Assembly: GCA_012517355.1 (NCBI GenBank)
Contig: JAAYVD010000152.1
Coordinates: 1 to 32,593 of the forward strand
Direction: 5' to 3'
Origin: Candidatus Rifleibacteriota bacterium
Lineage (GTDB): Bacteria > Muiribacteriota > Ozemobacteria > Ozemobacterales > Ozemobacteraceae
Length of the DNA: 32,593 nt
In this document: in pieces, positions 1 through 32,593 of the stretch
Layout: the number at the start of each line of letters is the position of its first letter
How positions within the stretch are numbered: position 1 is the first letter of the stretch
Position numbers and translations under genes: made by a program
The notes under the pieces: model-generated
Databases searched by the model: none
What the model saw: the letters and a program-made list of their open reading frames with translations, nothing else
What the model was told of the DNA's origin: nothing

Positions 1-66
1 CTCGACCTCGCCAGCGCCATCGCCCTCGACCTCGCCGGCGCTCTCGACCTCGCCAGCGCCATCGCC
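1..66 (-). repeat. GAGGTCGAG-based tandem repeat inside jetB
   Basis: The first 66 bases are built from repeats of CTCGACCTCG, each separated by GCCAGCGCCATCGCC or a shorter variant. On the coding (minus) strand they read as alternating peptide units GDGAGEVE and SAGEVE in frame with jetB. The array continues to the window edge, so the copy number is unknown. It probably encodes a flexible acidic linker or tail. Confidence 0.8.
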
Positions 67-708
67 CGGCTTCCGGAGGGCGGTCGTGATGATCTGGCTG
101 GCGAGTTGGGTCGGTTCATAGCAGTGGAGGCCGGGAAGCACTTCATACAGGATTTCCGTCAGCCCGCCCGCCGCGGGCGTCTCCGCCCGTTCGACCTCTT
201 TCAGGAAGCGGAACTTCACCAGCTTCGTCAGCAGGGGGCGAGACCAGTCGAGCAGGGCCCGATCATCCGGGGCCTGCCCGCCCAAGATCTCCCCGAGATG
301 GTGGCGGCTCCATTCGAGGAAGGCACCAAGGCGGAACCGGAGGTTCTGGTCCCCGTCGCCGGCGCACAGGTTCTGGGCCACCAACTCGTGTTCGTAGTAT
401 TGCAGCAGCAGCAAAAACACGATGCTCTCGTTCCGCGTGCTGACCTGGAACTGCAGCCGCTGCCCGGGTTTGAGGGCGGGATTGACCAGGCGGTCCTTGA
501 GGATGCGCGCCAGGTTCCGGTCGATGAACAACCGCCAGCCGAAATAGCGCTGGAGGAAATCGGTGAAGGCGGCACGGTTGGCGCGCAGATACTGGAAGTG
601 CTCGGGATCGTCCTCCCGATAGAAGAACGGCGACTCCAGCAGGAGGTTCAGGACGGTCTGGACCCGGGTCTGGTTCAGCTTGTCCAGGCCGGTGGCGGCG
701 TCACTCAT
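1..708 (-). CDS. jetB: Wadjet JetB-like (MksE/KITE-type) protein, 3' end outside window
   Basis: At least 236 residues are visible and the reading frame is open to the window edge, so the C-terminus is missing. The N-terminus (about residues 14-60) has the pattern seen in DUF2398/DUF4194 JetB proteins: a short leader, then YLRANRAAFTDFL, then GWRLFIDRNLARI. The middle is helical, with a leucine run. JetB is the KITE subunit that bridges the kleisin JetA and the SMC JetC in Wadjet complexes, which recognise and cleave small circular DNA. The ATG at 708-706 overlaps the end of jetA by 8 bases and has GGAGG inside jetA as ribosome site, so the two are translationally coupled. The last visible residues (about 215-236) are a repetitive Gly/Ala/Glu/Val tail. 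Family call from motif pattern and gene order; subtype is uncertain, with type II (DUF2398) favoured. Confidence 0.62.
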   Translation of the reverse strand, partial: MSDAATGLDKLNQTRVQTVLNLLLESPFFYREDDPEHFQYLRANRAAFTDFLQRYFGWRLFIDRNLARILKDRLVNPALKPGQRLQFQVSTRNESIVFLLLLQYYEHELVAQNLCAGDGDQNLRFRLGAFLEWSRHHLGEILGGQAPDDRALLDWSRPLLTKLVKFRFLKEVERAETPAAGGLTEILYEVLPGLHCYEPTQLASQIITTALRKPGDGAGEVESAGEVEGDGAGEVE

Positions 709-2239
709 GGGGGTTCCTCCGATGGAACACGAAATCGGGGCCGTCCAGCGTGGCCCCCCCGGCGACCCCGTCCTGCCCGAAACGCGCCCGCTGGTCAGCC
801 GCGGGCGGCCGCCCGGTCGCGAATCCCAGCGGCACCCGATGGCGGGTCTGGTGCAGCCGGTCGAGCTTCAGGGCATCCAGCAGGGCACGGAAATCGGCCG
901 GCCCCGACAAGGTTCCCTCCGACAGGGGGCGGCTGGGCTCCCCCTTCAGGATGGCCCGCTCCACGAAGGCCAGGGCGGCCTGGATCCGCGCTTCCTGCAG
1001 TTCCCGGCGGGCGCCGCGCTGCTCCTGCTTCTGGTCGAGGATGGCCCGGCGGAAGGCCGGGCGTTTCATCTCGTAGCGGCGATGGGGCCGGGGCGGTGCC
1101 TGCCGGGCTTCCGGCGTGCCGTTCCCCGCGTCGGTCATCAGGTGGCCACTGGCATACAAGGCTTCGAACCAGCCCTCCAGGGGTGCCGGGTCGGTCGCCG
1201 CGGGGAGGGCGACCACCTCCAGGAGCCTGGCCCGCAAATCTTCCACCCGCAGGGACCGGTTGCGCAGGGTTTCCGCATACCCCCGCAGGCGATGCACCGC
1301 CTCGCCGGTGGCCCGGGTCACCCGTCGGCACAGCCGGCTGAGAGGGCCCTCCGGCCGGAAGAAGGTCTCCAGATCGCCAAGGGTCCGCGGCACCACCCCG
1401 CCTTCGACCGGCATGGCCGGCCCGTCTCCGACGGGAAGGCTCCAGGCCGGATCCTCCGCCTGGAGAAGCGCTTGGTAGCCGGGATGCGAACCGATCCGGG
1501 GCAGGAGTCCGGCGATGGTCATGCCGAGCGAAGTCAGGCGCTCGAGGTACGAATCGACGAACACCTGGAGATGCCCGAGAATGGCGGTCAGGGTTTCGAA
1601 CTGCACCCCCCCCGGCGCGGACACGAACCCTTCGATGCGGTCGATGAGACCGATGAGATCCTCGGCCGCCCGATCGGCCAGCCGGTTGGCTTCCAGGAGA
1701 TGGTAGCGGGAGCGGACCGGGCCGTCCTCGCCGCCGGGAGGCGCCTCCAGCCGCTCCAGGCATTGGGTCAGATGGTGGTGGATGTCGGCGAGCAGGTGGG
1801 TTCCTTCCTGGCCGGGAGCCGTTGTCCGGGGTGTGACCCGCGTGGCGAGGAACTGCAGGATCCGGGCGGTTTCGGGATCCAGGCGGATCAGGTAGCGGTC
1901 GAGACGCCGGTCGGCGAGGGACTGCAATCGCCTCGCTTCCAGGCGGCGACTCACGTTCCCCCTTTCAACGAGGGCATCGAGGTCCCGGCGGAATTCGTCG
2001 CTCTGGTATTCGGGTCCGGCCTGGACCAGGCGGGCGGTCAGGACCCGCCCTTCCAACTCGTCGAACGGCACTTCGATCTGGCGCGACCGGCGCAGATCGT
2101 TGAGGGTCTCCAGGATGAGGAGGTAGAACCGGTTCCGCTCCGCCACCAGGAACCGGAACCGGTCAAGGAAGGGAGCGTCGAGGCGGTCGGCCAGCAAGCC
2201 AACCTCCGCCGGAGGAATCGGTCGTCCGGGGTCGGGCAT
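701..2239 (-). CDS. jetA: Wadjet JetA-like (kleisin, DUF2397/TIGR02677-like) protein
   Basis: About 512 residues. The N-terminal winged-helix-like region carries FLVAERNRFYLLILETLND, then DFRRDLDALVERGNVSRR-type text and a DRYLIRLDPETARILQFL segment, resembling the first domain of DUF2397 (JetA of type II Wadjet). A long helical middle and an Arg-rich region near residues 400-450 follow. JetA is the kleisin that closes the JetC SMC ring. The ATG at 2239 is preceded by AAGGAG (12 bases upstream) and GAGGGG. In-frame starts at 2275 (ATG) and 2281 (GTG) would add 12-14 residues. The downstream gene overlaps by 8 bases and matches JetB, which supports the call; jetC and jetD would lie beyond the left edge. 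Similarity is judged by eye, so a different MksF-like kleisin is possible. Confidence 0.6.
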   Translation of the reverse strand: MPDPGRPIPPAEVGLLADRLDAPFLDRFRFLVAERNRFYLLILETLNDLRRSRQIEVPFDELEGRVLTARLVQAGPEYQSDEFRRDLDALVERGNVSRRLEARRLQSLADRRLDRYLIRLDPETARILQFLATRVTPRTTAPGQEGTHLLADIHHHLTQCLERLEAPPGGEDGPVRSRYHLLEANRLADRAAEDLIGLIDRIEGFVSAPGGVQFETLTAILGHLQVFVDSYLERLTSLGMTIAGLLPRIGSHPGYQALLQAEDPAWSLPVGDGPAMPVEGGVVPRTLGDLETFFRPEGPLSRLCRRVTRATGEAVHRLRGYAETLRNRSLRVEDLRARLLEVVALPAATDPAPLEGWFEALYASGHLMTDAGNGTPEARQAPPRPHRRYEMKRPAFRRAILDQKQEQRGARRELQEARIQAALAFVERAILKGEPSRPLSEGTLSGPADFRALLDALKLDRLHQTRHRVPLGFATGRPPAADQRARFGQDGVAGGATLDGPDFVFHRRNPHE

Positions 2240-2487
2240 GGGCCCCTCGTCACTCCTTGAATCGCGCACGGTCATCGGCACCTGGCCAGGGTCGTGGCTG
2301 TTCGTGAATGCTCATGGTGGTGCGACTCCATCCCCATTCTTCCATGAATTCCGGATATGATCAATATCGTCCGGATTCCGGTCTGTTCGATCTGCGCCAT
2401 CCGCGGCCTGGTCCTCCATTCCTTTTTTCCGGCAGGACTCAACCGACGATCGTTTTCAGCGTTTCCAGCCGCGAATCTTCCTCCCGG
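2240..2487. other. Intergenic region upstream of jetA
   Basis: About 250 bases between the serine hydrolase stop and the jetA start. The notable element is an AT-rich dyad near 2350-2377: TCCGGATAT and ATATCGTCCGGA around GATCA. It could be an operator for the jet operon. I see no convincing -35/-10 pair and no other gene. Confidence 0.4.
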
Positions 2488-3750
2488 TCACCGACGCGGG
2501 AACAGGTCGGTCGACGGCCAGTCGGTGACGCCCTCCACGGCCTCCCAGAAGGCGTTGTCGAGGGCCCCGTTGAACTCGTCGAACCGGGCGGGCCGGGCGT
2601 TGAACAGCCCCACCCAGGCCAGCCCGTGGTGCGTGCGCACCATGATGGAGGTGGTGCCGTCGAGCGAGCCGAGGTGCCACCAGTTCACGTCGTTCCCCAT
2701 CGGCCGCACCAGCAGGCCCATGCCATACCAGAAGGGTTCCCCGGCGAACAGCGGGGCGGGCGGCCGGGCCAGCATGGTCCGGACAGAGGCCGGGCTCAGC
2801 AGCCGCGAGCCGGGCAGCTGGCCGTCGAGGGCGAGCACGAACCGCAACACATCGACCGCGGTGGCCGTCCAGCCGCCGTGGGCGGCCATGTTCTCCAGGC
2901 TCCACCCGCCGTACGGCCAGGGCACCCGGCCCGGCCGGGCATCGAACACCGAGTCCCCGAGCGGGTTTTCGGGGGCGGGGGAGTAGACCACCTCGCGGGG
3001 CCTGGCCACCAGCGTCTGCCCGAGCGCGAAGCCGGACAGGCGGGCGGGGCGCAGGACCTCCCGCTGGACGAAGGTCTCGTAGGGGGTCCCCGCCACGGCT
3101 TCCACCACCTTGCCGAGCAGGGCATAGCCGAAGTTGGAGTAGGCATACGCGGTTCCCGGGGTGAACGACAGGGGCTGCCCCGCCATGAAGCGGATCGTCT
3201 CCTCGAGCGACGGCGGGCAGGCGGTCTGCCGCCGCCCCGCGATCATCCGGCCGGAGAACATGGGATCGAAGGTCTTCGCGGCATCCCAGCCGCCGGCATG
3301 GTGCAGGAGGTGGCGGACGGTGACCGTCCGCAGCCGCGGGTCGGCGGAGGCCAGGTCGGCCGCGGTCAGGAAGGGCAGCAGCGGCACCACGGGGTCATCG
3401 AGGCGCAGCTTCCCCATCTCGACCAGCTTCAGCACGGCAACGGCGGTGACTGCCTTGGACAGGCTGGCCAGGCGGAACACGTGGGTGAACGGGTCGACGG
3501 GAACCCGGCGCTCGCGGTCGGCCCAGCCATACCCGCGGGCCAGCACCAGCCGGCCGTTCCTGGCCACCACCACCGCCCCGCCGGGGATGCCCCACTCGGC
3601 CATCAGCCGGGGGAAGACCTCGTCGAAGCGCTCCATGCCCCGCGGCAGGGTTCCCGTCTTCGGCAGGTCGCCCCGCGCGAACACCGCGGTGACGGACAGC
3701 ACGATCGACCACAGGCACAGGATCGCGGGGGCAACGCGTCGTCGCTTCAT
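2488..3750 (-). CDS. Exported serine hydrolase, beta-lactamase/PBP4* family
   Basis: 420 residues with an N-terminal signal peptide (MKRRR followed by a hydrophobic stretch to about residue 25). All three active-site motifs of the class C/serine beta-lactamase-like family are visible: S96-L-S-K99 (nucleophile), Y204-S-N206 and H359-L-G361 replacing KTG. HLLHHAGG at about 147-154 is typical of the family. The HxG third motif is typical of esterases and D-aminopeptidase or DD-peptidase-like members rather than true AmpC enzymes, so a periplasmic peptidase or esterase is more likely than antibiotic resistance. The ATG at 3750 was chosen because GAGGGAG lies just upstream and the signal peptide starts there; the frame is open about 59 codons further upstream but that stretch is compositionally unlike a protein. 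Monocistronic in appearance. Confidence 0.85.
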   Translation of the reverse strand: MKRRRVAPAILCLWSIVLSVTAVFARGDLPKTGTLPRGMERFDEVFPRLMAEWGIPGGAVVVARNGRLVLARGYGWADRERRVPVDPFTHVFRLASLSKAVTAVAVLKLVEMGKLRLDDPVVPLLPFLTAADLASADPRLRTVTVRHLLHHAGGWDAAKTFDPMFSGRMIAGRRQTACPPSLEETIRFMAGQPLSFTPGTAYAYSNFGYALLGKVVEAVAGTPYETFVQREVLRPARLSGFALGQTLVARPREVVYSPAPENPLGDSVFDARPGRVPWPYGGWSLENMAAHGGWTATAVDVLRFVLALDGQLPGSRLLSPASVRTMLARPPAPLFAGEPFWYGMGLLVRPMGNDVNWWHLGSLDGTTSIMVRTHHGLAWVGLFNARPARFDEFNGALDNAFWEAVEGVTDWPSTDLFPRR

Positions 3751-3963
3751 GGCTCCCTCATGGGTTGGTACAGGATGTGGAACACCCGCTGCCGAGTACA
3801 GCAAACCCGTATCGGAGGTTCGACAGGGGATCGGAAGCGGCATCCGCCGGAGGCCCGGTTCATGGTCAGGAATGGCATGCCGCCCACGCCCCTCGCGTCG
3901 GCAAGGCCTTCCGGCCGCGACCGGCACGGGGCCTTCCGCCCGCCAGGCGATGCGCGGGCCACC

Positions 3964-6696
3964 TCAGTGGACCTGCGTGAGCGTGGGGATGAAATACCGC
4001 TTCACCCGCCAGCTGTCGGTCGTCCACAGGTACATCTCGTCGAAGTGGATGTCCCGGATACCCGCGTACACGAACGGATCCCACTTCTTCCCGTCGAACA
4101 GCACCAGCTGCGAATCGGTGACGGAGGGATCGATGAACCGGATCACGTAGGGGTTGGCCGCGCTGCCCGCGACGTGGGCCTTGCGGACGGTGGTCTCGAT
4201 GATCCCCTGGCGCTCGCGGGCCGTCTCGTCGCAGGCCAGCGCGATGAGGAACGGGTATTTGGCGTCATCCGGGGCCGCCGCGATGGCGGTGATGCGGTCG
4301 GAATTGAGGCCCACCTCCCGGCCGACGATCTGCTCGACCCGGCCCGCCGACGTGATCCGCAGCAGGCCGCTCAGCGAGCCCAGCCACAGGGTTCCCGTGC
4401 GGTCTTCGCAGAGGACGGTGTAGACCCGCTTGGGGACGGCCACCGGCACGATCTTCCCGCCGTCGTAGACGGAGAGCCCTTCCCGGTGCAGGAGGGCCAC
4501 CACCGTCCCGCCCGCCCGGCGCCACGGGGTGCAGTCGATGACCCCAACCGCCTGGTGGGGATCGTCGGGGGTGCCGCTGGGCGCGACCGTGACCCAGGGT
4601 TCCGTCGTCAGGTCGGCGGCGGGAAGGAGGTGGGCCCGCGGCAGGATGAACAGCCCGTCCTTCTGGGTGCCGACGTAGAGGTCGACCCCCACGCGCCGCA
4701 CGCAGCGCAAAACGGCCCCGCTCGGCCAGGGCACCTGCCCGGCGGTCAGGGTGTGCCAGTGGTTCCCGGAAGGGTCGAACCGGCTGCTGCTGTCGGGAAC
4801 GACCGAGGCGGGCTCGTCCAGGCAGGCGAGGGCTTTGCCGTCGATGATCGCCCAGCACCGTTCGCCCGCATCGATGGCCAGGTCGGTGACCGGCAGGCCG
4901 GGCAGGGGATGCAGCGGGCACTGGGGCGACAGCGAGTCGATCGAGAACAGGTCGTGACCCCGGATGTCCTGCCGCCGGTCGCCGTCGCGGAAGACGGGCA
5001 CGGGCGGGTAGCTCAGGGTTCCCGAGGCGGCCTCGAGCTGCTGCCGGACCTCGGCGGTGAGCGTGCCCGGGCTGGGGCCGTCGATGAGCAGCTGGTTGAG
5101 AGGCCCGACCAGCGTCTTGCGGTCGAGGGTGGTGTAGACGGTGGTCAGGTCGACGGTGGCGACGTCGTTCGGCTGCTCCAGGCAGTAGTGATGCCAGATG
5201 CGCTCCCCCGCCTCGCCGGGCGGCTTGCCGCCCGCGGAGGAGTTGTCCTCCATCTGCAGGTTCTGGCGCGGGTCGTGCAGCGGGTTCTCGAACCGCCCCG
5301 CCAACCGGTAGGGCAGCTGCAGCGCCCCCAGGAAGAAGGCCTGCGGATAGGTGAACCGCGAGATGCCCTTGTCATGGGCGATCCAGAGGTCCCGGCCGCG
5401 GGCGATCCGGTGGTAGGAAATGGACGGCTCGATGGGGTAGGCATGCTTGTCCGGGTAGCCCATGATGCGCGGCCCCCACCGCGACATGAAGGGAATGAAG
5501 TTGCGCGCCCAGAGGGGGCCGACCCCGAAGAACTTGAATTCGTCGGAGGCATCGACCTCCTCGGTGCCGAACAGGCACAGGCCCCCATCGGTGAGAACCG
5601 CCACCCGCCGGGCCCCGGGCAGGTAGTACACGCGGTTGATGGTGTCGGACGGCAGGGGCGAGTCGGCCGTGGTCAGGCGGCTCCACACCCCTTCGTCGCA
5701 CTGCCACAGGCCCTGGCCCTTGGTGCCGACGTAGAGGATCCGCTTGCCGAGGAAGGTGCGCAGCTGGGTCTGCTCGGGCGCCTCCCCGGTATACAGGACG
5801 TTCGTCTCCTCGTCCGGGGCGGTCGTCAGGCAGCTGACCGCCGCGTCGGGGTCGGGCAGCCGCACCGTCGCCAGCACCCGCCGGTCCTGCACCAGCGTGA
5901 GCTGGTTCTGCGTCAGGGCGATCACCCGGTCCTGGCCGCCCTCCTGGAAGGCCCAGAAATCGTCGACCCAGTCGGACGGCAGCGGGTCCTGCAGCGCGTA
6001 GGCCTGGCTGTCGCGGGCGTTGACCAGGCCCCGCCCCTTGGTCGCGAAGATGCCGCCGGTCGGGAAATCCATGGCCAGGGCGCTGATGCCGACGTCCATG
6101 AACTTCCGGTCCCCCGAGGTCTCCTCCCCGAAATCCTGCACCTGCTGGAAGACGGGCGGCACCCCCATGCCGATCTGCGACTGGAACAGCCACCCCCCGA
6201 AACACCCGGCGTACAGGGTGCGGTCGACGACCTGGACGGTCTCGACGTCGATGGTCGACAGGCCCCGGTCCGTCCCGAACAGCTCCAGGCGCGGCGGTTT
6301 GGCGGGGAATCCGGCAAGGTCGAGGAAGGCCAGCCCGTTCGGCGTCGCCGCCCAGAGGTTGCCGTCGGGGTCGTAGTCGAGGTTCCGCACCACCAGAGCC
6401 CCGAACTCCTCGCCGTAGTCCGACAGGCGGATCCAGCGCGGCCGGTCGACGTGGAAGACCGCGATGCCCTGCGGGGTGCCGACCGCGATCTGGCCGTTGC
6501 GGACCGCCATGCAGGTCAGGTCGTTGCCTGGCAGACCCGAGCGGGCGTTCCAGGTCATCCAGGCCTGCCTGGCCTCGGCCGCCAGGCCGGCGGCCAGCCA
6601 GAACAGCCCCGCCAGGCCCAGCACCAGGACCACCGCCCGGGGGAGATGACGGCCGGTCGCCCATCCCTCCCGACCCTGCTGGAATTCCGTTCGCAT
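3964..6696 (-). CDS. Exported multi-blade beta-propeller protein (two-component regulator propeller type)
   Basis: 910 residues. A hydrophobic segment (VVLVLGLAGLFWLAAGLAA, about residues 22-40) acts as signal or anchor. The body repeats short blades such as WNARSGLPGNDLTCMAVRNG, DPDGNLWAATPNGLAFLDL, DRTGTLWLGSLSGLLRI and REVGLNSDRITAIA, the hallmark of the Reg_prop repeats found in sensor ectodomains. No histidine kinase, GGDEF or DNA-binding domain follows, so it is a stand-alone propeller, possibly for binding or scaffolding. The ATG at 6696 has GGGAGGAA six bases upstream. The open frame extends 109 codons further upstream, but that part is Arg/Pro-rich and implausible. Function beyond fold is unknown. 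Confidence 0.75.
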   Translation of the reverse strand: MRTEFQQGREGWATGRHLPRAVVLVLGLAGLFWLAAGLAAEARQAWMTWNARSGLPGNDLTCMAVRNGQIAVGTPQGIAVFHVDRPRWIRLSDYGEEFGALVVRNLDYDPDGNLWAATPNGLAFLDLAGFPAKPPRLELFGTDRGLSTIDVETVQVVDRTLYAGCFGGWLFQSQIGMGVPPVFQQVQDFGEETSGDRKFMDVGISALAMDFPTGGIFATKGRGLVNARDSQAYALQDPLPSDWVDDFWAFQEGGQDRVIALTQNQLTLVQDRRVLATVRLPDPDAAVSCLTTAPDEETNVLYTGEAPEQTQLRTFLGKRILYVGTKGQGLWQCDEGVWSRLTTADSPLPSDTINRVYYLPGARRVAVLTDGGLCLFGTEEVDASDEFKFFGVGPLWARNFIPFMSRWGPRIMGYPDKHAYPIEPSISYHRIARGRDLWIAHDKGISRFTYPQAFFLGALQLPYRLAGRFENPLHDPRQNLQMEDNSSAGGKPPGEAGERIWHHYCLEQPNDVATVDLTTVYTTLDRKTLVGPLNQLLIDGPSPGTLTAEVRQQLEAASGTLSYPPVPVFRDGDRRQDIRGHDLFSIDSLSPQCPLHPLPGLPVTDLAIDAGERCWAIIDGKALACLDEPASVVPDSSSRFDPSGNHWHTLTAGQVPWPSGAVLRCVRRVGVDLYVGTQKDGLFILPRAHLLPAADLTTEPWVTVAPSGTPDDPHQAVGVIDCTPWRRAGGTVVALLHREGLSVYDGGKIVPVAVPKRVYTVLCEDRTGTLWLGSLSGLLRITSAGRVEQIVGREVGLNSDRITAIAAAPDDAKYPFLIALACDETARERQGIIETTVRKAHVAGSAANPYVIRFIDPSVTDSQLVLFDGKKWDPFVYAGIRDIHFDEMYLWTTDSWRVKRYFIPTLTQVH

Positions 6697-7082
6697 GCGC
6701 GTTCCTCCCGCGGCCATGGTAACACAGGCCCCGGTCGGCGACCGCATGGCCGTCGGGTTTGTCCCAGAGCGGACGCAAACCTTGGAAGCGCTGTCAGAGC
6801 GGGAGGGGCTCCGCGCCTTCCGATCACCTCGTCCCGGGCCACGGGCCCCTGGAACCCTTTTTTCTGCCAGCCGCCCGCGGAGCGTCCGGCTGGCGGGCCA
6901 CCTGCTTCGAGGGCCGCCCGGGCCGCGCGTCTCTGCTGACCATGCGGGGTTCAACCTTGGGTTTGCCCTGGGGTTTGTCCGGGGTCGGCGGCCGTCGTAT
7001 ACTGCGTCGTCAACGGCGCCCACAAGCGTGAGAACCGGTTTCCTCGCGCGGGAGACACGGTGAACGAAGGACGAAAGCGAAC
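6697..7082. other. Divergent intergenic region
   Basis: 386 bases between two divergently transcribed genes. It holds a sigma-70-like promoter for the plus-strand gene (listed separately). No further gene is supported; the long frames through it are extensions of the neighbouring coding regions. Confidence 0.5.
6975..7003 (+). promoter_or_regulatory. Sigma-70-type promoter TTGTCC-N17-TATACT
   Basis: TTGTCC at 6975-6980 and TATACT at 6998-7003 are separated by exactly 17 bases. The predicted start near 7010 leaves a leader of about 73 bases before the ATG at 7083. Confidence 0.55.
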
Positions 7083-7556
7083 ATGACCTGGTCTTCTTGG
7101 CTCCTCTTCCTGGTCGTGGTCATCGGCGTCTTTCTCGTCACCAGGCGGAAACAGGCCGGGTCTTCCGGCACAACCGATGCAGAGGAACATCCGCCAACGG
7201 CAGGAAACGGGGAAAGGTCCGAAGATCCGCCGGGGGATGATCCTGGCGCGGCGGCCCTCCCGGAAAAAGGGCCGGCGGAGCTTCAGCAGGAAGTCAAACA
7301 GAAGAAAAGCCTGGTGCTGATCATCAGGCTCCAGGTGAAAAGCCTGTTGTCGAAATGCCCTGAAGGGCGTGACGAGGTCGAGTCGGCCCGGCAGGTGTTC
7401 AAGCAGGCTTGCGAGAGCTTTGACATGCCGAAGCCTCCGCCGGCCGCGGACAGGGAAGAACTGGGCAAGGCGGTCGCCCTGCTCGACGCCCACATCAGGG
7501 AGTTGGACCGGCTCATCCACACGTTGCTCCGGCATCTCGACGGGAGAAAGCCCTGA
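7083..7556 (+). CDS. Small membrane-anchored protein of unknown function
   Basis: 157 residues. One N-terminal transmembrane helix (about residues 4-20, LLFLVVVIGVFLV) is followed by basic residues (RRK), predicting a cytoplasmic body. A low-complexity acidic/Pro/Gly linker spans about 25-62, then two amphipathic helices rich in Lys, Leu and Glu, the second ending in RELDRLIHTLLRHL. I do not recognise the family. The ribosome site is weak (AAGGA about 12 bases upstream). It lies 106 bases upstream of the ankyrin gene on the same strand and may share its transcript. Confidence 0.6.
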   Translation: MTWSSWLLFLVVVIGVFLVTRRKQAGSSGTTDAEEHPPTAGNGERSEDPPGDDPGAAALPEKGPAELQQEVKQKKSLVLIIRLQVKSLLSKCPEGRDEVESARQVFKQACESFDMPKPPPAADREELGKAVALLDAHIRELDRLIHTLLRHLDGRKP

Positions 7557-7662
7557 ATGGTCCTTCCAACCGCTCGGGGCCCTGATCTGCGCGAGTGAGG
7601 CCGGTTGCCTTTTTTCCCCACCTTTGGGAGGATGGCGCACCAGAGACGAAGGAGGGTTGGCC

Positions 7663-9264
7663 ATGGGCGATGCTCCGCGCACTTCCCACAAGGTCTGCCG
7701 ACCGAGGTTTTCCCCAGGGAGGGGGATGTTCGAGGCGATCCGGGCCGGCGATACCGAGCGCGTCAGGACGCTCCTCGCGGAAGGGATCGACCCGAACGGG
7801 CGGACCCGGGACCGGTTCGCCGTCGATTTCTCCCTCTGGCACGATCTTCTGCTCCGGGCCTGGGACCACGACATGGGGATCGGCCTTTACGAGTATTCCC
7901 ACTGGGGAGGCTTTTCCCCGCTCATGGCGGCCGCTTCCCATCGCCGGGACCCCATTGTCGATCTGCTCCTCGAGGCCGGCGCCGACCTCGCGGCGACCGA
8001 TTCCATCGGGCTGGGCGCCCTGATGTACGCCCTCGTCGCCAAGCGCGAAGCGGTCGCCCTCCGGTTCCTCGAACGGGGCGCCCCCGTCGCGGTGGCCACC
8101 CATGTCTCGAAGACCGAAGAACCGTCCTCGCGGGGAAACGAAAACACCGTGACCGGGCTGACCCCCCTGCACGTCGCCAGCCTCACGGGTTCCGCGGAAG
8201 TGATCCGCCAGTTGCTGGAGCGGGGGGCGGATCCCTCCGCCACGGATTCCCTCGGCCGGACCCCGATGCAGATGGTCTTGCAGAACCCCTCGCCAGAGGC
8301 ACGCGCCGTCCTCGTCGGACGGACCTCCGGCGCCGCCCTGCCCACCCTCGCACCGGGCGAGGCCCTCCGCCTCCTCGACCAGTACCTGGCCGGGGATGGC
8401 ACCCCCGAAGAGCGCATCCGGAGCCTGATCCCGCGAGTTCTCGCCGACGATTACTACGATGCCTATCACCGGGAGACGAATCTCGGGGGCAAACGGATGG
8501 AATTGTTCGAATACGCCTGCGCCCGCAGGCTCGGACGGGCCTTCCGTTTCCTGGTCGAAACCGGCCAGGTGCCCCTTCCCTCCTCCCCCCGCGATGAGAC
8601 GCCCTTCCAGACGGCCTGCCGGGCCCTGGCCTGGGACATCGCGGACTTCCTGCTGGAGCGGGGTTTCCGCCCCGGCCCGGCCGACCTGATGGACGCCCTT
8701 CCCAACCCGCCCCTCGTCGGGATCCTCCTGGAGCGGGGGGTCCCGGTCACCCCCTGCGAGCGGTACGGCCAGCCCCAGGATCCCGTTCGGGCCCTGTTGG
8801 AAGTGAAAGGCTCCGATCACGGGGTCATCACCGCCAACCAGGTGGCGGTGATCGATCTGTTGGCCGACCACGGGGCGCGGCTCGACCTTCCCGACCAGCA
8901 CGGGAACACCCCGCTGATCATCGCGGTCAAGCAGTGCGCGGCGGCGGTGGTGCAGGCCCTCGCCCGACGGGGAGCCCCGCTCGACGGGGCCAATGCCCGC
9001 GGCCAGACCGCGTTGATGACCGCCGCCTTCTACGGGCACGATGCCTCGGCCAAGGCGCTCATCGAGGCCGGCGCCCCCCTGGACCAGCGCAACCAGGTCG
9101 GCCAGACCGCCCTGTGGATGGCGGTCAACTACTCGCGCCCGGAACAGGTCCGGCTCCTTCTGCAGGCCGGGGCCGACCGGACGATCCCCGATGCCGCCGG
9201 CATCACCCCTCTCGCCCTGGCCCGCCAGAGGAAGCTGGCCCAGATCCTTCCCCTGTTGGGCTGA
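7663..9264 (+). CDS. Ankyrin-repeat protein
   Basis: 533 residues with no signal peptide. Clear repeats include GFSPLMAAAS...LLLEAGAD, GLTPLHVASLTG...LLERGADPSA, HGNTPLIIAV, GQTALMTAAFYGHD...EAGAPLDQ and GQTALWMAVNYS...LLQAGADRTI, with degenerate repeats between (about residues 215-400). The array occupies nearly the whole chain, so it is likely a cytoplasmic protein-binding scaffold with unknown partner. The ATG at 7663 was chosen over upstream frame extension because AAGGAGG sits seven bases before it and the first ankyrin-like helix (MFEAIRAGDTERVRTLLAEG) starts near residue 22. Confidence 0.88.
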   Translation: MGDAPRTSHKVCRPRFSPGRGMFEAIRAGDTERVRTLLAEGIDPNGRTRDRFAVDFSLWHDLLLRAWDHDMGIGLYEYSHWGGFSPLMAAASHRRDPIVDLLLEAGADLAATDSIGLGALMYALVAKREAVALRFLERGAPVAVATHVSKTEEPSSRGNENTVTGLTPLHVASLTGSAEVIRQLLERGADPSATDSLGRTPMQMVLQNPSPEARAVLVGRTSGAALPTLAPGEALRLLDQYLAGDGTPEERIRSLIPRVLADDYYDAYHRETNLGGKRMELFEYACARRLGRAFRFLVETGQVPLPSSPRDETPFQTACRALAWDIADFLLERGFRPGPADLMDALPNPPLVGILLERGVPVTPCERYGQPQDPVRALLEVKGSDHGVITANQVAVIDLLADHGARLDLPDQHGNTPLIIAVKQCAAAVVQALARRGAPLDGANARGQTALMTAAFYGHDASAKALIEAGAPLDQRNQVGQTALWMAVNYSRPEQVRLLLQAGADRTIPDAAGITPLALARQRKLAQILPLLG

Positions 9265-9435
9265 AGGACCCTCGCCTTCCGGGGTTCCGCTGATGGGCAC
9301 CCGGCGCCGCGATCGGGCGCTGCCCGGCGGGCCATCATCCAGGAGCCTGGGGCAGCCCCGATTCCTCGAACGGGAACGTGCCGGGAAGCCAGGGGCAGGG
9401 GAACCTGGTGCGGTCGGCCCGGGCGGCTCCAGCCG

Positions 9436-9834
9436 TCAGGCCATGTGCTCGGTCACCGAGTCGGGCAGCACGACCCAGGGCTGCCTGTGGTCCTCGTAGA
9501 CGGAAAACGACGGTGCGGGAAGATCACGGGTGTCGAAGGCGCCGAGGGGGACGATCACCGAATCCGGGAGATCGTCGATCTCCCAATACACGGTCGCGCC
9601 GCAGACCGGGCAGAAGAAGAAATGCACGTGATCTCCCTCGTCCGTCGGCCGGTCGAACCGGGTCGCCTTCCCCCGGATGGTGGTATTGGCCTTCACCAGC
9701 CGGGTCTGCACCCCGAAGGCGCTTCCCGTACGCTTCTGGCAGGCATGGCAGTGGCAGATCGAAGTCCTGCCGATGACCCCGTCATAGACCAGGGCGAGCT
9801 GGCCGCAGGAACAGGATGCTGTGGGCTTTTCCAT
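9436..9834 (-). CDS. GFA/CENP-V family zinc-binding protein
   Basis: 132 residues, the usual size for this family. The zinc ligands are all present: C8 and C10 in ASCSCGQL, C27/C29/C32 in CHCHACQKRTGSAFG, and C75/C78 in FFCPVCGATVYW. The family was named for glutathione-dependent formaldehyde-activating enzyme, but most bacterial members lack a proven reaction, so no substrate is assigned. The ATG at 9834 has GAGGG five bases upstream; the longer frame adds a Ser/Arg-rich stretch that is not family-like. It is convergent with the ankyrin gene. Confidence 0.9.
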   Translation of the reverse strand: MEKPTASCSCGQLALVYDGVIGRTSICHCHACQKRTGSAFGVQTRLVKANTTIRGKATRFDRPTDEGDHVHFFFCPVCGATVYWEIDDLPDSVIVPLGAFDTRDLPAPSFSVYEDHRQPWVVLPDSVTEHMA

Positions 9835-9937
9835 GATTCCCTCGTTTCTCCCTCCGGACCGCCGGCTCTTCTCGGACCGGGCGACTGGCTGCAGCAGGCC
9901 GAAGAGGATGCCCTCGGGGTTCTCCGCACCACCCCGC

Positions 9938-10651
9938 CTACGGCTCGTCGTGCTGGCGGACCGCGGACAGCCGGCCGCCGAAGGCCGCTGCCACCGCATC
10001 GACCACCTGGTGGTGGGTTGCCGAAAGCCCGGGTGTTTTCCCGAACTTCTGGTCGTCCTGCCAGAACACCTCCAGGAGCACCGCCTTTCCTGGCTGAACC
10101 TCCACGCGGGGGAACCGCTGGGTGCGAAAGGTCACGATGCTCTTCTTGGCAGCGCCAGGCACAGGGAATTTGCCCATCACCTGGATCTCCTGATTCCCCG
10201 CAGGCAAAGGGAACTCGCCATAGTATCGGGAAGTAACCACTCCCGGCCCGGTGGCGACGGGAACCTCCAGGCAGGCACGCCCGGGTGCCCCGACCTCGCC
10301 GGCGGTCGGGGGGCCCTCCTGCAGGGCCGCCACCCCGATCTTCTGGCTGATCCGCCCATTCATGACCAGGACCGCCACATCGATCTGGCCCGGCCCCCGC
10401 TCGGCCCCTTCCTTGGAAGCACAGACCACCAGAAGCCCCTTGCCTTCCCGGGCAAGGGCATCCAACCGCTCGGCGAGGTTGGAGGGGGGAACGCTGGCAG
10501 GGAGTGCAGAACCCGGGCCGGAGGCAACCTCGACGGCCGAAGAGGCCAGGGAAAGGGAAGTCCCATCGGATGCGGCCACCTCGGGCGGGGCGGCCCCCCA
10601 CACCCCGAGGGGCCAGAGAATGAGCACCACCAAAAGGCCTCGAACCAGCAT
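9938..10651 (-). CDS. Exported protein of unknown function
   Basis: 237 residues. An N-terminal signal peptide (LVRGLLVVLILWPLGVWGAA) is followed by a Ser/Ala/Pro-rich linker to about residue 60. The remainder has beta-rich text (DVAVLVMNGRISQKIG, YYGEFPLPAGNQEIQVMG, VEVQPGKAVLLEVFW), suggesting a small beta-sandwich that could bind the outer membrane or periplasmic ligands. I do not recognise the family. AGGAGGAA five bases before the ATG is a strong ribosome site. The gene lies 103 bases upstream of the GFA gene on the same strand. Confidence 0.75.
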   Translation of the reverse strand: MLVRGLLVVLILWPLGVWGAAPPEVAASDGTSLSLASSAVEVASGPGSALPASVPPSNLAERLDALAREGKGLLVVCASKEGAERGPGQIDVAVLVMNGRISQKIGVAALQEGPPTAGEVGAPGRACLEVPVATGPGVVTSRYYGEFPLPAGNQEIQVMGKFPVPGAAKKSIVTFRTQRFPRVEVQPGKAVLLEVFWQDDQKFGKTPGLSATHHQVVDAVAAAFGGRLSAVRQHDEP

Positions 10652-10910
10652 ACGTTCCTCCTGAAATTCCTCTTCCTCAAAGCCAGGCCAACCCTACCAC
10701 AAACTCCCGGCCAACTGAAGGAGGGCTTGCCCCGGTCGCGCCTGGAGAACCCGGATCGGCCGTTCGAGGTTGACGACGCGCTGCCTGCGTGGTGTCATAC
10801 GATATCTGCTGTCGTGGGTGGTGCCTGATGACTCTCTGCTCATCCACCCCCCTGATGGCCACCTCACCTTCCGAGATTCGAATGCACGGATGATAGGAGC
10901 CCTTTCCGCC

Positions 10911-11252
10911 ATGGCCACGATCACCCACCTCCCCCACTTCCTCACCGAAAAGGGCACCCTGCCCGCCGATCTTCCCGGACCCGCCCGCCGCCTCGTCACC
11001 TTCCTGGGCGAGATCGTCAAGGTGATCAGTGATGAGTATTCGCCGGATGAGATCATCCCGACCGGAATCCAGTGTCGCCGCCGCCCCCGGAGGAAACCCT
11101 GCACCGGCCGGATCAACGCGGCCATGCGTGAAGACAATGGTCAGATCGAGTGGCGCTGTCCAGTCTGTGGGGACAACGGTGTCATCACGGGGTGGGAGGA
11201 AACGATGTGGGACGTGTCGGGATTTCTTGGTGGTGACGCGGACATGAACTGA
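10911..11252 (+). CDS. Small zinc-ribbon protein of unknown function
   Basis: 113 residues. The C-terminal half carries a four-cysteine site: C55, C64, C83 and C86 within CRRRPRRKPC and WRCPVCGDNG, followed by GWEETMWD. This PC-G-I...IEW-CP-CG-NG arrangement recurs in small uncharacterised bacterial proteins I have seen described only as hypothetical. The N-terminal half is helical. The ATG at 10911 has AGGAG about ten bases upstream; an in-frame ATG at 10890 would add seven residues. It lies just outside the left end of the putative island. Confidence 0.6.
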   Translation: MATITHLPHFLTEKGTLPADLPGPARRLVTFLGEIVKVISDEYSPDEIIPTGIQCRRRPRRKPCTGRINAAMREDNGQIEWRCPVCGDNGVITGWEETMWDVSGFLGGDADMN

Positions 11253-11415
11253 CCGAGGCCCAAAACCGTCAAACCGGTTGCGGGCCCACCGGTGATGACA
11301 GAGCTGATCCAAGCCATGGAGGCCTTGCCCGAAAAGAGTAGCCTCACCGGGGTCTGGAAAATGAGGAGGACAGACTGTATGACAAGCAGAGCAGAATTGC
11401 GTAGACCAGGAGCAA

Positions 11416-11442
11416 GAAACCCCGCTCTGGAAGCGGGGTTTC
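11416..11442 (-). terminator. Perfect 10-bp hairpin beside the displaced tRNA end
   Basis: GAAACCCCGC (11416-11425) pairs with GCGGGGTTTC (11433-11442) across a 7-base loop. Read on the minus strand it follows the tRNA 3' fragment and a run of seven T, the usual place of a tRNA terminator. It is probably the original terminator of the tRNA-Ala gene, pushed away when the island inserted. Confidence 0.6.
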
Positions 11443-11451
11443 AGAAAAAAA

Positions 11452-11471
11452 TGGAGCTGATCGCTATCGAA
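11452..11471. repeat. attL candidate: displaced tRNA-Ala 3' end
   Basis: Reads TGGAGCTGATCGCTATCGAA on the plus strand, against TGGAGCTGATCGGGATCGAA inside the intact tRNA (26338-26357). The match covers the acceptor 3' strand, T-stem and T-loop. The upstream parts of a tRNA are absent, so this is a fragment and not a second tRNA gene. Confidence 0.6.
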
Positions 11472-11524
11472 TAGCGCCCCAAAAAAGGCTTCCACACAGG
11501 CGTTCTCACTGCGGGCTATCGGAA

Positions 11525-11546
11525 AGTATCCCCAAAAGTATCCCCA
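11525..11546. repeat. Doubled AGTATCCCCA repeat near attL
   Basis: AGTATCCCCA at 11525-11534 and again at 11537-11546. The core CCCCAAAAGTAT recurs near the right end at 26205-26216, and GGGGATAC (the same motif inverted) at 26173-26180. Position and repetition fit arm-type binding sites for a tyrosine integrase; that role is inference. Confidence 0.5.
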
Positions 11547-11703
11547 TATTACTTTCCCCCCCTGCTTTCGGCCGGAAGAACCTCCCGACTTTCCATGCGC
11601 GCCCCATCCCTGCATCTTTTCGGGCAGCCCTGACAACGGAGAGGCGGTGGACGGATCCGCCATTCGCGGATACGTTGAAGGAAAGACTTGTGGAGGGGTT
11701 GCC

Positions 11704-11961
11704 ATGGCCAAGGACACAGTTCCCGACAGCCGGAACTTCTGGAGGAACCGCCGGCGTTACCTCGAAAACCCCAGCCACCTCCACCCAAAGTTCGGGACGC
11801 CCTTGGAGGAGCCGTACCAGCGCTCAACAAAGTCCGTGACGGTAACAACCGGCGGGAAGAAGACCGCGATTCCAGCAAGAACTGGAGAGGATGGCCCGGG
11901 GGCGGCCCAAGAAACCCTCAGGTGGCCCGACGAAGACCAGCCCGACAAAGGGATGGCGTAA
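11704..11961 (+). CDS. Small hypothetical protein
   Basis: 85 residues (starts MAKDTVPDSRNFWRNRRRYL). Basic N-terminal half and acidic Pro-rich C-terminal end. GGAGGGG lies about eight bases before the ATG. It is the first of three short same-strand frames (11704, 11982, 12181) that may form a small transcript. No family recognised, and the C-terminal part is low in protein character, so a shorter or spurious gene is possible. Confidence 0.4.
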   Translation: MAKDTVPDSRNFWRNRRRYLENPSHLHPKFGTPLEEPYQRSTKSVTVTTGGKKTAIPARTGEDGPGAAQETLRWPDEDQPDKGMA

Positions 11962-11981
11962 ATCCCGAAAGGGGGAGACCC

Positions 11982-12176
11982 ATGTCCGAGGAATCCAGGC
12001 AGGCCATTCTGGAAAAGACCACGCCGGAAGAACGGGCGCAAATGCGGAAAGAACGCCAGGAAGAGATCAGGCGGGGCAACCTGGAGTGCGAGAAGGCGGT
12101 CAGGGAGGGCCGGGGACTGGTCTTCAAGAAGAATCCCCTGGTGCCCCTGGGACTGCCGGAGGACCGGAGACGGTAG
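11982..12176 (+). CDS. Small charged hypothetical protein
   Basis: 64 residues, mostly one charged helix (ILEKTTPEERAQMRKERQEE), then a basic tail. GGGGGAG is five to six bases before the ATG. It sits 20 bases downstream of the preceding small frame and four bases before the next. Unrecognised. Confidence 0.5.
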   Translation: MSEESRQAILEKTTPEERAQMRKERQEEIRRGNLECEKAVREGRGLVFKKNPLVPLGLPEDRRR

Positions 12177-12180
12177 AAGA

Positions 12181-12372
12181 ATGAGCACCGAAAGCGCCTT
12201 GAGGCGTCTGGGGTTGTGGCACCTTCGCGACAAGCCAGATCAGCTAAGCCTGATCATCCAGAAGCGGGTTCATGGGATCGAGATGCGCGAACTGGAAGCG
12301 GAACAACGCCGGCTGAAGCGGGTGTCGGAAATGACGAGGCGGCGGGCTACGACGACATCGAACGGAAAATAG
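12181..12372 (+). CDS. Small hypothetical protein
   Basis: 63 residues, helical and basic (RRLGLWHLRDKPDQLSL, then MRELEAEQRRLKRVSEM). The start is four bases after the previous stop, consistent with coupling; an A/G-rich stretch precedes it. No family recognised. Confidence 0.45.
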   Translation: MSTESALRRLGLWHLRDKPDQLSLIIQKRVHGIEMRELEAEQRRLKRVSEMTRRRATTTSNGK

Positions 12373-12429
12373 GAGCCTTCTCCCAAGCCGCACGAAAGTC
12401 AGCCCGGCCAAGGCCCTTCCACACCACAA

Positions 12430-12642
12430 CTATGTACCGGCGTTCTTCGCCCGGACCTTTTCGAGGAGTCCTCGTAAGGCGTCCATGTCGCTGGCCTCCA
12501 CGACCAGGCTGAATTCCTCTCCCGGCTCGTAGGCGGGGATGCCGTTGACCGTTGTTTGCTCCAAACCCTCATCCAGACAAGACAGGAGCGACTCCAGGGC
12601 CTCGCACTCGTGCCAGGACAACGTGATTCGTGGTGACCTCAT
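12430..12642 (-). CDS. Small hypothetical protein at the end of the Dnd-like operon
   Basis: 70 residues (RITLSWHECEALESLLSCL, then EEFSLVVEASDMDALRGLLE), an alpha/beta pattern without known motif. GGAGGAGG about eight bases before the ATG is a strong ribosome site. It lies 157 bases downstream of the 152-residue gene on the same strand, so it could be the last gene of the operon or independent. Confidence 0.55.
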   Translation of the reverse strand: MRSPRITLSWHECEALESLLSCLDEGLEQTTVNGIPAYEPGEEFSLVVEASDMDALRGLLEKVRAKNAGT

Positions 12643-12799
12643 TTCCGTCCTCCTCCCAGACTCGCTGGGGTTTGAATCTGCCTGGCCAGGCCCCCTGGCT
12701 CACCCCATGGTGAACCCATGGACCTTCGCCATGGGGATCCCGGCCGCCAGATCCTGCCGGGCCTCATCTCAACGAAAACTCGGGCAACCGGCATTCCCG

Positions 12800-13258
12800 T
12801 CAATGCAGCATTCCAGCTTCCCTCCCGGTCTCGAAAACCTCAGGGGGAATGATGGGCGAGACCGTCCGCAAGGGCCCCTCGACCAATCGTAGTTCCAGGA
12901 ACCTGGGCAGGGCCATGGTCCGGAACCTCTGCCAGATCTCAGGAACCTGCTCCTTCCCGACATGGAAGTCGAGTTGGGTGAGCCCGCCAAGGGCCTGTTG
13001 GACAGCCGGCAGGATGGGAAGATCCCCGAACAGATGGGGGCCGAAGGCCAGGCACGCATCCAGCAGGGCGGACGGGTCATTGGGGAAGGAGGGGATCACC
13101 GCCCGGATGTTCCCCAGGCGCTGGTCCCGGCCGTCCGGGTAGAGCGGCTCCAGCCACTGCCGGCCACCCGCGCCGGCCAACAGGATCAACGCGGGGGTCC
13201 CCAGGATCGGGGTCTCCAGGCCTTGGTACACCAGGAAGATCTTTTCCAACTCAGCCAT
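12800..13258 (-). CDS. Unknown protein of the DndD/DndE-HerA operon
   Basis: 152 residues, soluble, with alternating hydrophobic strands and helices (KIFLVYQGLETPILGTPALI, QLDFHVGKEQVPEIWQRF, FLELRLVEGPLRTVSPII). No signal peptide, membrane segment or catalytic motif visible. It follows the HerA-fusion gene by 57 bases on the same strand and so is likely cotranscribed and part of the same system. The ATG at 13258 is preferred; AAGGA lies about 13 bases upstream. A TTG at 13285 would add nine residues. Confidence 0.6.
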   Translation of the reverse strand: MAELEKIFLVYQGLETPILGTPALILLAGAGGRQWLEPLYPDGRDQRLGNIRAVIPSFPNDPSALLDACLAFGPHLFGDLPILPAVQQALGGLTQLDFHVGKEQVPEIWQRFRTMALPRFLELRLVEGPLRTVSPIIPPEVFETGREAGMLH

Positions 13259-13315
13259 GTCGTTCAGCCAATCCTTTCTGATCAATCATTCCATGGTCGC
13301 CGAGGAGCTCGCCGC

Positions 13316-14854
13316 TCACCTGCCCGGGCCCTTCCCGCCAGCTTCCTCTGCCAGTTGCCAGAACGGCAGGATCTTCAACCGGGAGTGGCGGTTGTTCTCT
13401 CCGGTCCGGAGGGTGGATACCACCTCATACTGCCTGAGGCCCACCACGACATCGGCCAACTGTTTGGCGGTCCGCTGGCTCTCGTGCAGGACGCCAGCCA
13501 GGCTCCGATTGGACGGGGGCTGCCCAAGGCGGAAGAGGAAGGCATTGCCGAGCAGTTCCTCGTATTCGGGCTGGCCCCGGAAATCTTCGGGGGACTGGGA
13601 CGCCAGCATGACGGCCACCCCCCGGGAGCGGCCTTCCCGCACCAGGGTCAACAGAGGCGGGCTTTTCCTCCGCAGGTAGTGGTGAGCCTCATCGATGGCC
13701 ACCACGCATCGGAGGGCCCGCCGCTCATCCTGGGCCTCGATCGGGGCGTCGGGCAGGCATGACACAGCCATCTGAAAGGCATGGAGGACCAGGAAGGCTA
13801 CCAGTTCGCGAACCGATTCCAGGCGTGAGAGGTCCAGGATGATCCGCTGCCCCAGGAGTTCCGAAGGCGAGAGGGTGGCCTTCTCGGCGAACAACTGGAG
13901 CGACGCCAGTTGCCGGACCAGGCCGGTGGCCGTGTCCTCCGACCGGCTGTTCTCTTCGTAGATTGCCTTCAGCCGGTCATGAAGGGCCGTGAAGGTCGGC
14001 TCGGCACCCGCATCCAACAAGTCGCGATAGGCATTGGCCAGGGCATTCTTCTGGACCTCGCCCAAACCCGGCCTGAACGACTTGAAGACCTCCGCGAAGG
14101 CCTCCGGTACCAACCGGGCGGGCACCCGTTCCGGAATGGCCAGGGGGTTCAGCGGGACGGGACATTCCTCCGGGCGGATGATCCGGGCCCCCGTGCGCTT
14201 GACGAACCTCTCGTCCTTGCCGAGGTCGCCCTTGTAATCGAGGGCCAGGAAGCCGGTTTCCGAACCCTGCACAGCGATCTGAGACAGTAGGGATTGCAGG
14301 AACTGGGTCTTGCCCATCCCCGGAACCCCCATGATGGCGGTGTTTCCATTGGTCTGATCACCGCCTTCCCGATTGAAGGCCCAGACGATGGGCCGCCCCT
14401 GGCCATCCGTCCCCACCCAGATGTCGATCGGAGTTACGGTAGCGCTTGCGAGAAGTCTCGCACTCTTCCCGAAACCCTCGATGGGGTCGAGGCGGCGCAG
14501 GGTCATCTCCCAGTCCTGGTGGCAGGCCTCGAAGGCGGCGGCCAGGCGTTCCATCCCGGCATTGATGGCCTTTCGGACGAACTCCATCAGGCCGCTTCCC
14601 TGCATGACCTGGTTGTTGAGCACGGAGATGACGCTCCGAAAGACTTCCCCATGGGTTCCGAAGTGGTCGATGTGCTCGTATTCGAAGGCCCGGCCGCCCT
14701 TGTCATCCGGCCTGGCCTGGAGGGTGCGAGGGTCCTCCTGGAGACCAAGGGCCAGGGCGATCCGCTCCAGCGCTTGGAAATCACAGCCGGACTTGTTGCG
14801 GAGGGTCTCCACCTGGGCTCGGCAGACCTTGCTGGTCAGTGATCGTTCCAACAT
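13316..14854 (-). CDS. DndE-like domain fused to HerA/DUF87 ATPase
   Basis: 512 residues. Residues 1-110 resemble DndE: a short basic helix with LTSKVCRAQVETLRNKSG, LERIALALGL, then FGTHGEVFRSVI and a FVRKAINAGMERL helix. From about 140 onward it is a HerA/FtsK-type motor: Walker A GVPGMGKT (176-183), an ALDYKGD strand (204-210), Walker B VVAIDEAHH (384-392) and sensor LASQSPEDF (417-425). HerA motors translocate on DNA, often with a nuclease partner; none is visible in this protein. The gene starts two bases after the dndD-like stop with GGAGG inside that gene, so the two are coupled. The HerA call is firm; the DndE part is by pattern. Confidence 0.75.
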   Translation of the reverse strand: MLERSLTSKVCRAQVETLRNKSGCDFQALERIALALGLQEDPRTLQARPDDKGGRAFEYEHIDHFGTHGEVFRSVISVLNNQVMQGSGLMEFVRKAINAGMERLAAAFEACHQDWEMTLRRLDPIEGFGKSARLLASATVTPIDIWVGTDGQGRPIVWAFNREGGDQTNGNTAIMGVPGMGKTQFLQSLLSQIAVQGSETGFLALDYKGDLGKDERFVKRTGARIIRPEECPVPLNPLAIPERVPARLVPEAFAEVFKSFRPGLGEVQKNALANAYRDLLDAGAEPTFTALHDRLKAIYEENSRSEDTATGLVRQLASLQLFAEKATLSPSELLGQRIILDLSRLESVRELVAFLVLHAFQMAVSCLPDAPIEAQDERRALRCVVAIDEAHHYLRRKSPPLLTLVREGRSRGVAVMLASQSPEDFRGQPEYEELLGNAFLFRLGQPPSNRSLAGVLHESQRTAKQLADVVVGLRQYEVVSTLRTGENNRHSRLKILPFWQLAEEAGGKGPGR

Positions 14855-14856
14855 CT

Positions 14857-16839
14857 TCAGGCCTCCTTCCTCATTTCCTGGAGGATGGTCTCCTCCTTGT
14901 CTTCCGTCGGCCGCTGCAGTTCGTACACTTGGTTGACATACGGGTCGAGGGCTCTCTCCCCGGAAGGGGAAAGCTCCCCGGTCTTGATCAGCAGGAGGAC
15001 CTGTTCCCCGAGTTGGGGAAGGAACTTCCCCAGGATGTTCTGGGTGTGCTCGTCATCCATAGGAGTCAGGGGGGCTTCGATGACCAGCGGGACCTTCCAG
15101 GTTGACGCTTCCTGCAATGCCCGCAGGACGCTGAAGGCCAGCACCGATTTTTCCCCGGTCGACAGCCGCTGCTTGGCCACCAGCTCGCCTCGGACGTTTT
15201 CCAGCTTGATGTCGAAGGTCTTCCGGTCCAACAGGATGCGACGATAGTAGCCGGGCTTGTTGGTGATAGCCAGGAGGGCACTGGTGGCGGCCTCCTCGAT
15301 GGCCTGCACCTTTCCGAGGCGTTGTTCCTGGGCCAGTTCGTCCACGCACTGGCGGATGCGCCCGATGAACTCGATCTTCCGGGTGGCCACCTCCGCCTCT
15401 TCGTTCTCCTGGATCGCCTGGTCGATCTCCTCCTCCTTGGCCTTCACCTGTGCCCGGAGGCGCTGGATCTCGGCCCGCTCCCGCTCAATCAGGGTAACGC
15501 GGTCGCTCCGGGAAGCCCCGAGGCCCTCGATGTCGGCCAGGACCTCGTTGATCCGACGCCCGAGGTTCTGGTCCTGGGTCAGGGTGGGGATCTCCCGCAG
15601 GATGCGGTTCCGTTCGTCCCGCAGGGCATCGCGTTCATCGAGGAGCTGGGCGAGGGCGGGCCCCTGCCCGGCCTTCTGGATGACCTCCCGCATCTTCCTG
15701 ATCTCCCGGGATGACAGGCACGGCGGGGTCGGTTCCTCCCCCTCAAAGACTTCGATCGCCAGGATCTTGAGCAGCCGCTGGAACAACACGTCCCGCCCCT
15801 GATCATCGAGAGGTCCCGACAAGGGGGGCCCTCCCCTGGCCAGGTCTTCGGCGATGGCCTGGGCAATCTCCCGGCGGCGCATGGCATCTTCCCGCCCTTC
15901 GAAGATGGAAGCCGCGTTCTCGGCCAGGTCGATGGCCCGCGGCAACAGGGGCCCAAGAAGGCGCAGGGGCAGATGCAGGTCGACGTGCTCCTGGAACAGG
16001 TCCCCGATCTTCTTCAACTCGAGCTCCACCTCGGCTTTGCGGCGCTCGAGCCCTTGCCGACGCTTGTCGAGTTCGGGATTGAAGTTCTTGAGGAGGGCGT
16101 CCTTGCGGGTCACCGCCTCGGCCAGTTCCCGGTCGATCTGGTCCCGCTCCTTGCGCAGGTTCGACAACCGGCTTTCGGCCGAGCGCAAGGCCCGTTCCAG
16201 GTCCGCGCGTTCCTGTTCCAGTTGGGCAGGTGGGGGTGAGTTGCTCTGGATCTGCCGGCGGATTTCCTTCAGACAAATCTCGAGGTCGTCCTGGAGCCGC
16301 CGGAACAGGTGCAAGCCGAGGATCTCCTCGAGGGCATCGACGACGGCGGCCCCTTCGTGGTCCTCGATCAGGCGTTCGAGGGTCTGGCTGTACTCCAGGT
16401 TGAACATGAAGTATTCGAGGAGTTCGAGGGGAAGGTGGTTCCCGAGATACTCCCGGATGCGATCCTCGTTCCCTTCCTGGGAACCGTCGGGACGGGTAAG
16501 GACATTGCTTCGCAGGAGGCGAGGCGGGTTTCCCTCGGGGGCGACGGTGAGGATCCGCTCGACGGCGCAGACCTCCCCGGGCCCAACCTGAAGTTCCACG
16601 CAGATCCGGGTCGGGCGGCCAAAGGCGGAGCCCCGGGAAAGGCTGATCAGGGACCGCGCCTCATCCTCATTGGCGGGAAACCCGTTGAAAGCGAGGTTGA
16701 AGGCATGCAGGAGGTTGCTCTTGCCGAACCCGTTCTTCCCCTTGATCAGGGTGATGGGCTGCCCGGGCCGGAAGGGCAGGAGCAGGTCGAGGTTGGGGAA
16801 CTGCCGGTAGTTTTCCAGGACCAGGCGACGGATGTTCAT
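14857..16839 (-). CDS. dndD: DndD-like SMC/Rad50-type ATPase
   Basis: 660 residues, the normal length of DndD. The N-terminal head has Walker A GKNGFGKS (34-41); long coiled coils span about 190-520; the C-terminal head has the ABC signature LSTGEK (559-564) and D-loop-like APLTPMDDEH (589-598). The Walker B aspartate position reads VIEAP rather than the family-typical VIDTP, a Glu in place of Asp. No CxxC zinc hook is present in the coil. DndD is the ATPase of DNA phosphorothioation systems, where it works with DndC and DndE. Here dndA, dndB and dndC are missing. The ATG overlaps the preceding small gene by four bases. Confidence 0.78.
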   Translation of the reverse strand: MNIRRLVLENYRQFPNLDLLLPFRPGQPITLIKGKNGFGKSNLLHAFNLAFNGFPANEDEARSLISLSRGSAFGRPTRICVELQVGPGEVCAVERILTVAPEGNPPRLLRSNVLTRPDGSQEGNEDRIREYLGNHLPLELLEYFMFNLEYSQTLERLIEDHEGAAVVDALEEILGLHLFRRLQDDLEICLKEIRRQIQSNSPPPAQLEQERADLERALRSAESRLSNLRKERDQIDRELAEAVTRKDALLKNFNPELDKRRQGLERRKAEVELELKKIGDLFQEHVDLHLPLRLLGPLLPRAIDLAENAASIFEGREDAMRRREIAQAIAEDLARGGPPLSGPLDDQGRDVLFQRLLKILAIEVFEGEEPTPPCLSSREIRKMREVIQKAGQGPALAQLLDERDALRDERNRILREIPTLTQDQNLGRRINEVLADIEGLGASRSDRVTLIERERAEIQRLRAQVKAKEEEIDQAIQENEEAEVATRKIEFIGRIRQCVDELAQEQRLGKVQAIEEAATSALLAITNKPGYYRRILLDRKTFDIKLENVRGELVAKQRLSTGEKSVLAFSVLRALQEASTWKVPLVIEAPLTPMDDEHTQNILGKFLPQLGEQVLLLIKTGELSPSGERALDPYVNQVYELQRPTEDKEETILQEMRKEA

Positions 16840-17033
16840 CGGGTCACCTCCTTGGCCATGGCCTCCTCGAGCAGGCGGCGGATCTCCTCGTGGAGACCGC
16901 GGCGCTTCTGATAAGAGCGGCCGAACCGGGCCTCGAGGTCCAGCAGCCTTTCCAGAAGAGTGAAAGGCACCCGATGGCGGGCACAGATTTCCCGCGTTTT
17001 CTCCGTGTCTTCAAGCAGTCTCGGTTCTGGCAT
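16836..17033 (-). CDS. Small protein of the Dnd-like operon
   Basis: 65 residues, a charged helical protein (TREICARHRVPFTLLERLLD, then FGRSYQKRRGLHEEIRRLLE). Similar short proteins occur beside DndD homologues and are annotated as DNA modification system-associated small proteins; my assignment rests on that resemblance and the position. First gene of the minus-strand operon: its start is about 55 bases downstream of the -24/-12 promoter, GGAGGG precedes the ATG, and its stop overlaps the dndD-like start (ATGA). Confidence 0.65.
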   Translation of the reverse strand: MPEPRLLEDTEKTREICARHRVPFTLLERLLDLEARFGRSYQKRRGLHEEIRRLLEEAMAKEVTR

Positions 17034-17087
17034 GCTTCCCTCCTTTGGGGCCCTTCGGCTCTTTGACCGTCGACCGGGTCCTCATTT

Positions 17088-17102
17088 GCAACCCTGATGC
17101 CA
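17088..17102 (-). promoter_or_regulatory. Sigma-54 (-24/-12) promoter of the Dnd-like operon
   Basis: On the minus strand the sequence is TGGCATCAGGGTTGC, matching the consensus TGGCAC-N5-TTGC with the invariant GG and GC correctly spaced. Predicted transcription start is near 17076, leaving about 43 bases before the first ATG at 17033. The neighbouring gene encodes a sigma-54 activator with an intact GAFTGA loop. Confidence 0.8.
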
Positions 17103-17140
17103 ACTCCTTGGAATCGGGCAAAGTCCCACGGAACCACCGT

Positions 17141-17162
17141 CAACGCATATCCCCCAACGCAT
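17141..17162. repeat. Direct repeat CAACGCAT x2
   Basis: CAACGCAT at 17141-17148 and 17155-17162, 14 bases apart, lie about 65-85 bases upstream of the predicted sigma-54 start. They may be part of the activator binding region. Confidence 0.4.
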
Positions 17163-17166
17163 CAGG

Positions 17167-17180
17167 CGGTTGCCCAACCG
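17167..17180. promoter_or_regulatory. Palindrome CGGTTG-CC-CAACCG, candidate activator site
   Basis: A perfect 6-2-6 inverted repeat about 90-105 bases upstream of the sigma-54 start, the usual range for an enhancer-binding activator site. It overlaps the -35 element of the activator's own promoter, so binding could both activate the operon and repress the regulator gene. Confidence 0.55.
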
Positions 17181-17198
17181 TAAATTTCCGTGTATCAT
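17170..17198 (+). promoter_or_regulatory. Sigma-70-type promoter of the activator gene
   Basis: TTGCCC (17170-17175) and TATCAT (17193-17198) are separated by 17 bases. The predicted start is near 17205, about 20 bases before the ATG at 17226, with AAGGGAAAAGG as ribosome site. Confidence 0.55.
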
Positions 17199-17225
17199 GA
17201 GAAAATTACTTCCTAAGGGAAAAGG

Positions 17226-18809
17226 ATGGCAAAACTGGAAACTTCGCGGCGGGTTCTATTCAGTTGGCTTGGGGAGGCGGAACTCCTGAGCAAGGACCTC
17301 GAGCAGTCGGGGATCGGGCGGGCGGTGCGGGCGAGGAAGTTCCACGAGGTGCATCTCCTGGCCAACGTGGACCCGGACCGCGAGGTGGTCAAGAACGGGG
17401 TGAGCCTGGGGAAGGTCTACTCGCGGCCGTTCTTCCAGAAGTACAAGGAGCGCCTGGAGGCCCTGAAGGCGGCCAAGGTTTTCATCCATGAGTGCACGCT
17501 CACCAGCCCGACCCACTTCTCCGAGATCTTCCCGATCGCCGCGGAGCAAGTCGGGAAAGTGCTTGCCGCCCGGCCGGGCCCCGTGGAACTGACCTACCAC
17601 CTCAGCTCGGGAACCGCCCCCATGATTGCCGTCTGGGTATTGATCGCCCAGACCCGTTACAAGGGGGAGCTCATCGAGACCCGCTTCCCCGAAAACGTCC
17701 GGCGGAAGAAGGAGAAGACCCTGGCGGTGGAGACCGTCGACATGCCGTTCGAGATCTCCGCCGACTTCCTGCCCGAGCTGATCCGGAAGACCGACCAGGC
17801 AATAGCCTCCCGCCCCCTGGAGACCCCGACCTTCGACGAGATCAAGCACCGCAGCCCGAAGACCCGGGAGGCCGTCCGGCTGGCCCACCTCGCCGCCCAG
17901 CGCGACGCCACCGTCCTGCTCCTCGGCGAGTCGGGGGTCGGGAAGGAACTGTTCGCCCGGGCCATTCAGGCCGCCAGTCCCCGACGCGACAAGGAAATGG
18001 TGGTCTTCAACTGCGGCGCCCTGCCCGAGAACCTGGTCGAGTCTGAACTGTTCGGGTTCCGGAAGGGGGCCTTCACGGGGGCGACCGCTGACAAGGTCGG
18101 CCTGTTCAGGGTCGCCGACGGCGGCACCATCTTCCTCGACGAGGTCGGCGAGCTGACCCTGCCGGCACAGACGCGCCTCCTGCGCGTGCTGCAGCAGGGG
18201 GAGATCCAGCCCGTGGGGGCCACGCGGATGGAACGGGTCAACGTCCGGATCATCGCTGCCACCAACCGCAACCTGCTCGACGAGGTCCGCAACGGGCGCT
18301 TCCGGGAAGATTTGTTCTTCCGCCTGGCCGTGATGGTCATCTCCATTCCCCCGCTCCGCGAGCGCGAAGAGGACGTCATCCCCATCACCGAGCACGTCTT
18401 CGCCAAGCTGGCCACCAAGTTCGGGATGACAAAGAAACACCTTGCCCCAGATGCGAAGAACGCCCTGCGAGCCCATCCCTGGCCCGGCAACGTCCGGGAA
18501 CTGGAGAATGTTCTGACCCGTGCCATGCTTTGGTCCGAACACGACCGGATCAGCGGCGAGGATCTTCGCCGGGCCATCCTCGTCTTCCCCGAGCAGGCCC
18601 GCAGTTCCGTTCTGGGTCGCCCCATCGATGGATCCTGGCGCCTGGAAGGTCTTCTGGACGAGGTCTCCCGCCACTACCTGGAGAGGGTCATGGAGCTGAC
18701 CCGAGGCAACAAGACGGAAGCCGCCTGCCTCCTGGGGTTCAACAACTACCAGACCCTGTCCAACTGGCTCCGCCGGCTGGGCCTGGAAGGGCCTCCCGAA
18801 GTTCCCTGA
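17226..18809 (+). CDS. RtcR-like CARF sigma-54 transcriptional activator
   Basis: 527 residues in three parts. Residues 1-185 form a CARF-like sensor (HLLANVD near 43-49; [20 protein letters not shown] near 124-143), as in RtcR, which senses nucleotide or RNA-end signals. Residues about 205-440 are the AAA+ sigma-54 activator: Walker A GESGVGKE (234-241), GAFTGA (281-286), Walker [10 protein letters not shown] (301-309). The C-terminal Fis-type helix-turn-helix is [18 protein letters not shown]. No rtcA or rtcB is nearby; instead a sigma-54 promoter drives the divergent Dnd-like operon, its most likely target. Domain calls are firm; the activating ligand is unknown. Confidence 0.9.
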
Positions 18810-18952
18810 TTGCTGGAACCCCAATCTGCCATCATGGAATGGCCCCCCGGTCAGAAAGTTGATGGCCGAGCGAGCCGGCGTTCCTTCTCCCGATGCCTGG
18901 CGCACGGGCCGTGGCCTGCCTCCCCCCCAGCACCTACTGTTCGGAGCCGTTC

Positions 18953-18981
18953 TTGACAGGGCCCAGGGCGCTGGATATACT
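18953..18981 (+). promoter_or_regulatory. Consensus sigma-70 promoter of mazEF-like pair
   Basis: TTGACA (18953-18958), 17-base spacer, TATACT (18976-18981). The predicted start is near 18988, leaving about 77 bases of leader before the ATG at 19065. One mismatch to the full consensus makes this one of the best promoters in the window. Confidence 0.75.
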
Positions 18982-19064
18982 TTGTAATGCCAGCCCGGTT
19001 CGGGGCGAAAGGGGTATTTTCCGCCGCCAATTCCTCGACAACCAGGAAAAGGAGACGTTGGACC

Positions 19065-19322
19065 ATGGCTTCCATCAAAACCAGTCTTGTGAAGATCGGC
19101 AATTCTCAGGGCATCCGGATTCCGAAGGCCGTCATCGACCAGGTTTCCCTGCGGGGGGACATCGAGATCGAGGTCGGGGAGGACTGCCTGATCGTCAAGG
19201 CGGCCCGCACCCCGCGGGCAGGGTGGGAAAACGCCTTCCGCAAGGCCGCTCCCAGGCCAGATCAGGACAGGGATTTTGACGTGACCATGGCCGACTTCGA
19301 CGGAGACTGGCGATGGAAGTGA
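19065..19322 (+). CDS. mazE: MazE/AbrB-type antitoxin
   Basis: 85 residues. The SpoVT/AbrB swapped-hairpin DNA-binding fold is evident in SLVKIGNSQGIRIPKAVI and the strand text IEIEVGEDCLIVKA (about 7-50), followed by an acidic, disordered C-terminus (DQDRDFDVTMADFDGDW) that would wrap the toxin. The ATG at 19065 has AAGGAGA about nine bases upstream. Its stop overlaps the toxin start by 10 bases. Such antitoxins usually autorepress the pair. Confidence 0.88.
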   Translation: MASIKTSLVKIGNSQGIRIPKAVIDQVSLRGDIEIEVGEDCLIVKAARTPRAGWENAFRKAAPRPDQDRDFDVTMADFDGDWRWK

Positions 19323-19633
19323 TCCGTTTTCACGTCTACCTCATCAACCTGGACCCTACCGTAGGGTCCGAGATACGGAAAACAAGGCCGGGCCTCGTTG
19401 TTTCTCCAGACGAGATGAACCGGTACCTCCACACGGCCATCATCGCCCCCATGACAACGGCCGAGAAGGACTATCCCACCCGAGTCGGCATCCAGTTCTC
19501 GGGCAGAAGGGGCCAGATCGCCCTTGACCAGATCCGCACCGTCGACAAGACGCGGATCGCCAAGCACCTGGGCAAGATCGACATCCGGACCGGCTTCAAG
19601 GTTCTGGAAACCCTTCGGGAGATGTTCGAATAG
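19313..19633 (+). CDS. mazF: MazF/PemK-type endoribonuclease toxin
   Basis: 106 residues, normal length. Family motifs include HVYLINLDPTVGSEIRKTRP near the N-terminus (the catalytic Arg region), GLVVSPDEMN, IIAPMTT and GQIALDQIRTVDKTRI. MazF toxins cleave mRNA or other RNA at short sequences. The start overlaps mazE by 10 bases, so translation is coupled. All expected core motifs are present, so the toxin looks intact. Confidence 0.92.
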   Translation: MEVIRFHVYLINLDPTVGSEIRKTRPGLVVSPDEMNRYLHTAIIAPMTTAEKDYPTRVGIQFSGRRGQIALDQIRTVDKTRIAKHLGKIDIRTGFKVLETLREMFE

Positions 19634-19858
19634 AAGCGCCCCTCGTCGCCACAAACATTTTTGTGATCGAGGATTTTCTTTATTCCTGGTCCAACGGTGA
19701 ACGGCGCGAGGGGAAGACACCGGTTCGGGCAACAACCGCTTCCCAAGCGTTTCACGCCAGGCCCTCCCCTCCCAGGGCGAGCCTTGGCATGTTCCCTGCG
19801 ATAGTGCTGGTCAACCAACCTGGCTGAGCCAGGCATCGACAAACCCTCGGAGGACGGC
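19634..19858. other. Intergenic region after mazF
   Basis: 225 bases. A short hairpin CACAAA/TTTGTG near 19652-19667 could end the mazEF transcript but has only a poor T-tract. A sigma-54-like sequence at 19785-19799 is listed separately. Confidence 0.35.
19785..19799 (+). promoter_or_regulatory. Possible second sigma-54 promoter
   Basis: TGGCATGTTCCCTGC matches the -24 element and the -12 GC at correct spacing, with C in place of the first T of TTGC. The predicted start near 19811 lies 48 bases before the ATG of the secreted protein gene. Weaker than the promoter at 17088. Confidence 0.4.
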
Positions 19859-20707
19859 ATGCATCGCATCATCGGTTGGTGGTTGGGAATCTCCTTGTTG
19901 TTCGTGGCCATGGGGCCCGGGGCCTTCGGCCAGGGAACGGCCCAGGCGGATGGATTGTCACCGGAGACCTCGGTCAAACTCGTCCTGCTCGACCGGTTGC
20001 GGTCGGGGGACTGCCGGAAGAACGACCGGGTCAACTTCAAGATCGACGAAGACGTGGTGGACGGGGCCGGCACCGTCCTGATCCGCAAGGGAACCCCCGC
20101 CTTCGGCACCGTCCTCAACTCGCGGCGGGCCGGGGCCTGGGGCCGGCGCGGGGCCCTCGACGTTTCCGTCGACTACACCACGGCGGTCGATGGCCAGAAG
20201 GTGCCGCTCCGGGCCAACAAGTCCCAGCGCGGCGGGGGCAGCAAGGGGCTGATGACCGCTGGCGCCCTCCTGGTGGCCTGGCCCCTCGCCTTCTGCAAGG
20301 GGTCCAATGTCACCATCGACGCCGGCACGACCTTCGTCGCCTACGTCGACGCCAACCTCCGCATCGGGGCGGCCAACGGCCCCCAGACCACCCAGGCCGC
20401 CCCGGGCAACCCCGGCCCGAGCACTGCCATCGCCGCGGGGACGGTCCCGGCGGGTATGAAGGCCATCACCCTGCGCAACGGAGACCGGCTGACCGGCAAG
20501 GTCCTGGGGTTGCGGCTCGGCGTCTACGAGATCGAGACCCCGATGGGCGTCCTCAAGATCAAGGAGAAGGAAGTCGCCAGCATCGTGGCCGGCCCCGATG
20601 GCACGTCCCCTTCCCCCGCCACCCCGGCCAACGGCAAGGCTTCGGATGCCCGCACCGAACTCCAGAAGCGCGTGGAAGAACTCCGCCAAAACCGAACGGG
20701 CAAGTAA
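19859..20707 (+). CDS. Exported protein with C-terminal Sm-like motif
   Basis: 282 residues. Signal peptide with cleavage likely after AFGQG (about residue 25). The first domain (about 38-165) is beta-rich: LLDRLRSGDCRKNDRVNFKI, IRKGTPAFGTVL and VSVDYTTAVDGQKVPLRA, with a hydrophobic stretch MTAGALLVAWPLAF. A Pro/Ala linker leads to ITLRNGDRLTGKVLGLRLG (about 201-219), resembling a small Sm-like barrel; the same pattern appears in the exported protein at 31766. Function unknown. GGAGG lies about eight bases before the ATG. Confidence 0.7.
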   Translation: MHRIIGWWLGISLLFVAMGPGAFGQGTAQADGLSPETSVKLVLLDRLRSGDCRKNDRVNFKIDEDVVDGAGTVLIRKGTPAFGTVLNSRRAGAWGRRGALDVSVDYTTAVDGQKVPLRANKSQRGGGSKGLMTAGALLVAWPLAFCKGSNVTIDAGTTFVAYVDANLRIGAANGPQTTQAAPGNPGPSTAIAAGTVPAGMKAITLRNGDRLTGKVLGLRLGVYEIETPMGVLKIKEKEVASIVAGPDGTSPSPATPANGKASDARTELQKRVEELRQNRTGK

Positions 20708-20877
20708 CCCCGGCTGGCCCTATTCTGCCGAACCGCTGTTTTCCCCATCACCCGGAAGTCCTTCCCGAAGGAGGAGCCCTGGTCCCTCGCGCGAAGGATT
20801 CCTGCCACACATCCGCCATGGCGCGGCCGGTGGGTAATGCACCCCCAGCGCCCGTGCCGGCCGAAACGGAGGAACGA

Positions 20878-21141
20878 ATGGAATTCACCGCGGAAGCCCT
20901 GTTGTTGTCCGTCCTGATCACCTGGGGAATCGGGCTGGCGCCACCCATCGTCATCCGCTATCTTCTTTGGCGGAAACCCCTTTCCAAGACTGCCTCCATC
21001 ACATTGTGCGTCCTGTTCTGGGTGACCAACCTCGGCATCTTCCTCGCCCTCGGCAGCACCAGCAAGAGCCACGGCGTCCTGTATCTGATCGCGTTTGTCT
21101 CCCACGGCATCTATACTTCCGGAGGGGAAGGAAAGGCATGA
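20878..21141 (+). CDS. Small integral membrane protein
   Basis: 87 residues with two or three hydrophobic helices (ALLLSVLITWGIGLAPPIVI, ITLCVLFWVTNLGIFLAL, and VLYLIAFVSHGIY). A strong GGAGGAACGA precedes the ATG. The stop overlaps the next start (ATGA), so both are translated together. Unrecognised family. Confidence 0.7.
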   Translation: MEFTAEALLLSVLITWGIGLAPPIVIRYLLWRKPLSKTASITLCVLFWVTNLGIFLALGSTSKSHGVLYLIAFVSHGIYTSGGEGKA

Positions 21142-22301
21142 ACAGATCCATTTTCGCGGCATTCGTCGGGGCCATCCTTGCTTGCGCCGTGTGCTTCGGT
21201 CAGGACTTTTCGAGCTACCGTGCTCCACAGACGCTCCAAGGGCAACCGGCCACCTCGTTCAGCCTCGGTCTGCCCGAAGGACGCGATCCGCTTTCCCCGT
21301 ATTACGTGCCCGCGGCACAGGTCTTCGACCTTGATAAAGGAAATGAGGAACTCTTCGCCAAGGAAATGGTGCCCATCACCAAATCACTGGGCTTTTGGAT
21401 GGGCCAAGCCGAGACATTGAAGGCCATCCTGAAGCAATTTCCCGATCTTTTCTCCCAATGCCTCGCGGCCAGGGATGCCTTTCAAAGGAACGTGGGTCCT
21501 GCCATTCTCCAGGTCCTCTACATCCTCGACAGAGCCACCAAGGGCAAGATGAATGCAGCGGCCCTGCAGTCATCTTTTTTTGGTGAACTCAAGAAACTGG
21601 TCAAAGCCAAGCCCGAGCACCGGGCGAAGCTCCCATGGCTCTTTGGCGACAGGATCAGCAGGGGACAAGCAGAGGGCTTCATCAAATTGGTCGAGGCGAG
21701 ATCGCGCTTCGAAGCCGACCTGGAGGCACTCCGACCGTTGTTGCTGTTCCACCCACGGGCGCTGGCCGACCCGATGGGACTGGCGAGCGGGGATTTTCTC
21801 AAGCGCTTCGACTTCGACACCCATCCGAAAGCGAAAGGCCTGACCGGCTGGGTCCGCTACCCCGCCCATTGGGAAGTGAAGGAGGGGAACGGACCCAACA
21901 TCGTGGCCAGGTTTCTCTCCCCCCGTGACGGCGCCATGTTTTTCCTCATGGTCAAGTCTCTTCCCCAGGATATTCCGGAAGGGGAAAGCCTGGGCCCGTT
22001 GCTGAGCGACGAGGAAACCATCCGGGGCATGGCCCAGGGTCAGGAGGTCATCAGCAAGCGGATCGTCCAGGTGGCCGGACAGGAAGCCCTGGAACTTCGA
22101 ACGAAGGGAACCCAGAACACCCCGGTGGCCAGGATCTTCCAGGAGCAGATCATATACATGATCTTCTACCGGAAGTGGATGATGAGCCTTTTCGAAGGGG
22201 TAAGTGCCTTGAGCGAGGAAGACTGTTCAGCCGCCATGGGCAGGAACCTTCAGGCCTTTCAATACCTGGCCACGATGTGCGGCATCAAACGGATTCCTTG
22301 A
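21138..22301 (+). CDS. Exported protein of unknown function
   Basis: 387 residues. Signal peptide to about residue 21 (IFAAFVGAILACAVCFGQ). The middle is helical (about 70-215) and the C-terminal part (about 235-375) is alpha/beta: GWVRYPAHWEVKEG, MFFLMVKSLPQDIPEG, then IIYMIFYRKWMMSLF. That last region resembles the PsbP/DUF1795-like fold that often starts with a YP-W motif, but the match is only a pattern. Coupled to the membrane protein gene by a 4-base overlap. Confidence 0.7.
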   Translation: MNRSIFAAFVGAILACAVCFGQDFSSYRAPQTLQGQPATSFSLGLPEGRDPLSPYYVPAAQVFDLDKGNEELFAKEMVPITKSLGFWMGQAETLKAILKQFPDLFSQCLAARDAFQRNVGPAILQVLYILDRATKGKMNAAALQSSFFGELKKLVKAKPEHRAKLPWLFGDRISRGQAEGFIKLVEARSRFEADLEALRPLLLFHPRALADPMGLASGDFLKRFDFDTHPKAKGLTGWVRYPAHWEVKEGNGPNIVARFLSPRDGAMFFLMVKSLPQDIPEGESLGPLLSDEETIRGMAQGQEVISKRIVQVAGQEALELRTKGTQNTPVARIFQEQIIYMIFYRKWMMSLFEGVSALSEEDCSAAMGRNLQAFQYLATMCGIKRIP

Positions 22302-22493
22302 AGCCCTGCACGGCCGGTGCCCGCAGTCGACCGGTTTCATTGGGGTCATTTGTTGGGAAAAGCCCCACTGAGCTCTTCATCCCAAGCCCGCTTCCAGGGA
22401 CAACCAGCAGATCCTCCCGCAACCGAGCAGGGAGTGGAACCGGGAGGGGTTTCGCCCGTTTCTCGTTGAAGGCGGCGGGCCAGTTGCTTTGTG
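22302..22493 (-). pseudogene. Possible integrase C-terminal remnant
   Basis: One minus-strand frame across this stretch reads KRAKPLPVPLPARLREDLL and then LFP, reminiscent of the beta-sheet region of tyrosine recombinases (KTGKPL-VPLP followed by LFP). No catalytic Arg/His/Tyr motifs are recognisable. It borders the left transposon end, opposite the integrase-like start at 26169, which is why I list it. Weak evidence; it may be plain intergenic DNA. Confidence 0.2.
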
Positions 22494-22514
22494 TGAGCGT
22501 GAGCACGCATTTCC
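22494..22514 (+). repeat. Left terminal inverted repeat
   Basis: Begins TGAGCGTGAGCACG and ends TTTCC; matches the inverted right end (26117-26137) at 17 of 21 positions. Confidence 0.6.
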
Positions 22515-22579
22515 AGGGTGAGGTGATCACGATAATCCATGGTCCACTCAAGGGAGGGCCCCGACCTCCCGCGAGTGGA

Positions 22580-22610
22580 ACGCCCGTCTCCGTGTTGCGG
22601 AGACGGGCGT
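22580..22610 (-). terminator. Perfect 13-bp hairpin after the transposon genes
   Basis: ACGCCCGTCTCCG (22580-22592) pairs with CGGAGACGGGCGT (22598-22610) around a 5-base loop. It lies 36 bases beyond the last transposon gene. It lacks a T-tract, so it may act as an RNA-stabilising stem or a weak terminator. Confidence 0.55.
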
Positions 22611-22645
22611 CATGGGGTTCCCGGGCGGTTTCCCGGGTCAGGGTC

Positions 22646-22969
22646 TCAGAACAGGAATTCCTTCTGGACCTCCTGATCCTCGCAGGAAGCTCTGATTGCG
22701 GCATAGTAGGCGGAGAGATTGCCCCTGAGGGCCTTGGCCAGGATGGAGATCGATTCGATGAGATGCTCCTCGACCCCCTCTGGAGAGGCCATCGCCGGCT
22801 TCCCTGGCGATCGGGTCAGGTAGGGGTAGTTGAATTCGAGAAGGGTGGTTGCCGCCAGGAGGGTCGCGTCGAGGGCTGCCAGAGTGGAGAGTTCCGGGGC
22901 CAAGCAGAGTTCGGCCGGAGAGATGGTTTCTGCTGCCCTCGCCAGAGTTGGGCTTGGCTGTCTTTTCAT
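22646..22969 (-). CDS. Small protein of the transposon operon
   Basis: 107 residues. A central helical region has LSTLAALDATLLAATTLLEF, then helices including VEEHLIESISILAKALR. No catalytic or nucleic-acid-binding motif is visible. GGAAGG lies six bases before the ATG, which is 13 bases after the ATPase stop, so it is cotranscribed. Its role in transposition is unknown; accessory or target-site function is possible. Confidence 0.65.
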   Translation of the reverse strand: MKRQPSPTLARAAETISPAELCLAPELSTLAALDATLLAATTLLEFNYPYLTRSPGKPAMASPEGVEEHLIESISILAKALRGNLSAYYAAIRASCEDQEVQKEFLF

Positions 22970-22982
22970 GATCGCCTTCCTT

Positions 22983-23846
22983 TCAATTGGGCTTGGGCTT
23001 GGCCGGTCGCTTGTGCTCTCGTGGTTCGCCACCACGGGTTGGGCCACCTAAGGTCTCGAAGAACAACTTTTCATCGATAAGCGCGACATCTTTGCGGATA
23101 GCGGCATTGAGGAGCTCGTTGGCCAGGTTGGTCAAACTGCGAAAGTTGCCACCGGCGTGCTCTGCCAGGGCGCCGATGACGGCCTTCGTCATCAGCCCCT
23201 GATTGCCTGCGGCCTCCAGACAGTGACCGACAAACATGGTGAGCTGCTCCTTGGAAACAGCTTCCAGAGGCATGCGGAACCGGATCCGGCTTTCCAGAGG
23301 AAGAAGTTCTTCCGACCGCAGGCGGTTCAGAAGGCGGTCGTCCCCACACAGGACAACGGTCAGGATGGAGGAGGAATCGAACTGGGTGCTGGTCAGGAGG
23401 CGAAGCTCCGACAGCACGGCGTGATTGGCCAGTTGGGCCTCGTCATACAGGAGGATGGGCCGGGCCATGGCGGTTTCGATATGGGCCTGCCACCGTTCCC
23501 GCAAGGCCTTGAAGCCGCCATACCGGTTCGCCGGCGAGAGAGGCACCCCGAACAGATGGCCCAGCTCGCGGTAGAAATCGCCGACGACGCTCTGGGGCCT
23601 GGACAGCACACCGACCAGGACGTCGGACAGGTTGGTGAGGTGGTGGGCCAGCTGGCGCAGGAGAATGGATTTGCCGGTTCCCGGGTCCCCGGTGAGGAGG
23701 ATGAAGCCCCCCTCCTGCAGTTGTTGTTCGACCCGCCAGCAAAAGAGGTCGGTCTTGGGGGTCCTCATCAGGGCTTCCGGCGGAACGTCCGGCGAGAAGG
23801 GATTCCACTTGATCCCGAACTGGGTGAGGTCGCGCTTTCGCATCAT
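22983..23846 (-). CDS. ExeA/TniB-like AAA+ transposition ATPase
   Basis: 287 residues. Starts with FGIKWNPFSPDVPPEAL, typical of ExeA-like proteins, then Walker A GDPGTGKS (53-60), Walker B ILLYDEAQ (131-138), a sensor-1 strand TVVLCGDDRL and an arginine-finger region RLRSEELLPLESRIRFRM. In MuB/TnsC/TniB-type systems such ATPases choose target DNA and stimulate the transposase. The ATG (second of two tandem ATGs is possible) overlaps the transposase stop by four bases, indicating translational coupling. Confidence 0.88.
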   Translation of the reverse strand: MMRKRDLTQFGIKWNPFSPDVPPEALMRTPKTDLFCWRVEQQLQEGGFILLTGDPGTGKSILLRQLAHHLTNLSDVLVGVLSRPQSVVGDFYRELGHLFGVPLSPANRYGGFKALRERWQAHIETAMARPILLYDEAQLANHAVLSELRLLTSTQFDSSSILTVVLCGDDRLLNRLRSEELLPLESRIRFRMPLEAVSKEQLTMFVGHCLEAAGNQGLMTKAVIGALAEHAGGNFRSLTNLANELLNAAIRKDVALIDEKLFFETLGGPTRGGEPREHKRPAKPKPN

Positions 23847-25288
23847 TGCTCCTTTTCCTCTTTGGGAAGATAGCTCATTGGCTGGCCAGTGGCGGCGGAT
23901 TGCTCGAGGAGACGCCGCAGCAGGGGGGCCATTCCGGGAGAGGGTTTCTGACTGACCGGGGAATTCCCCGCCATCGGGCGTCGCCGGCCATCGGCGTTCT
24001 TTTCCAGGTCCCGTGGGTAGATCCGGCCGATGATCTCGCCGGTGGGGCGGCTGACGAGATGGACGAGGGACAGATCCCAGGTGGCATACCGGATGGCAAT
24101 CCGCGCCAGATGGCGGTAAGCCACCGGGATCTCGTAACGCCTGCCATCGATCGAGATGGTGCCATCGCTCCGGCGCTGGCTCCGGGTCGTCTCGATCGTG
24201 AAGGCCTGGCGCAGAGCCTCCGGTGGGGGGGCGGGACGGCCGACGCCCGGGCCATCGAGAAAGCGCTGGAGGGGGGTCTGGCCCGTTTCCGAATGGGTCT
24301 TGCGGTGATATTCCATCTCCACCCAGGCCAGGGTCGCGTCGTTCAGCTGCTTGAGGGTCAGTTGGTCCTCGCCCTCGAGCATCGCCATCAAGCGACCCTC
24401 GACCTGGCCCCAGAAGCACTCCTGCTTCCCGTTCTGCTGGGGCGAATAGGGAAGGGTCGTCTCGTGCAGGATGCCGATCCGCTGCAGCCCCTGGGTCGTT
24501 TCCGCCGCCCCCATGGGCGAGCCGTTGTCGGTCATCAGCGCCCGGGGCAGTCCCCGCTTGAGGAAGGCCTGAACGAGAGCATGCACGAAGTTTTCCGCCG
24601 TCTCCCGCCAGTACCATTGGGCATGGCAGACCAAGCGGGAGCGATCGTCCAGAATGGCGACCAGAACGGGCTTCACCCACTCTCCCTGCTCGTTGAGCAG
24701 TTTGCGGGAGCAATGATGAAAATCGGAATGGACCAGGCCCAGGACATGGGTCGCTTCGAACGACCGGGTTTCCCTGGCCTCGAGCCGGGAACGGGCGGCC
24801 TGGATGCCCGCCCGCTCGCCGTTCCGCGGGGTGGTGACTTTGACGAGCCCACCGGCATTTCGGAACCTCCGAACGGTGGCGTAGGAAGGGACCTTCCCCA
24901 AAGCCCGGTCCTGGGCGATCACGAGGAGATTGTCGTAGTGGAGTTGATGGGACCAGCCAGAATGGGTGGCATGCAGTTCTTTGATGGCCTGACGGAGAGA
25001 TTCCGGGAGTGAGGGGCGCTGGCCCCGGTCCCGCCGAGGTTTCCGGGTCAGAGCGCTGACCGGGCTGCCGCGGGTCCGCTTGGCCTGGTAATACCAGTCC
25101 TCGATCGTGGCGAAGGCAAACCGGGTTGGCTCCCCGGTGATCGGGTGGGTCCACTCGCGAGCGGCGAGTTCCTTCAAGGCTTCCTGGAGATGGCCGGAGG
25201 GAGGCGGCGAGGCAAGGAGATGGCCCACGACCTTGAGCCGGAAGATTCCCCAGGCCTCGTGGGGACGTGGATGGTCGGGATGGATCAT
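23843..25288 (-). CDS. DDE transposase (Mu/TniA-like)
   Basis: 481 residues. An N-terminal helical DNA-binding region is followed by the RNase H-fold core with D189 (VHSDFHH), D254 (LMTDNGSPM) and E290 (NGKQECFWGQVE), a DD35E spacing. The C-terminal region (about 350-420, ISIDGRRYEIPVAYRHLA and YPRDLEK) matches the Mu transposase C-terminal barrel. It cuts and joins transposon ends. The ATG at 25288 has AAGGAT eight bases upstream. The gene appears complete with all catalytic residues. Confidence 0.92.
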   Translation of the reverse strand: MIHPDHPRPHEAWGIFRLKVVGHLLASPPPSGHLQEALKELAAREWTHPITGEPTRFAFATIEDWYYQAKRTRGSPVSALTRKPRRDRGQRPSLPESLRQAIKELHATHSGWSHQLHYDNLLVIAQDRALGKVPSYATVRRFRNAGGLVKVTTPRNGERAGIQAARSRLEARETRSFEATHVLGLVHSDFHHCSRKLLNEQGEWVKPVLVAILDDRSRLVCHAQWYWRETAENFVHALVQAFLKRGLPRALMTDNGSPMGAAETTQGLQRIGILHETTLPYSPQQNGKQECFWGQVEGRLMAMLEGEDQLTLKQLNDATLAWVEMEYHRKTHSETGQTPLQRFLDGPGVGRPAPPPEALRQAFTIETTRSQRRSDGTISIDGRRYEIPVAYRHLARIAIRYATWDLSLVHLVSRPTGEIIGRIYPRDLEKNADGRRRPMAGNSPVSQKPSPGMAPLLRRLLEQSAATGQPMSYLPKEEKEQ

Positions 25289-25413
25289 GTGGTCTTATCC
25301 TTTTTGGTGATTTCTGGCGGTGGGTGCCACCGCCTCGATGCAAGATAGACCCGCATGAATTCAGGGGCGAGACGCATCCTCTGCGCGAAATGGTCAGCCC
25401 GACAACAGAGCGC

Positions 25414-25980
25414 TCAGCCGCTCCCACCCCCACCGGTCACCGGAAGAAGGTGCCGAAGCACCCCTAATGCTGTGTCCGTAAGGGTTTTCCGCCGAAACCC
25501 GTGAAGCAGGCGAAGAGGTATTGGCACGGCGGGCGCCCCGTCGAGACGAATCCCGGCGGAACATCCCAGCCAAACCTTGCTCTGGGAGAACACCTCTGCC
25601 CACCACGTTCGCCACCGGCCCAAGGTGCGGTCAGCAGCACCGCAGATTTCACCAAGCCGTTTCCGTCGACGAGGGGATGCATCGCCCACGAGCGCCGACA
25701 CCAGTATCAGGACGACGCCGACATACACCTTCCGCCCGAGGAACCGGAAGGAGGGTGGTGTGCGGCGCCGACGGCACAGATAGCAGCAGAAGCTGAACCG
25801 GCGGTCGATCCCTTCGTCAGGCTCAAGGCCCCACCCGCGGGGTTTTCGGGGATAGTGGGCCTGATGAAGAGGCCCATGGCAAATAGGGCATCCACCCTTC
25901 CGGGCTTCTTCGGCGAGATCCTCATCGAGGGAGAAAAGAAACTGGAAGAACTTCCAGTCGGACAGAAATCGCTGTAACAT
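25414..25980 (-). CDS. Zinc-ribbon accessory protein of the transposon
   Basis: 188 residues. The N-terminal part reads FFQFLFSLDEDLAEEARKGG, then CPICHGPLHQAHYPRKPRG and FSFCCYLCRRRRTPPSFRFL, giving two paired-cysteine sites (CPIC and CCYLC) as in a small zinc-binding domain. The C-terminal part is basic and helical (TLGRWRTWWAEVF), likely nucleic-acid binding. First gene of the transposon operon. The ATG at 25980 is preferred because AAGGAGG sits nine bases upstream; an ATG at 25989 is too close to it. I know of similar proteins beside ExeA-type transposases but no proven role. Confidence 0.75.
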   Translation of the reverse strand: MLQRFLSDWKFFQFLFSLDEDLAEEARKGGCPICHGPLHQAHYPRKPRGWGLEPDEGIDRRFSFCCYLCRRRRTPPSFRFLGRKVYVGVVLILVSALVGDASPRRRKRLGEICGAADRTLGRWRTWWAEVFSQSKVWLGCSAGIRLDGAPAVPIPLRLLHGFRRKTLTDTALGVLRHLLPVTGGGGSG

Positions 25981-26028
25981 GGGAACCATCCTCCTTTGCC
26001 GTGGGGTAGCAGCTACCGCAAAGAAGGA

Positions 26029-26071
26029 GAACCCCCCGGGGAACTTTGATCAAGTTCTTTTCGGGGGGTTC
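26029..26071. promoter_or_regulatory. Large nested hairpin upstream of transposon genes
   Basis: GAACCCCCCG (26029-26038) pairs with CGGGGGGTTC (26062-26071); inside, GAACTT pairs with AAGTTC around TGATC. TTTGATCA recurs at 26090-26097. It sits in the leader of the transposon operon and may limit read-through from outside or bind transposase. Confidence 0.5.
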
Positions 26072-26094
26072 ACTCTTTCCCGAGGCAAATTTGA

Positions 26095-26169
26095 TCAGAA
26101 CATCAGGTCGGCCCCGGGAAAACCGTGTTCATGCTCAGTTTCGGTCAGGGGTGGGATGCGCTTGGGCAT
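26095..26169 (-). pseudogene. Integrase N-terminal stub truncated by the transposon
   Basis: A 24-codon frame with ATG at 26169 and AGGAGG ten bases upstream. Its first residues, MPKRIPPLTET, match the typical start of tRNA-targeting tyrosine integrases with a DUF4102 N-terminus. The frame then enters the transposon end (26137) and stops at 26095. Its position, reading away from the tRNA 3' end 169 bases off, is where int lies in such islands. The rest of the gene is missing or moved. Confidence 0.45.
26117..26137 (-). repeat. Right terminal inverted repeat
   Basis: Minus strand starts TGAGCATGAACACG and ends TTTCC; pairs with 22494-22514 at 17 of 21 positions. Confidence 0.6.
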
Positions 26170-26204
26170 TTTGGGGATACCTCCTGTGCAAACATTCCTG
26201 GTCT

Positions 26205-26221
26205 CCCCAAAAGTATACCCA
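26205..26221. repeat. CCCCAAAAGTATACCC repeat near attR
   Basis: Shares CCCCAAAAGTAT with 11531-11541 region near attL, in the same orientation. An inverted relative, GGGGATAC, is at 26173-26180 over the integrase-like start. Candidate integrase arm sites. Confidence 0.45.
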
Positions 26222-26266
26222 AAAAAGCGGGAAATCGGCGGAAAACGCGGGACAATGCCGGACCTG

Positions 26267-26306
26267 AAAAAGCCGAAAGACCCGCATGGCTAGCGGGTCT
26301 TTCGGC
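26267..26306 (-). terminator. Rho-independent terminator of tRNA-Ala
   Basis: On the minus strand a 14-bp perfect stem (26272-26285 with 26293-26306, GCCGAAAGACCCGC) with a 7-base loop is followed directly by five T. It lies 32 bases past the tRNA 3' end. Confidence 0.85.
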
Positions 26307-26337
26307 AGATCCGGGAGGTTCCCGGACTTTTACTCGG

Positions 26338-26410
26338 TGGAGCTGATCGGGATCGAACCGACGGCCTCGACAATGCGAATGTCGCGCTCTCCCAGCTGAG
26401 CTACAGCCCC
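26338..26410 (-). tRNA. tRNA-Ala (anticodon CGC)
   Basis: 73 bases fold into a full cloverleaf: acceptor GGGGCTG/CAGCTCC (one G-U), D-stem GCTC/GAGC with AGCTGGGA loop, anticodon stem CGACA/TGTCG with loop TTCGCAT, five-base variable loop, T-stem GTCGG/CCGAT with loop TTCGATC, discriminator A. The anticodon CGC reads GCG codons. The CCA tail is not fully encoded (ACCG follows). Its 3' end is the attachment site of the putative island. Confidence 0.95.
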
Positions 26411-26421
26411 ATGGTCAGGGT

Positions 26422-26450
26422 AGTGTAGCGCATCAGGGGGGAAATTTCAA
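26422..26450 (-). promoter_or_regulatory. Promoter of tRNA-Ala, TTGAAA-N17-TACACT
   Basis: Minus strand: TTGAAA (26450-26445), 17 bases, TACACT (26427-26422). The predicted start is about five bases before the tRNA. The -35 overlaps the last codon of the upstream DUF362-like gene. Confidence 0.75.
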
Positions 26451-28006
26451 GGTGTCGGCTGCAGGTCGATGGGCAGGTCGGACAGCGGCCCGTCCAGCAG
26501 GGTGCGCAGGTCGGTCAGCAACGCGGATCGTTCCGGGACGCCGCAGAGGCGCCAGGTGAAGCGGGAGCGGCGCGGGTCGGCGGCCAGGGCAAGGCGGCAA
26601 AACTCGGCGTAGATGTCGTCGGCACGGGGGTTTCCGCCACGGAAGAACCGGTTGAACTGCAGCCGCGGATACCGCGAGCCGTGGGCCGCCACGTGCCGCG
26701 CGGCCACCGAGCTGACGGCCAGGGTGGCCGTCTCCTGGCGGAACAGGTCGCGCGCGAAGGTGACCGTCCGATCGCCCGCCGGGAACACCGTGTGGGGGCC
26801 GGTGTCCGGGCCGATGGCGGTGATCGAGGCGAAGCTGTCGCCCAGGTAGCCCACGATTTCCCGCCCCAGCAGCCGCTCGACGGCGTACGCGGTCTGCGCG
26901 ATCTTGCGGTGCGAACTCCGGTCGTGGGTCCCGACCACCCCCCAGGGCGAGGACTTCGCCTGCATGTTGTGCATGGCCCGCCGGCTGCCCATGCCCATCA
27001 ACCCCACCAGGTTCTTCACCGCCGACGAGACCGTCGACAGCACGTGCGCCTTGGGATGCGCCTCACAGAAGACCCCCGCGAAGAAGCCCCGCACCAGGGC
27101 CCGGGGCAACAGGATCTCCTGACCGGGATAATCGGCCAGCACGGGCGAGGTCACCGTCTCGAACGCGTCGAGCCGCTCGCCATCGACATCGGCGAGGAAC
27201 GGCCCGTTCTGGCCAGCGGGCCCGCCCGGCACCGTTTCGGCCACGAGGCCCCGGTCGAACACCCACAGCCGCGCTCCGCTGCGCAGAGCGGCGGCCAGGA
27301 TCCCGGAGGCGCGCATGTTGTCGAGGGTGTCGGGCGACTCGATCCCCGACAGGTCGCCGACCCAGGGTTCCCCGCCCCACTCCCTGACCAGCTCGGCCCA
27401 GGCGGCCACCACCAGCGGGTTCGAGACCGCCGGGTAGCCGACGACATTCCAAGACGGGGTGCGGGTGAGGCGGGCGAGCAGGGAAAGGATGAGCTTGACG
27501 GTGCTGCCCGTCAACTTCAACCCGATCACCCGCCGCGGCGGGGCAGACCCGCCGTCGACCGGGCCCGCGGCAGGGGCTATGCCGTGCAGCCGCCGGGTCA
27601 TGATTTCGCCCTGCTGTACCAGGCGGCGGTCCTCGGGCGTGAGAGGTTCCCGCAGCGCGTCGGCGAAGAAGTCCAGGAGCGATTTCGTCACCGCCCACAG
27701 GTAGCCGGGCATCTCGCCGTTGCCGGCGACCCGGAATCCATCAACCCCCGCGCCGTTGTTGTGGGCGATCTTCAAAAGATACCGCTTCGGGAACCGGCCG
27801 TTCCGGGTGGCCGCCCGGATCTGGCGATCGACCCCGGCCTCGACCAGCGCCCGCCGCACCGCCTCCTTGCAGGCCGCGGCCTGCGCGGCCGGGTCGGCTC
27901 CGGCCTCGCGGACCACGACCGTCACGACGTCGGGGGGCGCCCCCCACCCGCCGGAAACCGCCCCGATCAGGAAAACCGCCATCAGCACCAGGATCCGTCT
28001 CACCAT
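26447..28006 (-). CDS. Exported DUF362-like protein
   Basis: 519 residues with signal peptide (ILVLMAVFLIGAVSGGWGA). After an N-terminal helical segment, the DUF362 pattern is visible: VGYPAVSNPLVVAAWAELV, GGEPWVGDLSGIES, and later FCEAHPKAHVLSTVSSAVKN with NLVGLMGMGSRRAMHNM. DUF362 proteins are of unknown function, often associated with iron-sulfur domains; none is present here, and export is unusual. GGGAGG lies six bases before the ATG. It reads toward the tRNA and stops 37 bases before it. Confidence 0.75.
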   Translation of the reverse strand: MVRRILVLMAVFLIGAVSGGWGAPPDVVTVVVREAGADPAAQAAACKEAVRRALVEAGVDRQIRAATRNGRFPKRYLLKIAHNNGAGVDGFRVAGNGEMPGYLWAVTKSLLDFFADALREPLTPEDRRLVQQGEIMTRRLHGIAPAAGPVDGGSAPPRRVIGLKLTGSTVKLILSLLARLTRTPSWNVVGYPAVSNPLVVAAWAELVREWGGEPWVGDLSGIESPDTLDNMRASGILAAALRSGARLWVFDRGLVAETVPGGPAGQNGPFLADVDGERLDAFETVTSPVLADYPGQEILLPRALVRGFFAGVFCEAHPKAHVLSTVSSAVKNLVGLMGMGSRRAMHNMQAKSSPWGVVGTHDRSSHRKIAQTAYAVERLLGREIVGYLGDSFASITAIGPDTGPHTVFPAGDRTVTFARDLFRQETATLAVSSVAARHVAAHGSRYPRLQFNRFFRGGNPRADDIYAEFCRLALAADPRRSRFTWRLCGVPERSALLTDLRTLLDGPLSDLPIDLQPTP

Positions 28007-28602
28007 CTTCGCCTCCCGGGAAATCGGACGAGCATTGCCTTACCATCCTACCACAGGCGACCGGCATCCCCCGTTCACACCCTGCCGGAAATCGTGGGCA
28101 TGGGCGGGGGACACCATCAACCGATGGCGCGGGAGAGCGCCGGAACTGAAGCTGGCAGGATGCAGGAGAGGAACCGGAGCCGGAGAGAAACCGGAACAGG
28201 AAGAGGGCAGTGGAAGGACAGGAAAAGCCGAAGGGGAGAAATGGGAGAAGTGGCGAAAGGTGATGAGAGCTGGCGGAACGCAGGAGAGAACGGGAGCAGG
28301 AAGAAGACAGGGAAGGGAAGGAAAAGGAGAAGGGGAGAAACGGGGGAAGGGGCGAAAGGTGATGAGAGCTGGCGGAACGCAGGAGAGAACGGGAGCAGGA
28401 AGAAGACAGGGAAGGGAAGGAACAAGGAGAAGGAGAGAAACGGGGGAAGGGGCGAAAGGTGATGAGAGCTGGCGGAACGCAGGAGAGAACGGAAGCAGGA
28501 AGAAGACGGGGGAAGGGCAGGAAATGGGGAAGCAGGGAGGGGAAGGGCCGCCAGGGGCGCCGTGGTAGAATGACGGCAGCCTGATACCCGCTGGAGGTCG
28601 TG
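28007..28602. other. Long intergenic stretch with tandem repeats
   Basis: About 600 bases with no credible gene. Most is a purine-rich repeat tract (listed separately). A TAGAAT box near 28563 could be a -10 for the thioredoxin-like gene, without a clear -35. Confidence 0.6.
28150..28535 (+). repeat. Purine-rich tandem repeat, about 100-bp unit
   Basis: The block starting GCGAAAGGTGATGAGAGCTG recurs at 28253, 28352 and 28452, so the unit is 99-100 bases. Three copies are nearly identical and a degenerate one precedes them from about 28150. The plus strand is almost all A and G apart from a short CTGGCGGAACGC segment. There is no spacer diversity, so it is not a CRISPR array. Confidence 0.85.
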
Positions 28603-29142
28603 ATGAACCGCTGGTCGCTGCTCGTTTCTCTCCTGGTGCTCGTTTCCTCTTCCCTGACCGCTTTGGCCCAGGCTCCCGCCCCTGCCCCGGATCCCGCCGC
28701 GCCATGGCAGCCCCTGATCACCGACGGACTGCGCGATGCCGCCGGCGGTCGCGTGGAACTGGCCGCCCTCGAGGGAAAGATCGTCGGCCTGTATTTCTCG
28801 GCCCACTGGTGCCCGCCGTGCCGCGCCTTCTCGCCGAAGCTGGTCGAGTTCCGCAACGCCCATCAGAAGGACTTCGAAGTGGTGTTCGTCAGCTCCGACA
28901 GGTCGGAAGAAGACCAGTTCACCTACATGAAGGAAGTGAACATGCCCTGGCCCGTCGTCCCCTACAAGTCCCAGCCCGTCCAGGATCTCAAGGGGAAGTA
29001 TGGCATCCGGTCCATCCCGACCCTGATCATCTGCTCCCCCAAGGGAAAAGTCATCACCTCGGAAGGCCGCCAGGAGGTTTCCGACGCCCCCGACGCCTGC
29101 ATCGCCCGCTGGCAGGAGAAGGCCGCCGAGCTCGACCGCTGA
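28603..29142 (+). CDS. Exported thioredoxin-fold protein (nucleoredoxin/TlpA-like)
   Basis: 179 residues: signal peptide (SLLVSLLVLVSSSLTALAQA), Pro/Ala linker, then the redox fold with GLYFSAHWCPPCRAFSPKL carrying the C70-P-P-C73 active site, FEVVFVSSDRSEEDQF and the cis-Pro region GIRSIPTLIICSPKG. The CPPC motif and the SSDRSEEDQ text are typical of nucleoredoxin-type TlpA proteins. It would act as a periplasmic disulfide oxidoreductase. The ATG at 28603 follows GGAGG by five bases; the adjacent GTG at 28600 is less likely. Confidence 0.92.
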   Translation: MNRWSLLVSLLVLVSSSLTALAQAPAPAPDPAAPWQPLITDGLRDAAGGRVELAALEGKIVGLYFSAHWCPPCRAFSPKLVEFRNAHQKDFEVVFVSSDRSEEDQFTYMKEVNMPWPVVPYKSQPVQDLKGKYGIRSIPTLIICSPKGKVITSEGRQEVSDAPDACIARWQEKAAELDR

Positions 29143-29501
29143 ACCGACCGACAGGAGGCCGGAAGGGCCCCCCTTGCCGCCCCGGAAGGCGGTACGAAAC
29201 GTCACGCGCCTCGCAAGGGGGCCGGCCGACTCATGACGGATCCTGGAAAGGCGGGCAGGGAAGGCGCATGGGTTTTTCCGCATGGTCGGCTGACTCCCGG
29301 CAACAGCTCATGTTCCGGAAGGATTTCATGCAGGTCCCCGGGGACCGTCCGGGTACGACCTGATTCGCGAGCCCAGAACCAACAACGGCCAAGCGGCGCA
29401 TGAACCGATGCGCTCGGCCTAAGGCGGGCAGGGTTTGCGCTCGGGACGTGGAACCGGTATGCTGGGGGCGCTTTCCACATCTGCCTTGCCGAGGTTCGCG
29501 C
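29143..29501. other. Intergenic region
   Basis: 359 bases. No gene is supported. It contains a perfect 14-base palindrome GGTCCCCGGGGACC (29333-29346) and a promoter-like pair at 29435-29463 for the next gene. Confidence 0.45.
29435..29463 (+). promoter_or_regulatory. Promoter-like TTGCGC-N17-TATGCT
   Basis: TTGCGC (29435-29440) and TATGCT (29458-29463) with a 17-base spacer, about 32 bases before the predicted leader and ATG at 29502. Moderate match to consensus. Confidence 0.4.
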
Positions 29502-30887
29502 ATGATACGCCCGCTCCGCCTTTCCGCCATGATCCTGCTGGTCGTCCTCCTCGTGGCCGCCGCCGCCGGGGCTCAGACCTCCACCGCCGCCGCCGGAGCG
29601 CCGGCCGCCGCCACCCCGCCCCTGTTGAGCGCCGGGCCGGTGCCCGCCCTGCCCCCCGCCAGCTCATTGGTCAACCAGCCGCCCGCCTTCATGCCGCCTC
29701 CCCCGCCACCGCCCTCCGCCGCGGGAAGCCGCGCCCCGGCCAATCCCGGACCCGTGGCCAGCCCACCCCCGCTGCCGGTCAAGACGCCGGTCACCCCGCC
29801 GCTCCTGCCGCCGGTCCCGCCCGCCGCCACCGCGGGCCCCGCGGACCTGGCCAGCCCACCCCCACCACTCACCTCAGCACCCACCGCCCAGGTGGAACCG
29901 TCCGCCCTGCAGCCACCCGCCATGCCCGTCTTCACCCCCCCGCCGCCGCCCCCCTCCTATACCGGCGGCAGCACAGCCGCCTCGGGCTTCCCGCCCCCAC
30001 CGTCCTACACCGGCGGCAGCCCGACCACCCCGGGCTTCCCCCCACCCGCGATGACCCCGGTCCCGGCCGCCCCGGCCGTCCCCATCGTCCGCCCGCCGTC
30101 CCGCGGGGCGCCCGCCGCCACCGCCGGCCAGCCCTACCTCGCCCCGTCCGACACCGGCACCGGCTACGGCCAGCCCCCGGCCGTCCGCCGTTCCCTGTAT
30201 GCCCCCACCGGCCCCGAGCCGATGGTCATCATCCCGACCGCCCCGGGCATCCCGCCCAGCGTGCCGACCGACGGCATCCTCCCCGAGGCGGCCGCCAACC
30301 TGCGCCGGTTCACCCGCGCCGTCAGCGCGTTCCGCGACCTTCCCCTCACCCCGCGGAACGCGGCCCTGCTCCGCCGCATCCTGAACATCGCCCCGCTCGC
30401 GTGCAAACTGATCGGCCTCGTGCCGTATCCGCTGCCGCACTGGTTCCAGGCGGCCTCCACCGAGACCGTCATCCGCGACCGGTCGTTCTCCGCCTACGAG
30501 TACCGCCACTTCGGCCAGTTCCAGACCCGCCTCGACGGCTGGATCAAGCCGGTCAGCACCAACCTCCACCTCGACCTTCGCTTCGACGGCCGCGGCCGCC
30601 GGAGCCTCGGCATCAAGGGCGCCGTCTCGATCGACGGCCCGTTGTCGGGAACCCTGAACCTGTCCGGCACCGACCGCGTCGGCCGGCCCTGGACCATCCA
30701 GATCACCATGGATGGCCTGCTGCTGAACGACGACGGCTACCCGTCGGGCGGCTCCCTGCAGATCTCGGGGAACGACCCCCTGCAGCACCAGTACACCCGG
30801 GCGGTCACCTTCCCCCTGCCGGTGCTGGCCCCTCCCGAAAAGCCGCGTGACCGGCGGAGTCGCCGGTCACGTCAAGGGGCCGAATAA
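29502..30887 (+). CDS. Exported proline-rich protein with C-terminal domain
   Basis: 461 residues. Signal peptide (MILLVVLLVAAAAGAQT), then about 240 residues of Pro/Ala-rich sequence with PPPSYTGGS repeated, likely extended and crossing the cell envelope. The C-terminal folded region (about 260-440) begins LPEAAANLRRFTRAVSAF and continues with strands such as LHLDLRFDGRGRRSLGIKG and GTLNLSGTDRVGRPWTIQI, an antiparallel beta pattern. I do not recognise it. GAGG lies seven bases before the ATG. The 3' end contains an 11-bp hairpin (30847-30872). Confidence 0.7.
   Translation: MIRPLRLSAMILLVVLLVAAAAGAQTSTAAAGAPAAATPPLLSAGPVPALPPASSLVNQPPAFMPPPPPPPSAAGSRAPANPGPVASPPPLPVKTPVTPPLLPPVPPAATAGPADLASPPPPLTSAPTAQVEPSALQPPAMPVFTPPPPPPSYTGGSTAASGFPPPPSYTGGSPTTPGFPPPAMTPVPAAPAVPIVRPPSRGAPAATAGQPYLAPSDTGTGYGQPPAVRRSLYAPTGPEPMVIIPTAPGIPPSVPTDGILPEAAANLRRFTRAVSAFRDLPLTPRNAALLRRILNIAPLACKLIGLVPYPLPHWFQAASTETVIRDRSFSAYEYRHFGQFQTRLDGWIKPVSTNLHLDLRFDGRGRRSLGIKGAVSIDGPLSGTLNLSGTDRVGRPWTIQITMDGLLLNDDGYPSGGSLQISGNDPLQHQYTRAVTFPLPVLAPPEKPRDRRSRRSRQGAE
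30847..30872 (+). terminator. 11-bp hairpin inside the 3' end of the coding region
   Basis: CGTGACCGGCG pairs with CGCCGGTCACG around GAGT; it encodes part of the basic tail (RDRRSRRSR). No T-tract follows. Possibly a transcript-end or stability stem embedded in the gene. Confidence 0.45.
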
Positions 30888-30931
30888 CGGGTCGGGGCCG
30901 ATCGCAGGTCCGCGGCGAAGCGGACGTCGGC

Positions 30932-30976
30932 GCCTGGCGGGGGCGGCGCCCCGAAAGGGGGAGGCCGCCCCCGCGC
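30932..30976. repeat. GC-rich inverted repeat between convergent genes
   Basis: GGCGGGGGCGGC and GCCGCCCCCGCG flank an inner GCCCC-GAAA-GGGG stem, giving a long imperfect hairpin between the two convergent genes. It may act as a bidirectional terminator. Confidence 0.5.
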
Positions 30977-31057
30977 CGCGCTAAATGACGTCCCGCATGT
31001 GTCGCTTCCCCTCTCGCAAGATGACCGGGCCCGGCCCGGCGGTTCCTTCCGGAAAGA

Positions 31058-31438
31058 CTACTTCTTCGTCATCCACAAACCGTGCAGGTTGCAGTATTCC
31101 CGCACGTTGAAGGTGGCCGGCTTGATGGGGAACAGGGCCTCGGGCTTGTCACCCGGCTTGAGGTAGTGGGTGTAGCTCTTCTCGCCCGCGATCAACTGGA
31201 TCCACTCGATGTAGTGCTTCTCCTCCATCGGGTGGGTGACGCTGCCGACCTTGACCAGCAGGCCGTTGGCGGTCTCCTCGACCACGGGCACGTGTTTCTC
31301 CTTGGCCGCGTCGACCGTGTTCTCGACCTGCAGAGTCATGTTCTCGCCGCAGCAGACGGGGATGGCCGTACCGCCGTGGACGACCTCGACGATGTTGCCG
31401 CAGAGCTTGCACCGGTAGATTTCATGCAGTTTGGGCAT
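31058..31438 (-). CDS. dfx: Desulfoferrodoxin (superoxide reductase)
   Basis: 126 residues, standard length. The N-terminal desulforedoxin domain has C10-x-x-C13 and C29-C30 for the rubredoxin-like iron. The catalytic centre II ligands are visible: H49 (EKHVPV), H69 (THPM), H75 (KHYIEWI), C116 and H119 (EYCNLHGLW). It reduces superoxide to peroxide without making oxygen, a defence typical of anaerobes. GGAGGAA precedes the ATG. A near-consensus promoter is upstream. Confidence 0.96.
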
Positions 31439-31473
31439 GGGTTCCTCCTCGTGGGGAATTTTCTGGCCTGGGC

Positions 31474-31502
31474 ATTATACGAAGGGGCGGACAGGGGGTC
31501 AA
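31474..31502 (-). promoter_or_regulatory. dfx promoter TTGACC-N17-TATAAT
   Basis: Minus strand: TTGACC (31502-31497), 17 bases, TATAAT (31479-31474). The predicted start near 31467 gives a 29-base leader carrying GGAGGA. Eleven of twelve consensus positions match. Confidence 0.85.
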
Positions 31503-31730
31503 TAGGGCGGATCCGCTATGGTTCAGGAAAGGGCGGAAAGCCGGCCCGGGTGGAGTCCGACCGGTGTCCTCCCGGATCCGGGGCCAGCAGCCATTCCGTC
31601 ATCGATCCGGCGGTTTTCTGATGAACAGTGGTTTCCGCAAGCCTCGACCCCCTCGACAGGTCAGACCGAGGCGGCCCGGATAACCGCTTCAGAGCTCATA
31701 GTACGAATCGATGGGTGATGAGGGGCCGGT

Positions 31731-31759
31731 TTGACAAGAGTCGGAGGTGGGACTAGACT
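31731..31759 (+). promoter_or_regulatory. Promoter TTGACA-N17-TAGACT abutting a start codon
   Basis: TTGACA (31731-31736), 17 bases, TAGACT (31754-31759). The expected start is at or next to 31766, the A of the ATG, predicting a leaderless mRNA. Confidence 0.7.
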
Positions 31760-31765
31760 GGAACC

Positions 31766-32356
31766 ATGAAGAGAATCAACCGTTCCTGCCTCCTCCCGGT
31801 CCTCGGCCTGACCGCCGTCCTGTGGGCGGGAAGCCCGGCCCCGGCCGTCGCCCAGCAGGTCATCCAACTGAAGGACCAGACGGTCATCCGCGGCCAGGTG
31901 GTCGAAATGACGAACAACACCTACCGCATCAAGACCCCGTCGCTGGGGGAAGTGAAGATCCCCGCCGACCAGGTGATGTCCATCGTCAACGAGTCGGTCG
32001 CGCCGCCCGCCGGTGCCCCCGTCCCCGCCGCCCCCCGTGCCCCCGCCATCCGGGAAGGTCACCGCCCCACCCCCGCGCCGGCTGCCCGCCCGCCCGCCAC
32101 CGGCCGCACCGACGACCTGGGCTCCCAGCAGAAAGAGGTCAACACGCGCGTCCAATCGATGATGATGGACGGCGGTTTCCTCAACAAGGTCACCGGCCTC
32201 GGCGATTCCTCGGAAATGCAGGACATCCTGGGCGACCCCGAGGTGATGAACGCCATCCAGAGCGGCGACTACGAATACCTGATGAAAAACGAGAAGATGC
32301 AGCGCCTGATGGACAGCCAGGACATCCAGGACCTGCTGGGGGACGTCGAACCGTAG
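31766..32356 (+). CDS. Exported protein with Sm-like motif and STI1-like tail
   Basis: 196 residues. Signal peptide ending near PAPAVAQQ (about residue 30). The next 45 residues (IQLKDQTVIRGQVVEMTNNT and VKIPADQVMSIVNE) form a small beta barrel-like motif, also seen at 19859. A Pro/Ala linker (about 78-115) leads to a helical C-terminus: MDGGFLNKVTGLG, LGDPEVMNAIQSGDYEYLM, then MQRLMDSQDIQDLL, resembling the STI1/HOP DP domain. The combination is unusual in an exported protein. Function unknown. No close ribosome site. Confidence 0.75.
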   Translation: MKRINRSCLLPVLGLTAVLWAGSPAPAVAQQVIQLKDQTVIRGQVVEMTNNTYRIKTPSLGEVKIPADQVMSIVNESVAPPAGAPVPAAPRAPAIREGHRPTPAPAARPPATGRTDDLGSQQKEVNTRVQSMMMDGGFLNKVTGLGDSSEMQDILGDPEVMNAIQSGDYEYLMKNEKMQRLMDSQDIQDLLGDVEP

Positions 32357-32418
32357 GCTCCCGCCCCCCTCCCGGCCCCGCCGCCGGAATCACAGACGAG
32401 AGAGACGCGAGAGGAACC

Positions 32419-32593
32419 ATGAAGAGAACCTTGTTGGCCTGGGCGCTGGGTTTGTCCCTGCTTCCCGCCGCCAGCCTGGCCGCGCCCGCGGGCCCCGTGG
32501 CCGCCGACCCCGCCAAGGAACGCCCCACGGCCACGACCAACCTCGGCCAGGCCAAGGCCCTCCCGAAAACGGCCGTGACCCACCATCCCGCCC
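32419..32593 (+). CDS. Exported protein, start only
   Basis: 58 codons are visible before the window ends. A signal peptide (TLLAWALGLSLLPAASLAAPA) is followed by a Pro/Ala/Lys-rich region. GAGAGGAACC immediately precedes the ATG at 32419. It lies 62 bases after the preceding gene on the same strand, probably in one transcript. Identity cannot be judged from this part. Confidence 0.7.
   Translation, partial: MKRTLLAWALGLSLLPAASLAAPAGPVAADPAKERPTATTNLGQAKALPKTAVTHHPA

Follow-up and report, generated by a model that had tools for sequence, protein, structure and literature searches.

A divergent CARF/sigma-54 activator and a DndD-HerA module without DndC in a Candidatus Rifleibacteriota genome

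A tightly coupled operon lies opposite a CARF/sigma-54 activator

The window (the whole stretch of 32,593 nucleotides analysed here, contig JAAYVD010000152.1 of the Candidatus Rifleibacteriota assembly GCA_012517355.1) carries on its minus strand a probable operon that encodes, in this order, a small protein of 65 aa, Sp-DndD (16836..17033), a DndD-type ABC/SMC-like ATPase of 660 aa (14857..16839), a fusion of 512 aa, DndE·HerA (13316..14854), with a DndE part at the N-terminus and a HerA/FtsK motor at the C-terminus, and two orphan small proteins, one of 152 aa downstream of the fusion (12800..13258) and one of 70 aa encoded by the final gene (12430..12642). Divergently, on the plus strand, lies an RtcR_PspF2-type activator of 527 aa (17226..18809) made of a CARF sensor, a sigma-54 AAA+ domain and a Fis-type HTH. 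The coupling of the core is tight: the frames of Sp-DndD and DndD overlap by 4 bp, and a gap of 2 nt separates DndD from DndE·HerA. DndA and DndB are not among the operon genes, and Pfam and NCBIfam scans of the divergent operon gave no RtcA or RtcB.

The Sp-DndD operon is preceded on its own strand by the -24/-12 element TGGCATCAGGGTTGCA (17087..17102), which matches the consensus at 10 of the 12 fixed positions; three sites this good occur across the whole window, and 144 of 20,000 shuffles of the intergenic stretch (same strand) reached its score. It is thus by its motif that the element qualifies as a sigma-54 promoter beside the operon. The palindrome CGGTTGCCCAACCG (17167..17180), 64 nt upstream of the -24 element, is the sole intergenic palindrome with an arm of at least 6 and may be an upstream activating site bound by the regulator; it is absent from the other loci compared. 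An earlier note on this DNA had given these coordinates, strands and gene order, the coupling and the promoter, all of which were recovered.

The regulator belongs to a subfamily that often adjoins defence genes

Residues 9-521 of the regulator, the CARF domain among them, match the PADLOC model RtcR_PspF2 (PDLC01995) with 528.7 bits, and Pfam recognises Sigma54_activat (218.1 bits) and HTH_8 (23.3 bits) in the same protein. Against NF038308, the equivalog of the RNA-repair RtcR, the regulator scores 305.6 bits for a cut-off of 650. What had been described as an RtcR-like CARF activator is therefore a CARF-AAA-HTH sigma-54 activator indeed, but not the RNA-repair RtcR. We rejected the idea that an RtcR without RNA repair is odd, since it concerns the wrong subfamily, and the missing RNA-repair partners, to which the earlier note pointed, are not anomalous because RtcR_PspF2 copies often adjoin defence genes. 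Twelve other full-length RtcR_PspF2 loci, where the most telling genes were picked by eye within ~5 kb, showed recognised defence genes in seven cases, candidates or TA pairs in three, nothing recognised in one and a contig end in one. None of ten ordinary sigma-54 activators adjoined a defence gene, a control that is lighter than the test because one adjacent gene was taken for each, against a choice by eye within that distance. A vWA-like gene named by eye (L080) matched no Pfam family, and neither the HEPN gene of L078 nor a PIN gene (L075) matched any PADLOC family. The second RtcR_PspF2 of the window's own genome (L073) had no defence gene recognisable by eye. In plasmids, type I R-M genes lie downstream of three of five regulator copies, and two of five have a vWA/PP2C/kinase/AAA set.

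The regulator and the DndD-HerA module do not travel together. Within the stretches compared, the regulator was not found at other DndE·HerA loci, either by phmmer (L004, L007, L023-L025) or by eye (L039, L040), and in none of the five other DndE·HerA loci scanned was Sp preceded by a correctly oriented sigma-54 site. Sites matching at least 10 of the 12 positions are present in the window and in four of ten other regulator loci scanned, the remaining six being without one.

Directly downstream of the regulator are MazE (PF04014, 27.6 bits) and MazF (PF02452, 99.3 bits), and TA-like pairs adjoin two other regulator copies: an HEPN protein (83.2 bits) with a nucleotidyltransferase at L078, and a HicA/HicB-like pair, both below the Pfam cut-off, at L074. 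Such neighbours are what one might expect of an abortive, indirect system, in which the motor complex would act as sensor or scaffold and the effector would be MazEF, the 152-aa protein or nucleases encoded elsewhere. However, MazEF is outside the divergent operon and its start falls 180-260 bp behind the regulator, according to which start codon is used; no match for the 152-aa protein was found in genomes with other DndE·HerA loci or in plasmids, and we consider this explanation distinctly unlikely.

The 152-aa protein matches no family in Pfam, NCBIfam or PADLOC and has no credible relative among 380 other genomes, plasmids and viral contigs; the search of the 380 genomes returned one stop-containing fragment at E 0.008. 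It was rejected as an essential part for want of relatives in these collections, and it is probably accessory. The 70-aa protein matches no family in NCBIfam and PADLOC and gave one Pfam match under the cut-off (Rnk_N, E 0.098). Both have a codon-position GC resembling that of real genes, so that the small unknown proteins previously proposed (one or two) look like genuine products, but as far as tested they lie outside the conserved core.

The core retains DndD, a DndC tail and an intact HerA motor

The ATPase matches TIGR03185 across its full length with 206.6 bits, below the NCBI equivalog cut-off of 245.85, and its best PADLOC models are DndD (208.2 bits) and PbeC (192.0 bits). The earlier assignment of this SMC protein to DndD therefore stands, the DndD models scoring best, though under the NCBI cut-off. 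In the alignment, the Walker B Asp is replaced by Glu in both Ozemobacter proteins (window and sister species), and the ATPase may be weak because of this replacement.

Sp-DndD scores 27.5 bits with PF20306 (Pfam cut-off 27.2) and 30.3 bits with a profile built from four DndC tails, where the top of 500 shuffles reached 9.2. Judged by these profiles, it and the C-terminal tail of DndC are homologous. This tail has been modelled docking on DndD, with pull-down support, in a study that also models DndD as Rad50-like (PMC12193691, in the parts used here), which suggests that the plug survives without the enzyme. PF20306 matches occur in 11 of 381 genomes, as stand-alone small proteins in five (G000, G016, G072, G078, G220) and as tails of DndC-sized frames, recognised as DndC, in three (G077, G354, G039); the remaining three rows (G056, G124, G134) are unexplained, and G124 and G134 gave no match with the queries used. 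In G148, a fusion of Sp to DndD is suggested by position only, with 4.4 bits for the DndC-tail profile, inside the shuffled range.

The HerA domain of the fusion matches DUF87 (25.4 bits, Pfam cut-off 23.2) and DndH C-terminal models of PADLOC with up to 106.4 bits. Its DndE part is uncalled by Pfam; PF08870 is above the cut-off in all three relatives' fusions scanned, and residues 3-129 of the window fusion score 30.9 bits with a profile of N-termini from six fusions outside the genus. These profiles confirm the DndE-HerA fusion of the earlier note, an arrangement already described in PMC10853773. Walker A, Walker B and the Gln sensor of HerA are intact in the window, and the alignment shows motor residues invariant in 8/8 fusions. 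Two structure models were unusable (pLDDT 40.9 and 37.2).

Might the locus then be a decaying Dnd remnant retained by chance? The missing DndC, the lost Walker B Asp and the DndD score under the equivalog cut-off are what decay could leave behind. Yet the frames are intact and tightly coupled, the HerA motor residues are unchanged over several phyla, the sigma-54 promoter is present and the same minimal set is found in unrelated genomes, all of which make this reading very improbable.

The DndC-free core recurs across phyla

The DndE·HerA fusion is present in 7 of 381 genomes; the search gave eight, and G052 was dropped, being a HerA fragment at a contig start. Phylum-wide searches around G072, G148 and G220 covered four, four and two genomes, respectively. 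Fourteen plasmid records match the window fusion, and one of the four examined is a DndE·HerA fusion; the same DndE·HerA plasmid was the one of five plasmid records to cover 80% of the L024 fusion. Viral contigs had no relatives. A contig scan with two patterns found the sister species only, because both patterns are narrow.

DndC is missing at six of the eight inspected DndE·HerA loci, and the coupled core without it recurs in at least four phyla. In the window's own draft genome TIGR03183 had no match, and the DndC model found no full-length protein in any of the six draft genomes with DndC-free loci, this one included. Modification genes elsewhere in the genome, or present at every homologous locus, would have spoken against the earlier note, and for DndC these counts show neither. 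To explain the DndC-free rows, the DndD tree (weak support, 37/66) needs a single change and the HerA tree needs two, so that these loci may have had one origin or more.

The fusion nevertheless adjoins DndC in the other two loci (G188 and the megaplasmid of Methylorubrum extorquens AM1), and in the sections of PMC10853773 that concern it, the fusion is assigned to a subset of PT systems, with other modifications suggested for systems lacking DndC. It is therefore conceivable that Sp, DndD and DndE·HerA still mark DNA with an enzyme encoded elsewhere, either a missed DndC or another one, HerA serving as a scanning motor. Against this stand the draft genome without a DndC match, the five other DndC-free-locus genomes without a full-length one, and a separate Sp protein that stands in for the DndC tail; we see it as quite unlikely.

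HerA motors are known to cooperate with SMC-like ATPases in repair. Together with the Rad50-like model of DndD and the stress-responsive behaviour described for the E. coli RtcR (in the part of PMC9650030 concerned), this lends some weight to an inducible DNA-repair or chromosome-handling machine, of Rad50/FtsK-like type, that would rescue stressed host DNA and have no anti-invader role. A machine of this kind is at odds with the patchy occurrence of the fusion, with the sister species, whose module sits inside a type III CRISPR locus, with the type I R-M-like genes that adjoin one homologue (L023, by eye) and with a regulator family often next to defence genes. We judge it unlikely.

Comparison with known systems

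The closest published arrangement is the 'clade-3 HerA' (Rakesh, Aravind and Krishnan 2024, PMC10853773), likewise a DndE-HerA/FtsK fusion beside a DndD-related ATPase; DndD-DndE pairs that have no PT genes are counted there as well. As presented there, the context is PT modification, whereas here a CARF/sigma-54 switch is present and DndC was not found in the draft genome; neither RtcR nor CARF occurs in that paper. With DndABCDE the module shares DndD, DndE (as the N-terminal part of the fusion) and the DndC tail (as Sp-DndD), but no DndC was found, its DndE is fused to HerA and its CARF/sigma-54 regulator is divergent. PbeABCD and the CxC ABC-ATPase systems are alike in combining a DndD-like ATPase, DndE and a small protein, with a proposed role in DNA interference (PMC10853773, passages on these systems); in contrast, the 660-aa ATPase of the window has no CxC motif and PADLOC gave no PbeA match among the six proteins. 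The HerA motor is related to the C-terminus of DndH, but the locus is without DndF, DndG and a full-length DndH. CARF/sigma-54 regulators of RtcR-like type that serve defence loci (PMC4012209), including those of CoCoNuT superoperons (PMC11090510), share the regulator architecture and adjoin defence genes; the passages on them link no DndD or DndE-HerA module. Our literature search found nothing combining RtcR, CARF and DndD, or DndD, HerA and sigma-54.

New here are the DndC-free state of most inspected loci and of their draft genomes, the kinship of Sp-DndD with the DndC tail, the identity of the regulator as RtcR_PspF2, and the placement of the sister's module within type III CRISPR. Here the DNA-handling motors of Dnd stand apart from DNA marking, so that the role of DndD-DndE in genomes without DndC, many of which have been reported, becomes testable. 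The small protein also gains a concrete rationale, as a docking tail set free, and a CARF/sigma-54 alarm is tied to a DNA motor that has no recognised nuclease. Since alarm and motor are linked in a ~6.4 kb cassette, one construct would serve to study both the ligand of the regulator family and the way the motor acts.

A possible motor-based defence under an inducible switch

The module has no sulfur-transfer enzyme, recognised nuclease or toxic effector. We give an even chance to its being a stand-alone, modification-free, nuclease-less DndD-HerA module for DNA interference that was captured by a defence-type CARF/sigma-54 switch; the modification-free, Dnd-type motors under inducible control proposed by the earlier note are supported. 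From its genes and their neighbours, the function would be defence, and, given the lack of a marking enzyme, invading DNA is probably fought by mechanical means. A broader reading, in which Sp, DndD and DndE·HerA form a motors-only anti-invader system in several phyla that neither marks nor cuts and is plugged into varied alarm circuits (CARF/sigma-54 in one Ozemobacter, type III CRISPR in its sister, none recognised elsewhere), is more tentative, and we hold it to be somewhat less probable than its opposite.

We propose that in the undisturbed cell the CARF domain would hold RtcR_PspF2 off, and that, when the cell is infected or its RNA is damaged, a nucleic-acid signal would free the regulator to fire the sigma-54 promoter upstream of Sp-DndD. 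The three core proteins might then assemble into a single complex, in which a DndD dimer would clamp or loop DNA, Sp-DndD would occupy the DndD pocket meant for the DndC tail, the DndE part would contact DNA and the DndD coiled coil, and HerA, tethered via DndE, would make a ring pumping the captured DNA. Invading DNA would thereby be held, stripped or pulled until its replication, transfer or packaging fails; alternatively, it could be passed to nucleases encoded elsewhere. The signal might be 2',3'-cyclic phosphate RNA ends, or a cyclic oligoadenylate made by the type III-A CRISPR system of the cell. The E. coli RtcR is described as not activated by oligoadenylates in vitro in the relevant part of PMC9650030. 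The window's own genome encodes a type III-A Cas10 with GGDD.

Gene organisation of the locus

Five genes lie on the minus strand in the order Sp-DndD (16836-17033), DndD (14857-16839), DndE·HerA (13316-14854), a 152-aa protein (12800-13258) and a 70-aa protein (12430-12642), divergent from an activator of the RtcR_PspF2 type on the plus strand (17226-18809). The frames of Sp-DndD and DndD share 4 bp, a gap of 2 nt separates DndD from DndE·HerA, and codon-position GC is gene-like for all six genes of the locus, in agreement with the gene content, order and coupling described in an earlier note. A MazE/MazF pair (18987-19322 and 19313-19633, plus; PF04014 27.6 bits, PF02452 99.3 bits) is encoded directly 3' of the regulator. 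The window is a single contig (G000:C52); the draft genome to which it belongs measures 7.1 Mb and is 96% complete. It also encodes an ankyrin-repeat protein (7369-9264, plus; Ank_2, 130.2 bits) and a large open frame whose C-terminal part is an AAA_22 domain (22983-25433, minus; 65.3 bits), and has a repeat in three copies with 99-100 bp spacing (28189-28516).

The motor proteins

The SMC ATPase was rightly called DndD-like. It matches TIGR03185 over its full length with 206.6 bits, below the equivalog cut-off of 245.85, and among PADLOC models it scores highest with DndD (208.2) and PbeC (192.0). Inspection of the window DndD sequence revealed no CxC motif, the feature by which PMC10853773 distinguishes the PbeC/CxC clade. 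Across 11 aligned DndD proteins the Walker A lysine is retained, as is the serine-glycine of the signature motif; the Walker B aspartate is replaced by glutamate in the window and in a sister species of the same genus (below, the sister), both Ozemobacter, and is present in the nine others.

HerA/FtsK domains are known to be hexameric. In the window protein, the HerA part is matched by DUF87 and by the C-terminal portion of DndH models, and G176, G181, K182, D388, E389, R406 and Q420 are invariant in all eight DndE·HerA fusions. Its DndE part received no call in the Pfam scan, and its N-terminus scores 30.9 bits against a profile built from the corresponding regions of six fusions from outside the genus, which upholds its reading as a DndE-HerA fusion. 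PF08870 (DndE) is above cut-off in the fusions of all three relatives scanned (L023, L040 and L007).

Recurrence of the module without DndC

The fusion profile matched 8 of 381 genomes. Dropping G052, whose match is a HerA fragment located where a contig starts, and adding the Methylorubrum extorquens AM1 megaplasmid gave eight loci. DndC is present at two of them, G188 and Methylorubrum (read from translation in the latter), and absent from the other six, as searched by phmmer (sister, G220, G072, G078), by eye (G148) and by family scans (window). Applied to whole genomes, the DndC model found no full-length DndC in the same six (drafts, 93-99% complete; four contigs for G148), four of which had no match at all, while G072 and G220 matched only with the Sp gene, at model positions 392-446. 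Since the phylum sets around G072, G148 and G220 are disjoint from each other and from the window's phylum, the module is spread over at least four phyla. Additional proteins of 207-212 aa are encoded at the G220 (one) and G072 (two) loci; of two tested, one resembles Mrr_N at one end, with 25.1 bits against a cut-off of 29.5, and the second has no family match.

A stand-alone DndC tail

Sp-DndD matches PF20306 just above threshold (27.5 bits, cut-off 27.2) and also the last ~50 residues of DndC models. With a profile built solely from four DndC tails, for which the best of 500 shuffled sequences reached 9.2 bits, the stand-alone Sp proteins scored 53.8 (L023), 46.7 (L024), 30.3 (window), 28.8 (L025), 17.7 (sister) and 13.0 bits (Methylorubrum). 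The DndD of G148 (L039, 5624-7828) has an N-terminal extension where Sp would be; its location suggests an Sp fusion, which its score of 4.4 bits does not support. In E. coli B7A, AlphaFold3 predicts, with pull-down support, that DndC residues 433-482 and the last helix bind DndD, and the same study predicts that the second coiled coil of DndD binds DndE (PMC12193691). Because Sp is homologous to this predicted DndD-binding tail, the module retains a plug matched to DndD while lacking the enzyme itself, and we infer that this plug still binds DndD. Such a freed DndC plug is new as far as we searched the literature.

Regulation and the regulator family

The -24/-12 motif reported upstream of the module was confirmed: it fits 10 of 12 positions, equalled by 144 of 20000 shuffles, and 53 nt separate it from the start codon of Sp-DndD. 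A possible activator site is the palindrome that lies 64 nt further upstream, counted from the -24 element; it has no comparative support. A motif scan upstream of Sp revealed no site of at least 9/12 in the sister, L023, L025 and L039, and L024 has a site but on the wrong strand. As the scanned relatives have no correct-strand site before Sp, sigma-54 control of the module, judged from sequence, appears confined to the window's copy among these loci.

The PADLOC RtcR_PspF2 model matched 326 of 381 genomes at 1e-90, with up to four candidates scored per genome, mostly ordinary sigma-54 activators. Among the matches listed, at least 13 start at model position 1-3 and hence include the CARF domain. 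One of 13 such full-length matches is the window's, and we inspected the other 12. Recognised defence genes occur at seven of these: Cas10 (L076, L077, L083), PglZ and BrxL (L075), a type I restriction subunit (L079), CARF4-PDDEXK (L080, 873.4 bits), and an Mrr_cat REase with a HEC-05/PDC-M55C-like protein (L081). Three more have candidates or toxin-antitoxin (TA) pairs: HEPN and nucleotidyltransferase (L078), an NsnB-like ATPase with a TOTE-domain helicase (L082), and a HicA/HicB-like pair, both below Pfam cut-off (L074). L072 is at a contig end, and L073, the second copy in the window's genome (G000:C142, 8399-10291, 593.3 bits), has no defence neighbours recognisable by eye. Loci of partial, ordinary activators gave no PADLOC match at 1e-5 (0/10), a control lighter than the test, with one adjacent gene each against genes chosen by eye. 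Sites of 10 or 11/12 lie beside the regulator in four of the ten other loci scanned for sigma-54 sites (L075, L079, L080, L081), sites of 9/12 in three (L076, L077, L083), and none of at least 9/12 in L074, L078 and L082. Those of L079 and L080 are directed toward the operon behind the regulator, and at L075 the BREX genes lie on the side from which the site points away.

Plasmids served as an independent set, in which the window regulator's CARF part matched five records. In three, type I R-M genes are annotated on the same strand downstream of the regulator; in the Azotobacter plasmid these start 3.5 kb behind it, with unannotated DNA between. Two have a same-strand vWA/PP2C/kinase/AAA set downstream, which we take to be a candidate defence set. 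The window regulator belongs to a defence-linked family. This association was already known, since RtcR-like proteins outside Rtc were reported often to adjoin R-M systems (PMC4012209, 2014) and RtcR homologues to adjoin CoCoNuTs (PMC11090510, 2024). Taken singly, the DndE-HerA fusion, the pairs that lack DndC and the defence link of the regulator family have all been published; in the literature searched, we found neither the association of an RtcR-like protein with a DndD-HerA module nor the combination of fusion, DndC-less module and regulator.

A possible mechanism

The earlier note proposed an inducible DNA-processing or defence system that senses damage or infection and uses Dnd-type motors without marking DNA. 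This is reasonable and now better supported, with defence itself still an inference. DndD has been modelled as a Rad50-like dimer binding DNA and DndE (PMC12193691), HerA/FtsK domains are described as DNA pumps (PMC10853773), and the CARF domain of RtcR represses the AAA+ domain until a signal arrives (PMC9650030). In the likeliest reading, infection would throw this switch and activate a motor complex that might clamp DNA via DndD and DndE while HerA pulls it through; the invader's replication, transfer or packaging would be blocked, or its DNA fed to nucleases encoded elsewhere. With no marking step to spare the host, specificity must come from induction timing, DNA topology or DndE contact, and its source is the weakest point of this mechanism.

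Signals and CRISPR neighbours

MazEF would generate RNA ends with 2',3'-cyclic phosphate, and TA-like pairs also adjoin the regulator at L074 and L078. Cyclic oligoadenylate failed to activate RtcR of E. coli in vitro, and the signal proposed in its place was RNA ends with 2',3'-cyclic phosphate (PMC9650030). We judge such ends somewhat the likelier signal for the window regulator. In the sister (L004, 1104-2602 and 3074-8603), the three module genes (Sp-DndD-DndE·HerA) lie between a 21-repeat CRISPR array, with Cas1 and Cas2 on its far side, and a Cas10 gene (237.4 bits) on the module's strand; two CARF proteins, CARF7-RelE (309.7 bits) and a Csx1-like one (58.2 bits), follow downstream. One module with two different CARF-linked ties inside one genus is new as far as we searched the literature. 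The window's genome encodes a type III-A Cas10 with GGDD (395.6 bits) on another contig, where the CRISPR genes (L090, G000:C65, 324-7537, minus) include Csm3 and, by eye, Csm5- and Cas6-like genes.

What the first reader, a model, noticed from the sequence alone, without database searches (positions are those of the whole stretch)
17088..17198. One palindrome may both activate the operon and repress its regulator
The 110-base region between the divergent genes holds a near-perfect sigma-54 promoter for the operon, a TTGCCC-N17-TATCAT promoter for the regulator, and a perfect CGGTTG-CC-CAACCG palindrome that overlaps the regulator -35 and lies in enhancer range of the sigma-54 start. Paired CAACGCAT repeats sit between. 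This layout predicts autorepression coupled to activation.
Basis: partly seen in the sequence, partly recalled or inferred. Interest (0 to 1): 0.68.

Follow-up and report, generated by a model that had tools for sequence, protein, structure and literature searches.

The report
Sigma-54 switch for Dnd-like defence operon
A stress-sensing activator sits back to back with a Dnd-like defence operon that carries a convincing sigma-54 promoter, an arrangement known from other bacteria, but the short palindrome said to control both genes is no better than chance and is missing from the closest relative.

Summary
The motifs are at the stated coordinates, but they are unequal. The -24/-12 box (minus strand, 17087-17103) is the only exact TGGCAY-N5-TTGCW match in the window (0.03 expected). 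It lies 54 bases upstream of a three-gene operon: Sp-DndD, a DndD-like ATPase and a HerA-type ATPase. The regulator (17226-18809) is a CARF-AAA+-HTH sigma-54 activator of the RtcR_PspF2 family, and rpoN is in the genome. Ten of ten proteobacterial homologues have the same box just after their stop codon, before type I R-M genes. Seven other DndE-HerA modules have neither box nor regulator. The sigma-54 switch is therefore well supported and travels with the regulator.

The 'one palindrome' claim is not supported. A 6-bp-arm dyad like it occurs by chance in 5-17% of shuffles and 13-38% of real 111-bp windows. It is not enriched genome-wide. It is absent, with the CAACGCAT repeats, upstream of the 76%-identical regulator in G004, whose DNA-binding helix is nearly the same. 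Autorepression is plausible by analogy with PspF but unshown.

Overall: a new member of a known kind. The pairing with a DndE-HerA module, in a genome without detectable dndC, is the interesting part.

The parts
17226..18809 (+). CARF-AAA+-HTH sigma-54 activator, RtcR_PspF2 family (527 aa), with GAFTGA loop
   Evidence: PADLOC PDLC01995 E 4e-159 over residues 9-521; Pfam Sigma54_activat E 8e-65 and HTH_8
17170..17198 (+). probable sigma-70-type promoter of the regulator: TTGCCC-N17-TATCAT
   Evidence: only promoter hit in 16800-17400; the region aligns with a similar GGTTGGCT...TATATT stretch upstream of the G004 orthologue
17167..17180 (.). CGGTTG-CC-CAACCG palindrome, candidate operator, unproven
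   Evidence: present; chance level; not conserved in G004; not enriched in the genome
17141..17162 (+). CAACGCAT direct repeats, 14 bp apart, candidate half-sites, unproven
17087..17103 (-). -24/-12 sigma-54 promoter of the divergent operon; predicted start near 17076
16836..17033 (-). Sp-DndD small protein (65 aa), first gene of the operon
   Evidence: PF20306 E 3e-6, 27.5 bits against cut-off 27.2; ORF
14857..16839 (-). DndD-like ABC/SMC-type ATPase (660 aa)
   Evidence: TIGR03185 206.6 bits (cut-off 245.85) over the full length; PADLOC DndD and PbeC models
13316..14854 (-). protein with a C-terminal HerA/FtsK-type ATPase like DndH/DptH; N-terminal part inferred to be DndE
   Evidence: PDB 7es4 DptH E 2e-19, residues 141-501; PADLOC DndH E 2e-31; architecture as in PMC10853773
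12800..13285 (-). possible fourth operon gene, 161 aa, no family match
   Evidence: ORF; no hit

Best explanation
This is the control region of an inducible defence operon. The regulator is made at a low level from a sigma-70-type promoter and held inactive by its CARF domain. When a ligand is sensed, probably an RNA end or oligonucleotide produced during infection or RNA damage, it assembles as a hexamer on an enhancer between 17104 and 17200. By looping to RpoN-polymerase at 17087-17103 it switches on the divergent Sp-DndD / DndD-like / DndE-HerA operon. Because any enhancer there lies on or next to the regulator promoter, binding should also reduce the regulator's own transcription, as in PspF. 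Which bases form the enhancer is unknown: the palindrome is one candidate among several overlapping CAAC/GTTG half-sites. Shown here: the two promoter-like boxes, gene identities, rpoN in the genome, and the association of the box with the regulator family. Inferred: activation, enhancer position, autorepression, ligand.
For: The -24/-12 box is exact and unique in the window and correctly placed before the operon. The regulator is a full-length RtcR_PspF2 bEBP. RpoN is encoded. In 10 of 10 proteobacterial homologues (about 44% identical) a TGGCAY-N5-TTGC box lies 4-16 nt after the regulator stop, before type I R-M genes (9 exact, 1 with one mismatch), while the same 175 kb holds only one other exact match. 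In G033 (same phylum), CARF-bEBPs beside cas6/cas10 and beside pglZ/brxL each have a one-mismatch box downstream. Seven other DndE-HerA-type modules have neither an RtcR homologue at the locus nor the box. The dual activation/autorepression layout is experimentally known for PspF (PMC3709507).
Against: No expression or binding data. The only close orthologue (G004, 76% identical) has no dnd operon or -24/-12 box beside it and shares no dyad with the window's region. In the proteobacterial homologues the target promoter lies downstream of the regulator, so overlap of enhancer and regulator promoter is not a family trait. No conserved enhancer was found in those homologues either.
Confidence: 0.66

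Rival explanations
1. One reading: the CGGTTG-CC-CAACCG palindrome itself is the operator, and its occupancy both activates the operon and represses the regulator.
For: It overlaps the -35 hexamer (17170-17175) and is centred about 97 bp upstream of the predicted sigma-54 start, a normal enhancer distance. The PspF layout is a precedent.
Against: Chance-level dyad; no genome enrichment, 39 places against 66 for the reversed control at <=1 mismatch; absent in G004 despite near-identical recognition helices; no matching dyad in nine proteobacterial upstream regions.
Confidence: 0.27
2. The enhancer consists of other half-sites in the block 17141-17180, such as the CAACGCAT repeats or the CAAC-N10-GTTG dyad 17155-17172. 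The perfect palindrome is a by-product of overlapping half-sites.
For: CAAC-type half-sites occur three times on the plus strand and once inverted within 40 bp. Several bEBPs use more than one enhancer site, e.g. three for NorR (PMC2941729).
Against: The 8-mer repeat is also chance level and is not shared with relatives.
Confidence: 0.35
3. The regulator activates the sigma-54 operon but does not repress itself; the palindrome is noise.
For: Palindrome at chance level. In the proteobacterial homologues the target promoter is about 1.6 kb from the regulator promoter, so coupling is not needed for function.
Against: An enhancer between divergent genes this close is likely to interfere with the regulator promoter.
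Confidence: 0.35
4. The -24/-12 match is fortuitous and the operon is read from an unrelated promoter.
For: No transcript data; two of 13 consensus positions differ.
Against: 0.03 matches expected in the whole window, correct position and orientation next to a sigma-54 activator gene, and the same pairing in the regulator's relatives.
Confidence: 0.06

Closest known systems
PspF and the pspF-pspA intergenic region of E. coli
   Same: A bEBP gene with a sigma-70 promoter shares an enhancer region with a sigma-54 operon; binding there activates the operon and lowers the regulator's own transcription (PMC3709507).
   Different: PspF has no CARF domain and is controlled by PspA. The PspF enhancers and IHF role are established; here neither is.
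RtcR and the rtcBA RNA-repair operon
   Same: CARF-AAA+-HTH bEBP encoded divergently from a sigma-54 operon (PMC7790460).
   Different: Window protein scores 305.6 bits against the RtcR cut-off of 650. The target is a Dnd-like module, not rtcBA.
RtcR_PspF-type CARF bEBPs next to restriction-modification systems and CoCoNuTs
   Same: Same regulator family beside a defence operon; described for R-M systems in PMC4012209 and for CoCoNuTs in PMC11090510.
   Different: Here the partner is a DndE-HerA module; no paper pairing the two was found in the library.
DndE-HerA (clade-3 HerA/FtsK) modules of PMC10853773
   Same: DndD-related ATPase gene adjacent to a gene with DndE fused to a HerA/FtsK ATPase.
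   Different: No dndC was detected in this genome, whereas the Methylorubrum and G587 modules carry dndC. The other modules lack a CARF bEBP and a sigma-54 box.

Membership tests
RtcR_PspF2 CARF-AAA+-HTH activators | full-length match to the family profile | tested here: met
   PDLC01995, residues 9-521 on profile 2-481, E 4e-159
RtcR_PspF2 CARF-AAA+-HTH activators | sigma-54 interaction domain with GAFTGA loop, and HTH | tested here: met
   PF00158 and PF02954 matches; GAFTGA read in the translation
RtcR_PspF2 CARF-AAA+-HTH activators | sigma-54 promoter of an adjacent defence operon | tested here: met
   box in the window and in 10/10 proteobacterial homologues
RtcR proper (RNA repair) | NF038308 score above 650 and rtcBA neighbour | tested here: not met
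   305.6 bits; neighbours are Dnd-like
cOA-binding CARF | K/R after strand 4 of the CARF domain | tested here: not met
   window protein reads HLSSGTAPM with Ala in the place taken to correspond (my reading); PMC4012209 says RtcR-type CARFs mostly lack this residue
Dnd phosphorothioation system | DndC sulfurtransferase in the genome | tested here: not met
   no match to PDLC02662 in G000, 96% complete
Dnd phosphorothioation system | DndD equivalog | tested here: not met
   206.6 bits against cut-off 245.85, full length: a relative, below the equivalog threshold
DndE-HerA (clade-3) module | HerA/FtsK domain close to DptH, next to a DndD-like gene | tested here: met
   PDB 7es4 E 2e-19; gene order
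DndE-HerA (clade-3) module | N-terminal ribbon-helix-helix DndE | tested here: inconclusive
   no profile hit; AlphaFold model unusable, pLDDT 37
PspF-type shared enhancer with autorepression | conserved enhancer dyad overlapping the regulator promoter | tested here: not met
   palindrome not in G004 nor in nine proteobacterial regions
PspF-type shared enhancer with autorepression | regulator binding lowers its own transcription | not testable with these tools
   needs reporter or footprint

The most novel reading that the evidence does not exclude
A Dnd-like DNA-scanning module without a self-protecting modification enzyme is kept silent by transcriptional gating. A CARF bEBP turns it on only when an infection-derived nucleotide or RNA end appears, possibly a signal from the same genome's type III-A Csm complex. 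A sister module in the same genus (G001) sits between a CRISPR array and type III cas genes, which would make the DndE-HerA module a recurrent downstream arm of oligonucleotide-signalled immunity.
Probability: 0.13. Interest if true: 0.66.

Novelty: new member of a known kind. Interest (0 to 1): 0.34.

Why it matters
If the sigma-54 switch is real, this DndE-HerA module is made on demand rather than constitutively. That would explain how a genome without detectable dndC can tolerate it, and would give a simple inducible handle for studying a poorly understood module. It also adds Dnd-like modules to the list of defence systems (type I R-M, BREX, type III CRISPR) that sit beside the same sensor family.

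Tried and rejected
Single palindrome as conserved operator: rejected on chance statistics, genome count and relatives. Enhancer hidden in the regulator 3' end of proteobacterial homologues: synonymous-site scan showed no clear island. Shared dyad among window, G004 and nine homologues: none. Relatives through genome contigs: one distant hit; viral contigs: none; plasmids: distant only. First Cas10 profile gave only a weak hit in G000, but the ORF there scores E 4e-106 with another Cas10 model and has GGDD, so 'no type III system' was rejected. Makarova 2020 CARF classification is not held.

Full report
WHAT IS THERE. The window is contig C52 of a 7.1 Mb genome in 184 contigs. Its phylum is represented by only 40 held genomes. 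On the plus strand, 17226-18809 encodes a 527-residue protein that matches the RtcR_PspF2 CARF-AAA+-HTH profile over its whole length (E 4e-159), with a sigma-54 interaction domain and a Fis-type HTH. Facing away from it on the minus strand is a tight operon: a 65-residue Sp-DndD small protein (17033-16836), a DndD-like ATPase (16839-14857), and a protein whose C-terminal part is a HerA/FtsK ATPase close to DptH (14854-13316). The literature describes exactly such modules: a DndD-related ATPase gene next to DndE fused to HerA/FtsK (PMC10853773). I could not confirm the DndE half: no profile hit, and the structure model was too poor.

THE INTERGENIC REGION. The -24/-12 box TTGGCATCAGGGTTGCA (17103-17087, minus) has the invariant GG-N10-GC and is the only TGGCAY-N5-TTGCW in the window, where 0.03 are expected. 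It would place the start near 17076, 43 bases before the first ATG. The regulator's TTGCCC-N17-TATCAT is the only sigma-70-like hit in 600 bp. The palindrome and the CAACGCAT repeats are real strings, but of a kind expected by chance: in dinucleotide shuffles of the 111 bp, a 6-bp-arm dyad appears in 5% (spacer up to 2) or 17% (spacer up to 10), and an 8-mer repeat in 11%; in real 111-bp pieces of this window the figures are 13%, 38% and 23%. Across the whole genome the dyad with up to one mismatch is not enriched (39 places; 66 for the reversed control).

DOES THE SIGMA-54 BOX BELONG TO THE REGULATOR? This was the strongest test. Ten proteobacterial homologues (about 44% identical; nine full length, one cut by its contig end) all carry TGGCAY-N5-TTGC 4-16 bp after the regulator's stop codon (nine exact, one with a single mismatch), running into type I restriction genes; only one other exact match occurs in the same 175 kb. 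In G033 of the same phylum, two CARF bEBPs lie next to cas6/cas10 and next to pglZ/brxL, each with a one-mismatch box downstream. Conversely, DndE-HerA-type modules in G001 (same genus, 51% identical), G471, G477, G547, G587, G619 and Methylorubrum have no RtcR homologue at the locus; no sigma-54 box was found in the six distant loci or upstream of the G001 operon. The box therefore goes with the regulator, not with the operon. RpoN is encoded in the genome.

IS THE PALINDROME CONSERVED? The only close orthologue, in G004 (76% identical; recognition region [14 protein letters not shown] versus KNYQTLTNWLKRLG), has a similar regulator promoter stretch but no palindrome, no CAACGCAT repeats and no -24/-12 box; it has a HicAB-like pair next door instead of the dnd operon (read by eye). 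No inverted repeat of 4-5 bp arms is shared between window, G004 and nine proteobacterial regions.

MECHANISM. The layout is that of PspF, where binding to the enhancer activates the sigma-54 operon and lowers sigma-70 transcription of the regulator itself (PMC3709507), and of RtcR, also divergent from its operon (PMC7790460). By analogy I infer CARF-gated activation, an enhancer between 17104 and 17200, and probable autorepression. My estimates: operon activated by this regulator through sigma-54, about 0.85; enhancer in that stretch, about 0.7; autorepression, about 0.45; the palindrome itself as the key site, about 0.27. The ligand is unknown. The CARF domain reads SSGTA where classical CARFs carry a K/R, a lack noted for the RtcR family (PMC4012209), which argues for RNA ends rather than cyclic oligoadenylate. 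Yet the same genome has a type III-A Csm1/Cas10 with a GGDD cyclase motif and Csm3 and Cas6 nearby, so cyclic oligoadenylate is not excluded.

WHAT IS NEW. CARF bEBPs beside R-M systems and CoCoNuTs are published (PMC4012209; PMC11090510), DndE-HerA modules are published (PMC10853773), and the dual-role enhancer is established for PspF. The pairing of the two was not found in the searchable literature, and the genome lacks detectable dndC although two of the other modules have it. I class it as a new member of a known kind.

Noticed in passing
L046 (G001:C19:16000-33000), 3100-15800: In a same-genus genome the Sp-DndD / DndD-like / DndE-HerA operon (5212-8953) lies between a CRISPR array (about 3100-4600) and type III genes (Cas10, several Csm3-like, Csm2), with cas2 further upstream.
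   Followed up: partly
L039 (G033:C487) and L041 (G033:C231): Two CARF bEBPs in one genome: one directly upstream of cas6 and a Csm1/Cas10 gene, the other downstream of pglZ and brxL. Both have a one-mismatch -24/-12 box downstream of the regulator.
   Followed up: partly
L059 (G000:C65:1-8605): The window's own genome has a type III-A cluster fragment (Cas6, Csm1/Cas10 with GGDD, Csm3), so cyclic oligoadenylate could be made in this cell.
   Followed up: partly
L040 (G000:C142:12000-26000): A second CARF bEBP (about 40% identical to the window's) in the same genome; neighbours not resolved.
   Followed up: no
L027-L034, roughly 60-130 bp upstream of the regulator's conserved start region: Conserved GATGGTTGCGCCA-like element just upstream of a TTGACT-N17-CAAAAT promoter in several proteobacterial homologues; it could be their enhancer.
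   Followed up: partly
L003 1081-1299 and 637-1065 (minus strand): The closest regulator orthologue (G004) has a HicA/HicB-like toxin-antitoxin pair (by eye) in place of the dnd operon.
   Followed up: no
window 22983-25433 and 25414-25989 (minus strand): By eye, an ExeA/TniB-like P-loop ATPase behind a zinc-ribbon protein, perhaps a transposition module; the zinc-ribbon protein has no Pfam hit.
   Followed up: no
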